NCBI GenBank assembly: GCA_018670095.1 | Contig: JABHRR010000014.1 | Coordinates: 1-47,094, forward strand | Direction: 5' to 3' | Origin: Candidatus Woesearchaeota archaeon | GTDB taxonomy: Archaea; Nanobdellota; Nanobdellia; Woesearchaeales; GW2011-AR9 | DNA length: 47,094 nt | In this document: positions 1 to 47,094 of the stretch, one piece after another | How positions within the stretch are numbered: position 1 is the first letter of the stretch | How the letters are laid out: every line of letters starts with the position of its first letter | Translations under genes and position numbers: made by a program | The notes under the pieces: model-generated | What the model saw: the letters and a program-made list of their open reading frames with translations, nothing else | Told to the model about the DNA's origin: nothing | Databases searched by the model: none

Positions 1-498
1 ATTTTTACTTTACAAGAAAAAGCAATTGTTAACACTAACAATAATGTTCAGGGAAATATAACCCAATTAGGATTATTAACAAGAATTTTCTTAAATAATA
101 TTAAAGTATTATTTTTTTGTATCATTTTTGCTTTTTTATATGGTACCGGAGCCATCTTTATTTTGACCTGGAACGCTTCGGTGGTAGCTACGGCCATTGG
201 TAACTTTTTTAAAATAGAATTGGCTCAGGGGGCTTCTTTGGTGGGTTTACCGACGATTTCTACTTACTTTGGTGTTGCTTCATTAAGTATCTTACGTTAT
301 ATGACTCATGGAATTTTAGAAATGGTTTCTTATTTCATTGCCGGACTTGCCGGAGGAATTATTTCTATTGCTTTAATCAAACATAACTTAAAAGAAGATC
401 GAGTTTTAGTTGATGCTTTAGATATGATTTTGTTAAGTATAGGATTTTTAGTATTGGCAGCAATTGTAGAAGTTTATATTACGCCTTTAATGTTTTAA
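1..498 (+). CDS. SpoIIM/DUF95-like integral membrane protein, 3' part
   Basis: The reading frame is open from the first base of the window, so the gene starts upstream and only its C-terminal 165 residues are here. The segment has three or four hydrophobic helices. It carries a polar G-N-F-F-K pattern and the H-G-[IL]-[LF]-E motif (THGILEM) inside a membrane segment, which is typical of the archaeal/bacterial 'stage II sporulation protein M' family. Members are polytopic membrane proteins found widely in archaea that do not sporulate, and their archaeal role is unknown. A TTG at 163 is in frame but lies inside a helix, so it is not a credible start. The family call is by motif and topology only. 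Confidence 0.7.
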   Translation: MFTLQEKAIVNTNNNVQGNITQLGLLTRIFLNNIKVLFFCIIFAFLYGTGAIFILTWNASVVATAIGNFFKIELAQGASLVGLPTISTYFGVASLSILRYMTHGILEMVSYFIAGLAGGIISIALIKHNLKEDRVLVDALDMILLSIGFLVLAAIVEVYITPLMF

Positions 499-526
499 TT
501 ATTAATGTTAAATGCAATTATCTTCT

Positions 527-1321
527 TTACAACACTTTAACTTTTCCCGGCAAGTTTTGATAAATGTCACCAGCCTCTAACATTTTTTCAATTAACTTTT
601 CAGTATCGTTTAACATTGATTTAGAAATCAGTTCTTCAATCATTACTCCTTCTCCAGGATCTAATTCTTTAATCAAATTAATTATTTTTTGTACGGGCAA
701 TAAAACATTTTCTTCAACATCAACTATTTCATCATCTTCAACATCAACATTCTCAACTTTTTCAACTTTTTTTTCAGAAACTTTGTTTACTTCTTTTTCA
801 ACAATTATTTCTGAATGAACTTTTTCTTCGCTTTGATTTTCTTTTACTTCTTCAACAACTTTCACTTTACTTTCTTCAACAATTATTTCTTTTTCTTCCT
901 CAACAAAAGTATCTTTTTCTCCAATTAATTCTTTCAATTCTAATGCTCTTAATTTCAACCATAAATGATCTATTTTTTTTATAATTTCTGGCGCAATATA
1001 TTTTTCTTGATTATAAATTCTTAATTTTCCAATGCTTAAAATAACATCACCAACATTTAAAGAATTAACAACTTTATTTTCTTCAAAAACACGTAAAGTA
1101 ATTTTCCCTGTTCCATCATCAAAAAGTAAATTAGTAATTGCTCCCTGTTTTTCGTTACTTAAAACAATTCCCATTACATTTAACCGATAAATTTTTTCAT
1201 TAGATTTTGTTAACAAATAATTAGGAGTTTGTTCATTCTCTTGCATATACTTTCCTAACAACAATTGTTGCACCGTAGTTTTAATGGCAACTTGTCGATC
1301 ATATTTTTTTGTTTCTTCCAT
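527..1321 (-). CDS. RPA32-like single-stranded DNA-binding protein (OB fold plus C-terminal winged helix)
   Basis: A 264-residue protein. An N-terminal helix (DRQVAIKTTVQQLL) is followed by an OB-fold of about 100 residues (YRLNVMGIVLS.., LLFDDGTGKITLRVF, NVGDVILSIGKLRIYNQEKYIAPE). Next comes a Glu/Val/Lys-rich linker of about 65 residues and a helical C-terminal domain like a winged helix (IINLIKELDPGEGVMIEELI...LLEAGDIY). This order matches the small RPA2/RPA32 subunit. The ATG at 1321 sits one base after the MCM stop. An upstream in-frame codon at 1357 would overlap MCM by 35 bases and adds no conserved sequence, so I prefer 1321. It is co-transcribed with MCM, and a second RPA-type gene lies at 37259. 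Likely role: binding ssDNA at the replication fork. Confidence 0.75.
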   Translation of the reverse strand: MEETKKYDRQVAIKTTVQQLLLGKYMQENEQTPNYLLTKSNEKIYRLNVMGIVLSNEKQGAITNLLFDDGTGKITLRVFEENKVVNSLNVGDVILSIGKLRIYNQEKYIAPEIIKKIDHLWLKLRALELKELIGEKDTFVEEEKEIIVEESKVKVVEEVKENQSEEKVHSEIIVEKEVNKVSEKKVEKVENVDVEDDEIVDVEENVLLPVQKIINLIKELDPGEGVMIEELISKSMLNDTEKLIEKMLEAGDIYQNLPGKVKVL

Positions 1322-1322
1322 T

Positions 1323-3344
1323 TTAAAGTTTTTGCACAAATCCTCTTTTAGGTTCAAAAATATCTCCCGATCTTCTTAACTTTTCTAGAATATCTTCAAC
1401 TTGGTCTTTAGAAATATTTTTCCCTTGCGCTACTTCAATAATATTTTCAATAGGAATTATTTTTGCACCCATTTGTTCTTCCAATGAACCAATTAATTCT
1501 TTAATAATACTAATCCCTCCTCTTTGGGTAGCAGTAATTCTACTACTAATTCTGTCAATATCAATTTTTCCGGTATCTTTATCTTTAGCAATTTGGTTCA
1601 AACAATAATCAATCATTTCAATTGCTTTTTTTGCATCTTCCTTTGTAACTATTTTTGCTAATTTAATTTTGGCCGATGCTTCCGCTAATCTTACTAGAGC
1701 TTCTAATTGTCTCGCAGTAATGGGAATACTTTTTCTTCCTGCATCATCACCAGCTCCAGAATTACGCATCGTAATATAATAATCTTTTAATTCTTCAATT
1801 GCAGCATCACTAATTTGTGGATGAACCATTTTTCGAACGTAAGAAAAATACTTTTTCAATATTTCTGTAGAAATTTTACCAACACCGCTCTCAGGATTTT
1901 TGTGCATACTTAAAATAAAAGAAGCCATCAGTTCATCTTTTTCTCGGTTAGGCATATCTTTGATAGGAAAAATCAAATCAAATCTGTTAATTAACGTTGG
2001 TGGTAAATCTATTTGGTTAGCAATTAATTCGTAAGGATCAAATCGACCATATTTTGGGTTAGCTGCAGCTAAAACTGTTGTCTCACATCGTAAAGTAGCT
2101 TGAATGTTTGCTTTAGCAATACTTACCGATTGCTGTTCTAACGCTTCGTGCAAAGCAGAACGATCTTCTTTACCCATCTTATCCATCTCGTCAATAACCG
2201 CAAAACCTTTGTTAGCTAATACTAACGTTCCCGCTTCTAAACTCCAACCACCAAGAAATTCATCTTTAACTACCGAAGCAGTAAGTCCTGCAGCCGTTGC
2301 CCCTTTACCACTAGTAAATCTAGCTTTAGGGGCAACTTTAGTTATTCTTTTCAACAATTGTGATTTTCCTGAACCGGGATCACCAATTAAAAGCGTATGT
2401 ACATCCCCTCTGGTGATAACTCCATCTGGACGAACTTTTCTACACCCACCAGATAATTGTAACACCAATGCTTGTTTAACTTTATCATGACCATAAATGG
2501 AGGGTGCAATACTTTGAGCCAGAAGCATTAAAGGATCTGGGGAATTAGCAATTTCTTTAATTTCTTTTAATTCTTTCTCACTAATATTTAAATCGGTAAT
2601 ATCTTCCTCTATTGGTTCAACATAATTAGCTTCAATAATTAAATCGTACTTAATAGCTTGTCCACCACTTCTCAAAGTGATGGGTACTTCAGTTGGCCAA
2701 CCAGATAATTTAACTCTTGATCCTGGACTAGTTCTTCTTTCAGAAATAGGACTTACTAAATCATCTTTTAAGAAAACATTAATTCTTTTTGGTTGTGCCC
2801 CATCTAAATCGTCAGGAGCTTCTTCTAACACTAACCCTTGTCCGTCAACTAACTCTTTAGAAATTTCTTTAAATTTACCTTTCCTTCCACATCCACATCT
2901 GCTCGGCTCTTTATATTTCTTGTCAAGCTGTAAAATATTAAGAATATTACCGCAGGAAGGGCATTCAAATTTGGCAGCAGTTACGTGTGGTCGAACATCA
3001 GTTTTATTTCTAACAACTCCTTCTGCCCAAACAAATTTGTTTAAATGTTTACTTCTAATCTCGCTAATTTGAATTTTTTGTGATTCCGGAAGATTGTTCA
3101 AACGTACATTAAATTTTTTAACTTTTTTTGGTAAATCAAACTCTTTAATTGCTAATTCTGCCGCTTTCAATAATTCTTCAGGGTTTTCTAATATTTCTTC
3201 AGTGATTTCTGTATTAAACTTGATTAATCCTGAGAAATCTAAAACAAGCCAATTTTGTCCTTTTCTAACTGCTTCTAATAGCTGAGGATAATAGTTCTGT
3301 TCAATAAATTCTCTAAAAACTTTAATTTGTTCATCAATATCCAA
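1323..3344 (-). CDS. mcm: Replicative DNA helicase MCM
   Basis: A 673-residue protein, the usual length for archaeal MCM, expected to form the hexameric 3'-5' replicative helicase. The N-terminal domain carries a zinc site with C128, C131, C150 and C152, spaced CxxC...CxC. The AAA+ domain shows Walker A GDPGSGKS at about 321-328, Walker B VIDEMDKM at about 383-390, sensor-1 AAANP at about 426-430 and the arginine finger in NRFDLIF at about 453-459. A winged helix ends the protein (about 610-673, IIEVAQGKNISKDQVEDILEKLRRSGDIF). All catalytic residues are present and there is no intein. It is the first gene of a two-gene operon with the RPA32-like protein, one base apart. Confidence 0.97.
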   Translation of the reverse strand: MDIDEQIKVFREFIEQNYYPQLLEAVRKGQNWLVLDFSGLIKFNTEITEEILENPEELLKAAELAIKEFDLPKKVKKFNVRLNNLPESQKIQISEIRSKHLNKFVWAEGVVRNKTDVRPHVTAAKFECPSCGNILNILQLDKKYKEPSRCGCGRKGKFKEISKELVDGQGLVLEEAPDDLDGAQPKRINVFLKDDLVSPISERRTSPGSRVKLSGWPTEVPITLRSGGQAIKYDLIIEANYVEPIEEDITDLNISEKELKEIKEIANSPDPLMLLAQSIAPSIYGHDKVKQALVLQLSGGCRKVRPDGVITRGDVHTLLIGDPGSGKSQLLKRITKVAPKARFTSGKGATAAGLTASVVKDEFLGGWSLEAGTLVLANKGFAVIDEMDKMGKEDRSALHEALEQQSVSIAKANIQATLRCETTVLAAANPKYGRFDPYELIANQIDLPPTLINRFDLIFPIKDMPNREKDELMASFILSMHKNPESGVGKISTEILKKYFSYVRKMVHPQISDAAIEELKDYYITMRNSGAGDDAGRKSIPITARQLEALVRLAEASAKIKLAKIVTKEDAKKAIEMIDYCLNQIAKDKDTGKIDIDRISSRITATQRGGISIIKELIGSLEEQMGAKIIPIENIIEVAQGKNISKDQVEDILEKLRRSGDIFEPKRGFVQKL

Positions 3345-3388
3345 TTTTAAAGACCCCTCTTTATGTTAAAATGTAAATAAAAAAAGAA

Positions 3389-3397
3389 ATATATAAA
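3389..3397 (-). promoter_or_regulatory. TATA box for the MCM operon
   Basis: On the minus strand this reads TTTATATAT. It lies about 45 bases before the MCM ATG, which leaves room for a start site near 3366 and a short leader. The 162-base gap between MCM and TBP holds nothing else that I recognise. Confidence 0.5.
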
Positions 3398-3506
3398 GAT
3401 TTATGTGATGAAATTCATCATTATCCAAAATAAATTTTAATTTTAACTTTAAAATCAAAATAAATACTTTTATTTGGATCCTAAAAAGTCTCGACTTTTT
3501 ATGACT

Positions 3507-4100
3507 TTATTTGGCTAACAGTTTTTTAAGATTCTCAATTAACTTATCTGTAGCTTCATGAACCTGTTCTTCAGTTTTAGTTCCAGTACAAACAATCTTT
3601 CCGTTACTAAAAAGCAAGAAAGTAGCATTTGTTCCTTTCAACTTGTGTACTAAGCCTGGAAACTGTTCTGGTTCATATTCAGTGTTAGGTAATTGAATTC
3701 CTAATACATTTAAGTTTAAATCCATCCCAATACTTCCAGAAGCAACAATATTTTGTACCGTAATTTCTGGTTTAATGGTAACAATAATGTTTAGCTTTTT
3801 AAGACTTTTAATGATGCTAAGAATGCTTTTACCAACATCTTCCATCGTTCTTGCTCCAGTACAAACAACTTTTCCTGAAGAGAAGACTAATGCTGATGTT
3901 TTTGGATCTTTAATTCTTAATACTAATCCCGGAAATTGTTCAGGATTATATTCGGTATTGGGTAAAGTAGCGGCCATTTTCTCTAAAGGTACTTCTTTTT
4001 CTAAGGCTGTTGAAACTACAATATTAACGATTTTAATTTCTTTTTTACCCCATTTCTTAGAATTTTTTTTAGGATTTACTACTTTTGCATTTTTTGCCAT
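3507..4100 (-). CDS. tbp: TATA-box-binding protein (TBP)
   Basis: A 197-residue general transcription factor that binds the TATA box and recruits TFB. It consists of the two direct saddle repeats expected of TBP. Repeat 1 contains LPNTEYNPEQFPGLVLRI and SGKVVCTGARTMEDV; repeat 2 contains LPNTEYEPEQFPGLVHKL and NGKIVCTGTKTEEQV. A Lys-rich extension of about 20 residues precedes repeat 1. It stands alone on the minus strand, upstream of the MCM operon. Three TTTATAAA octamers lie just upstream, so autoregulation is possible. Confidence 0.97.
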   Translation of the reverse strand: MAKNAKVVNPKKNSKKWGKKEIKIVNIVVSTALEKEVPLEKMAATLPNTEYNPEQFPGLVLRIKDPKTSALVFSSGKVVCTGARTMEDVGKSILSIIKSLKKLNIIVTIKPEITVQNIVASGSIGMDLNLNVLGIQLPNTEYEPEQFPGLVHKLKGTNATFLLFSNGKIVCTGTKTEEQVHEATDKLIENLKKLLAK

Positions 4101-4123
4101 TGTTTTAAATTCCCCCAGTTTCG

Positions 4124-4184
4124 TTTATAAACTCTGATTTCCTTTATAAATAAACTGAGACTATTTAAATATTACCTTTATAAA
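4124..4184 (-). promoter_or_regulatory. TBP promoter region with three TTTATAAA boxes
   Basis: Palindromic TTTATAAA octamers occur at 4124-4131, 4143-4150 and 4177-4184. The middle one is best placed for transcription starting near 4118. Because the octamer is its own reverse complement, each copy could bind TBP in either orientation. The other copies could be operator-like sites for TBP feedback or alternative promoters. Confidence 0.5.
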
Positions 4185-4255
4185 TGATGTTTTTTGGTAA
4201 ATGTATATACCTACCTTATTTTGTTGCTTGGTTTCTGATGGAACGCTTTTAAACG

Positions 4256-4263
4256 TTTATATA
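4256..4263 (+). promoter_or_regulatory. TATA box for the ThiI-like gene
   Basis: TTTATATA about 80 bases before the chosen ATG at 4343, which would give a leader of roughly 55 bases. No other good TATA element lies between it and the gene. Confidence 0.45.
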
Positions 4264-4342
4264 GCAGTTTTAAAAGAATATTTGCATCGGAAATGGTGCT
4301 TTGGTGCAAACTTTTTTAAAAGAGATTTGTATTTTAGAAAAT

Positions 4343-5149
4343 ATGGATTATACTCATGTTTTATTACGGTACGGAGAGATTTTTCTGAAAGGAAAAAATA
4401 GGGGAACTTTTGAGAAAAAATTAGTTGATAACATTAAAAAAATCGTAGGGATAGGTGTTAATCGGATCAGAAGTAGAATCATTGCAAATTATTTTTCTGA
4501 ACATCAGAAGTTAAAAAATGTTTTTGGTTTAGTATCTTATTCTCCTGCTGTTAGATCAGAAAAAGATGTTGAAGAGATTAAGAAAGCTGCTTTAGAAGTT
4601 TTAAATGATCAACAAGGTTCATTTCGAGTTGAAACAAAACGTTCTGATAAAGAATTTCCTATTAAATCACCAGATTTAAATGTTATTATTGGAAAATACA
4701 TTGAAAAAAATTCTAATTCAAAATTTAAATTTAAAAATCCAGAAATAACTTTACATATTGAAATTAATCAAGCTGGAGTTTACATTTTTACAGAAGTAAT
4801 TCCTTGCTTCGGCGGATTGCCAACGGGAGTAGAAGGAAAAGTTATATTATTAGTTGAAAATTCTGCTTCATTATTAGCAGGATTATCATTCATGAAACGA
4901 GGTTGTGATATTGTTCCTGTTGCTTTTAAGAAACAAGACATTTCTTTATTGCAGAAATTTTCTCCTAAAGAATTGCAGTTAGAAATTGTTAAAGATCTTT
5001 CTGAATTTGCTGCTGAAAAACATCTTGAAGTTTTAGTTGTCGGTGATAACTTCGAAAACAAAAAAGATTATCCCCTTGACTTAATCTTCAGACCTTTGAT
5101 TGCTTTTAATGATGAAGAGATTGAAGAAAAAATAGAAGCGTTTAATTAA
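4343..5149 (+). CDS. ThiI-like THUMP protein with degenerate PP-loop domain
   Basis: A 268-residue protein from the ATG at 4343. The N-terminus (LLRYGEIFLKGKNRGTFEKKL) and the following THUMP region (to about residue 160, ending in FTEVIPCFGGLPTGVEGKV) closely match ThiI, the sulfurtransferase that makes 4-thiouridine in tRNA. ThiI normally continues with the ATP-binding PP-loop SGGxDS directly after the GKV..L strand. Here that position reads LLVENSASLLAGL, with no SGGxDS. The rest is short (about 95 residues against about 200) but keeps a recognisable end (LEVLVVGDNF...LIFRPLIAFNDEEI). The frame is intact, so this looks like a maintained, non-catalytic tRNA-binding relative rather than a fresh pseudogene. 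An in-frame TTG at 4301 is not preferred because conserved sequence starts at 4343. Confidence 0.75.
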   Translation: MDYTHVLLRYGEIFLKGKNRGTFEKKLVDNIKKIVGIGVNRIRSRIIANYFSEHQKLKNVFGLVSYSPAVRSEKDVEEIKKAALEVLNDQQGSFRVETKRSDKEFPIKSPDLNVIIGKYIEKNSNSKFKFKNPEITLHIEINQAGVYIFTEVIPCFGGLPTGVEGKVILLVENSASLLAGLSFMKRGCDIVPVAFKKQDISLLQKFSPKELQLEIVKDLSEFAAEKHLEVLVVGDNFENKKDYPLDLIFRPLIAFNDEEIEEKIEAFN

Positions 5150-6086
5150 GCAACTCTTCTTTCAATTTACAAGCAGCACAAACTTCATTATTAGCCGGTT
5201 CACCACAACTACAAATTTTAATTTTAGAATTACATTGTTCTTTCTGCCTTTCTTTTATTAATGGCAGAACATCCAAAAATGATTTTACAATCCCATGTTT
5301 TGTTCCCGGATACTTTTCTTCAAATTCGTTTAACATTCCTTTAACTTGAGAACGATAACCTTCATGAGAATAAATACAATCGCAATAATCTAATTCCCAA
5401 CCTTTAATTTTTGTGTAAAGTTCAATTTCATGATTTGAACAGAAATATAATGGTTTAACTCTTCTTACAAATAGTTCATGTTCCTCTACTCCTGTTATTG
5501 GTCCTAAACCAGCAGATAAAGAGACATTAGCTTTGAACTGGTTCATTAATATTACTTGTGCTTCATCATCTAAATTGTGTCCAGTAATTAATTTAGTAGC
5601 TTTTTCTAAACGAGCCTGTTTGTTCATAATATATCTTCGCCATATCCCGCAAATGGTGCAAGGTTTTTTCCCTAACTTTCTAATTTTTTCTGCAGATTGA
5701 TCTAAAGTAGTAGAAAATTCATCTTGAACATTAACAATTTTTAGTTTGATTTCTTCTTTCTTACAAAATTTCTTTAGATTTGCTAAAGATTCGTTTCGGT
5801 GTAATTTAATCCCTTCATCAATCACTAAGGCAAAAATGTTTTCTGTTGGTAAGCTATACTTTTCAAAATATTTCTTGATTAAGTATAAGGCCGCAGTAGA
5901 ATCTTTCCCACCAGAAGCAGCAACACAAATTTTATCGTTTCTATCAATCAATTTGTATTTTTTAATAGTTTTGAAAACTTTTTTCTCAAAATATTTTAAG
6001 AATTCTCTGGGAGATAATTTACCATGTTGTAATTCGATCTCTGTGATTTTATTAGTACTATTTTTATCTTTATCGTTACATCCCAT
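5142..6086 (-). CDS. TtuA/Ncs6-family tRNA 2-thiouridine synthetase
   Basis: A 314-residue enzyme of the TtuA/Ncs6/CtuA family, which activates a tRNA uridine with ATP and replaces its 2-oxygen with sulfur. Seen motifs: PP-loop SGGKDS (58-63), CTIC (143-146), GHNLDDEAQ (169-177), a Cys-containing YCDC segment before the conserved GYR that supplies the third catalytic Cys, and a C-terminal zinc motif CxCGxP...CxxCK (about 291-306). The three core Cys are those expected to hold the catalytic iron-sulfur cluster. The N-terminal zinc ribbon usual in the family is not there; only C3 remains before LSPREFLKYFEKKV. The gene converges on the ThiI-like gene with 8 bases of overlap at the 3' ends. Confidence 0.9.
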   Translation of the reverse strand: MGCNDKDKNSTNKITEIELQHGKLSPREFLKYFEKKVFKTIKKYKLIDRNDKICVAASGGKDSTAALYLIKKYFEKYSLPTENIFALVIDEGIKLHRNESLANLKKFCKKEEIKLKIVNVQDEFSTTLDQSAEKIRKLGKKPCTICGIWRRYIMNKQARLEKATKLITGHNLDDEAQVILMNQFKANVSLSAGLGPITGVEEHELFVRRVKPLYFCSNHEIELYTKIKGWELDYCDCIYSHEGYRSQVKGMLNEFEEKYPGTKHGIVKSFLDVLPLIKERQKEQCNSKIKICSCGEPANNEVCAACKLKEELLN

Positions 6087-6141
6087 ATTATTTCCTCGGT
6101 CTCCAAATAAGGCCTTAGTATCAATTAATTTTAATCGGCAC

Positions 6142-6149
6142 TTTATAAA
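6142..6149 (-). promoter_or_regulatory. TATA box for the TtuA-family gene
   Basis: TTTATAAA about 56 bases before the ATG at 6086. It lies in the 192-base divergent gap with the nucleotidyltransferase gene. On the other side of the gap, TTTTAATATG at 6249-6258 is the likely TATA element for the gene at 6279, consistent with leaderless transcription. Confidence 0.5.
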
Positions 6150-6278
6150 GATTATGGGAATTATTTACCAAAAAGGTGTAACGCTTTTTGGAAATTATAA
6201 AAATTAAATTTTTAGTGATTTGTTGTTTGGTGGTGAAAATTACAAAACCTTTTAATATGTTGAAAATATCATTAGGGT

Positions 6279-6605
6279 ATGAAAGATTTACCTAAGAAAT
6301 ATTTGTCTACTAAAGACAGAAAAGAAATGTGGTCTCAAGCAAAGAAAATCATTTCTAAAGTAGATAAAGAATTAGATTTTTCTGAGGTGTATGCTGTTGG
6401 TAGTATGATTTCTAATAAGAAAAATCCTAATGATATTGATTTTGCTATTGTTACAAAATTAAAAAATAAAAAGTCAAATTCTGCTTTTCCTATAGATTTA
6501 ATCATTTTGCCTGAAAATGAAGATTTACCAGATTATTTGCAATTCTTTGAAAAATATATGAAGAAAAAATATGGTTCTTCGTTTAAGCCAATAAAATTAA
6601 AGTAG
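6279..6605 (+). CDS. Minimal nucleotidyltransferase-domain protein (pol-beta superfamily)
   Basis: A 108-residue protein with the nucleotidyltransferase signature: GS at 41-42, DID at 52-54 (NPNDIDFAIV) and a third acidic residue in PIDLII (D73). These are the residues expected to bind two metals. It is similar in size to MNT-type minimal nucleotidyltransferases, which often pair with HEPN proteins, but no HEPN gene is adjacent. The next gene, 30 bases downstream, is RNase P p30, so a role in RNA metabolism is possible but only suggested by position. The substrate is unknown. Confidence 0.65.
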   Translation: MKDLPKKYLSTKDRKEMWSQAKKIISKVDKELDFSEVYAVGSMISNKKNPNDIDFAIVTKLKNKKSNSAFPIDLIILPENEDLPDYLQFFEKYMKKKYGSSFKPIKLK

Positions 6606-6635
6606 ATAATCTTTTTAAAGAATCTTTGTTTATTA

Positions 6636-7184
6636 ATGATTATGCACAATTTAATCCTAGCTAAAGAAGCAAAAGAACTTTTAGAACTTAGTAAGAAACT
6701 AGGTTTTACTAAAACGATGTTCTTGGAAAAAGATTTTGTTATTGTTAAAGCTAAAAGTAAAAAAGAATTGCTTAAAGAAATCGGTCGTGCTAAAGGAAAA
6801 TTAACTATCTATAAAACAGAATCTGAAGAATTGTTACGGTTTGCTTTAGAGAAAACTAAAATTGATCTGATTTATGGCATGGAGACAATTAATCCTCGCG
6901 ATTCTGTGCATTTTGTTCGCGGTGGATTAGATCAAATTACTTGTCGAATTGCTGCCGAGAAAGATAAAATTATTGCTTTCTCATTTTCTGAAATTCTTAA
7001 TGCTAGAAATAAAGATAAGATTATTGCCCGAATAAAACTTAATGTTAAATTGTGCAAGAAATATAAAGTTAAGATGTATTTTTCTTCTTTTGCTAAAAAT
7101 GAAAACGAATTACGTTCTGCGCAAGATTTGTTTGCTTTCTGGAAGGTTCTGGGCGGCAGAAACAAGAAAGAACTGGTTGTTTGA
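6636..7184 (+). CDS. rnp3: Ribonuclease P protein component 3 (p30)
   Basis: A 182-residue protein matching the p30 subunit of archaeal RNase P, which matures the 5' ends of tRNAs with the RNA component and other proteins. The characteristic part is SVHFVRGGLDQITCRIAAEKDKIIAFSF, equivalent to the R-x-S-G-L-N...A...GFSF core of p30, followed by the conserved polar helices. The usual N-terminal DLHVH metal-site-like segment is missing (it begins MIMHNLILAKEAKELL). The protein is shorter than typical p30 of 210-240 residues. It lies 30 bases after the nucleotidyltransferase gene, probably in the same transcript. Confidence 0.75.
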   Translation: MIMHNLILAKEAKELLELSKKLGFTKTMFLEKDFVIVKAKSKKELLKEIGRAKGKLTIYKTESEELLRFALEKTKIDLIYGMETINPRDSVHFVRGGLDQITCRIAAEKDKIIAFSFSEILNARNKDKIIARIKLNVKLCKKYKVKMYFSSFAKNENELRSAQDLFAFWKVLGGRNKKELVV

Positions 7185-7214
7185 TAAAATTTTATCTTTA
7201 TCTTTTTCGTTACT

Positions 7215-7222
7215 TTTATAAA
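7215..7222 (+). promoter_or_regulatory. TATA box for the first giant surface protein
   Basis: TTTATAAA 30 bases before the ATG at 7252, consistent with a start site about 5 bases upstream of the ATG and nearly leaderless transcription. Confidence 0.55.
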
Positions 7223-7251
7223 TAAAAAGAATATTGTCTATAATAATATAA

Positions 7252-10200
7252 ATGATAAGTAAAAAAAGAGGGGTTACTTTAGTAGTTTTATTTTTGTTTC
7301 TAATAGTTTTAAGTTTATCTGTAATAAGTTTAGAAATTAACGAAAATAAATATTATGTTGCTTATGTAAGTGACAATGATGGTGAAGTTGGGACTTGTGA
7401 GGATCATAATCAAGGAGATATTCAATGGGTTACTTTTGGAAATGTTCCTCATTGTGATAAATATGGTAATTTTTTAGAAGGTGGAAGTTGCGGAGTTATT
7501 GGTAAACATTGGGCAAATGAAAATGAATGTGGTTCGATTAAAATTAGGACTGGAATAATTTTAGAAGCCGAAGAATGGATAGATTGGAATGATGGTAATA
7601 AACATATCTCCTTTAGTCAAAAGGATGATGGGCTAGATTCCGAGTGTATGATGACTGCTCACAATTTTAAGAATACTGAAAGTGCAAAAATATGCGCTGA
7701 TGACAACTATTGGTATGGGTGTGATGGTGAACCTTTTGAAGAGGGTGGAACATTAGACACTATTACCTGGGCAAAAAAGAGTATTTACAAATGTGCCATT
7801 GAAAACGAAGTTCCTATCTGGCAAAAACTCCCCGGCCTAGATTTAGATCATGATACCCATCCAGACCTTGAAGATTGTGAAGATGATCCTAATAATCCTA
7901 ATTTAGAAAGTCCTGCTAATTGTCCAGAAACACCAGGTGAATGTTCATATCCACCAAATTCCCGTTGTGCAATCTGTATTAATCCCGGTGCGCCAGAAGT
8001 TTGTGGCGATGATATCGATAACGATTGTAATCCAGATACTTCCAACGATTGTCATTTAAATGCAGAAGCTTGCCGTGGAGAAATAAATCTTGCTGGAGAT
8101 GTTATTGCTGAAGAAAAAGCTGCGGCAACAATCGCTGCCGGTGGAACTCCCGAAGAAAATCCAAAAAAAGATGTTCCTGAAACTCCTACCAACATTTATG
8201 GCCAATCATTCTCCTGGATAGAAACTGCAGCAGGAGGTTATTGTTGCGGTTATGAAGGAATTGATGATTTAGGTTTAGTTGAAGCAGGTGTTGGAACAAA
8301 CGAAAATAGTAATTATGTTTGTTTAAGTAAAAATCCAGAATTAACTGGTTATAGTGCTGACTCTGCAAAAGTATTCGGAGACCATTGTGGAACTGATTGG
8401 TGTTGGTTAAACGCTAACGAAGTTTCCACAAAATTTAATGTCTTTACAATAAAAAAAACGGGAGACCCTGTTTATGATCTTGTTTCCAATTCTAGAAACT
8501 GGCAAACCTGTAACTCCACTAATTTGGGCCCCATAAAAAATGACCCTTTAGTTGAAGATAGAGATATTGCTAATCGTTTTTATTGTTATCAGGAAGGTGA
8601 ACATTATTCTTGGGCAGAATGTTTTGGCGAGAAAGAACCAAATAATGAAAATGTTAAAGGTAGACACGCTGGAGATGGACTTTATAATTTGTATTTAAGA
8701 GATGCAGTGCCAAATGAAAAAGGAGAAGCAATTGTTTCTGGTTCAGAAATTATCATCAAATCTGATGAGGGTGCTTATCAAGACTTTTATCAAACTTTAA
8801 CAGATAATTCTGTTTATTTTGACTTTTCTGGTTATGATCAGTTAGAATTTTTTGTCCGTTTTACAGATAATGGGGGAAATGTTTTAACTTTTGATACTTT
8901 AACTCTTCCGCTTGGACTTGATTTAATTCTTTTTGGCCCAGATGAGGAACTTTATTTTCAAAAAAATGTTATTGGTAATGTTGCTAATAATATTCAGTTT
9001 GGTGAAGATAATTGGTTGCACATTAAAGTTCCAATTCCAGACAATCTAAAAGCAGTTTCTCATTTGAAAATCACTCCCTCTCCTACAAAGAATCAGTTAA
9101 TGATTAAGAATGTTCAGTTAACTAATCAAGGAACCCAACCATTAATCTGTTCAGGTAAAGATGACATTAGTAGGTCTTCATGGTTAGATTCCTTTGATGA
9201 CGGGAATGTTAACACAAATGTTAATGCTGAAGATATGTGTACATCTCATTACGGTCAAAATGCCTGGCTGGGTGATGCTAATGTCGTCGAAGATCCTTCC
9301 GCCAGTTGTTGTGGTAATGGCGATGCTTCAGGAAATTCAGAATATTATTCTGACGAAAGTAAACCTATTGGCGAAACAAAGTACGGTTGTTGGAATAATC
9401 AACCGATCGCTAATGAACAAACAATTATGGATGTCGAATTTAAAGTTGATTATACAGAAGAAAAGATTACTATTAATTATCCTGGACAACCTTTGATTTT
9501 AAATCTTCTTGCCCATTATTATGTTTGTCCAGATGATGATTTTTCTGGCATGTCAGCTTTATGTGATATTGATGTAATGATTCATTGTCTTGGAGATCAT
9601 ACAATATTTAATCAAGAAACATGTATCGGATTACCTAAAAATAAAGAATATAGTGAGATACGGTGTCCCAAAAATGGTGCTTATGAATATTGCAAAGAGG
9701 ATGATTGGGATGATTGTATAAGTAATGGTGAAATTAAAGAATGTGATTATGTGTCTAGTAATTTAAAAATGATTTATAACACAAATAATCAAAATGAAAA
9801 AATTTCAACGTTAAATAGTCCAAAACTTATAAGTTCTTTAACATATACAGAAGAAGACCATGAAAGATTAAATAAATTTGTTTTAGAAAAAAACAGTGAT
9901 GAGATGATTCCAGATGTCTTTTTCTTCCATCCCTCCTTAGGTAAATCTACAGAACTTTCCATAGAACATTTAAAACAATATGGTACAGTTGATATTTATG
10001 CAGAAACAGATGTAGTAACGGTTAACACACCAACCCCAAACCCAGATTCTCAAACTTTCATCTATCCTTGTAACGCCACTGAATGTCTCTATCCTCTGCC
10101 AGGAATACCTTCAGAAGGAATCACTGTAACTAACTTACATCCAGAACTGTATGAACTTTACTTCGTTACTTTTAATGAAGCTACGCAAAAAACAGATGAA

Positions 10201-12318
10201 CAATTAATCACTCCAGGTAATGATAAAATTGAAGTCACAGCAAATCTTTTAGCAAAAAAGGTTGCTCAACAAGTTGTTTTCATTAGTCCTTTTACTACAG
10301 ACGAACTTCTTAACGAAGATGCGATTGTAGATGAAACCCCTTCCGGATTTTATGGTTGTCAAGCTGCAAGTTATTTAGAAGGTCCTAATAAAATTAATTC
10401 AATAAACAATGGAGGTTACTGTTCAGTTAAAGGAAATTTCTTTTGTGCTCCTTCCGTAACCCATCTAGCAGAAAAAGACAAATACACTACTATCAATTCT
10501 TGGAGTACAGAACCACTTACCAAAGTTGGTTATAAACCAGTTGACTTAGATTTTGAAGAGGTTGAAGATCATTTCGAACAATTATCATTAGAACTTAAAG
10601 ATGAAATATCAATTCTAGCAAAAGAAAGAAACTTCTCAACTAAAGTTCTTCCCGCCAGAAATTTTATTCCTAACGCTGAATTTAAAACTCAAAATAAAAA
10701 ATTACCTCATTGGGAAATTTTTGCCGGTTCTGTTGTTGAACAATCTGAAAAAGGAGATGTAGAAAAGAAATTGCAACAAATCAATCTTCCTGTAGGAAAA
10801 ACTCTGGAAACGGAACGGATTGCCATCCCCAAAGATTCAAATTTAAAATTTTCCCAAAGTGGAACTGCCCCTTATGAAATAAATCTTGTTGATAAAGATG
10901 GCGCCTCTGTTCTAGCTACCGGTAATACCTTCCTCACCAATCAAGCTTCATTCTTGATCATTAAATTTACTGGTCCAGGAATTGTTAAAGAACCTCTCTT
11001 ACAATTAGTAGATTTCTTAGGACCAACAACTTACTCTTACAATCCTGTAGAAGAAATTCAACGTTCCGGTTTAGCTTGTTGTCCACAAGATTATTGTTGG
11101 AATGGTTATGCTTGTATTGAACCCATGAATTTATTCGCAGAGTATACTCAAGTATCTGAACATATTGAAGATGGTAGAAATTATCGTTGTATTGCAGGAG
11201 AATGGAGAAATTCACCAATTAAATGGGATTGGAACGCTGAGAAATGGGGTTTCTGTGACGATAATAAACAATGTTTTGTAACTAAAGATGGCAGTTTAGA
11301 ATCTGAAGCAAACTTTTACGATCAAACTCCTCCAACTACACCCCCAATTTGTGTCGACAACGAAGATTATGTCTTAGACCATTACTGTGAAGAAGGCGAT
11401 TGGAGTAGTAGAACAAAATTCTTAGCTACTAAATTATTAGAGGTAGCAGAAAATAATGATAATTATGTTCTTTATTGTACGGGTTATCAAGATGCTTTGT
11501 TAAATCTTGGTGACGAATTAAGACTTGGCGGTGAAACTCAATTAACAGTAACTAAAGAATCTCCTAATCCTTTAACACCAGCAACTGAAGAAATTGTTTA
11601 CACTTGTTTTGATGCCCTTCCTGATACCCTCTTTAAGACAGAAGAAAATACTTGTGTTAACAACGTTTGCGTTTTAAAGTTCGATAATGGTGCAAAGAGA
11701 GCTTTTGGAACCACCTTAAATAAAGACGTTACTAATCCCGATTCTTTCCTTCATACTTTAAACATTCCTCAAGACCAATATGAAACTATTTGTGCTGGTA
11801 CAGATGACGTTATTCAATGTGATTTGTCAAATACTAATGCAGAAGGCGAACTGTGGTATATTCCAACACTTAACGCGGTAATTTATAGTAAAGAAGGAAT
11901 TCAATTAACTCCTACTATCTTAGATACGGTTGTTGATTGGTTTAAAGACCTTTTTGGAGTTGATGCAGAACTTTCCGGTCAAAATCTTTTTGTTCAAGAA
12001 GCTAAGAATTTCAATGAACTTTACCTATTAAGTAAAGGCGATAAAAAAGCTAAAGTGATTAAAGAAATATTTCCAAAAAATAAAACTATAGTCGCAGAAT
12101 ATGAAAACTTTCAAACCCCGGTTTGTGATTACGTAACTGCTTATAATCAAAACACTTTGTTTGGGCAAGAAGTATTAGAAATTATTTCTGGAATGAAAAA
12201 ATTAGTTTGTACTGTTGATAATACTACTAATATTCAATCAGTAGAGATTGCTGCTGACGATGATGCTTTAGATTTCATCTGGCCACAATTGACTGGAAAG
12301 TTACGGGTAGAAGAATAA
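7252..12318 (+). CDS. Giant secreted Cys-rich surface protein (1688 aa) with MopE-like motif
   Basis: It begins MISKKRG followed by a hydrophobic stretch of about 20 residues, a Sec or class III-like signal. After about residue 30 the chain is polar, rich in Cys, Asp and Asn, and shows no further clear membrane helix, so it is probably secreted and disulfide-bonded. Residues about 196-267 hold an Asp-rich calcium-type segment (DLDHDTHPD, DCEDD) followed by NPGAPEVCGDDIDNDCNPD, which is the MopE-type putative metal-binding motif. The central part (about residues 460-600) looks like a beta-sandwich. Several CCG/CCP-containing Cys clusters recur. I recognise no enzyme domain. It opens the surface-protein block; adhesion or cell-envelope structure is an inference. 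Confidence 0.8.
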   Translation: MISKKRGVTLVVLFLFLIVLSLSVISLEINENKYYVAYVSDNDGEVGTCEDHNQGDIQWVTFGNVPHCDKYGNFLEGGSCGVIGKHWANENECGSIKIRTGIILEAEEWIDWNDGNKHISFSQKDDGLDSECMMTAHNFKNTESAKICADDNYWYGCDGEPFEEGGTLDTITWAKKSIYKCAIENEVPIWQKLPGLDLDHDTHPDLEDCEDDPNNPNLESPANCPETPGECSYPPNSRCAICINPGAPEVCGDDIDNDCNPDTSNDCHLNAEACRGEINLAGDVIAEEKAAATIAAGGTPEENPKKDVPETPTNIYGQSFSWIETAAGGYCCGYEGIDDLGLVEAGVGTNENSNYVCLSKNPELTGYSADSAKVFGDHCGTDWCWLNANEVSTKFNVFTIKKTGDPVYDLVSNSRNWQTCNSTNLGPIKNDPLVEDRDIANRFYCYQEGEHYSWAECFGEKEPNNENVKGRHAGDGLYNLYLRDAVPNEKGEAIVSGSEIIIKSDEGAYQDFYQTLTDNSVYFDFSGYDQLEFFVRFTDNGGNVLTFDTLTLPLGLDLILFGPDEELYFQKNVIGNVANNIQFGEDNWLHIKVPIPDNLKAVSHLKITPSPTKNQLMIKNVQLTNQGTQPLICSGKDDISRSSWLDSFDDGNVNTNVNAEDMCTSHYGQNAWLGDANVVEDPSASCCGNGDASGNSEYYSDESKPIGETKYGCWNNQPIANEQTIMDVEFKVDYTEEKITINYPGQPLILNLLAHYYVCPDDDFSGMSALCDIDVMIHCLGDHTIFNQETCIGLPKNKEYSEIRCPKNGAYEYCKEDDWDDCISNGEIKECDYVSSNLKMIYNTNNQNEKISTLNSPKLISSLTYTEEDHERLNKFVLEKNSDEMIPDVFFFHPSLGKSTELSIEHLKQYGTVDIYAETDVVTVNTPTPNPDSQTFIYPCNATECLYPLPGIPSEGITVTNLHPELYELYFVTFNEATQKTDEQLITPGNDKIEVTANLLAKKVAQQVVFISPFTTDELLNEDAIVDETPSGFYGCQAASYLEGPNKINSINNGGYCSVKGNFFCAPSVTHLAEKDKYTTINSWSTEPLTKVGYKPVDLDFEEVEDHFEQLSLELKDEISILAKERNFSTKVLPARNFIPNAEFKTQNKKLPHWEIFAGSVVEQSEKGDVEKKLQQINLPVGKTLETERIAIPKDSNLKFSQSGTAPYEINLVDKDGASVLATGNTFLTNQASFLIIKFTGPGIVKEPLLQLVDFLGPTTYSYNPVEEIQRSGLACCPQDYCWNGYACIEPMNLFAEYTQVSEHIEDGRNYRCIAGEWRNSPIKWDWNAEKWGFCDDNKQCFVTKDGSLESEANFYDQTPPTTPPICVDNEDYVLDHYCEEGDWSSRTKFLATKLLEVAENNDNYVLYCTGYQDALLNLGDELRLGGETQLTVTKESPNPLTPATEEIVYTCFDALPDTLFKTEENTCVNNVCVLKFDNGAKRAFGTTLNKDVTNPDSFLHTLNIPQDQYETICAGTDDVIQCDLSNTNAEGELWYIPTLNAVIYSKEGIQLTPTILDTVVDWFKDLFGVDAELSGQNLFVQEAKNFNELYLLSKGDKKAKVIKEIFPKNKTIVAEYENFQTPVCDYVTAYNQNTLFGQEVLEIISGMKKLVCTVDNTTNIQSVEIAADDDALDFIWPQLTGKLRVEE

Positions 12319-12359
12319 ACACAAACATTAGCTCATATTCTACATATAAGAGAATAAGT

Positions 12360-12367
12360 TTTATAAG
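12360..12367 (+). promoter_or_regulatory. TATA-like box for the 824-aa pilin-like gene
   Basis: TTTATAAG 33 bases before the ATG at 12393, in the 74-base gap after the first giant gene. It suggests a separate transcript for the genes from 12393. Confidence 0.45.
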
Positions 12368-12392
12368 TTACTTAATTATTATTTCTATTATC

Positions 12393-14867
12393 ATGGTAAA
12401 AAAGAGGTTAGATCAAAGTAGAAAGGGTCAGATCACTGTTTTCATTATTTTGGGTTTACTTCTTTTATTCATTTTCGTGATTACTATAAAATTAGCTAGT
12501 GATGTAAAACTATCTGATCTTGAAGCCGAAAAAGAAAAAGTTGTTTCTAAAAATTTCAAAAAGGAAGCTTTACGAATCTACGTTGAGGATTGTTTAAATG
12601 ATGCTCTAGAGGAGGGTTTAGTTCTTATTGGTAAACAAGGTCGATTATGGCAAGATCAACCAGGCGGAACTAAACCATTTGTTGAAAGCATCACTGGAGT
12701 AACTTACCAACCGGGAGAAAGAATTTTTTACGGAATCAGTAATGAAAATTATGCTCAACATCCTAATGCTTATCCTTGTGAAAATGATTCCTATTCACCA
12801 GAATTTTGCCAATACCAGTATCCTAATACTTCTATCGGTTTCGGTTCTCGGGAGATAAAAACAAGTACTATTGAAGGTGATTTACGACAATATTTGATTA
12901 ATCGGACAATTTTTTGTGTAAAAAATTTCACCGAATCAGAAATTTCTAATAAAGCAAAAATTGAAGATACCCTTATTAATTTAAAACTTGACTTTACTAA
13001 TGATGGAATTAATGTTAATGTTGAATATCCTTTAAAATTATCTTTGGGTAAAGAAGAATTTTTTCAGCTTTCTCAATTTGATTTCTTTTACCCCACTAAG
13101 TTTAATATTTTGTTAGATGCCGCAGTTGCCAGACCAATTTTTTATGATTGGAAATTTGTAGATTTTCTTTACACTAAAGATACTCTAGAACTATCTAATT
13201 TTGATTACGTTAGTACTTCTGATAGTTGTGACCCTCTTGAAGATAACGATAATTTGTTTGTATGTAAAGGGACTTTATTGTATGATAAATATAAATCATT
13301 AGCTATTGAGATGGAAGAACTTCCCCTTCCTAATGGCGATACTATTTTAACTTTCAAATCTCCAGAAGTTCTTAATTTGCCTGAACCTTACGAATTCAGA
13401 TTTGCTATTCAGAATCGACCTCCTGCTTTAGATTATGTCAACCAATTAGCTTGTATTGTTGAAGATGATCCTGAAACACTGGATATAGACGAATCAATTA
13501 ATAGTTACGATTATTTGGTTGTTCCTGGCCACCAAAATTACGGAAAGATTGACATTACTTTGAATGTTTTAGATGCCGATGGTGATGAGATTGTTGATTA
13601 TTCTTTTGAATCAGAATTAACAAATGAAAATACCGATGATCCAAAAAAGTTTACCATTGATGATGTGAATTTACCAGCAAAAATATATGAAATAAAAGCA
13701 ACAGCAACCGACGAACACCAATTAAGTGATTGGCAAGACGTTAGAGTTTTGGTTGATACGTCTCTAGACGGAAGCATGGATATTTGGTATCCATATGAGA
13801 TTGAAGATGCAGAAGGAAATGTTGTTTCTTATTCAGAATTAGTAGATAATTTTATTTCTTTAGAAGATCCAGTCTTTGTAAATATAACTTATCCGGAAGA
13901 TTCAGTTGTTGGTAAGGTTCCAAAAGCTCAATTGGATTATTCTGTTAATGATGAAAATGTTTTTTTGGAAAATTTAATTAAACCAGTTACTTTATTTGAA
14001 GATGCTTGTTATAATTTCCCTTATGGGTCTAATAATTTTTGTAATCCTTCTTCTTACTTTTTAGAATATGAACCTAGTTTTGATCAATTTGTCATTGAAG
14101 AATTTGGTGAAGTCGGTTCCGCAGGAAAATTTAAACTTTCACTTTCACAAGATTATTGTTTTAATACTATCGAGAATCCTCAAGAGGTTGAGGTTACAGT
14201 TGTTCAATGTATCCCGCACGTTAATCCAACTCATCCTTATGCTTCCCCTTATCATGAAACAACTTATGGATTAACCACAACAGGAACAACTGATTTTGCT
14301 AATCCTCTTGCTGATGAACCAATCAGTCCATTCTTAGCAACTCATTCTTGCTGCGATGATTTTACTTTTGCAAATGAAGATCAAGAATGTTACTCGGGAG
14401 AAGAAGAATTAGGTTGCTTTGGTACTAAAGATAATCCTGATGAAGTAGGTTCTATTTTATCTAAAAGAGTTTTCAAAGCTTATTGTTCAGGAACAAGAGG
14501 AAATCTTTGTGGTAATGATTATAAAGATGGAAATGTAGTTGAATCCCATGAAAATAAATGTGGTAATAAAAATACAAATCCAAACTGTAATAAAGTTGCT
14601 CCAAAATGTTATGACCAAGATCCATACTATTATGAAACTGGACCAAACGGTTTCTGGTGTCAAGGCGATTATGGTTGTGGTGAGAATAATGTTGCCTGTA
14701 CCACAGAAATTGTTAGTCCTACCAGTTTAGGTTTAGCAGAACTCTCCGGACAATTTGTTTGTGATTGTTCACATCCAGATGCAGAAGAAAATAACAGATG
14801 TTGGATTTTAGAAAACGGAGATGAAGGAACTTGTCAAGGGGGAACTTGTAAAATAGAAGATGAATAA
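12393..14867 (+). CDS. Pilin-like surface protein with large ectodomain (824 aa)
   Basis: The N-terminus reads SRKGQITVFIILGLLLLFIF. K-G-Q followed by one long hydrophobic helix is the class III signal pattern cut by archaeal prepilin peptidases between G and Q. The remaining 780 residues are extracellular by prediction: a first part rich in aromatic and polar residues with a few Cys, an Ig-like beta region (about 360-460, DITLNVLDADGDEIVDYSF), and a Cys-rich C-terminus (about 640-824, beginning HSCCDD). Ordinary archaeal pilins have about 120-250 residues, so this is a pilin-anchored adhesin-like protein. Its stop overlaps the next start (ATGAATAA, 8 bases). Confidence 0.75.
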   Translation: MVKKRLDQSRKGQITVFIILGLLLLFIFVITIKLASDVKLSDLEAEKEKVVSKNFKKEALRIYVEDCLNDALEEGLVLIGKQGRLWQDQPGGTKPFVESITGVTYQPGERIFYGISNENYAQHPNAYPCENDSYSPEFCQYQYPNTSIGFGSREIKTSTIEGDLRQYLINRTIFCVKNFTESEISNKAKIEDTLINLKLDFTNDGINVNVEYPLKLSLGKEEFFQLSQFDFFYPTKFNILLDAAVARPIFYDWKFVDFLYTKDTLELSNFDYVSTSDSCDPLEDNDNLFVCKGTLLYDKYKSLAIEMEELPLPNGDTILTFKSPEVLNLPEPYEFRFAIQNRPPALDYVNQLACIVEDDPETLDIDESINSYDYLVVPGHQNYGKIDITLNVLDADGDEIVDYSFESELTNENTDDPKKFTIDDVNLPAKIYEIKATATDEHQLSDWQDVRVLVDTSLDGSMDIWYPYEIEDAEGNVVSYSELVDNFISLEDPVFVNITYPEDSVVGKVPKAQLDYSVNDENVFLENLIKPVTLFEDACYNFPYGSNNFCNPSSYFLEYEPSFDQFVIEEFGEVGSAGKFKLSLSQDYCFNTIENPQEVEVTVVQCIPHVNPTHPYASPYHETTYGLTTTGTTDFANPLADEPISPFLATHSCCDDFTFANEDQECYSGEEELGCFGTKDNPDEVGSILSKRVFKAYCSGTRGNLCGNDYKDGNVVESHENKCGNKNTNPNCNKVAPKCYDQDPYYYETGPNGFWCQGDYGCGENNVACTTEIVSPTSLGLAELSGQFVCDCSHPDAEENNRCWILENGDEGTCQGGTCKIEDE

Positions 14868-15930
14868 GACAATAACAATAATGACATTAACTTTTCTTCT
14901 ATTGATCAATCTAGCTTTGGCCCAATCAGGCTGTTTTCTTTATTCCGATAGTCCTTTTTATTGTTCAGATTTAAGTATTGAAGAAGCGGAAACTGAATGT
15001 TTCTTTTACGATGATTGTGTTTTAGAAGAATCTTTCTTCTTAGAAGAAAGTTGTAATGATAAACAATTATTTACTGAATGTAAAGTTGTTTTCTGTAAAG
15101 ATACTTGTACAGAACAATTGTTAAGTCAATGTGAAGCTGGTCCTGTTCCTGCTGGAGAAGAAGAGTTGTGGTGTGTTAAAGGCGGCTGTTGCCAATTTGA
15201 AGATTATTGTCAATATAAAACTAGTGAAGGTCTTTGTGAAATTGAAGCAACCAATAATGATTTTCAAGACTTTTCATTTACCGAATCTCCTGAAGAAGAA
15301 TGCTTAGAATCTTGTTTACAACCTCAAGTAATTGAAACTGATATCATTGAAAATATTTCAAACATTAATGAAAACATTACCAAAATAGAAGATGATTCTT
15401 CAAATAAAGTTTTCTTTTGGCTTTTCCTCTTGATGTTTGCTATTATTGTGATTATGATTATTCACCATTTTTACCATTTCCAATATTTTAAGAAAAATTT
15501 TTGGAATAAAGTAAAACATCTTTTTACTAAGAAGAAAGAAATAATTAAAACAAAAGAAGAATTAAAATGGTACTCACCTAACTTTTCCAATCCTCTTTTA
15601 AGAAAAGAAATTAAATCAATGAAACAAAAAAGAGAACACAAAATTAAACAAAGAAATCGAGAAGATTATTTAGCTGCTGTTGGTTTAATTCCTAAAAAAA
15701 TAACTAAAGACGAATTCTCAAAATTAAGACAAGTAGTCAGTGCCCATCAAAGAAAAAATAAGTATCATCCAGAACCGAAAAAAGAATATTTCCATAATCT
15801 TGAACAAGTTGTTGAAAAGATTAAAGAACGGGAAGAAAATTTCAGAGAAAGATTAACCCACCCTAAAAAATTTAAAGAAAAGAAAGATGTTGATGAACTA
15901 ATTGCTCGATTAAGAAAAATAGCTAAATAA
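14860..15930 (+). CDS. Cys-rich single-pass membrane protein with basic cytoplasmic tail (356 aa)
   Basis: Signal peptide 1-21 (LLLINLALAQ). A Cys-rich ectodomain (22-180) begins SGCFLYSDSPFYC and contains GGCCQFEDYC. One membrane helix (about 183-207) is followed by a strongly basic cytoplasmic tail of about 150 residues, partly coiled-coil-like. The ectodomain is homologous to residues 29-140 of the 2126-residue protein at 19984 (SGCYVYPEASEDLYC..., SPGCCKIVGKDFC). That protein has the same order of signal, ectodomain, helix and basic tail, so this is a minimal version of the giant. It overlaps the preceding gene and must be co-transcribed with it. Function unknown; a membrane anchor or receptor for the surface assembly is a guess. 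Confidence 0.75.
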   Translation: MNKTITIMTLTFLLLINLALAQSGCFLYSDSPFYCSDLSIEEAETECFFYDDCVLEESFFLEESCNDKQLFTECKVVFCKDTCTEQLLSQCEAGPVPAGEEELWCVKGGCCQFEDYCQYKTSEGLCEIEATNNDFQDFSFTESPEEECLESCLQPQVIETDIIENISNINENITKIEDDSSNKVFFWLFLLMFAIIVIMIIHHFYHFQYFKKNFWNKVKHLFTKKKEIIKTKEELKWYSPNFSNPLLRKEIKSMKQKREHKIKQRNREDYLAAVGLIPKKITKDEFSKLRQVVSAHQRKNKYHPEPKKEYFHNLEQVVEKIKEREENFRERLTHPKKFKEKKDVDELIARLRKIAK

Positions 15931-15941
15931 TTATAGTAATA

Positions 15942-15949
15942 TTTATAAA
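15942..15949 (+). promoter_or_regulatory. TATA box for the lipoprotein trio
   Basis: TTTATAAA 54 bases before the ATG at 15996. A G-rich stretch (GGGGGAT at about 15981-15987) nearer the gene may act as a weak ribosome-binding site. Confidence 0.5.
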
Positions 15950-15995
15950 GTTTTTACTATTTAATAGTCATACTTATTAACGGGGGATTTTTATA

Positions 15996-16553
15996 ATGAA
16001 ATTAGAACAAATTACTAATCATACATTTAAACAAAAACAATCAACATTCAATAGATTTCTAACAGGAGTTTCCAAAAGATTATTTTATGTTGCTGTACCT
16101 ATGGTTCTTGCTACTGGTGTTGCAGATTTGCTATCTTCCTGCGGCAGTGAAGATAATAACGAACCACAGACGTATGGTTGTATTTCAGATAGTGAATGTA
16201 AGGTGGATAGAATTTGTGTTAAAGGAGAATGTGTTCCTTCCACAAACAATAACAATAATAACAATTATACTCCTGAAGATGATCTTTACATTCCTTCAGA
16301 TAATGATGTTTATACCTCTTCAAATAATGACGTTTCTCATTCAGATGTTAATTTTTCTCCAGACAGTTATTCTAACTATCAAGATTATTATTCTCAAGAT
16401 GTAAGTTCTCCTCTTGACTTAGATGGTGGGGGTCTTCCTCAATCCGAGATTTGTGAGTGGTATTGTGACGATGGAAAATGTATTCCAAGCTGGTGGGTTT
16501 GTGATGAGATTCAAGATTGTAAAGGTAATGAAGACGAAAAAAATTGTCCTTAG
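15996..16553 (+). CDS. Putative lipoprotein with LDL-receptor class A module (185 aa)
   Basis: It starts MKLEQITNHTFK, a leader shared with the two following genes. A hydrophobic segment ends in a lipobox-like LSSC (Cys 49). The mature part has a short four-Cys motif (GCISDSECKVDRICVKGECV), an Asn/Ser/Asp-rich low-complexity linker (about 75-145), and a C-terminal LDL-receptor class A module at about 153-184 (CEWYCDDGKCIPSWWVC, then DCKGNEDEKNC). That module has all six Cys and the acidic calcium-binding residues. LDLa modules are extracellular ligand-binding units, common in animals and rare in prokaryotes. It is the first of three tandem paralogous lipoproteins; the next starts 3 bases after the stop. 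Confidence 0.75.
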   Translation: MKLEQITNHTFKQKQSTFNRFLTGVSKRLFYVAVPMVLATGVADLLSSCGSEDNNEPQTYGCISDSECKVDRICVKGECVPSTNNNNNNNYTPEDDLYIPSDNDVYTSSNNDVSHSDVNFSPDSYSNYQDYYSQDVSSPLDLDGGGLPQSEICEWYCDDGKCIPSWWVCDEIQDCKGNEDEKNCP

Positions 16554-16556
16554 ATT

Positions 16557-17744
16557 ATGAAACTAGAAAATATAACTGAAAAAGAATTCAAACATTCACC
16601 TACTAAAAGAATTATAAATGCAATTTCTAAAGGGATAATTTATGCTACCACTCCCCTATTAATCGCTACCAGTGGATTGTCTTGTGATGATGGGGATCAT
16701 AACGAACCTTGCGTTACAAATTATAATTGTAAGAGTGGTCGGATTTGTGTTGAAGGCGAATGTGTTAATCCTCCCGAAGAACCTGAAATTGTTAATGAAG
16801 ATAATGATGATGACGGTTTTAAAGCAATAATTCATGGTGGAACTGATTGTGATGACTTTGACGATTTAATTAACCCAGAACAAACCGATTGGTGCGATGG
16901 TATAGATAATAATTGTAATGATCTTATCGATGAAATTGGTTGCGGTAATATCTATTTTATTAGGGGGAAAGAAGTTTTCTATACTGATTTAAGTACTTTA
17001 GAAGAAACCGAAATCCCTTATTTTTCTGGGCTTGATTTTTATTTTTCTTCTTTACCTAAAATTTCACCAGACAATTCTAAACTTTCTTTTGTTGAAAATC
17101 CTGGGACTATGGAAAGAACTATTTACTATTTAGACATTGCAACCTCAAATGTTAATCAGATTACTGAAGATGCGGGAATTGGCGCCATTTCTTGGTTCTC
17201 CAACAATAAAATAGTTTATTTTGCTCGTATGAATGGTCCTAAAGATGTTATTTACTCTGTCGATATTGATGGAAGTAATAAACAAACTTTGTACACCAAA
17301 CCACTTGGTGAATCTGCATCAGGACTTCATCTTTCTTTCGACACTTCTCCAGAAGGGAAAATTGCTTTTAGTATTTCTCCAAATGGAACCAGAGATTTAA
17401 GAGAGATTTATCTTATGAACGGTGATGGAGATAATTTAATAAGATTGACTAATAATGGTGGTTGTAATTGGAATCCTGTTTTTGGCGGTGCAGATAAAGT
17501 TTATTATGTCTGTTCTCCAGAAGATTGTTTTCCTGACCAAAAAAATCTTTGTTCAATCTCTCTTGACGGATCTAATCAAAAGTTAGAATTTGAAAAATAT
17601 CGTGGCTTAATCTTTAGTCCAGACAATTCAAAAGCACTTATGGACGGCGATTATGGTGTTCAAGATAAAGTTTGGGATTTAAATACATCAGAACTATTTC
17701 AATTTGATTTGTATTATGATCATCTACTTACTTGGAGAAAATAA
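16557..17744 (+). CDS. Putative lipoprotein with MopE motif and TolB-like beta-propeller (395 aa)
   Basis: The leader MKLENITEKEFK is followed by a hydrophobic segment and a possible lipobox ending at Cys 43 (SGLSC). The mature chain has a four-Cys motif (CVTNYNCKSGRICVEGEC, 52-69) and a MopE-type calcium/metal motif (97-129: DCDDFDDLINPEQ, WCDGIDNNCNDLIDE). A six-bladed-type propeller of about 260 residues follows, with repeated TolB/DPP4-like strands (ISPDNSKLSFV, YYLDIATSNVNQIT, YSVDIDGSNKQTLY, YLMNGDGDNLIRLTNNGG). Such propellers bind protein or carbohydrate partners. The gene is tightly linked to both neighbours. The lipobox is weaker than in its paralogs, so an uncleaved anchor is possible. 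Confidence 0.75.
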   Translation: MKLENITEKEFKHSPTKRIINAISKGIIYATTPLLIATSGLSCDDGDHNEPCVTNYNCKSGRICVEGECVNPPEEPEIVNEDNDDDGFKAIIHGGTDCDDFDDLINPEQTDWCDGIDNNCNDLIDEIGCGNIYFIRGKEVFYTDLSTLEETEIPYFSGLDFYFSSLPKISPDNSKLSFVENPGTMERTIYYLDIATSNVNQITEDAGIGAISWFSNNKIVYFARMNGPKDVIYSVDIDGSNKQTLYTKPLGESASGLHLSFDTSPEGKIAFSISPNGTRDLREIYLMNGDGDNLIRLTNNGGCNWNPVFGGADKVYYVCSPEDCFPDQKNLCSISLDGSNQKLEFEKYRGLIFSPDNSKALMDGDYGVQDKVWDLNTSELFQFDLYYDHLLTWRK

Positions 17745-17763
17745 AACAATTGAGGAATAATAA

Positions 17764-19896
17764 ATGAAACTAGAAAATATAACTGAAAAAGAATTCAAAC
17801 CAACTTTATTACAACGAATCAGAAATTCCGCCACCAACAAATTTGTTTCTTTGTTTGCTTTAGGCACTTTCGCCTTTGCCGGTTGTGGAACTAGTCAACA
17901 GAATTCTTGTAAAAACGATTTTGATTGTCCTGGTCAAGAGTTATGTATTGATAACTATTGTGTTGGAGAAGAATCTTGTAATAATGATTTTGATTGTCCT
18001 GGTGATGAACTTTGTGTGGATAATGTTTGTACTAATTCTCAACCAAATTCTTCAGCAGATATTCCTAATACTACAAAAGTATTGAGTAATAGCGAGGCAG
18101 CTTATCTTGAAAATGTTTCTAACGATAAAAGCACTTTAATCTTTGATGATGATTCAAAATATGCTCAAAATTTAAATAACGGAGACGTAATTGTTGCTGG
18201 AATAAATAACAAAACCCCAAAAGGAATTTTACGTAAAGTAATTTCTACAACCCATTATGGTAACCAAATAACAGTAAAAACTCAACAAGCCACTCTTGAA
18301 GATGCAATTCAAAACGGAACTGTAAAAGCACACCTTGATTTTTCTGAAGATTATTTGGGTAAAGCAGATGCAATGATGGATAATGTTTCTGTCGAAACTA
18401 AACAATTTCCACTTTCTACCGGATTGAATATTAATTTTGATAATACTAATCTCTATAATAACATTCTTTTCCTTGACGGAAATTTAGATATGTCTTTGGG
18501 TGCAGATTTGGAAGTAGACATTAATTGGTTTAAAGTTGAACGTGTTCGTTATACCCTTACGGGAACAGAAGATTTAGAATTAAAAATTAGGGGGGAATAT
18601 TCTCAAATTATCCACGATCAATTGCCACCAATAGAACCGGTTAAATTCCCACCAATTGCTTTTGCGATTGGTCCTGTTCCAGTTATTATCACTCCAAATT
18701 TCACCATTACTTTTGGCGTTGATGCTAACGGTGAATTGAGTGCCGAAACTTCTATTCAACAATCAACGGAATTACAATATGGTGTTGAATACAATAATAA
18801 ACAATGGTCACCAATTAAAAATTTTGATAACCATTTTAATTACTCTCCGTTTAGTTTTAGTAAAGCTAATGCTTCGATTGAAGTTTATGCTAAACCAAAA
18901 TTTTCTTTAGAACTTTATGGTGTTGCTGGACCTTACGGAGCAGTGAAAGGTTTTTTAGGTGCTAATGTTAATTTTCTGGATAATCCTTGGTGCGATGTTT
19001 ACGTTGGCCTTAATGTTAGTGCTGGAGTTCATGTTGACGTTTTCGGTAAAACTCTTGCTGACTTTGAAACTAATGTTTATAATTTTAAAAAAGAAATTGC
19101 TACTTGTAAAGATACTGCAGATTGTAATCCTAAAAATAATAAAACTTGTTATGATGCCAATAACGATGGTAATAAAGACGTTATCTGGATGGATTCTTGT
19201 GGAAATTTAGATGAAGTGATTGATTATTGTAATTCTAATGAAGATTGTAAAAACAATTCTTGTGTTCCAATCCAAACCGGTTGTACTTCTAACCAATATG
19301 AATGTGACAGTGGATTTTGCATTTCAAAATTATATCTCTGTGATGGCGATGAAGATTGCAATTCTGGTGAAGATGAAGATAATTGCAGCCCTACTTGTAA
19401 CGACGAATGTTCACCTTCTGGAAAAAAAGAATGTGTTGGTGACGACTGGAAAAAATGTGGCGATTATGATTCAGACAGTTGTTTAGAATGGAGTTCTAAA
19501 GAATATTGTGGGAATAATGAAACTTGTGAAAATGGAAGTTGTGTTGAAGATCAACCACAGTGCACTTCTAACAATTATAAATCTTGCTATCAAGGTGATG
19601 TTTGGTCATTTGATAGCTGTAATCAACCGGAAAATGTTGCAAAAGAATGCAAAGGGACACAAAAATGCAATGATGATTTTTGTTCTCAAATCAAATGCGA
19701 TTCTAACTCTGATTGTGCTACAAATATTGGCGAAATTTGTAAAAAAATGTGCGTTGATAAAAATTTGGTTGTGGAAGAACCTTCTTGGAATTTTGGTCAA
19801 GATTATTCATATTCAAATTGTACTAATCATGCTCAATGTGATGGTGATAACACCTGTCCATCAATTTGTTTTCCTTCCAGTCCAGATGGTTATTGA
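17764..19896 (+). CDS. Putative lipoprotein with EGF-like repeats and LDLa module (710 aa)
   Basis: The leader MKLENITEKEFK is identical, even at DNA level, to that of the previous gene, and is followed by lipobox FAGC (Cys 41). Two tandem four-Cys repeats follow (NDFDCPGQELCIDNYC and NDFDCPGDELCVDNVC, about 51-85). A beta-rich domain of about 340 residues with few Cys spans about 95-435. Cys-rich modules then run to the end, including a complete LDL-receptor class A module at about 507-541 (CTSNQYECDSGFC, then DCNSGEDEDNC). It belongs to the lipoprotein trio. No enzyme motif is visible; a surface-displayed binding protein is the best reading. The final residues show no second membrane segment. 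Confidence 0.75.
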   Translation: MKLENITEKEFKPTLLQRIRNSATNKFVSLFALGTFAFAGCGTSQQNSCKNDFDCPGQELCIDNYCVGEESCNNDFDCPGDELCVDNVCTNSQPNSSADIPNTTKVLSNSEAAYLENVSNDKSTLIFDDDSKYAQNLNNGDVIVAGINNKTPKGILRKVISTTHYGNQITVKTQQATLEDAIQNGTVKAHLDFSEDYLGKADAMMDNVSVETKQFPLSTGLNINFDNTNLYNNILFLDGNLDMSLGADLEVDINWFKVERVRYTLTGTEDLELKIRGEYSQIIHDQLPPIEPVKFPPIAFAIGPVPVIITPNFTITFGVDANGELSAETSIQQSTELQYGVEYNNKQWSPIKNFDNHFNYSPFSFSKANASIEVYAKPKFSLELYGVAGPYGAVKGFLGANVNFLDNPWCDVYVGLNVSAGVHVDVFGKTLADFETNVYNFKKEIATCKDTADCNPKNNKTCYDANNDGNKDVIWMDSCGNLDEVIDYCNSNEDCKNNSCVPIQTGCTSNQYECDSGFCISKLYLCDGDEDCNSGEDEDNCSPTCNDECSPSGKKECVGDDWKKCGDYDSDSCLEWSSKEYCGNNETCENGSCVEDQPQCTSNNYKSCYQGDVWSFDSCNQPENVAKECKGTQKCNDDFCSQIKCDSNSDCATNIGEICKKMCVDKNLVVEEPSWNFGQDYSYSNCTNHAQCDGDNTCPSICFPSSPDGY

Positions 19897-19945
19897 TAAT
19901 AAACTTTAACTTTCTCTTCTTATATTTTCTTATCTCTTCGATATA

Positions 19946-19953
19946 TTTATAAA
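19946..19953 (+). promoter_or_regulatory. TATA box for the second giant surface protein
   Basis: TTTATAAA 38 bases before the ATG at 19984. It implies transcription starting about 8 bases before the gene and a separate unit from the lipoprotein trio. Confidence 0.55.
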
Positions 19954-19983
19954 TAACAAATATTTATCTATATTATATATAAT

Positions 19984-22900
19984 ATGATTAAAAAAAGAGG
20001 TATGATTCTAGTAGTCTTAAGTTTATTTCTATTAGCTGGCTTTTCCTTCTTATCTTTAGCTGATGTTAGCGGTTGTTATGTCTATCCAGAAGCTTCTGAA
20101 GATTTGTATTGTCAAGCAGGAATTTTGGATACAGAAGCACAAGTTGACTGTGAATTTTATGATTCCTGTAATTTGGAAGAACATTTTATTCCTGCTTCAG
20201 ATTGTTCAGAATTAGATGAATGTGAAGAAATTATTTGTAATGTTGATTGTCAAACCCACGCTTTAGGAATATGTACCCAATTAGGTGGAACAGCAGTTCC
20301 TGACGAAGAATATGATGCGCGGTGTTCTCCTGGATGTTGTAAAATTGTAGGTAAAGATTTTTGCAAGTATAATCTTTTCAAATTTGAATGTGATGATAAA
20401 GCAAAAAAATTAGGATCATCTGAACCACCAATTTTTAGGATAGACGTTGATCTTAACGAGTGTAACATAGGTGTCTGTCAAGTAGAACTTAAAAAAGCAT
20501 CTTTAACTATTTTAGTTCAAGATGAACAACAAAAACCAATTTCTGGTGCAGAAATCACTTTAACCACAACAATAAAACAAACCACTAGTACTTCAGGTAA
20601 AACAACTTTCGCTAACATTAACTCCGGAACGTATTCATTAACCGTTACCGCAACCGATTATGCTTCTGGCTCTTTAGTTGTTTCTTTATCTTCTGGAGAA
20701 GAAGCTGAACAAACTATTATTATAAAAAAAGTCGAAAATATTGCTGCTCTTGAAGGAACAGTAACAGATTCTTCTGGAATTTTGAAAGGCGCAACAGTTT
20801 CTTGGACTGGTCCAGTTTCAGGTCAGACTTCTACTGATGAGCAAGGAAAATATAATACTGGCCAATTACCGCAAGGCGATTATTCTTTTACTGCTAGTAA
20901 AGTGGGATTTAAATCTAAAGTGGAAAAATATCCGGTAAACACAAAAGGCACTTTTCCTTTAAACTTTGAACTAACCCCTGTTGAAGCATTAGGAATTTCT
21001 GGTAAAGTTTTTATTGATTCCAATAATAATAAAGAAATCGATTCTGATGATCAGGTTGTTTACGGTGCTACTTTTTACTTGGATGGCGTGTTTAAAGGTT
21101 ATTCAGTTTTTCCCGAAGGTTCTTTCAACATTGAAGTTGAAGTAATTTCTGTTACTGGAAAAGAAACTCATAATCTTTCTGCTGTTTATCAAAACTATCA
21201 GTTTGAAGAAGAATTTGTTTTCGAGAAAGGAATAAGTTTGACTAACCAAAATTTACTTTTAACCACTTATATTGGCGAATGTACTGAACCTGGTACAGAA
21301 CTTCCAGTAGAAGAATTCACTGTAATTCCTCTTCCTGGTGAAGAAGTGTTAAAAATAGAATGGACTAAACCCTGCCCGGAAGTTATTGGTTATAAAGTCA
21401 TCAAAACCCATGAGGGTGTTGAGATTGAACCATTATCTGCATCTCCTGCAGAAAGTTTTATTCTTGATCATGATGTTAAATGGGGCCAAAGTTATACTTA
21501 TAAAATCATTGCTTACTATGATAAAAATAGAGAAACAGTTTCTGAAATTGAAGCTACTATGAACGTTGGCGATAAACGTTGTGAGAGTAAGTACAGCGAA
21601 ACTGAAGGCTGGGACCTTTTTTGTTTGGTTGGCGATAAACCAACTAGAAAAACAATTTGGAGCTGCGATAATTTTAATCAATTAAATCCTGTCCAAAATT
21701 GTGGTGGCGATCCTGCTCTTAACGAAGATTATTATTGTGCTCAAACTACAGAATCTTCAGCTAGTTGTCAAAATGCAGGTAACTGCGGTGCAAGCCCTCA
21801 ACAAGCTGATCCATTTGGTTTGTATTATGATCGTCAAAAATGTTATGGTACTGGTTCTCCAGAAGAAGGCACTACCAATTATTGTTATTTTGACTTTACA
21901 GACACCATTTTTAACGAGTGTAAAGATTGTACAAAAATTGATAATTGTTTTGATTATCAAAGTAAAGATGCTTGCGAAATCAATAATTGTTTAGGCACAA
22001 AATGTGATTGGCTTGATGATGCTAAAAATACAGAATTGGTTGATTATAGTTTGATTAATTTACCTGTCTTTACAACTCCTGAAACTGGAACAGGTTATTG
22101 TGTTGAAGAAGGTTATGAAGAAAATCTTCTTGATCCCGAAGGAGACGATTATTGTTCTTCTTGTAATCCTTTAGCAAATCTTTTTGAAAATAATTTTTGT
22201 ACTGCTGAAGTTTGTTCAGGTTTGGGAAGATGTTTCTCTGCATTTAATTTAGCGCAATGTTCAAGTTGTGGCGAATTCCCTAATACTGAGAGCAATTGTT
22301 ACGCTTATAATACGGAATTAGAATGTGCTGGTCAACAAAATTTACAAAGAGACCCTTATGGGGAAATAATCAATTCTAATGACGAATGTGGTTGGAATAA
22401 ATGTTTGTGGACCGGTGCTAGTAATGGTTATAGTGAGAATGGTTGTGTGAAAGATGGTAATGGTGATGGCACTTCTGATTGTGAATCATTTTCCAGCGCT
22501 ACAGATCAAAAGAATTGTAAGTTGGACAATTCTGCACCAAAAACTAAAATTCTTCCGGAAGGAATTAATGTCATCTCTTTTGCCACTCCAGAAATATTTT
22601 TTATGGCTAACGACATTCATAATTATTTTAATCAAGAAAATTTCTTAGGTACAGCAAGTTATTGTTTAACTTCAACAACCTTTGATAGTTGTTTTGATAA
22701 AGATGTGCAACAAGCGTTTACAGAAGTTTCTTATCCTGGAAAAGCTCTTACTGAATCAATCACTTTAAACTTAATAAATTCATCTTTCTTGCAAGGCAAA
22801 AAAATTAATGGTGAAACTTATCGGTTGAAATATTATTCAGAAGATAAATATTTTAATCAAGAATCAGTTCAGGAAACCTTTGTTTACATTGATAATGTCG

Positions 22901-25900
22901 TTCCAGAATTTGAAATTAATGAAAACATCAATACTATTGAAGACATTACAACTTTATCTGTTTATTTAACTGGAACGAAAGAGATCATGAGTTGTACTTT
23001 CACTTTAAACCAAATTTTGCCTTTGGGCGGTAAGAAAGTTATTGCTGTGCCTCGAGAAGAAGAAATCAAGAATGCTTTGTTTGAAAATTTAAAAGGTGTT
23101 AAGTTCGATTTAGATGTAACCTGTATAGATGATGCAGGTAATGAAAATAGTAAAGTTAAAAATTATATTTTTGATTTGGAAGAGAGGATTGACATTATTA
23201 ATCCTGAAATGGAAAGTGCAGTTTCTGAAACTGAAATTTCATTTAAAGTAAATACTGTTGCTGGTGCAAGTTGCGGATTATATTTAACTGCTAATAATGA
23301 AAAAGTTGCGGACTTTATTTCTGATCAAGAAGGAAAAGAACATCAAACAGAATCTTTACTTGGCTTTTTTGAAAAAGAATATGTTGGAGAATATAAAGTT
23401 GTTTGTAATGAATTGTTAGATCAGACAGAAACTTATGAAGATTACTTTAATTTTGTTATTGATTTTTCTTCACCGGAAACACAAATTATTTTGAAAGAGG
23501 GAAGTAGAGAAGAAAAACCTACTCCTTTTGGTTGGGAAGAGTTTTTTATTGAAACAGTTACCATTGATTTTGCATGTTCCGCTACTGGATTTTCTTGTGA
23601 TAAAACTTATTATTGCCTAGGCGATAATTGTCAAGCAAACTTCTTTACTGCTGAAAAAAGTAATTATCAAGAATATACTGCTTCCCTAGAACTTTTGGAA
23701 TCGTCAACCATTTGTTATTATTCAACTGATCTTGCTAATAATCCAGTTTATCAACCTCTTTGTGGGAAGGTCTTGATTGAAGGTTATGGTATTACTTTAG
23801 AAAACCCAGAACAACATTTTTACCAGGAAGAACAATGGGGAATTAGTAATCAGCCAGTTTTTACTTTCCAATTTTTTACTAAAGTGCCAACCACCGAATG
23901 CCGGATTGACTTCTCTCCCGAGTTTGATTATGATGCTCTTCCTGTACATAAAAATAAAGAAATTAACGCTGATAAGAAATATCTCTTTGATAATTTCCCG
24001 GAAAGTATTTTTACGTCATATCCTGATTCTTGTTCTGGCGATGATTCAAGTTGTGTGAAAACAGTTTATGTTAAGTGTAAAGATCTTGACGGAAAGATTG
24101 GGCCAGAAACTAAGATTTTCTTAGAATACGATTCTACGGCTCCAGAGATTACTGCTGCCTTTGCTGATCCGGACGAAATATTTGAGGGAGTTACTACAGA
24201 ATTATTTGTTGACACCGATGATAAAACTTTATGTAAATTTAGTGATGATTCTGAGGGAGCAGGTTCTCAGGAATATGGTAATATGGAATATTCGTTCCCC
24301 GGAACTATTGATAAAATATTAAATCTTAATCATCAGGAAATTTTTAATATCAATTTTATTGGTCCAACTAAACAATATAGCCTTTATACGCAATGTACTA
24401 ATGGCGCTGCAGACTTATCTTTAACAGAACAGATCAATTTTTCCGTAGATTATTCTCAAGCAGGTTACATCCTTGAAAACACTTTGTTACCTTCTGCTTA
24501 TATTTGGGGTCAAAATATTACCATCTCTGTGGGAACTTCTAAGAACGCTTTTTGTAAATATGATTTCAATTCTGAAGGGTATAAACCTTTTATTAATCCT
24601 GAAAATCAGCAAATCCATACTGCGGACATTAGTATTTCTGAAGAGGGCCAATATATTATCCCTGTAAAATGTGTTATGGGCGATCATACCATTTCTGGAG
24701 AAATTAAGTTTACTTATGATTTAACCGCCCCCACCGTTACTAATATTGAAGATGGTAATCTTACTTGTGGTAGGGAAGAAATTAATTTAATTGTTAATAC
24801 TGATGAAATAAATGATATTGGTGGATATGTTTACCAAGTTTATAATCAGGGTAAAGATTTTGAAGTAGTTAAAAAAGAAGAACAGAAAAAAAGTAAATTG
24901 GCAGCATTGGCAAATTTTGCGGCCAAAATAGAAAACAATAAATCTGTTAAAAAAGAAATAAATAAAACCGTTTCTGCACCTAAAGCTGTTAATCCTGGAA
25001 AAGTTGGCGCAATGGTACTTAATGGCGAAGCCGGTCCAGAATCACCATTAAAAATCCCTACTGCTGAATTAATTTTGGGCAATTATTATACTGTAAAAGT
25101 TAAAGTAATTGATGGCGCTGGTAATGAAGGTGAATTTTATGAAAGTGATGGTATCGCTGTTGTTAATCAGAGTTATTTTGCTTGTCAGGAAAAGAAAGCA
25201 CCGGAAGTGACTTTCACTTTAAATAATTCTTTATGTACTTCAACAATGGTCGAAATGACTTGTCAGGACAATTCTGGTTGCGACAATTTCTTGTATGGTA
25301 AAAGTGGAACTAAAGAATTATGTAACACTACTGAGATTTATACTGGTAAAAAAATAACTTTTAATACAAATGGGTGGATTTGTTATTCCGTTAGTGATTA
25401 TCAAAATGAAACCCATAAAGATAGTAAACAAATTTCTTTCGATGATACTGATGGTGATAAAGTTTTAGATTCATGTGACCAATGTCCAGAAACGGCAACA
25501 GGTAAGATTGTTAATGATCTTGGTTGTGCCGATAATGAAGTTTCTGAGGAAGAAATTAAAGAAGATTCTGATGGCGATAGCTTACCCGATAAATGGGAAA
25601 AAAGTTATGCTGCTTTCGATTGTCTGTTAGATTATACTAACCAAGATTCTGATGATAATGGAGTTATTGATAGTGAAGAAGATTATGATTTAGATACAAT
25701 CAACAATTATCAAGAATATCTTTTTGGAAATAATCCTTGCTTGGCTGATGCACCTTTAACAGATTTGACTGAAGAACCCTCTGCCCCTTATTCCCCTCCA
25801 ACTCTTCCTGCTGGTGGTGATAATACTTTAGCCACCATCTTTTTACTTTTAGGAATAATGATGGTCTTTGGCGGTATTGGTTATTTGGTTTATTATTACA

Positions 25901-26364
25901 TTTATTCTCCAGCTGGTAAAACAGTGGCTCGTCCAGTTTCCACGGTGAGAAGAGCTGTTCCTGGTGTGAGGGTTGCTAAAACCAAACCAAAAATATTAAG
26001 TGACTGGAAAAACAAATTGTTACAACTTAAAAAATCTCGTACAGAAAAATTAAAGCAACGACAACGTCAAGGTGTATTTGGAAAATTCAGTCCGCAATCG
26101 CAAAAAATTCCTCATTTAGAAAGGTTTATTCAGAAAAAGAATCCGGACTTGTCACATCTGCAAAGTATGGCTCATAAATATTCTCAACATAAAAAAGAAA
26201 TTAAACCTGGCTTGAAAAGTGGCGAGAAATCCATTTTTAATAAATTAGAAAGTATTGCTAAACAAACTAAGGATAAAAAAATTCATCAAGTTGTTAATAA
26301 AACTGAAGCTAAAGATATTTTTAGTAAACTTAAAACTATCAGTAAAAAAAGAAAGGGTAAATAA
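19984..26364 (+). CDS. Giant multidomain membrane-anchored surface protein (2126 aa)
   Basis: Signal region MIKKRG plus hydrophobic stretch, to about residue 27. Domains in order: a Cys-rich module (29-140) shared with the 356-residue protein; two carboxypeptidase-regulatory/PEGA-like beta domains (about 170-248, 252-330); an SdrD-B-like domain with DSNNNKEIDSDD (336-425); a fibronectin-III-like domain (about 435-528); a long Cys-rich region (about 530-870); several Ig-like repeats (about 870-1750); thrombospondin-3-like calcium loops (about 1820-1850, DTDGDKVLDSCDQCP, and about 1861, DSDGDSLPDKWE); one membrane helix (about 1945-1975); and a basic cytoplasmic tail of 150 residues. It is anchored outward. 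An adhesin or scaffold role is inferred from architecture. The next gene starts 1 base after the stop. Confidence 0.8.
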   Translation: MIKKRGMILVVLSLFLLAGFSFLSLADVSGCYVYPEASEDLYCQAGILDTEAQVDCEFYDSCNLEEHFIPASDCSELDECEEIICNVDCQTHALGICTQLGGTAVPDEEYDARCSPGCCKIVGKDFCKYNLFKFECDDKAKKLGSSEPPIFRIDVDLNECNIGVCQVELKKASLTILVQDEQQKPISGAEITLTTTIKQTTSTSGKTTFANINSGTYSLTVTATDYASGSLVVSLSSGEEAEQTIIIKKVENIAALEGTVTDSSGILKGATVSWTGPVSGQTSTDEQGKYNTGQLPQGDYSFTASKVGFKSKVEKYPVNTKGTFPLNFELTPVEALGISGKVFIDSNNNKEIDSDDQVVYGATFYLDGVFKGYSVFPEGSFNIEVEVISVTGKETHNLSAVYQNYQFEEEFVFEKGISLTNQNLLLTTYIGECTEPGTELPVEEFTVIPLPGEEVLKIEWTKPCPEVIGYKVIKTHEGVEIEPLSASPAESFILDHDVKWGQSYTYKIIAYYDKNRETVSEIEATMNVGDKRCESKYSETEGWDLFCLVGDKPTRKTIWSCDNFNQLNPVQNCGGDPALNEDYYCAQTTESSASCQNAGNCGASPQQADPFGLYYDRQKCYGTGSPEEGTTNYCYFDFTDTIFNECKDCTKIDNCFDYQSKDACEINNCLGTKCDWLDDAKNTELVDYSLINLPVFTTPETGTGYCVEEGYEENLLDPEGDDYCSSCNPLANLFENNFCTAEVCSGLGRCFSAFNLAQCSSCGEFPNTESNCYAYNTELECAGQQNLQRDPYGEIINSNDECGWNKCLWTGASNGYSENGCVKDGNGDGTSDCESFSSATDQKNCKLDNSAPKTKILPEGINVISFATPEIFFMANDIHNYFNQENFLGTASYCLTSTTFDSCFDKDVQQAFTEVSYPGKALTESITLNLINSSFLQGKKINGETYRLKYYSEDKYFNQESVQETFVYIDNVVPEFEINENINTIEDITTLSVYLTGTKEIMSCTFTLNQILPLGGKKVIAVPREEEIKNALFENLKGVKFDLDVTCIDDAGNENSKVKNYIFDLEERIDIINPEMESAVSETEISFKVNTVAGASCGLYLTANNEKVADFISDQEGKEHQTESLLGFFEKEYVGEYKVVCNELLDQTETYEDYFNFVIDFSSPETQIILKEGSREEKPTPFGWEEFFIETVTIDFACSATGFSCDKTYYCLGDNCQANFFTAEKSNYQEYTASLELLESSTICYYSTDLANNPVYQPLCGKVLIEGYGITLENPEQHFYQEEQWGISNQPVFTFQFFTKVPTTECRIDFSPEFDYDALPVHKNKEINADKKYLFDNFPESIFTSYPDSCSGDDSSCVKTVYVKCKDLDGKIGPETKIFLEYDSTAPEITAAFADPDEIFEGVTTELFVDTDDKTLCKFSDDSEGAGSQEYGNMEYSFPGTIDKILNLNHQEIFNINFIGPTKQYSLYTQCTNGAADLSLTEQINFSVDYSQAGYILENTLLPSAYIWGQNITISVGTSKNAFCKYDFNSEGYKPFINPENQQIHTADISISEEGQYIIPVKCVMGDHTISGEIKFTYDLTAPTVTNIEDGNLTCGREEINLIVNTDEINDIGGYVYQVYNQGKDFEVVKKEEQKKSKLAALANFAAKIENNKSVKKEINKTVSAPKAVNPGKVGAMVLNGEAGPESPLKIPTAELILGNYYTVKVKVIDGAGNEGEFYESDGIAVVNQSYFACQEKKAPEVTFTLNNSLCTSTMVEMTCQDNSGCDNFLYGKSGTKELCNTTEIYTGKKITFNTNGWICYSVSDYQNETHKDSKQISFDDTDGDKVLDSCDQCPETATGKIVNDLGCADNEVSEEEIKEDSDGDSLPDKWEKSYAAFDCLLDYTNQDSDDNGVIDSEEDYDLDTINNYQEYLFGNNPCLADAPLTDLTEEPSAPYSPPTLPAGGDNTLATIFLLLGIMMVFGGIGYLVYYYIYSPAGKTVARPVSTVRRAVPGVRVAKTKPKILSDWKNKLLQLKKSRTEKLKQRQRQGVFGKFSPQSQKIPHLERFIQKKNPDLSHLQSMAHKYSQHKKEIKPGLKSGEKSIFNKLESIAKQTKDKKIHQVVNKTEAKDIFSKLKTISKKRKGK

Positions 26365-26365
26365 A

Positions 26366-26929
26366 ATGAGATTAAACAAAAAAGGGATGGGTGTTGGTCA
26401 AGTATTTGTATTTATTATTGCGGCATTAACTTTTGCCTTGATTATGATTTTCGGATATCAATCTATTTCTCGATTTATAGCTAGTGGCGAAGACGTAGCT
26501 TTTGTCCAGTTTAAAACTGATTTAGAGGGTTCTATTAAAACAATTTATACTGAATTTGGGGCAGTTAGAATTGAAAAATTTTACCCTCCTGAAAAATTTG
26601 AACATATTTGTTTTGTTAATATGAATTACGATTTTACTGTTGAAGAAAAACAGGCATTGTGTAAAGAGAATCCTCTTGCTTGTGATGTTTTAGAAGAAGC
26701 TCAAGCGGGCGTTGCTGAAGGAAGATGTTTTACGGGTTACGATTGTGTTGAAAAAAATGTTTTTTTTAAACCACAATCTACTGTTCCTATTAAAGTTTAT
26801 CAAATTTCCATCTCCGATTCTGAAGGTGAAGAAGAATTTGGTTTCCTTTGTAAAAAAATAATTCAGGGCTTATTTTCTCTTGGTGTAGAAGGTAAAGGCG
26901 ACCACACAGAATTGTTTAATGTGGGATAA
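26366..26929 (+). CDS. Pilin-like protein (187 aa)
   Basis: It starts MRLNKKGMGVGQVFVFIIAA. The KKG or G-Q junction followed by a hydrophobic helix of about 22 residues fits a class III (prepilin) signal. The ectodomain of about 150 residues has six to eight Cys (ICFVNMNY, LCKENPLACDV, RCFTGYDC, FLCKK). An in-frame upstream start at 26255 would lie inside the giant gene, while the ATG at 26366 follows its stop by one base and gives the expected N-terminus. It opens the long run of pilin-like genes, translationally close to the giant. I do not recognise the ectodomain. Confidence 0.75.
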   Translation: MRLNKKGMGVGQVFVFIIAALTFALIMIFGYQSISRFIASGEDVAFVQFKTDLEGSIKTIYTEFGAVRIEKFYPPEKFEHICFVNMNYDFTVEEKQALCKENPLACDVLEEAQAGVAEGRCFTGYDCVEKNVFFKPQSTVPIKVYQISISDSEGEEEFGFLCKKIIQGLFSLGVEGKGDHTELFNVG

Positions 26930-26971
26930 ATAAATTATCATTATCATAATTATTACTAATTAATTTAGAGA

Positions 26972-28114
26972 ATGGTCAAAAACAAATCAGACAAAAATAG
27001 GAGATTTTCACATCGGCATTCTAATAAATCAGGACAAGTCCAGTTAACATTTAGTTGGATTTATATCATGCTGGCCGGGGCGATAATTCTCTTGTTTTTT
27101 GTTGGTCTTGTTTTTAAACAACAAGCAGCTGCTGAAGAATCTTTAGCTTTTGATGTTGTCCAAATCATGGATTCCATTTTTACTGGTGCTCAAGTTTCAG
27201 AGAAAACTAAAAATTTCATTGATGTTAGTGGGCTAGCAGATTATACTTTATCATTTACTTGTGAGGATGGTTTATCGGAATTTGGAATTAAAGGTCAAAG
27301 TAGTCCTGCCCAAAATGTTGTTGATCCCATTTTTTCCCCTCAAGAAATTAAAACTACTCTTTTGATTTTGTGGAGTTTACCATACAAATTACCATTTAAA
27401 GTGATTGACTTTATGTTTGTTACTTCCATTAACACTAAATATTTTATTCTCGGTGATGGAAGTGGTTTTTCTGAAGAATTTTATAATGCTACTAAAGACT
27501 TTAATCGTGTCCTTGTTAGTAACCCTGCCGAGATTGATCCGGGAAAGAATTTTCAAGTTAGAATAATTGATTTAGATGGTGTCTATGTTCAATCAGGCCA
27601 ACCAGTTCCAGAAAAACTTTCTTCGTTAGATGATAACAAAGTTACTGCCGTTTCTTTTACTGCTTCCAATATGGTGAATTATTTTCAAAAAGAAGGCAAC
27701 TTTTGGAAACAAACAAATCTTAATCTTGTGCAAATAATTTCTTTATCCGGAGAGAGAAATGCTGCCAAGTACGCCGCCATTTTTGCTGCTAATGATAAAG
27801 TTTACAAATGTAATATGAATAAAGCTTTCTTGCGTTTGAAATATTTAATTGAAATTTATGAAGAAAAAGCTAAAGAACTTGAATCGCATTATAATCTTAA
27901 CCCAGAATTACAATTAAATAAAGATTGTTTGAATTATATTCAAAAAGGCGGTCATGAACAAAATATTAATGGTGCTTTAGAGTCATTAAAAAATATTGTT
28001 AATGGCTGTTTGCTTAAACCAAGTTTGTGTGGTGGTTTATTGCAACCAGCAGAAGATTTAAAACAAGCCAATATCGATTTAGGGGAAAAAGGGGATTGTT
28101 TAACCTTATACTAA
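26972..28114 (+). CDS. Pilin-like protein with 330-residue ectodomain (380 aa)
   Basis: A basic N-region of 27 residues ends in SNKSGQVQLTFSWIYIMLAG. The S-G-Q junction plus helix is a plausible prepilin-peptidase site. The ectodomain is predicted alpha/beta, with four or five Cys clustered near the C-terminus (NKDCLNYIQ, GCLLKPSLCGG, GDCLTLY). There is no obvious TATA box in the 42 bases upstream, so read-through from the previous gene is likely. The next gene begins after one base. No known domain is recognised. Confidence 0.72.
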   Translation: MVKNKSDKNRRFSHRHSNKSGQVQLTFSWIYIMLAGAIILLFFVGLVFKQQAAAEESLAFDVVQIMDSIFTGAQVSEKTKNFIDVSGLADYTLSFTCEDGLSEFGIKGQSSPAQNVVDPIFSPQEIKTTLLILWSLPYKLPFKVIDFMFVTSINTKYFILGDGSGFSEEFYNATKDFNRVLVSNPAEIDPGKNFQVRIIDLDGVYVQSGQPVPEKLSSLDDNKVTAVSFTASNMVNYFQKEGNFWKQTNLNLVQIISLSGERNAAKYAAIFAANDKVYKCNMNKAFLRLKYLIEIYEEKAKELESHYNLNPELQLNKDCLNYIQKGGHEQNINGALESLKNIVNGCLLKPSLCGGLLQPAEDLKQANIDLGEKGDCLTLY

Positions 28115-28115
28115 A

Positions 28116-28634
28116 ATGTTAAGAAAAAAGAAGGGGCAAGCACGAATGAACGAAACTATTGCTATCGTTTTTATTTTCTTCGTATTAATTCTTTTTGGGA
28201 TCATGTTTTTTTATCAATATCAAAAAGTAGCGATTAAAGAAAAGAATGAAGAACTTCTTGGAAATCGAGCCATGGATACTACTTTAAAAACTTTATTTTT
28301 GCCTGAATTAATTTGTACGAAAGGCGAAGCTGAACCAGAAGATAACTGTTTTGATTTAATGAAATTAAGATATGCAGAAAAAACTTTTACTGCTCATTTA
28401 ACTGATTATTATTATGAAATATTTTCTTATGCTAAAATTACTGTGCAGGAAGTTTATCCAGGAAATAAAACTTATTTGTTGTATGATAAAGAAAAACCTC
28501 CTCAAGAAGACGGTTCTCAAGGTTGGACCAGAAAAGAACCTACTTACTTTGTTGTTACTTTGAAAGATGAGAATAATTCAGAAGAAAAAGCTAATTATGG
28601 TTTTGGTTATATTAATATAGAGGTATATTCATGA
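28116..28634 (+). CDS. Pilin-like protein (172 aa)
   Basis: The N-terminus LRKKKGQARMNETIAIVFIFF has a K-G-Q junction and an alanine/glutamate-type N-terminal helix continuing for about 25 hydrophobic residues. That is very close to the archaeal pilin/archaellin pattern. The mature ectodomain of about 130 residues contains two Cys (ICTKGEAEPEDNCFD) and beta-rich sequence to the end. The stop overlaps the next start (ATGA), so translation is coupled to the 190-residue pilin-like gene. The ectodomain family is not recognised. Confidence 0.75.
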   Translation: MLRKKKGQARMNETIAIVFIFFVLILFGIMFFYQYQKVAIKEKNEELLGNRAMDTTLKTLFLPELICTKGEAEPEDNCFDLMKLRYAEKTFTAHLTDYYYEIFSYAKITVQEVYPGNKTYLLYDKEKPPQEDGSQGWTRKEPTYFVVTLKDENNSEEKANYGFGYINIEVYS

Positions 28635-29203
28635 TTGAAACTAAAAAAAGAGGTCAAGTAGAGATCATTGGTTTAGTAATCATTGTTATCTTGATTGCTT
28701 TAGGAATGCTGTTCATGGCTAAGTTTGCTTTGAAAGAAGATGCTAAAAAGAAAATATTTACTCGTAAAGGTCTTGCTTATAGTACAATGTCCTCTTTAAT
28801 GAAAACTACTATTTCTGATCAAACTTGTTCTGGCAGTTATCAAAAATGGGTGCAACCTCAGTTAGGTAAAGATTTATTGGAAGATTGTGCAAAAAATTAT
28901 GATTATTATTCTGTTGATGATCCTGGCAGTTATTCATTGTATCAATGCCAAGAACTTCATAGTTGTCATTTTGCTAATCAATTGATTAAAGAATTATTGG
29001 ACGAAACATTGGGTGAGTGGAATAAAAAATATGTTTTTCAAGTAAAATTAATTCGGGCACAAGAAGATAAACCAATTACTATTGTTGGTCCAATAAAAGT
29101 TGGCGGTGGTTGTCCTAGATCTAAAGATCGAGATGTTTCCGGATTGTTTCCGTTACATACAGATGCCGGTTTGATTGAAAGTGAGTTATATTTGTGTGAT
29201 TAA
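28631..29203 (+). CDS. Pilin-like protein (190 aa)
   Basis: It begins TKKRGQVEIIGLVIIVILIA, an R-G-Q-V-E class III junction with an acidic residue near position +3, as in type IV pilins, where this Glu aids assembly. The ectodomain of about 150 residues holds eight Cys (CSGSYQKW, LEDCAKNY, YQCQELHSCHF, GGGCPRSKD, LYLCD). It is the last gene of this run. A hairpin and a palindrome lie between it and the next pilin-like gene, which has its own promoter. Confidence 0.75.
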   Translation: MIETKKRGQVEIIGLVIIVILIALGMLFMAKFALKEDAKKKIFTRKGLAYSTMSSLMKTTISDQTCSGSYQKWVQPQLGKDLLEDCAKNYDYYSVDDPGSYSLYQCQELHSCHFANQLIKELLDETLGEWNKKYVFQVKLIRAQEDKPITIVGPIKVGGGCPRSKDRDVSGLFPLHTDAGLIESELYLCD

Positions 29204-29248
29204 GTCTGTTTTTAGTGGTTTCTTGGCTAAAGCATTCAAAACATACAT

Positions 29249-29265
29249 AAAAACTTTCAGTTTTT
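29249..29265 (+). terminator. Hairpin AAAAACT-TTC-AGTTTTT, possible terminator
   Basis: A perfect 7-bp stem with a 3-base loop, its 3' arm ending in five T, 46 bases after the stop of the 190-residue pilin-like gene and before the next promoter. In archaea, T-runs alone can terminate, so the stem may be incidental. Confidence 0.4.
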
Positions 29266-29269
29266 AGTC

Positions 29270-29304
29270 GTTGCTAAGATTAAAATCTTCGCAACATTTA
29301 TATA
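29270..29304 (+). promoter_or_regulatory. Promoter with upstream palindrome for the second pilin-like run
   Basis: A 26-base imperfect palindrome (GTTGC, AAGATT, AATCTT, GCAAC) occupies 29270-29295. A TATA box TTTATATA follows directly at 29297-29304. The gene starts at 29360 with a good ribosome-binding site, GAGGTGA, at 29347-29353. A dyad abutting the TATA box is where an archaeal activator or repressor dimer would bind. Confidence 0.5.
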
Positions 29305-29359
29305 CTATTTTCCTTTCTTTTAATATAAATAATATTAACTAAAATTGAGGTGAATTGAA

Positions 29360-29707
29360 ATGGTTTTTAATAAGAAGGGACAAGGTTTGTCTTTAACAAC
29401 AATTATTGTGGCTGCTTTGGCTTTAATTGTACTAGTAGTTTTAATTATGGTTTTTACTGGTAGAATTGGAATTTTTCAGGGTGGATTAGATAAGGCTTCT
29501 CAAGCAGAACTGGTACAAATGAAAATAACTTATGGTGATTGTCACCCAAGTGCAACTGCAGAAGTAACTTTTAGTAATGACTTTAAGATTGCTGAATCTG
29601 AAGAATCTAAAGAATTAGCTAAAGCTCGGTATAAAGACGACATCAGTGCTTGTAAAGGTTATTCAGATAAAGGTACTTGTGAATCATCTGGCTGTAAATG
29701 GAACTGA
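29360..29707 (+). CDS. Small pilin-like protein (115 aa)
   Basis: It begins MVFNKKGQGLSLTTIIVAAL, a K-G-Q class III junction followed by a helix of about 20 residues. The ectodomain of about 80 residues is mostly helical and ends in a Cys-rich knot (ISACKGYSDKGTCESSGCKW), a pattern like short secreted Cys motifs. It is preceded by a strong Shine-Dalgarno sequence and its own TATA box, so it heads an operon. The stop overlaps or abuts the next start. No named family is recognised. Confidence 0.75.
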   Translation: MVFNKKGQGLSLTTIIVAALALIVLVVLIMVFTGRIGIFQGGLDKASQAELVQMKITYGDCHPSATAEVTFSNDFKIAESEESKELAKARYKDDISACKGYSDKGTCESSGCKWN

Positions 29708-29709
29708 AG

Positions 29710-30096
29710 ATGAATCTCTTTAACAAAAAAGTAAGCAAAAATTCTGAAAAGAATTTTTTGACTTTCTTTTCTAAAGAAAAGAAAGCTAGTGCTAACATGT
29801 GGTGGATTATTATCGGAGCAGTTATTGCTCTGGTAGTAGTTATCATTTTAATGGTTATCTTTTCAGATACCACCGCTGATTTATCGACTGGTTTATCTAG
29901 TTGTGAAGGTAAAGGTGGCATTTGTATTAAAGGAAGTTGTCCACTTGGCTCTTTACCTGCGAGTGCTTTTGGTTGTAACGATAATACTAATCCTGATTGT
30001 TGTTTAGGCACCCCTAAAAAAACAGCAGATGTTGCTGGCGGATGTTCTGAATCTGTTACAGCAAAAAATGTTGAATATTGCCTTAAGAAAAATTAA
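29710..30096 (+). CDS. SANMWW-type membrane/pilin-like protein, copy 1 (128 aa)
   Basis: A Lys-rich N-region of about 30 residues is followed by KKASANMWWIIIGAVIALVV, a helix almost identical to that of the next gene. The ectodomain is short and Cys-rich (SSCEGKGGICIKGSCP, FGCNDNTNPDCC, GGCSES). KKA replaces KKG at the possible processing site. I take the ATG at 29710, two bases after the previous stop; an in-frame ATG at 29698 overlaps the previous gene and adds only four residues. The extended N-region is absent from copy 2. Confidence 0.7.
   Translation: MNLFNKKVSKNSEKNFLTFFSKEKKASANMWWIIIGAVIALVVVIILMVIFSDTTADLSTGLSSCEGKGGICIKGSCPLGSLPASAFGCNDNTNPDCCLGTPKKTADVAGGCSESVTAKNVEYCLKKN
29782..29855 (+). 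repeat. Near-identical DNA segment, copy 1 (pairs with 30112-30185)
   Basis: These 74 bases encode the SANMWW membrane helix and differ from the second copy, 330 bases downstream, at only two synonymous positions. The flanking ectodomain sequences are clearly diverged, so the helix segment is either newly duplicated or kept uniform by gene conversion. Confidence 0.8.
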
Positions 30097-30105
30097 TCAT
30101 TTAAA

Positions 30106-30435
30106 ATGAAAAAAGCTAGTGCCAACATGTGGTGGATTATTATCGGGGCAGTTATTGCTCTGGTAGTAGTTATCATTTTAATGGTAATTTTTTCCGATAC
30201 TACGACTGATTTAGAAAAAGGCTTATCTTCTTGTGAAGGTAAAGGCGGCGTTTGTGTTTTGGCTTCTGGATTGGGTTGTCCAGGAAATACTTTTTCTTCA
30301 AGTGCATTTGGATGTAATAATAATGCAGTTTGCTGTATTGGTTTGCCTAAAAAATGTACTGATGAAACTGATTGTGGAAAAAATGAAAAATGTGAAAATT
30401 ACGGGGAAAATAAAAATTATTGTTTAGAAAAATGA
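30106..30435 (+). CDS. SANMWW-type membrane/pilin-like protein, copy 2 (109 aa)
   Basis: It starts directly MKKASANMWWIIIGAVIALV, the same helix as copy 1 without its long N-region. The ectodomain keeps the order of copy 1 (SSCEGKGGVCVLAS, SAFGCNNNAVCC) but ends with a four-Cys DETDCGKNEKCE segment like the motifs in the nearby lipoproteins. It is the product of a tandem duplication. Its stop overlaps the start of the 43-residue gene (ATGA). Confidence 0.72.
   Translation: MKKASANMWWIIIGAVIALVVVIILMVIFSDTTTDLEKGLSSCEGKGGVCVLASGLGCPGNTFSSSAFGCNNNAVCCIGLPKKCTDETDCGKNEKCENYGENKNYCLEK
30112..30185 (+). repeat. Near-identical DNA segment, copy 2 (pairs with 29782-29855)
   Basis: Second copy of the helix-coding 74-base segment, with two synonymous differences from copy 1. 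Confidence 0.8.
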
Positions 30436-30563
30436 AATTCAATAAAAGAGGAACAGCCGAAAGAGCCAATATCGCCACGGTGATAAAAGTTATTTTATCA
30501 GTCTTGTTAGGATTAACTTTCCTTTATTTTATTTGGACATTAAGAAGTAAAATAGGACTATGA
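30432..30563 (+). CDS. Micro pilin-like protein (43 aa)
   Basis: Translation of this short frame gives MKFNKRGTAERANIATVIKV followed by more hydrophobic sequence and a basic end (LRSKIGL). It has the NKRG junction and helix of the neighbouring pilin-like proteins but essentially no ectodomain. Both ends are coupled by ATGA overlaps to the genes on either side, which strongly supports translation. It may be a helix-only assembly component or a regulator of the pilin-like complex. Confidence 0.7.
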   Translation: MKFNKRGTAERANIATVIKVILSVLLGLTFLYFIWTLRSKIGL

Positions 30564-30700
30564 ACAAAAAAGGAATGGAAGTACAGAAATTAATAATTAT
30601 CTTTTTAGCGATAGCACTTCTCTTATTTCTCTTGTGGTGGTATAGTGATTTAGGTGGCGGAATAGAAGGGTTATTAGATAAAATGGGGGCTCTGTTTTAG
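30560..30700 (+). CDS. Micro pilin-like protein (46 aa)
   Basis: MNKKGMEVQKLIIIFLAIAL, then LLFLLWWYSDLGGGIEGLL and a short tail. It carries the NKKG junction with Glu at the third residue after G, as in pilins, one helix and about 15 further residues. It overlaps the previous stop by four bases and its own stop immediately precedes the next ATG. It is too short for most gene callers. Co-translation with its neighbours makes it credible. Confidence 0.7.
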   Translation: MNKKGMEVQKLIIIFLAIALLLFLLWWYSDLGGGIEGLLDKMGALF

Positions 30701-31480
30701 ATGGCTTCACAACTTTTGCAAAAATTAATTTTTTATATCATTCCAATTATTGTTGCTGCCCTTTTATTATTCAATTATTATGGTGGTGATGCCAGTGCTT
30801 TTGAAAAACTTAAAAGTGGTGTGGAAGGAGCAAAAGATTATGTCCCTAACATTTCTATTGGTGATAAAGGTTTAAGTACTTCCAAACCAACTATTCCTGC
30901 AGAACATAAGGCTCAACTTTTAAGATTGAACGAAACAATTAACCAGATGTTAAAAAGTTCTAAGCAAAATTGTTTTGCTAATTATGGTGGGTTTTCTGAA
31001 TTGGGCGAGAAAGGCACTTCGTTTGTGATGACTTATTCTGAAAGCGGAACAAAATTTAAAGTTTTTGGCGGTGCTGGTGGAGATCAACTAATTACAGATT
31101 TATCATTTGAGATTGAGGGTATGATCCCTTGTGTTATTGCTGGTAGTTCGACTATTACTGAAAATTTTGAAAACAGTTTTTTGACTGGAAAAAATATTGT
31201 TGGTAATCATTTCATGAATGTTAATGTAATTGCATTAAAAACTGATGATGGTGGGGCTTTTGGTTTAACAGAAAATAGAATTGATTCTGGAAGCGGTCCT
31301 AAAGATTTTGAAGATGCCGGATTTATTTATACTCCTGACAATGAACACATTTGTTTCTTCCCTACTGTTGATGGGGGAAGTGATGCCGACGGTTTAGATG
31401 ATGACTTTTTAGGAGAAACTCCTAATGCAGCTACTGCTGTCCCTCGACAAGTAAGTGAGGGTAGATTAAAAACATGTTAA
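30701..31480 (+). CDS. Single-pass surface protein without the KKG motif (259 aa)
   Basis: An N-terminal helix (LLQKLIFYIIPIIVAALLLF) lacks the basic KKG/KKA junction of its neighbours, so it may stay uncleaved or use another signal. The ectodomain of about 230 residues has only a few Cys and contains a beta-rich, Gly/Asp-rich part (FGGAGGDQLITDL, GGSDADGLDDDFLGE) that could bind calcium. It starts directly after the previous stop and overlaps the next gene by seven bases, so it belongs to the same operon. Family unknown. Confidence 0.7.
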   Translation: MASQLLQKLIFYIIPIIVAALLLFNYYGGDASAFEKLKSGVEGAKDYVPNISIGDKGLSTSKPTIPAEHKAQLLRLNETINQMLKSSKQNCFANYGGFSELGEKGTSFVMTYSESGTKFKVFGGAGGDQLITDLSFEIEGMIPCVIAGSSTITENFENSFLTGKNIVGNHFMNVNVIALKTDDGGAFGLTENRIDSGSGPKDFEDAGFIYTPDNEHICFFPTVDGGSDADGLDDDFLGETPNAATAVPRQVSEGRLKTC

Positions 31481-32346
31481 AATATAAAAAAGGAATCACT
31501 GCTGGAACTTTAGTAATTATCATCTCAGTAATTGCTGCTTTTATAATTATTGCCAGTGTTATTGTTGGTTTTATGGGTAAAGTTGAAACTAAAGAAGCAG
31601 AATTACTTTGTAAAACTAGTATTGATGCTCGAGCAGCCAGTACCATGCAAGTTGGCAGTGCTGATGTCGCTTTAGCGCCAGTTTTATGTAAAACTCAAGA
31701 TAAAGAAATTACCGGTAATCGTGAAGAAATTAAATCTCAATTAGCCTATATGATGGCTCGTTGTTGGTGGATGTTTGGGGAGGGTAGATATGAAGAAAAT
31801 TTAGGCGATCCTGATGTTATTAGAAAAACTTTTGGCGTTCCTGCTGGTGAAAACAAATGTTTCTTATGTTATACCACAATTATTGATGAAACAGAAATTG
31901 AGGGTGGCACTGTTGGAGCAAGAGAGATGTATGAATATATTCAAGAAACTGACCATCGTGATATTAAAGGTTTAAAATATTTAGATTATTTCCAAAGTTA
32001 TGGCGGCCCTGGTAAAGTAATGGTTGGTGAAGATATTAAGGCTGAAAACGCTTATGGAGTAGTTTATTTAGTAAAAAATAAAGAAGAAAGTGGTGGTTGG
32101 TGGGCCACAGCGATAGCAACAGTTGCTATAGCAGGAACAGTTATTTGTATTATAGCCGAACCTTGTGGAGCTATTGCTGGAGTAGTAATGGCTGGGACAG
32201 CAGGATTTGCAGGCACAGTTGCATATAAGACTCATAAAAGAAATTTTTATGGTGATGATGAGAGGGATGTAAGTGTGGTTATCTTAGATCATATGAAAGG
32301 AATAGAAGCTGGGGGCTGTGTTGTTAAAGATTTAGGTGGCCAATAA
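31474..32346 (+). CDS. Pilin-like protein with two extra hydrophobic segments (290 aa)
   Basis: It begins MLKYKKGITAGTLVIIISVI, with a KKG junction and a first helix. The ectodomain contains conserved-looking Cys and Trp clusters (ARCWWMFGEGRY, NKCFLCYTTIID). Near the C-terminus two closely spaced hydrophobic segments occur (WWATAIATVAIAGTVICIIA and GAIAGVVMAGTAGFAGTVAY), followed by a polar tail with HKRNFYGDDERD. A hairpin insertion into the membrane is unusual for pilin-like proteins. Co-translated with the previous gene. Confidence 0.7.
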   Translation: MLKYKKGITAGTLVIIISVIAAFIIIASVIVGFMGKVETKEAELLCKTSIDARAASTMQVGSADVALAPVLCKTQDKEITGNREEIKSQLAYMMARCWWMFGEGRYEENLGDPDVIRKTFGVPAGENKCFLCYTTIIDETEIEGGTVGAREMYEYIQETDHRDIKGLKYLDYFQSYGGPGKVMVGEDIKAENAYGVVYLVKNKEESGGWWATAIATVAIAGTVICIIAEPCGAIAGVVMAGTAGFAGTVAYKTHKRNFYGDDERDVSVVILDHMKGIEAGGCVVKDLGGQ

Positions 32347-32375
32347 TATTTATTTAATTAACTTAACAAAAAGAA

Positions 32376-32381
32376 GAGGTG
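32376..32381 (+). promoter_or_regulatory. Ribosome-binding site GAGGTG deciding the start at 32388
   Basis: GAGGTG six bases before the ATG matches the 3' end of archaeal 16S rRNA. Its GTG (32379) is in frame and could be taken as a start, but as part of the Shine-Dalgarno sequence it is better read as leader. Confidence 0.6.
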
Positions 32382-32387
32382 TTTGAA

Positions 32388-33797
32388 ATGATATTTAATA
32401 ATAAAAAAGGTGCAGCCCAATTATGGTGGATTTTAATGGTTGCTTTTATAGCTATTGTGGCTGGAATTTTAATTATGCTTTGGTTTCGAGGAGGAGGAGA
32501 AAAACTTTTCGGTGGAATTGGTGAAAAGATAGATGAGTTTGGCGATTGTGATAAAGATCGTGTTTCTAATATGTTCGATAAATGTCCTTGCTTGTCAACA
32601 AAAGGTAGTGAGATGAAAGATTTACGTGGTTGTCCGCAGGGAACTACTATAGAAAGAGCTGAATGGGACCGACAGACTTGTAATTGGCTTGTACCTATTG
32701 GTGGCGACCCTGAAAATCCTGCAAAAGAATGTCCGGATAATACAGTTTGTAAATCTCGTTGTGAGATTATTGGTGGTGTAGTTGAAGCCGTTCCAGAATC
32801 TGCTGGTCAAGGTGTTGCTACTCAGGGTGATTTACAAATCACTAAATTTACTGCTGGTGGTAAATCAGTTGGAGAAAAATATAATAAAGACTTAGCTGGT
32901 ACAACCGAGTTTGAATGGATTGAAGTTAAATCTCAAGCAAAAAATAAAGGTGAAGAAACAATTACTAAAAATTTCAAAACTAGCGTTTTTGTTTGTGATG
33001 CAACTAACCATGATGATTGTGTTAAGAAAAATCTTTACGAATCTGATTCTCCTACCAGTACTTTTGTTCCTAATTTGGTTACTACTCATGAAATGGATAA
33101 TGTGAATGATCAAATTGATTATTCTAAGTTCGTTAAAGTTGGTGAAGATGGTGACGCTTGTGATGGACCAAACATTCAAGAATGTTGGTTAAAGATTAGA
33201 GTTGATTCTGAAAACGATTTGGCTGAAAAAGAAGAAACAAATAATGAAAAAGGAATCAATGTCGTTTTGAAAAATCAGAAATTTGAATTGTTTCAATTTG
33301 AAAGTTTTAAATCAATTGAATTGGTTATCAATGATGATTTAGGTCCAAACCCAGAACAAAAACCAATCACTCAAATGTGTCGTGGTTATATCGGAGATGC
33401 TTCTGGTTATGATTGTTCAAGTCTTGATAACTCTTGTGGTGACGGCGATTTCCCTAAATCTGCAACATGGAATCCCGAAAATAATGGTTGTTTAATTGTT
33501 GTTTCTGAAGATGACCCTACTACTAATGATTGTGGTTATGCTGGAGCAGGAGATGAAGTTATCATTTCTCACAATTCTCCCAAATTGATTAGTAACTTAA
33601 AGACATCTTTTGTTACTACAACTCTCACCGATGCTGCCGAAAATGCGATGGCTTATTCCTGGAAATCTACCTCTGCTGGTTCATTGATTTGTCAGAAAGG
33701 AGTATGGAAACTTTGTAATCCTGCTGGTAATAATAAGCAATTAAAGTTTGGTAACAAATTTTTCAAATGTGAAAGTAGAAGATGGATACCTAAATAA
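32388..33797 (+). CDS. Pilin-like protein with calcium loop and CARDB-like domain (469 aa)
   Basis: It starts MIFNNKKGAAQLWWILMVAF, with a KKG junction, then helix. After the helix comes a thrombospondin-3-like segment (FGDCDKDRVSNMFDKCPCL, then DLRGCPQG). Next is a beta-sandwich of the CARDB/APHP type (about residues 148-300), with its hallmark end LKIRVDSENDLAEKEETNN before the last strand. A Cys-containing C-terminal region follows (CRGYIGDASGYDC...). CARDB domains are adhesion modules. It is preceded by a 41-base gap with a good ribosome-binding site. Confidence 0.75.
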   Translation: MIFNNKKGAAQLWWILMVAFIAIVAGILIMLWFRGGGEKLFGGIGEKIDEFGDCDKDRVSNMFDKCPCLSTKGSEMKDLRGCPQGTTIERAEWDRQTCNWLVPIGGDPENPAKECPDNTVCKSRCEIIGGVVEAVPESAGQGVATQGDLQITKFTAGGKSVGEKYNKDLAGTTEFEWIEVKSQAKNKGEETITKNFKTSVFVCDATNHDDCVKKNLYESDSPTSTFVPNLVTTHEMDNVNDQIDYSKFVKVGEDGDACDGPNIQECWLKIRVDSENDLAEKEETNNEKGINVVLKNQKFELFQFESFKSIELVINDDLGPNPEQKPITQMCRGYIGDASGYDCSSLDNSCGDGDFPKSATWNPENNGCLIVVSEDDPTTNDCGYAGAGDEVIISHNSPKLISNLKTSFVTTTLTDAAENAMAYSWKSTSAGSLICQKGVWKLCNPAGNNKQLKFGNKFFKCESRRWIPK

Positions 33798-33819
33798 TTT
33801 TTTTTTAATTTTTTTAAAA
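33798..33819 (+). terminator. T-rich tract between pilin-like genes
   Basis: Two runs of seven or more T (about 33800-33806 and 33810-33815) directly follow the stop at 33797. Oligo-T tracts terminate archaeal RNA polymerase. Here they may reduce read-through rather than stop it, since the next gene has no clear promoter of its own. Confidence 0.4.
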
Positions 33820-34536
33820 ATGAAAATAAACAAAAAAGCGATAATGATAAAGTTTTTAGTAACACTTTTACTAGCGATTATTATCTTTGCTCCTGCTTGT
33901 ATGTTCGCTTCTAAATTTTTTCAATTAAGCGGTCAAGCAAAAGATAATTTTGTTGATTTCGTTAATGAAATTAAAGGGATAGAGAAAACACAACTTGGCG
34001 AGAGAAAAAATTTCATTTTAATTATTGATAAACCTACAGCTTTAGTTTACTTTGAACCTAACAAGAACCAAGTAAGAGTAGATGTTGATGCTAATTGTGT
34101 CATCACTTGTTCGGATTATCATTTTGTTTTTGAAAAGCCAGGTCAATGTGAAGAGGATAAAGGGTGTTTATGTCTTTTTAGGGAAGTAGAATATGATGTT
34201 CCTTTAACTGAAAATTGGTTTTCTGTAAAACCTGTTTCTGCTATTTGTGAATCTTTTGACATTAATTTAAAATTAAATGATTGTAGTATTGGTGTTCCTG
34301 AAGATGTTAATTCCTATTCTTGTTCAGACGGTTTTGCTATTGAAAGACATGTTGCTGATGAAGCAAGTTGGAGAGTTGACGCTTTCTTTAAAGCTCCTCG
34401 AAGAATCTCACTCACTTTAGAAAAAAGACCTCATCAGATAAATATATACTCAAATAATGCGGTAGAAATACCTGACGAACCATTTGAAGGCGAAGGCGGT
34501 TCATTCGGTGGTGGTGGAGCAGGAGGAACTCACTAA
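33820..34536 (+). CDS. Pilin-like protein with Gly-rich C-terminus (238 aa)
   Basis: From the ATG at 33820: MKINKKAIMIKFLVTLLLAI, with KKA at the junction and a hydrophobic helix. The ectodomain has about eight Cys (NCVITCSDY, QCEEDKGCLCLF, ICESFD, DCSIGV, YSCSDG) and ends in a flexible Gly-rich tail (GGSFGGGGAGGTH). An in-frame upstream start at 33748 would lie within the previous gene and break the pattern. The next gene starts immediately after the stop. Not a recognised family. Confidence 0.7.
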   Translation: MKINKKAIMIKFLVTLLLAIIIFAPACMFASKFFQLSGQAKDNFVDFVNEIKGIEKTQLGERKNFILIIDKPTALVYFEPNKNQVRVDVDANCVITCSDYHFVFEKPGQCEEDKGCLCLFREVEYDVPLTENWFSVKPVSAICESFDINLKLNDCSIGVPEDVNSYSCSDGFAIERHVADEASWRVDAFFKAPRRISLTLEKRPHQINIYSNNAVEIPDEPFEGEGGSFGGGGAGGTH

Positions 34537-35196
34537 ATGAATAAGAAAGCTGCCAGTGTAATTATGATTACTTTTGAAATTCTTGTCGTTCTTCTAGTTG
34601 TTTATATGACAGTTTCCATCGGTAAAGCTTATGGTGAATCAGATCAAGTAACTAAAATTAATGCCGCTGAAGAATTGAGAATGATGATTGACACTTTGGT
34701 TGCTGTTCCCGGTGATGCTATTGTTAATTATCCGCAAGAAGTTTCTAAATTCTCTTTTATCTTAACACAAGGTTCAATTTCAGTTTTTAATAAAGGTGAA
34801 GAAGAAAATGTTTGGATCGTAACTACTTTCTTCCTTCCCGATAATTATCAAGCAGAAGGAAGTGTTTCAGAAGCCAATTATATCTGTTTAGAAAAATTAA
34901 ATAAAAAGATTATTTTGAAAAAATGTCTTGACGTAGCCGATAATGAAGTTCCACCTCAGTTAGGTTCCCCAGATAGTTCAGGAATTTACACTTATGATGC
35001 TGGAATTCTTGCTACTTCGCTTTATTACAGATATCAAGATGGATCATGGGAATGGAGTCCTGATAAAATTAATTGGATGTCAGTTAACACTATTGTTGTG
35101 AGTGGTGGAGAATTTGATAAAGAAAAACCAGTCCAAGAAAATCAAAAACTAATCAGATATTTACAAAAATTCAACCCCCCTGTAGAAAATGAATAA
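34537..35196 (+). CDS. Pilin-like protein (219 aa)
   Basis: MNKKAASVIMITFEILVVLL: KKA junction and a helix of about 22 residues with an embedded Glu (TFEILVV). The ectodomain of about 190 residues is beta-rich with two Cys (YICLEKL, LKKCLDV) and a Trp-rich part (GSWEWSPDKINWMSV). The ATG follows the previous stop with no gap and the stop overlaps the next gene by eight bases, so it is translated in an operon. Function unknown. Confidence 0.7.
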   Translation: MNKKAASVIMITFEILVVLLVVYMTVSIGKAYGESDQVTKINAAEELRMMIDTLVAVPGDAIVNYPQEVSKFSFILTQGSISVFNKGEEENVWIVTTFFLPDNYQAEGSVSEANYICLEKLNKKIILKKCLDVADNEVPPQLGSPDSSGIYTYDAGILATSLYYRYQDGSWEWSPDKINWMSVNTIVVSGGEFDKEKPVQENQKLIRYLQKFNPPVENE

Positions 35197-35656
35197 GAAA
35201 GCACAATTTGCAGCTGCAAGGAAAACCATCTATTGGATGATTGCCGGATTAGTTATTACTATGGTCGTAATTGGTTTTGCGATGGTGATTGCTAGTTATC
35301 GAAACAATTTAGCTAAAGTGCCGCCAGAGATTAGAGCAGAATTGATTGCTTTAAGATTTACTAATAATCCCGATTGTTTTGCTTATAATGTTAGTGATAA
35401 AGTTCTTCTGGGAACGATTGATTTGACTAAGTTTAATGAAGAAAATATGTTGAAATGTTATAGTACTGCTTCTGCTGGAGGAATTAAAACATTTAATTTT
35501 AGATTGAAACTGGAAAGTTCCGGCGAAGAAATAAGGACTGATAAATATGCGCACGTCGATAAATTTACCATTTTCAAAGAAGTTTTAGTTAAAAGACAAA
35601 CTGGTTTGTTTAAAGATCGATTAATTATTTATGTACAGGAGAAAATAGGAGTATGA
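35189..35656 (+). CDS. Pilin-like protein (155 aa)
   Basis: MNKKAQFAAARKTIYWMIAG: the KKA-Q junction is followed by an Ala-rich stretch and a helix of about 22 residues (LVITMVVIGFAMVIASY). The ectodomain of about 110 residues has two Cys (NPDCFAYN, MLKCYST), probably one disulfide. It overlaps both neighbours (8 and 4 bases). Size and shape fit a minor pilin. Confidence 0.7.
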   Translation: MNKKAQFAAARKTIYWMIAGLVITMVVIGFAMVIASYRNNLAKVPPEIRAELIALRFTNNPDCFAYNVSDKVLLGTIDLTKFNEENMLKCYSTASAGGIKTFNFRLKLESSGEEIRTDKYAHVDKFTIFKEVLVKRQTGLFKDRLIIYVQEKIGV

Positions 35657-36066
35657 AAAGATTCAATAAAAGAGGAATGCTGGACGATTTGTTTGACTTT
35701 TTATTTACTATCACTACTGCTTTCTTTTTATTAATTTTCCTGGGAGCAATTCTTAACGGCGGTGTTAATGAAAGTAATGAACAAGCAGTTAGTCGTGTGG
35801 CTGAATTTAGACAAACGGAATCAGCAGTAAATAATCTCCGTATTCAAATTTATCAACAGGACAATTTTTTTACAATAGAAGAAATTGATGATCAAGTAGC
35901 TGGTAGTAAAGTTTTAGCAGGAAGGGTTATCACTGGTTGTTCTGATTATATCACAAGGACTGATTGTACTAGTGATGCTGTTAGAATTTATACTAATACC
36001 CCTGGTTTCTCTTGCGATTGGGATGAGGAAGATGGAGAATGTTTTGTTTCACCATCAATAACATAA
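35653..36066 (+). CDS. Pilin-like protein (137 aa)
   Basis: MKRFNKRGMLDDLFDFLFTI: NKRG junction with acidic residues at +3/+4, then a hydrophobic helix. The mature part of about 100 residues has four Cys near the C-terminus (GCSDYITRTDCTS, FSCDWDEEDGECFV). The start overlaps the previous stop by four bases. It resembles a short minor pilin with a disulfide-stabilised tip. Confidence 0.7.
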   Translation: MKRFNKRGMLDDLFDFLFTITTAFFLLIFLGAILNGGVNESNEQAVSRVAEFRQTESAVNNLRIQIYQQDNFFTIEEIDDQVAGSKVLAGRVITGCSDYITRTDCTSDAVRIYTNTPGFSCDWDEEDGECFVSPSIT

Positions 36067-36076
36067 AATAAATAAA

Positions 36077-37189
36077 ATGAATAAGAAAGGCAGTTTAATG
36101 CATTGGACAATTTTTGGGATTATGGTAGCTTTAGGAGTATTTTTCTTTTTCAGTAAAACTGGTCAAGTTGATGTTGGGGTGAAAGGTGAATGGTCAACAG
36201 ACTTTTTAGTTAATAATGTTTTAGCTGCAGAAAAAGAATCTTTATCTGTTGATAGTGTTGCTATAAAAACTGGCAGAGAGATTGCTCAAGAACTGGCTGA
36301 GAATTCTGGTTTCCCACCTGGAAAGAGTTCTGATTGTGCTACCATTAATAGTATTAATCTCTGGAATAAAGAAGATAAAAAATGTTTTCCAGACACTAAA
36401 GTTTCATTAAATGAACATGGACAAAAAAAATTAACTGAAAAAATCCCTCAAAATTCTTATTTCAATATTGAATTTAAAGATACTTTCTTCCTTGCCGATG
36501 GAGATAAAAAAGATATCATTACTCCAGCAGGAAAATATTATTACCAAACAGATTTTATTGTTGATTTAGGTTATTCGTTCCAAGAGTATGATTCGTTAAT
36601 CTCTACAGCGATAAATCTTCTTGCCACTTGTCAGAACGTTAATGATTTATCTACTTGCCTTACTGCTAATAAACTTCCTAATTGGAAAGATACTTCTTGT
36701 AATACTGAAAATTTCTTTGCTGGTAGAGAAATTGGTTTTTGTGTCATCTCAACAAGTTTAAATTCAGTTAAATATAAGTTTGCTTTAGATTTCACTCCTA
36801 CTGGTGCTTTATCCGTTGATAATACACAAGTACAAACTCAAACTGATCGTTATGAAATCTCTGTTGCTAAAGATGATACTGCTGATAGCTACAAAGTTTA
36901 TTATACTGATTATTTAGCTTTGGCTAGTCAAACTGGTAAAGCGATAGATATCTTTGCACAAGTGCCAACAAACTTACTTTATTCTCACAGTTCTTGGACT
37001 ATCAATAAAGCTGATCTAAATACCGATTGTACTACAAAAGAAATTGCTAAAGGTTACCTTTGTGAAGATAAAATGGTTTATATTGTTGGTAAAAGTTCCC
37101 TTTCTCAAGAGTATGGAAGTTATATTTTTGCGGTAACTACGCTTAAATCTGGAACAGAATCAGACATTCAAAGTTTTACCTCCTCTTAG
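36077..37189 (+). CDS. Pilin-like protein with 340-residue ectodomain (370 aa)
   Basis: MNKKGSLMHWTIFGIMVALG: NKKG junction, a short helix of about 18 residues, then a large ectodomain with a few Cys (SSDCATI, KKCFPD, TCQNVNDLSTCL, SCNTENFF, GFCVI, DCTTKE, YLCED). It is the last gene of the pilin-like series, 10 bases after the preceding stop. The downstream 69 bases hold the promoter of the RPA gene. No known domain is recognised. Confidence 0.7.
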   Translation: MNKKGSLMHWTIFGIMVALGVFFFFSKTGQVDVGVKGEWSTDFLVNNVLAAEKESLSVDSVAIKTGREIAQELAENSGFPPGKSSDCATINSINLWNKEDKKCFPDTKVSLNEHGQKKLTEKIPQNSYFNIEFKDTFFLADGDKKDIITPAGKYYYQTDFIVDLGYSFQEYDSLISTAINLLATCQNVNDLSTCLTANKLPNWKDTSCNTENFFAGREIGFCVISTSLNSVKYKFALDFTPTGALSVDNTQVQTQTDRYEISVAKDDTADSYKVYYTDYLALASQTGKAIDIFAQVPTNLLYSHSSWTINKADLNTDCTTKEIAKGYLCEDKMVYIVGKSSLSQEYGSYIFAVTTLKSGTESDIQSFTSS

Positions 37190-37203
37190 TATATCCTCTA
37201 CCA

Positions 37204-37220
37204 TATAAATTCTTATAAAT
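37204..37220 (+). promoter_or_regulatory. TATA region for the RPA1-like gene
   Basis: TATAAAT at 37204-37210 and TTATAAAT at 37213-37220. The second is placed for a start near 37243 and a short leader containing a purine-rich GGGTGGT ribosome-binding site before the ATG at 37259. Confidence 0.5.
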
Positions 37221-37258
37221 CTTTTTCTTTATGTTAAATTGTAAAAGGGTGGTTATCA

Positions 37259-38368
37259 ATGTATAAAATTCCATTAAATGATATTAAAGAGAAAATTGTT
37301 GCTTCTGGCAAATTAGATTTGAATAATTTAGACTTAAAAATTAAAGAAAAGATTAACGAACTTTCTGGCTTGATTAGTGAAGAGGGTGCAGCCCATATCA
37401 TTGCTAATGAGTTAGCGGTTGAATTGGTTGATGTTAATAAAAACAGACTTAAAGTTAAAGAAATTTATGCTGGGATGAAAAACGTTTCCGTTTTAGGTAA
37501 AGTAGTGAGAAAATTTGATGTTCACGAATTTGCTAAAGGCGATTCAACTGGAAAAGTTTGTTCTCTAATCATTGGTGATGAAACTGGCACGATGAGAGTA
37601 GTTTTTTGGAATGAACAAACAGATTTGTTAGAAAAAGTTAATGCTGATGATATTATTTTAGTTAGAGAAGCTTACGTTCGAGAAAATAAGAATCAAAAAG
37701 AAGTTCATCTTGGTGAACGTGGGGAAATTGAGGTTAACCCTGAAGGAGAAACTGTTGAGAATGTTCGTCAGGGTTCAGGTTTTGAAAGGAAAAAAATATC
37801 TGAACTAAATGATGGTACAGAAAATGTAGAATTACTTGGTACAGTAGTTCAGGTTTTTGATCCTCGTTTTTTTATGGTTCATCCCGAATCTGGAAGAAGA
37901 ATTCAAGAGGGAGATGATGTTGTTCCTGCTTTATCTTATGTGATGAATGTAGTTTTAGATGATGGGACGGGCACAATTCGAGGAGTTTTCTGGAAAAATC
38001 AAACTAATCACCTTTTAGGAAAAAATGAAGAAGAAATGGGTGCCTTTAAAGAAGACCCTTCTTTGTTTGAATCTATGAAAACTGATCTTCTGGGTGAACA
38101 GTTTAAAGTTATGGGCCGTGTAAAAAAGAATGATATGTTTGACCGTCTAGAATTCAATGCGCAAATAGTAGAGAAAGCTAATCCTCAGGAAGAGATTGCG
38201 AAGGTAGAAGCAATTATTGAAACAGTTGAAAAAACAGAAAGTGTTGAAAAAGCTGAACCTGTTGAGAAAGCTGAAGTTGAGGAAAAAGTTGAATCTGTAG
38301 AAAGTACTGAATCAGTGGAACCTGTTGAAAAAGTTAAAAGTTCTGAATCAGCAGAAACAAAAGAATAG
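37259..38368 (+). CDS. Replication protein A, large subunit-like (two OB folds)
   Basis: A 369-residue protein. The helical N-terminus (to about 60) is followed by two OB folds: about 70-160 (MKNVSVLGKVVRKFD, IGDETGTMRVVFWNEQ, DIILVREAYVREN) and about 185-305 (NVELLGTVVQVFDPRFF, LDDGTGTIRGVFWKNQ, LLGEQFKVMGRVKKND). The repeated D-[DE]-G/T-G-T-x-R-x-V-F-W signature is characteristic of archaeal RPA. There is no zinc finger. The last 50 residues are a low-complexity Glu/Val/Ser/Lys repeat (VEKxEpVE...), likely disordered. It probably acts with the RPA32-like protein at 527-1321, although the genes are about 36 kb apart. Confidence 0.85.
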   Translation: MYKIPLNDIKEKIVASGKLDLNNLDLKIKEKINELSGLISEEGAAHIIANELAVELVDVNKNRLKVKEIYAGMKNVSVLGKVVRKFDVHEFAKGDSTGKVCSLIIGDETGTMRVVFWNEQTDLLEKVNADDIILVREAYVRENKNQKEVHLGERGEIEVNPEGETVENVRQGSGFERKKISELNDGTENVELLGTVVQVFDPRFFMVHPESGRRIQEGDDVVPALSYVMNVVLDDGTGTIRGVFWKNQTNHLLGKNEEEMGAFKEDPSLFESMKTDLLGEQFKVMGRVKKNDMFDRLEFNAQIVEKANPQEEIAKVEAIIETVEKTESVEKAEPVEKAEVEEKVESVESTESVEPVEKVKSSESAETKE

Positions 38369-38408
38369 AAAAAGAAAGTTAATTAAACTCATTTAATTTT
38401 TCCATCTT

Positions 38409-38864
38409 ATGTTATTTCACACTCATTTAATGATTGGACTGGTTTTCTTTTTGTTATTAAAAGATTATTTTACTGGCGGGAATGAAATTTTATTTTTGGC
38501 TTTAGTTTTGTTAGGGAGTATTTTTCCGGACATTGATGATGGGAAAAGTAAAATGAAAAAAGCTTCTGGGATTATCGGTTCGATTATCAGTTATTTGTTT
38601 AAACATCGCGGCATTTTTCATTCAATTTTTATGGGGTTAGGATTATTTGTTTTATTTATTGTTTTTTGGAACAGTTATTATGCTTTTGCAATTTTAATTG
38701 GTTATGGGTCACATTTGTTTGGAGATATAATCACCCCCATGGGCCTTAAATTATTTTATCCTTTATCAGATTTTAAAATTAGAGGCCCGATTAGAGTTGG
38801 TGGACTTGGTGAGTGGGTAATCTTGTTTGGAATGGGCTTAGTGGTTTTAAAAAGTTTTTTCTGA
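38409..38864 (+). CDS. YdjM/DUF457-like membrane metal-dependent hydrolase
   Basis: A 151-residue polytopic membrane protein (three or four helices) with the conserved polar motifs of the YdjM family: H5/H6 near the start, FPDIDDGKSK (DIDD), KHRGIFHS and GSHLFGDIITPMG. Family members are inner-membrane proteins annotated as metal-dependent hydrolases; the true substrate is unknown. It is the first gene of the mosaic region and is followed within 10 bases by the first structured repeat. Confidence 0.8.
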   Translation: MLFHTHLMIGLVFFLLLKDYFTGGNEILFLALVLLGSIFPDIDDGKSKMKKASGIIGSIISYLFKHRGIFHSIFMGLGLFVLFIVFWNSYYAFAILIGYGSHLFGDIITPMGLKLFYPLSDFKIRGPIRVGGLGEWVILFGMGLVVLKSFF

Positions 38865-38870
38865 ATTGTA

Positions 38871-38945
38871 TTTAACTCCTGTTAAGCTTCCGGGACTTTA
38901 TGCTCCTGCAAGTATGGAACATGCGCCGAGTTATTTTGAGCTCGT
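38871..38945 (+). repeat. Structured intergenic repeat A
   Basis: TTTAAC..GTTAAG..TTCCGGGACTTTATGCTCC, then GGAACATGCGCCGAGTT. It aligns with repeat D along its length (GTTAAG-TTC-CGGGACTTTATG-TCC, then GGA-CAT-GCG-C-AGTT). The first hairpin is degenerate here (CGGGAC against GCTCCTG). Confidence 0.65.
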
Positions 38946-38984
38946 TCCGATAAGATTAAATAAACTAACAATTTTTCTTTATCC

Positions 38985-39422
38985 ATGAAGCCAAAGTTTC
39001 TTTATCATGGAAGTAATGTGTTGATTAAAAGAAAATTTCTCAAAGTGAATAGACCTACTGACAAATCTTCAGTTCATAATTTTGTTTATGGTGTTTATGC
39101 AACAGACAGAAAGGATATTGCTAAAGGAATGGCGCTAACTGGTTTTAAATTTACAAAAAGTTTTGGAGATTATTCTAAAAACCCATATAAATCTATTTTT
39201 GTAAGGGGAAAACCAAAAGGAAGATTTGTTTATATGTATAAAGTTTTATCATCATCTTTTGTTGAAAGGCCTAGAGGATCCCATCAGTGGATTTCTGAAA
39301 ACAATGTAAAAATTATTGATGTTCAGAAATTTTCTGTTTCTGAATTAAAAGATTATTGGCGAAAAGCAACATTAAAAGAAAAATGGTGGTATTATAAACA
39401 TAAGTCTAAGAGCTTAAAATAA
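38985..39422 (+). CDS. Unknown protein with YHGS motif, possibly ADP-ribosyltransferase fold
   Basis: A 145-residue basic protein. It opens with FLYHGSNVLIKRKF and continues with GVYATDRKDIAKGMAL. The pairing of an early YHGS with a G-[VL]-Y-[AF]-[TS] strand followed by an A-containing helix recalls small ADP-ribosyltransferase-fold proteins, but I cannot identify a catalytic Glu with confidence. A TATA-like ATTAAATAAAC about 25 bases upstream suggests leaderless transcription. It converges with the RidA gene with one base between the stops. Function unknown. Confidence 0.55.
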   Translation: MKPKFLYHGSNVLIKRKFLKVNRPTDKSSVHNFVYGVYATDRKDIAKGMALTGFKFTKSFGDYSKNPYKSIFVRGKPKGRFVYMYKVLSSSFVERPRGSHQWISENNVKIIDVQKFSVSELKDYWRKATLKEKWWYYKHKSKSLK

Positions 39423-39423
39423 T

Positions 39424-39819
39424 TTATCGTCCGGGAATTATTGCGGTTGCTTCAATTTCTATATCTATTTTGTCAATAGGAGATAGTGCTTGAACTGTTA
39501 CTCTAGCTGGCTCTTTACCTTCTTTGAAATATGTACTATAAACTTCATTCATTACATCAAAGTCTTTTTTCACATCTTTCATATAAATTACACACTTAAC
39601 AATGTTATCCATTGATGAACCAGCTGATTCTAATAGAAATTTTATATTTTCAAGAGCTTGTTTTGTTTGTTTTTTAATATCCCCATCAAGGATTTTATGA
39701 ATTTTTATATCTGCAGATAATTGACTAGATAGAAATATGAAATTACCTGCTTTTACGATGTGATTAAAAGGACTGGGTGGGACAATAATTCCTTTTACTT
39801 GAATAATTTCTTTTTTCAT
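39424..39819 (-). CDS. RidA family (YjgF/YER057c/UK114) protein
   Basis: A 131-residue protein matching the Rid family, which hydrolyses reactive enamine/imine intermediates from amino-acid metabolism. Seen: a substrate-pocket start (IIVPPSPFNHIVKAGNFIFLSSQL), helix LENIKFLLESAGSSMDNIVKC, and the signature PARVTVQALSPIDKIDIEIEA with the key Arg and Glu. The ATG at 39819 is preferred to 39843 because the TATA box at 39846-39852 would otherwise overlap the leader; the shorter start gives leaderless transcription and the family's normal length. Confidence 0.9.
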   Translation of the reverse strand: MKKEIIQVKGIIVPPSPFNHIVKAGNFIFLSSQLSADIKIHKILDGDIKKQTKQALENIKFLLESAGSSMDNIVKCVIYMKDVKKDFDVMNEVYSTYFKEGKEPARVTVQALSPIDKIDIEIEATAIIPGR

Positions 39820-39845
39820 GATAAAAATATAGATTAAAGACACAC

Positions 39846-39852
39846 ATATAAA
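39846..39852 (-). promoter_or_regulatory. TATA box for ridA
   Basis: TTTATAT on the minus strand, about 27 bases before the ATG at 39819, the spacing of a leaderless archaeal transcript. Confidence 0.5.
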
Positions 39853-39935
39853 TTTTTCTGAATTACATATGGCTATTTAAGAGTTCTAAACAATAAGAAA
39901 AAAAGAGCACGATTTAATTAATTTGAATGAATAAT

Positions 39936-39943
39936 TTTATAAA
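39936..39943 (+). promoter_or_regulatory. TATA box for the HAD phosphatase gene
   Basis: TTTATAAA 48 bases before the ATG at 39991. A purine-rich AGAGG lies about 10 bases before the ATG. The rest of the 171-base divergent gap with ridA shows nothing I recognise. Confidence 0.5.
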
Positions 39944-39990
39944 CAATAATACTTTAATTATCACTTATTGTATTAAAGAGGTAAATTCAT

Positions 39991-40707
39991 ATGATTAAAG
40001 GTATTATTTTTGATGTTGATAACACTTTAATAGATTTTTATCGAATGAAAAACATTTCTATTTCCGAATCTATTGATGCAATGATTGATGCCGGTCTTAA
40101 AATAAAAAAAGATAAAGCATTTAAGATTATTCATGAAATTTTTAATGAGTTAGGTATTGAAGCACATCATATATTTCAAAAATTTTCTCTTAAAGTGTTG
40201 GGAAAAGTTGATCATAAAATTATTGCTGCAGCAATTGTTGCCCATAAACTTGTTTGGAATAGTTTTTTACACACTTATCCTGGTGTTATGGAAACTTTAA
40301 TCAAATTGAAACAAAAGAACATTAAATTGGGTATTGTTAGCGATGCCAGAAAAATTCATGCTTATGAACGTTTATATGGGATGAGAATAGTAGATTTTTT
40401 TGATACTATTGTTGCTTTTGACGATACTAGAAAATTTAAACCTGCAAAAAGACCATTTCATCACGCTTTAAAGAAATTAAAATTAAAACCTGAAAATTGT
40501 GTCATGGTCGGTGATTGGCTTAAAGGTGATGTTGGCGGTGCAAAAAAGTTGGGAATGGTTGCTTGTTTAGCTAAATATGGTGCACCTTCTAATCATGATA
40601 AGAAGATATTAAGTCCGTCTCATCTAAAAAAATATAAAATCAAACCAGACTTTATTCTGAAAGAATTTAGAGATATTTTTGATGTTGTGAAAAAATATAG
40701 CACATAA
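39991..40707 (+). CDS. HAD superfamily phosphatase (subfamily IA)
   Basis: A 238-residue hydrolase with all four HAD motifs: I DVDNT (nucleophile and acid/base Asp), II in IVSDA, III K of KFKPAKRPF, and IV GDWLKGDVGGA. A helical cap of about 80 residues follows motif I, as in class IA enzymes. It resembles archaeal phosphatases annotated as glyceraldehyde-3-phosphate phosphatase or phosphoglycolate phosphatase; the substrate cannot be told from sequence alone. The stop codon overlaps the beginning of repeat C. Confidence 0.88.
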   Translation: MIKGIIFDVDNTLIDFYRMKNISISESIDAMIDAGLKIKKDKAFKIIHEIFNELGIEAHHIFQKFSLKVLGKVDHKIIAAAIVAHKLVWNSFLHTYPGVMETLIKLKQKNIKLGIVSDARKIHAYERLYGMRIVDFFDTIVAFDDTRKFKPAKRPFHHALKKLKLKPENCVMVGDWLKGDVGGAKKLGMVACLAKYGAPSNHDKKILSPSHLKKYKIKPDFILKEFRDIFDVVKKYST

Positions 40708-40725
40708 TGATGTTAAGTTCTTCCG
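40702..40725 (+). repeat. Structured intergenic repeat C (short)
   Basis: ACATAATGATGTTAAGTTCTTCC matches the first 23 bases of repeat D (ACATAACGATGTTAAGTTCTC) with few changes, but the hairpins that follow in D are lost. Probably a truncated or decayed copy. It begins inside the stop codon of the HAD gene. Confidence 0.55.
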
Positions 40726-40801
40726 AGTATTATACCAAAATAAGATATTGAAACAGAAAACCCATAAAGTTTAAATGTTATCAAAGATTAATGATGGTGC
40801 T

Positions 40802-41383
40802 ATGAAGACAATAACTGTATTCAACAGGAATGATTTTAGAAAATGGTTAGTAATGCATCATGATAGCGAGGATAAGGTTTCTGTTATAGTTTACAAGAAA
40901 CATACTGGGAAATCATTTCCTTCACATAGAGAGTTAATGGAAGAAGCGATTTGTTTCGGTTGGATTGATACTATACTCAGAAAGCTAGACGAAAACAGAT
41001 ATATAAGAACATTTTCTAGAAGGAATAAAAATAGTAAATGGAGTGATAACACTCTCGGATATGCTAAAGATTTGATTAAACAAAGAAAAATGACTCCTGG
41101 GGGTTTGAAATTTTACAAAGAAGGTCTGAAAAAACCGACACATGATCATGGAATTCCAAAAAATCCAGATATGCCTGCAGAATTAAAAAAAGCTTTGGAT
41201 AAAGATAAAAAAGCAAAAGATAATTTTGATAAGTTTCCACCCTCTACTAAAAAAATGTTTTACAGATGGATTTTAAGAGGTAAGCGTGATGAAACTAGAG
41301 CTAAAAGAGTCAAGTTAATTGTTGAGAAAGCAAGAGTTGGCAGGAAAGATATTTTTGAAACACAAGAAAATATTAATGCATGA
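40802..41383 (+). CDS. YdeI/OmpD-associated family protein
   Basis: A 193-residue protein from the ATG at 40802 with the family's N-terminal signature (FRKWLVMHHDSEDKVSVIVY, SHRELMEEAICFGWIDTIL) and the C-terminal helical OmdA-type region (ELKKALDKDKKAKDNFDKFPPSTKKMFYRWI). Members are small soluble proteins found widely in bacteria, and their molecular function is poorly known. A TTTAAATG element at 40770-40777, about 27 bases upstream, fits leaderless transcription from 40802. An in-frame ATG at 40775 would overlap that element, so I do not use it. A bacterial origin is possible. Confidence 0.82.
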   Translation: MKTITVFNRNDFRKWLVMHHDSEDKVSVIVYKKHTGKSFPSHRELMEEAICFGWIDTILRKLDENRYIRTFSRRNKNSKWSDNTLGYAKDLIKQRKMTPGGLKFYKEGLKKPTHDHGIPKNPDMPAELKKALDKDKKAKDNFDKFPPSTKKMFYRWILRGKRDETRAKRVKLIVEKARVGRKDIFETQENINA

Positions 41384-41465
41384 TTTATCAGCTTTTATTC
41401 GAAGATTGAACTCTTAGTTTATAGAACTCAAACACCTCAATTATTAATAGAGAGGAAAAACTTTT

Positions 41466-42227
41466 TTATTTTTTTGCTATATATAATAAGTGTTCTCCAT
41501 ATCCAATCAAAGAAGGGTCATTGGCTGTTTTTCTCAAATAATCTAACCAAAATGCAAATTGTTTTTTATTAAATTTATTTATTTCATCTTTTAATAACCT
41601 TGATATCCCATCCGGAGACAACAGATCTAATTTCTTCAATTTAACTTTTCCAAATAATTCTTCGATTTCATCAACTGTTACTAATGTAAAAACGTCATCT
41701 TTGCGATGAAAGTTTGAAGTGTAATTATTTTCATTTCTCATTAATTCTTTAATATTTTTTTTAAAATTATCTGCAAGTGGTAAGTAATTTGAAATAAATG
41801 CAAATATGAGTATTCCATTTTTTTTGCACACTCTAATAGATTCTTTTAGGCATTTTAATCTATCTTTATTCTTTAGATGATACATAGGGCCCAAACATAA
41901 GACCATATCAAATTTACCATTAATCATCTTTAAATCTGTTGCATTTCCCAATATGGTTTTTATTTTCATGTTAGGTTTTATTTTTAATTTTAACATGCTC
42001 ATATTATGCTCTACTAATTCAAGAGCTGTAACATCATAACCTTCTTTTGCAAGTTGTATGGAATATGCGCCAGTTCCAGCTCCTAATTCAAGAATTTTCA
42101 TGTCTCGCTTTAGATATTTTCTGATAGTTTCAAAAGTCAGAATGAATTCGGGTTTATGCATATTATCTCTTTTAAATCTAATATTTTCGCTATAACCTTC
42201 AGTATAGTGTTTTTTTATTTTTTCCAT
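41466..42227 (-). CDS. Class I SAM-dependent methyltransferase
   Basis: A 253-residue Rossmann-fold methyltransferase. Motif I ILELGAGTGAYSIQLA, motif II acidic residue in VTALELVE, the GNATDLKMI loop and motif IV FDMVLCLGPMYHL are all present, followed by the usual ESIRVCKKNGILIFAF strand. The small-molecule or protein substrate is not identifiable. It stands alone on the minus strand. TTTAAATA on that strand at about 42251-42258 is its likely TATA box. The 82-base gap to YdeI holds nothing I recognise. Confidence 0.88.
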   Translation of the reverse strand: MEKIKKHYTEGYSENIRFKRDNMHKPEFILTFETIRKYLKRDMKILELGAGTGAYSIQLAKEGYDVTALELVEHNMSMLKLKIKPNMKIKTILGNATDLKMINGKFDMVLCLGPMYHLKNKDRLKCLKESIRVCKKNGILIFAFISNYLPLADNFKKNIKELMRNENNYTSNFHRKDDVFTLVTVDEIEELFGKVKLKKLDLLSPDGISRLLKDEINKFNKKQFAFWLDYLRKTANDPSLIGYGEHLLYIAKK

Positions 42228-42308
42228 ATATCTACTACTATTATATCTGTGTTTAAATACTTTGTTTTTTTTGCCCTATGCGTATTAAAGTGCCCAAAAC
42301 CAAATTAG

Positions 42309-42415
42309 ACATAACGATGTTAAGTTCTCGGGACTTTATGTCCCGCTGGAGCATAGCGACAAGTTTTTTACCGCGGAGAATTCTTTTTTTTAAGAAAGGG
42401 AGACTTAAGACTTTA
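42309..42415 (+). repeat. Structured intergenic repeat D
   Basis: It begins ACATAACGATGTTAAGTTC. Hairpin 1 is CGGGAC-TTTAT-GTCCCG at 42329-42345 and hairpin 2 is CGCT-ggagcat-AGCG at 42344-42358. A 3' segment GAGACTTAA (42400-42408) nearly complements the TTAAGTTCTC of the left end. It lies between the divergent methyltransferase and the next plus-strand gene. Confidence 0.7.
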
Positions 42416-42458
42416 AATTACCAAAAGATTGATAAAACTGAATAATCTTAATGGACTT

Positions 42459-43127
42459 ATGACTCGAGTTTTTGGATTTGAAGTAAGAGAAAAGTTACCG
42501 AAAGAACGTATTAGAGAATTAGTGGATGGATTATTTCAAAATATTCAAGATGGGTTAAATGCAGTCTTGGATAGAAAGTGGGTTGCATATGGTTTAGGTT
42601 TTATTGTAGCTTTTGAAGATGAGGCTGTACCAGTAACAATCTATAATGGATATAAAGGAATAACTCAAGATGACTCAATCAAGGAATTATTTGAATCTGA
42701 ATATCAAATTCCAGAGGATAAAACAATTAAAGCCATCTTTGGATTGATTCAATGTGACCCGGATATTAGTGGAAATGAACCTATCCAGCGTCAGTATAAA
42801 TTTCCATGGGAAGCAGAACAATGGTATGTCATGACTGCTGGAAATTATGCAGCTGCTGATTTCTCGGATGTATCTTGGAATAATCAAGAAGCACCTTGGT
42901 ATTCTTTGGTTAATTATTTGAATACTAATCCAAAAAATATTAATTTTGACTGGATTAACAAGGAAGTGGCCCCTATAATTATGGCTGTAAGAAAAGATGG
43001 ATCAAAAATACTATTTGAGGATCAATTTAGTGGAAATAATTCTTTAGAAAAGACATACAAAGTTGAAGACCATGGTACTCATATTGTTTATTCGGGTGTA
43101 AGAGATTCTAAAGATCGATTAACATGA
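42459..43127 (+). CDS. Hypothetical protein (222 aa)
   Basis: The first ATG in frame is at 42459 (MTRVFGFEVREKLPKERIRE); a TTG at 42429 could extend it by ten residues. TTTAAATT at 42412-42419 is a possible TATA box. The protein is soluble, acidic and rich in Trp and aromatic residues (WEAEQWYVMTAGNYAAADF, WNNQEAPWYSLVNYL), with an alpha/beta pattern and no membrane segment. I do not recognise a family. It sits alone between repeats D and E, like a single-gene cassette. Confidence 0.6.
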   Translation: MTRVFGFEVREKLPKERIRELVDGLFQNIQDGLNAVLDRKWVAYGLGFIVAFEDEAVPVTIYNGYKGITQDDSIKELFESEYQIPEDKTIKAIFGLIQCDPDISGNEPIQRQYKFPWEAEQWYVMTAGNYAAADFSDVSWNNQEAPWYSLVNYLNTNPKNINFDWINKEVAPIIMAVRKDGSKILFEDQFSGNNSLEKTYKVEDHGTHIVYSGVRDSKDRLT

Positions 43128-43189
43128 TTTTTTATTAAGTCCCCCTAGTTTATAGTTTGCAAATAATTTTTTTATAGTAAGAAAATTAA

Positions 43190-43270
43190 ACATAACGATG
43201 TTATCTTTCCCCGACTTTACGTCTGGGTGAGAAACTTGTTTCTCAAGTTTTTCTAGCATTTAATTGTTTG
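43190..43270 (+). repeat. Structured intergenic repeat E
   Basis: It begins ACATAACGATGTTA. Hairpin 1 is CCCCGAC-TTTAC-GTCTGGG at 43209-43227 (six of seven pairs) and hairpin 2 is TGAGAAAC-TT-GTTTCTCA at 43228-43245, followed by CAAGTTTTT as in repeat D. The stem sequences differ from D but pairing is kept. Confidence 0.68.
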
Positions 43271-43335
43271 TTAAAAAATCCCCTCAAGAATCGTTCTCAG
43301 AAAATAATATAAACTCCTCTACTTTATTTGTAAAT

Positions 43336-44265
43336 ATGTGGCCATTAAGTAAAAAAGAGGTTCATAATTTAGATGAAAGAAAAATTATTATCCTTGATAA
43401 AAGTTACTTCTGGAAAAAAACATATAAATATGACCTAATCAAACAAAAACCACACGACGAACAAATTAATTTTATTAAAGAGAATATTCTGAAAATTTGT
43501 AATAAAAATAAAATAGCTAAACATTTTCCTGTGTTAAAATTTGTTTTAAGTGAAATGGGGAGTTATTCTAAAAGAGCCAATTATCAAATAAAGAAAGGAG
43601 TACCAATAATCACACTCGCTATCAACTTTTGGTCAGATGATTTGCCTAAAGCTATCATTCATGAATTGGCTCATGCGTGGCACGAAAAAGTGGGTGGTTA
43701 TTATACTTTAAAGAATGAGATTAATCAAAAGTTAAAGTATGTTTTATGGAAAAAGATACGTCCTAAAAAGAGCTTTTATCATTTCGTTAATTGGAGAACT
43801 TATTTGCAAGATTTTTTCTATGGGATGATTATGGAAGGTTTAGCTAGTTATATAGAACACGATGAGACAGATAAAATAATTCTTTCTAAAAAACAATTCA
43901 AATCTTTTGAAGGAGAAGCTTGGGCTAAAGCTAAAAGTTTTTTGTTATTTTATGAAAGAAAGTTGCTAACTTCTAAAAATTTAGATGAAGTTAAGGAAAA
44001 TTGGGAGAGATTTACGAATCTTAAAAATTCTGCCCAATATCCAATTGGTTTACATGTGGTTTATACTTTAGTTTTTTTTGGAAATCTCAGTTTAGAGAAG
44101 ATTGCAAAGATGAAGTTTTATTCGTTGTTAAAAAAATATGAAAGTATTATAATTTCTAATAAATTAGGCAAACCAATAGTTTCTGCAACTAGTGGAAGAG
44201 GAGTTCTTGATTATAAGAGAATGATAAATCAGAGTTTAATGTATTACAATAAACAAGTTAAATAA
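43336..44265 (+). CDS. Putative zinc metallopeptidase with HELAH motif (309 aa)
   Basis: IIHELAHAWHEKVGG gives the HExxH zinc site. About 60 residues later GMIMEGLASYIEHDE offers a Glu in a G-L-A-x-Y-x-E context that could be the third ligand of a gluzincin. The rest is helical and basic. I choose the ATG at 43336 because AATATAAA at 43306-43313 lies about 26 bases upstream, ideal for a leaderless transcript; an in-frame TTG at 43264 would put the TATA box inside the gene. No signal peptide is seen, so it is likely cytoplasmic. It fills the interval between repeats E and F alone. Confidence 0.68.
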   Translation: MWPLSKKEVHNLDERKIIILDKSYFWKKTYKYDLIKQKPHDEQINFIKENILKICNKNKIAKHFPVLKFVLSEMGSYSKRANYQIKKGVPIITLAINFWSDDLPKAIIHELAHAWHEKVGGYYTLKNEINQKLKYVLWKKIRPKKSFYHFVNWRTYLQDFFYGMIMEGLASYIEHDETDKIILSKKQFKSFEGEAWAKAKSFLLFYERKLLTSKNLDEVKENWERFTNLKNSAQYPIGLHVVYTLVFFGNLSLEKIAKMKFYSLLKKYESIIISNKLGKPIVSATSGRGVLDYKRMINQSLMYYNKQVK

Positions 44266-44319
44266 GAGGGGATTTTTTTAATAATAGATATTATAATTGT
44301 TACTAATGCTAGAAAAATT

Positions 44320-44430
44320 AAAGATAACGAGGTTAAGTCTCCTGAGGTTTATCCTCAGGTCGAGCGTAAGCGAGAAGTTGAGTTTGGGCTAAAGCAAGCA
44401 CAGAATGAGCTGCGTCTTAATGCGTTCTTT
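44320..44430 (+). repeat. Structured intergenic repeat F
   Basis: Left end AAAGATAACGAGGTTAAGTC; hairpin CCTGAGG-TTTAT-CCTCAGG at 44341-44359; a second weak hairpin around CGAGCGTAAGCG. The right end GTCTTAATGCGTTCTTT (44414-44430) pairs with the left end in three blocks (AAAG, AACG, TTAAG) separated by small bulges. The whole 111 bases can fold as one bulged stem. Confidence 0.68.
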
Positions 44431-44467
44431 CTCTTTTTAGTTTTAGAATAGATAGAGTTCAAATGCC

Positions 44468-44905
44468 CTATAATTCTCTGATTTTCTTAATTCTAATATC
44501 TTCAAATTTTGTTTCTTCTAAGATTGTTTCTAATTCAGAACTTCTTTTTATTGTTAGTGACCATTCTGGTTTTTTATCTCTCGGTGTTTTTTCTCTTATA
44601 TGGACTTCATAAGTATAATCTAAAACGTTTCTCATTGCATAACTTTGATCACGAGTGTCAAATTCTTCATAATGTGGGTAATATCCGCCTCTGTAAAATA
44701 ATTGCATTGCGAGAATTATTATACCGTTATACTCCTCTTGATCTGATTCCATTTTTAGTTCTAAAAGATCAGAGAAGATTACACTGGGAAAAGAATCCAT
44801 CCACCTATATACAAAAGTTCTTTCAAAGGGGCGGTAATTTTCCTCTTCCATTTCTGGCGTACAATATCCGTGGTGGTACAATTCAATTTTACATCGTGTT
44901 CCCAT
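44468..44905 (-). CDS. Hypothetical protein (145 aa)
   Basis: A soluble acidic protein opening MGTRCKIELYHHGYC. An MGTR[CS]..I start with a following YHH recalls a group of uncharacterised small proteins, but I cannot name it. It contains many aromatic residues (FVYRWMDSFPS, YRGGYYPHYEEF) and no membrane segment. An overlapping plus-strand frame is strongly hydrophobic in the manner of antisense shadows and is rejected. Its TATA box forms a symmetrical pair with that of the divergent TrmB gene, and leaderless transcription from about 44910 fits the ATG at 44905. Confidence 0.6.
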   Translation of the reverse strand: MGTRCKIELYHHGYCTPEMEEENYRPFERTFVYRWMDSFPSVIFSDLLELKMESDQEEYNGIIILAMQLFYRGGYYPHYEEFDTRDQSYAMRNVLDYTYEVHIREKTPRDKKPEWSLTIKRSSELETILEETKFEDIRIKKIREL

Positions 44906-44931
44906 GTTCTATTCTTTGGTTGTTAATGAGA

Positions 44932-44986
44932 ATTATTTAAATTGTTGTAGTAGTATATTTAACGACAATAGTAAAATTTAAATAAT
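44932..44986. promoter_or_regulatory. Symmetrical divergent promoter
   Basis: ATTATTTAAATT (44932-44943) and AATTTAAATAAT (44975-44986) are perfect inverted repeats of 12 bases. Each contains a TTTAAAT TATA core about 26-30 bases from the start of the gene it faces (44905 minus, 45007 plus). The 31 bases between could hold an operator shared by both genes, perhaps for the TrmB product. Confidence 0.55.
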
Positions 44987-45006
44987 GGTAGTTATTTTTG
45001 CTCGAT

Positions 45007-45741
45007 ATGGAGAAAGAAACTGTTTTGAAAAAATTTGGACTAACTGAGAAAGAAATTAAAGTGTTTTTGGCTAATTTAGAGTTAGGACAAGCAACAGTTA
45101 ATGAAATAGCAAATAAATCTAATACTTTTAGGACCTATTCTTATGATATTTTGAAATCTTTGATGGAAAAAGGATTAGTGAGATATTTCATTAAATCTGG
45201 TGTTAAATATTTTGAAACAGTTGAACCAGAAAAATTGATTAATATTTTGCATGAAAAAGAAGATCAAATAAAATCAATTTTACCGGAGTTAAAGCTATTA
45301 AGAGCAAAAACAACAGAAAAACCAAAAGTGGAATTTTATGAAGGAAAAGAAGGAGTTAAAACAATTCATGAGGATATAATTAAGACGAAACCGAAAGAAG
45401 TTTTAGTATATGGGAACACAGAAAAACATTATGAAGTTATGCAATGGTATTTTCCTCGTTATCTTAAAGAGAGAGTAAAAAACAAGATAAAAGCGAGAGT
45501 AATAACAGAAGAGACAAAATTTACAAAAGAAAAGATTAAAGGATTAGAGAAAAAAGAACTTAGAAGAACAAGATTTTTTCCAAAGGGGTTTACATTTCCT
45601 ACATTGAAATATATTTATAGCAATAAAGTAGCGATGATTTCTTTAGGTAAAAATATTGTGGGAATAGTTACAGAGAATAAAGATGTAGCAGAAGCGGAAG
45701 CAATGGCATTTGAACTCCTATGGAAAGGTGCGAAGCAGTAA
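45007..45741 (+). CDS. TrmB family transcriptional regulator
   Basis: A 244-residue protein from the ATG at 45007. The N-terminal winged helix-turn-helix matches TrmB (FGLTEKEIKVFLANLELGQA, VNEIANKSNTFRTYSYDILKSLMEKGLV), with the YFETVEPEKL wing. A short coiled segment (EKEDQIKSILPELKLL) and a C-terminal effector-type domain (VEFYEGKEGVKTIHEDIIKT...) follow. Archaeal TrmB proteins sense sugars or other small molecules; the ligand here is unknown. The upstream TTG at 44998 would fall after the expected transcription start, so the ATG is preferred. Confidence 0.85.
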   Translation: MEKETVLKKFGLTEKEIKVFLANLELGQATVNEIANKSNTFRTYSYDILKSLMEKGLVRYFIKSGVKYFETVEPEKLINILHEKEDQIKSILPELKLLRAKTTEKPKVEFYEGKEGVKTIHEDIIKTKPKEVLVYGNTEKHYEVMQWYFPRYLKERVKNKIKARVITEETKFTKEKIKGLEKKELRRTRFFPKGFTFPTLKYIYSNKVAMISLGKNIVGIVTENKDVAEAEAMAFELLWKGAKQ

Positions 45742-45779
45742 GAAAGAACGCCGTCATCATCTAGCCCAAACTCAATTAG

Positions 45780-45884
45780 ACTTAACATCGCGATTAAGAG
45801 AAGTTCGGTTTTGAGGCAACCCACAAAACCGAATTTGGATGGAGAAGTCTGCAAGATTTCGGAATCTCTTAATCGCTGTTATGC
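45780..45884 (+). repeat. Structured intergenic repeat G (attC-like)
   Basis: The left end ACTTAAC (fits RYYYAAC) is followed by a 3-base spacer and GCGATTAAGAGA. The right end TCTCTTAATCGC (perfect complement, 12 bp) is followed by T and GTTATGC (close to GTTRRRY). Inside is a second perfect stem TTCGGTTTTG/CAAAACCGAA (about 45804-45832). Total 105 bases. It occupies the 332-base gene-free gap before the MBL gene. Confidence 0.7.
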
Positions 45885-45886
45885 TC

Positions 45887-45942
45887 GTCTGACCGAAGGG
45901 CAGACCTAAAATTTAGTGCAACGTTCCGAAGGAAAATTTTAG
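45887..45942 (+). other. Two further hairpins downstream of repeat G
   Basis: GTCTGaCCgaaGGgCAGAC at 45887-45905, and a perfect 9-bp stem CTAAAATTT/AAATTTTAG at 45906-45914 and 45934-45942. The loops of both contain CCGAAGG. They could be part of the repeat G unit or a terminator for the TrmB transcript. Confidence 0.5.
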
Positions 45943-45945
45943 AGT

Positions 45946-46008
45946 TTTTGAGAACGCCGTCTTCAAGCCCGTAGGGCAATCTAACAAATACATCACGGGA
46001 AGGGGAAC
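45946..46008 (+). repeat. Left inverted-repeat arms flanking the MBL gene
   Basis: TTTTGAGAACGCC (45946-45958) and GGGAAGGGGAAC (45997-46008) have exact reverse complements on the far side of the gene at 46933-46945 and 46908-46919. A direct copy of AGAACGCCGTC also occurs at about 45745-45755. Confidence 0.75.
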
Positions 46009-46043
46009 TGTATCTTCATTCTAAAGTAGTTATTGGCAGAGGG

Positions 46044-46051
46044 TTTATAAA
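46044..46051 (+). promoter_or_regulatory. TATA box for the MBL-fold gene
   Basis: TTTATAAA centred about 26 bases before the ATG at 46074, so transcription should start at or next to the ATG (leaderless). Confidence 0.55.
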
Positions 46052-46073
46052 GGAGTTTATATTCCTATGTCCT

Positions 46074-46907
46074 ATGGGAAACGAATTAACCTTAGAATGG
46101 CTTGGGACTGGTTCAGCAATGAACTATGAACTAGGAAATTCAAATTTTACATTATCTAGAGGAGATTCTAAAGTTGTTGTTGATTTATCAGCTAATAATG
46201 CAAATATGTTAGTGGCAAGAAATTTTGAACTTGGTTCCTTGGTCAATTTAATAGCGACTCATGATCATGGGGATCATATTGATGGCTTGGAAGGTGTTGG
46301 TTTTTTAGGATGGAATGCTCTTGGAAGAGAAGATACCGAAAGACCAACTCTCTATGTTGCTTCTCAGAAGCTATTAGGTGCAGTAAAATCAACACTTTAC
46401 CAAAAAATGAAAGATCAACAACATCCTGATAATGCACCATTCCAAGCAGACTTCGATTTTTATTTCAATACTGTTATTGGAGAAGAAATAAAAATCCCGG
46501 GTTTACCTGCAATATATCTGCATCCAACATTACATGTTCAAGATATGGAATGTTATGGAGTTCATATTCCTGAATATGGTTTATGGATTTCTGGCGATAC
46601 AAGACAAGTTAAAGAATTACCAGAAGGAACAGCACTGGCTTTTCGAGATGCAGGAGGTCCAGGTAATGAGGCCAGAGTTCACTCAGATTTAGATCTTGAT
46701 TTAATTGATAGATCCGCTGATGAGAAAGCAATTACATTCTTATACCACATGGGCGGTACATGGAGAGACTCCAATCAAAAACAACATGGATTCGCAGGGA
46801 TGGCAATGCCAGGAGATAAATTTATTCTTGATGGTAAAGATTATAGATTAGATACAACAGAAACTTTTATTCATCAGAGAGTTCCATATTCCGGTCCAAG
46901 AGAGTAA
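46074..46907 (+). CDS. Metallo-beta-lactamase-fold hydrolase
   Basis: A 277-residue protein with the MBL-fold start LTLEWLGTGSAMNYELGNSNF, metal-site motif THDHGDHIDGLEG (HxHxDH), a later His in LHPTLHVQDM and the Asp of WISGDTR. A third His-bearing segment, FLYHMGGTW, completes a two-metal site. The layout is close to ribonuclease Z/phosphodiesterase-type MBL proteins, but the substrate is not clear. It starts at the only well-placed ATG. The gene sits alone, bracketed by nested inverted repeats and by repeats G and H. Confidence 0.85.
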   Translation: MGNELTLEWLGTGSAMNYELGNSNFTLSRGDSKVVVDLSANNANMLVARNFELGSLVNLIATHDHGDHIDGLEGVGFLGWNALGREDTERPTLYVASQKLLGAVKSTLYQKMKDQQHPDNAPFQADFDFYFNTVIGEEIKIPGLPAIYLHPTLHVQDMECYGVHIPEYGLWISGDTRQVKELPEGTALAFRDAGGPGNEARVHSDLDLDLIDRSADEKAITFLYHMGGTWRDSNQKQHGFAGMAMPGDKFILDGKDYRLDTTETFIHQRVPYSGPRE

Positions 46908-46945
46908 GTTCCCCTTCCCTTTCTATTACTTAGGCGTTCTCAAAA
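46908..46945 (+). repeat. Right inverted-repeat arms flanking the MBL gene
   Basis: GTTCCCCTTCCC (directly after the MBL stop) and GGCGTTCTCAAAA are exact reverse complements of the two left arms, in mirrored order. Arm spacing differs (13 bases here, 38 on the left). Confidence 0.75.
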
Positions 46946-46950
46946 TTTGA

Positions 46951-47049
46951 GCATAACGTTGGAATTATGCGAAGTGGCGAAGCCATTTGGGTGAGTAACG
47001 CAGGGGCTTTGATGCCCCGAGTAACGCAACCGCATAATTCCTGTTATAC
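46951..47049 (+). repeat. Structured intergenic repeat H (attC-like)
   Basis: Left: GCATAAC, 3 bases, GGAATTATGCG. Right: CGCATAATTCC, T, GTTATAC. The 11-base inner arms pair perfectly and the outer arms in six of seven positions. Inside are hairpins TGGC-gaa-GCCA and GGGGC-TTTGAT-GCCCC, the latter flanked by direct GAGTAACGCA copies. Total 99 bases, with the same spacing as repeat G. Confidence 0.72.
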
Positions 47050-47052
47050 GTA

Positions 47053-47083
47053 GCAGACCTTTGATGGTCTGCGGAGTTTTTTT
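47053..47083 (+). terminator. Intrinsic-type terminator after repeat H
   Basis: A perfect 7-bp stem GCAGACC-TTTGAT-GGTCTGC (47053-47072) is followed, after GGAG, by seven T (47077-47083). This is the bacterial Rho-independent form. It would end transcripts from the MBL gene. Confidence 0.6.
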
Positions 47084-47094
47084 GTCACCGAAAA

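What the first reader, a model, noticed from the sequence alone, without database searches (positions are those of the whole stretch)
26366..37189. A run of about 17 pilin-like genes with diverse ectodomains
Nearly every gene here, plus the one at 12393, begins with a short basic region ending in [KR][KR][GAS], often followed by Q, then one hydrophobic helix. This is the class III/prepilin pattern. Ectodomains range from none to about 440 residues and share little sequence, but many are Cys-rich. Many neighbours overlap by 4-8 bases, so this is one built apparatus, not scattered genes. Known archaeal pilus, archaellum and Ups loci have a few pilins plus an ATPase and platform protein; none is seen here. 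I infer an undescribed surface machine with many minor pilin-like subunits, paired with the giant proteins upstream.
Basis: partly seen in the sequence, partly recalled or inferred. Interest (0 to 1): 0.82.

Follow-up and report, generated by a model that had tools for sequence, protein, structure and literature searches.

The report
Giant pilin gene cluster in Woesearchaeota
A symbiont-type archaeon carries, in one conserved gene cluster, about 16 different pilin-like proteins plus giant secreted proteins; these are probably the missing filament and tip parts of a pilus motor known across this archaeal group without its pilins, and so a likely tool for gripping other cells.

Summary
Of the 17 genes at 26366-37189, 15 pass a class III (prepilin) N-terminal test against 15 of 245 background ORFs (p = 2e-14). 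g15 starts MNKKAQ but fails the strict test; g10 is not prepilin-like. The cleavage site is under selection: in 66 orthologues of g03, position -1 is always A, G or S and +1 always Q. Gene order is conserved. A core (KRGQ-type pilin, giant secreted protein, g01-g04) recurs in other families of the class; g05-g17 are largely an expansion in the window's family.

The genome has one on other contigs: a FlaK/PibD-type peptidase, a GspE/FlaI-type ATPase and a 731-aa highly diverged TadC-like platform. Most of the window's family has no other detectable platform. A CpaF/TadC/coiled-coil locus without pilins is already described in DPANN archaea (PMC11291902) and is probably this motor.

Best reading: an archaeal type IV pilus variant whose g01-g04 plus giant protein form a tip/priming complex like FimU-PilV-PilW-PilX-PilY1, enlarged by a dozen extra subunits. 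Filament, major pilin and motor pairing are inferred. No solved fold matches g02 or g03. New variant of a known kind.

The parts
7252..12318 (+). U1688: giant secreted protein, Sec-type signal peptide, 60 Cys
   Evidence: Found at this place in 15 of 24 stretches from relatives; no Pfam hit
12393..14867 (+). U824: large class III (pilin-like) protein, SRKG|QITVFIILG
   Evidence: Class III test passed; syntenic in 18 of 24; shorter KRGQxTxFIxxG counterparts precede the giant protein and g01/g02 in most class-level loci
14860..15930 (+). U356: signal peptide, Cys-rich domain homologous to the U2126 N-terminus, one TM, basic C-terminal tail
   Evidence: 31% identity over 136 aa to U2126, E 1e-12; TM segments; same family only, 10 of 24
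19984..26364 (+). U2126: giant protein; signal peptide, CarboxypepD_reg domains, C-terminal TM and basic C-terminal tail; candidate tip adhesin or anchor
   Evidence: Pfam PF13620 E 2e-22; syntenic in 22 of 24; TM at about 1947
26366..26929 (+). g01 core pilin-like, NKKG|MGVGQVF
   Evidence: 23 of 24 genomes; -1 always G or A in 22 orthologues; class-level orthologues
26972..28114 (+). g02 core pilin-like, 380 aa
   Evidence: Orthologues in 52 of 60 relatives and 122 of 187 class genomes; AF2 pLDDT 90.6: long N-terminal helix, beta domain, helical C-terminus
28116..28634 (+). g03 core pilin-like, KKG|QARMNETIA
   Evidence: -1 A/G/S, +1 Q and +6 E in 66 of 66; AF2 pLDDT 92.8: helix 4-60 plus alpha/beta head
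28631..29203 (+). g04 core pilin-like, KRG|QVEIIGLVIIV
   Evidence: Q+1 and E+3 in 23 of 23; 23 of 24 genomes
29360..29707 (+). g05 pilin-like, 115 aa, after a 156-bp gap holding a TTTATATA TATA-box-like stretch
   Evidence: Class III test; 20 of 24 genomes; gap sequence
29698..30096 (+). g06 pilin-like, Cys-rich, tandem paralogue of g07
   Evidence: Class III test; 63% identical to g07
30106..30435 (+). g07 pilin-like, Cys-rich (9% Cys)
   Evidence: Class III test
30432..30563 (+). g08 minimal pilin-like, 43 aa
   Evidence: Motif; same family only
30560..30700 (+). g09 minimal pilin-like, 46 aa, MNKKG|
   Evidence: Motif in 12 of 12 orthologues
30701..31480 (+). g10 anchored protein without class III motif
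   Evidence: Motif absent here and in 14 of 15 orthologues
31474..32346 (+). g11 pilin-like, with a second hydrophobic segment
   Evidence: Motif in 15 of 16 orthologues; second segment
32388..33797 (+). g12 pilin-like with long Cys-rich ectodomain
   Evidence: Motif in 13 of 13 orthologues; CARDB only sub-threshold; start ATG read from the sequence
33820..34536 (+). g13 pilin-like (start ATG 33820)
   Evidence: Motif in 13 of 13 orthologues
34537..35196 (+). g14 pilin-like, MNKKA|
   Evidence: Class III test; 13 of 24 genomes
35189..35656 (+). g15 pilin-like, MNKKA|Q, fails the strict test (basic residues before the helix)
   Evidence: 13 of 24 genomes
35653..36066 (+). g16 pilin-like, NKRG|MLDDLFDF
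   Evidence: Motif in 8 of 8 orthologues, same family only
36077..37189 (+). g17 pilin-like, MNKKG|, last gene before an OB-fold (RPA-like) gene
   Evidence: Motif in 11 of 12 orthologues

Best explanation
The cluster encodes the subunits of a type IV pilus-like filament of Woesearchaeota. Prepilins g01-g09, g11-g17 and U824 are inserted by Sec, cut after K/R-[GAS] by the FlaK/PibD-type peptidase (contig C71), and pushed out by the GspE/FlaI-type ATPase (C47) through the diverged TadC-like platform (C89). The conserved core (U824 type, giant protein, g01-g04) acts as a tip or priming complex carrying a giant adhesin, by analogy with FimU-PilV-PilW-PilX-PilY1. g05-g17 are additional, individually conserved subunits that build an enlarged tip or decorated shaft, most likely for attachment to other cells or surfaces. 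Shown by computation: motif, its conservation, gene order, presence of peptidase, ATPase and a platform-like protein. Inferred: cleavage, pairing of this motor with these pilins, filament formation, tip role, adhesion.
For: Class III enrichment 15/17 against 15/245. Cleavage-site selection: g03 -1 only A/G/S and +1 Q in 66 of 66, g04 Q+1 in 23 of 23, g01 -1 only G/A in 22 of 22. Gene order: g01-g04 in order in 55 of 57 loci where all four were found, g02-g04 in 70 of 71; the core recurs in 8 genomes from other families of the class. g03 is modelled as a 57-residue N-terminal helix plus alpha/beta head at pLDDT 92.8, and g02 also has a long N-terminal helix. Motor: A24 peptidase in 55 of 60 relatives; the ATPase in 59 of 60, a close relative of it matching GspE (2oap, 1e-31) and FlaI (4ii7, 1e-18); platform in the own genome and at some level in 184 of 187 class genomes, aligned to canonical T2SSF over 116 columns at E 1e-5, probability 82%. 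Elimination: 29 of 37 window-family genomes have no PF00482 platform, yet most keep the pilin cluster. Of genomes with a strong platform match (E < 1e-150) 118 of 132 have g02, against 1 of 52 with only a weak one (hand count).
Against: No motor gene lies near the cluster in any stretch examined, so the pairing rests on elimination and co-occurrence, and the latter follows phylogeny. No PDB fold match for g02 or g03, no Pfam or NCBIfam pilin family for any cluster protein tested. No major pilin is identified. The ATPase's neighbours include three 5-TM paralogues unlike known pilus parts. Platform homology to T2SSF is weak. No filament has been seen.
Confidence: 0.62

Rival explanations
1. A pseudopilus-type secretion apparatus: the pilin-like proteins form a short, retained piston that exports proteins (possibly the giant Cys-rich proteins) rather than a long fibre.
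For: Many distinct single-copy pilin-like subunits and no obvious major pilin; a four-gene minor-subunit core recalls gspHIJK (recalled, not tested); the motor type is shared by secretion systems and pili.
Against: U2126 and U356 carry their own signal peptides and C-terminal TMs, so need no such export. In a single-membrane archaeon a piston has no outer membrane to cross.
Confidence: 0.13
2. A static envelope complex: the proteins are cleaved or anchored and assemble around U2126/U356 as a cell-surface scaffold or junction, not a filament.
For: Giant membrane-anchored partners in the same cluster; g10 is anchored without a class III motif; two subunits have almost no ectodomain.
Against: A conserved class III site serves no obvious purpose without an assembly motor, and the motor is near-universal in the same lineages.
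Confidence: 0.14
3. The pilins belong to the sporadic canonical FlaI/TadC system, and the near-universal ATPase/platform serves something else such as the three 5-TM proteins next to it.
For: The orphan ATPase's conserved neighbours are 5-TM and coiled-coil proteins, not pilins.
Against: 29 of 37 window-family genomes have no canonical PF00482 platform while the pilin cluster is in nearly all.
Confidence: 0.07
4. Ordinary uncleaved membrane anchors that merely resemble prepilins.
For: Basic residues before a TM helix are common; 6% of background ORFs pass the loose test; no pilin family hit.
Against: Strict A/G/S at -1 with invariant Q at +1 across 66 divergent orthologues has no explanation for an anchor; a matching peptidase exists.
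Confidence: 0.04

Closest known systems
Archaeal type IV pili, the ten variants of Makarova, Koonin and Albers 2016 (PMC4858521)
   Same: Class III prepilins, FlaK/PibD-type peptidase, secretion ATPase, TadC-type platform, several minor pilins, large adhesins; modular, with pilins often encoded apart from the motor. That paper notes a nanoarchaeal ATPase whose pilins could not be found.
   Different: More pilin genes in one conserved array than the 'at least 5' minor pilins described there for methanogen loci; no detectable similarity to known pilin families; ATPase, platform, peptidase and pilins on separate contigs; platform about 730 aa and highly diverged.
DPANN locus 2 (CpaF, TadC, coiled-coil proteins) of Hamm et al. 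2024 (PMC11291902)
   Same: ATPase, platform and coiled-coil genes conserved in Woesearchaeota and relatives match the anatomy of the motor locus found here.
   Different: That locus lists no pilins; the cluster described here would supply them. Identity of the two loci was not tested sequence by sequence.
Bacterial T4aP minor-pilin operon with PilY1 (M. xanthus priming complex, PMC7541494)
   Same: Several different minor pilins plus one giant protein encoded together (operon layout recalled from general knowledge).
   Different: No sequence or fold relation detected; here a dozen additional pilin-like genes follow in the window's family.
DPANN pilin islands in Makarova et al. 2019 (PMC6393860, Fig. 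2A)
   Same: Arrays of unrecognised pilins inferred from context in DPANN genomes.
   Different: Those islands contain the ATPase and TadC; the loci shown could not be compared sequence by sequence.

Membership tests
Archaeal type IV pilus system | Prepilins with class III signal peptides | tested here: met
Archaeal type IV pilus system | A24 (PibD/FlaK) prepilin peptidase in the genome | tested here: met
   L004:5734-6582, PF01478 E 8.5e-16 and FlaK E 1e-11 (below NCBIfam's equivalog cut-off); 55 of 60 relatives
Archaeal type IV pilus system | GspE/FlaI-type assembly ATPase | tested here: met
Archaeal type IV pilus system | TadC/GspF-type platform | tested here: inconclusive
   PF00482 finds none in the own genome; the c4 family matches T2SSF only weakly and by profile comparison E 1e-5, probability 82%; next to the ATPase in many genomes
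Archaeal type IV pilus system | Pilin architecture: long N-terminal helix plus globular head | tested here: met
   g03 helix 4-60, g02 helix 29-75; other subunits not modelled
Archaeal type IV pilus system | Ectodomain fold like a solved pilin | tested here: not met
   No significant PDB match for g02 or g03; archaeal pilin heads are diverse, so not a strict requirement
Archaeal type IV pilus system | Identified major pilin and visible filament | not testable with these tools
   Candidates only: g05-g07, or the two paralogues beside the peptidase (L004:4241-4789, 5069-5599)
Archaellum | Archaellin family subunits | tested here: not met
   No Pfam or NCBIfam hit in the cluster proteins tested; FlaH/ArlH not searched
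Bacterial T4aP/T2SS minor (pseudo)pilins | Sequence or fold homology to known minor pilins or PilY1 | tested here: not met
   Pfam on all members of the g01, g03 and g04 alignments and PDB fold search of g02, g03
DPANN locus 2 of PMC11291902 | CpaF, TadC and coiled-coil genes together | tested here: inconclusive
   Same anatomy in relatives' loci, but in the own genome ATPase and platform are on different contigs; Nha. antarcticus sequences not compared

The most novel reading that the evidence does not exclude
A multi-subunit surface machine in which some 16 different, individually conserved pilin-like proteins form one defined hetero-complex (not a homopolymeric pilus) around giant membrane-anchored proteins, driven by a class-wide motor with a strongly diverged platform and three 5-TM helper proteins; that is, a new kind of type IV filament-derived apparatus used in host contact.
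Probability: 0.22. Interest if true: 0.82.

Novelty: new variant of a known kind. Interest (0 to 1): 0.62.

Why it matters
Published accounts of DPANN surface structures report pilus motors without identifiable pilins (PMC4858521, PMC9563170, and locus 2 of PMC11291902). This cluster gives a concrete, sequence-defined candidate set for the missing subunits across a class of archaea thought to live attached to other cells. It makes the question of how they hold their hosts testable: which proteins to look for in proteomes and cryo-ET, and which cleavage sites to assay. An array of about 16 distinct, conserved pilin-like genes would also be unusually large and asks what so many different subunits are for.

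Tried and rejected
Naming the cluster proteins by Pfam and NCBIfam: no pilin family. Finding a canonical T2SSF platform in the own genome with PF00482: none; the diverged family was found only through relatives. PDB profile search with the platform: nothing. Fold search of g02 and g03: nothing significant. Looking for motor genes within the stretches around the cluster in relatives: none. Sigma-70 promoter and terminator scan: at chance level and not suited to archaea. Considered and dropped: a provirus (the locus sits among MCM, TBP and RPA-like genes and is conserved in place across the order) and an archaellum (no archaellin family).
Full report
What is there. The window lies on contig C45 of a 1.2 Mb, 84% complete genome. 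Its nearest named relative with this locus is a Candidatus Woesearchaeota MAG (SI075_bin52; g02 89% identical). Seventeen ORFs on the + strand fill 26366-37189; seven junctions overlap by 4-10 bases and two abut. A simple class III test passes 15 of 17, against 15 of 245 background ORFs (p = 2e-14). Pfam gives no hit at its own cut-off for any of the 17, and NCBIfam none for those tested.

Are they processed prepilins? The strongest evidence is evolutionary. Across 66 orthologues of g03, position -1 is A (27), G (21) or S (18) and nothing else, +1 is Q in all and +6 is E in all; -2 and -3 are K or R in about 92%. In g04, Q+1 and E+3 are invariant in 23; in g01, -1 is G or A in all 22. That restriction is what a PibD/FlaK-type peptidase imposes and has no reason to exist in a plain anchor. 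Motif retention in orthologues is high for nearly all families except g10 (1 of 15), g14 (8 of 13) and g15 (6 of 13). AlphaFold2 models g03 as one helix from residue 4 to 60 plus an alpha/beta head (pLDDT 92.8) and g02 as a helix 29-75, a beta domain and a helical C-terminal domain (pLDDT 90.6). The layout is pilin-like, but neither has a significant match among solved structures.

Conservation. g02 is found in 52 of 60 relatives and 122 of 187 class genomes. Gene order U1688-U824-U356-U2126-g01...g17-RPA-like gene is largely kept in the window's family; in other families of the order the left half and g01-g05 are kept and the rest thins out or is replaced by other class III genes. In 8 genomes from other families of the class, g02, g03 and g04 lie in order, in most cases with g01, a giant secreted protein and a short KRGQxTxFIxxG protein before them; g05-g17 are not recognisable there. 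Where all four core genes were found, order was kept in 55 of 57 named loci. So the 17-gene array is an ancient minor-pilin core plus an expansion.

The motor. The same genome has one A24 peptidase (C71, beside two further pilin-like paralogues), one GspE/FlaI-type ATPase of 770 aa (C47) and one 731-aa multi-TM protein (C89). A close relative of this ATPase matches solved GspE, FlaI and CpaF, and the own ATPase hits the corresponding NCBIfam models. The 731-aa family sits directly or nearly beside this ATPase in many relatives, gives only weak T2SSF hits and aligns to canonical T2SSF over 116 columns at E 1e-5 with 82% probability. I take it as a strongly diverged TadC; that is likely, not proven. 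The ATPase is in 59 of 60 relatives, the peptidase in 55 of 60, and the platform at some level in 184 of 187 class genomes. Canonical T2SSF platforms are absent from 29 of 37 window-family genomes, including several at 97-100% completeness. The pilin cluster therefore has, in most of the family, no other candidate motor. Strong platform matches go with g02 (118 of 132) and weak ones do not (1 of 52), counted by hand; this follows phylogeny, so it is consistent with pairing but not independent proof.

How it most likely works. Prepilins are inserted, cut after K/R-[GAS], and added by ATPase and platform to a growing filament. g01-g04 with U824 and the giant U2126 resemble in layout the bacterial minor pilin/PilY1 priming complex (PMC7541494), hence the tip proposal. 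U2126 has a C-terminal TM and a basic tail, so it may instead anchor the structure at the base; the data do not decide. The role of g05-g17 is open: individually conserved, mostly single-copy genes suggest fixed positions rather than interchangeable major pilins. Candidate major pilins are g05-g07 or the two genes beside the peptidase. A TATA-like TTTATATA in the only large gap (29204-29359) suggests a second transcription start for g05 onward, by eye only.

What is known. Archaeal T4P are modular, with pilins apart from motors, and a nanoarchaeal ATPase lacked identifiable pilins (PMC4858521). DPANN pilin islands of unrecognised proteins were noted (PMC6393860). Two conserved DPANN loci are published; the second has CpaF, TadC and coiled-coil proteins and no pilins (PMC11291902), the anatomy of the motor locus here. 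Nanohaloarchaeal pilus loci had no annotated pilins (PMC9563170). I found no description of this cluster, but only open-licence papers were searchable and supplements were not.

Limits. Genomes are MAGs of varied completeness. The class III test is home-made. Start codons were chosen by motif. Only g02 and g03 were modelled. Filament, cleavage, adhesion and motor pairing are inferred.

Noticed in passing
window 15996-19896: Three paralogous secreted proteins (U185, U395, U710) sharing an N-terminus (MKLExIT...), two with an LDL-receptor class A domain (PF00057 E 1e-8 and 1e-6), inserted between U356 and U2126; not seen in the same-genus relative G001.
   Followed up: partly
L003:8460-10198 and counterparts in L226-L236: Three tandem paralogous 5-TM proteins plus two coiled-coil proteins form a conserved block next to the ATPase in most genomes examined; function unknown.
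   Followed up: partly
L004:4241-5599: Two paralogous class III pilin-like genes directly beside the prepilin peptidase in the own genome; candidate major pilins.
   Followed up: partly
L003:6791-8248: Membrane protein next to the motor block whose relative has a DUF11 (Ig-like) match; conserved in the window's family.
   Followed up: no
L003:17146-17751: Highly repetitive WAYNTDD-type (PQQ-propeller-like) repeat protein running off the contig end.
   Followed up: no
window 37259-38368: RPA-like OB-fold gene with a long acidic VEKAEPVEK-type repeat tail, conserved directly downstream of the pilin array.
   Followed up: no
L236:8446-9436 (G040): In one relative two small proteins with an N-terminal TM, one with a class III motif, lie between the ATPase and the platform; a second platform copy lies elsewhere on the same contig.
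   Followed up: no
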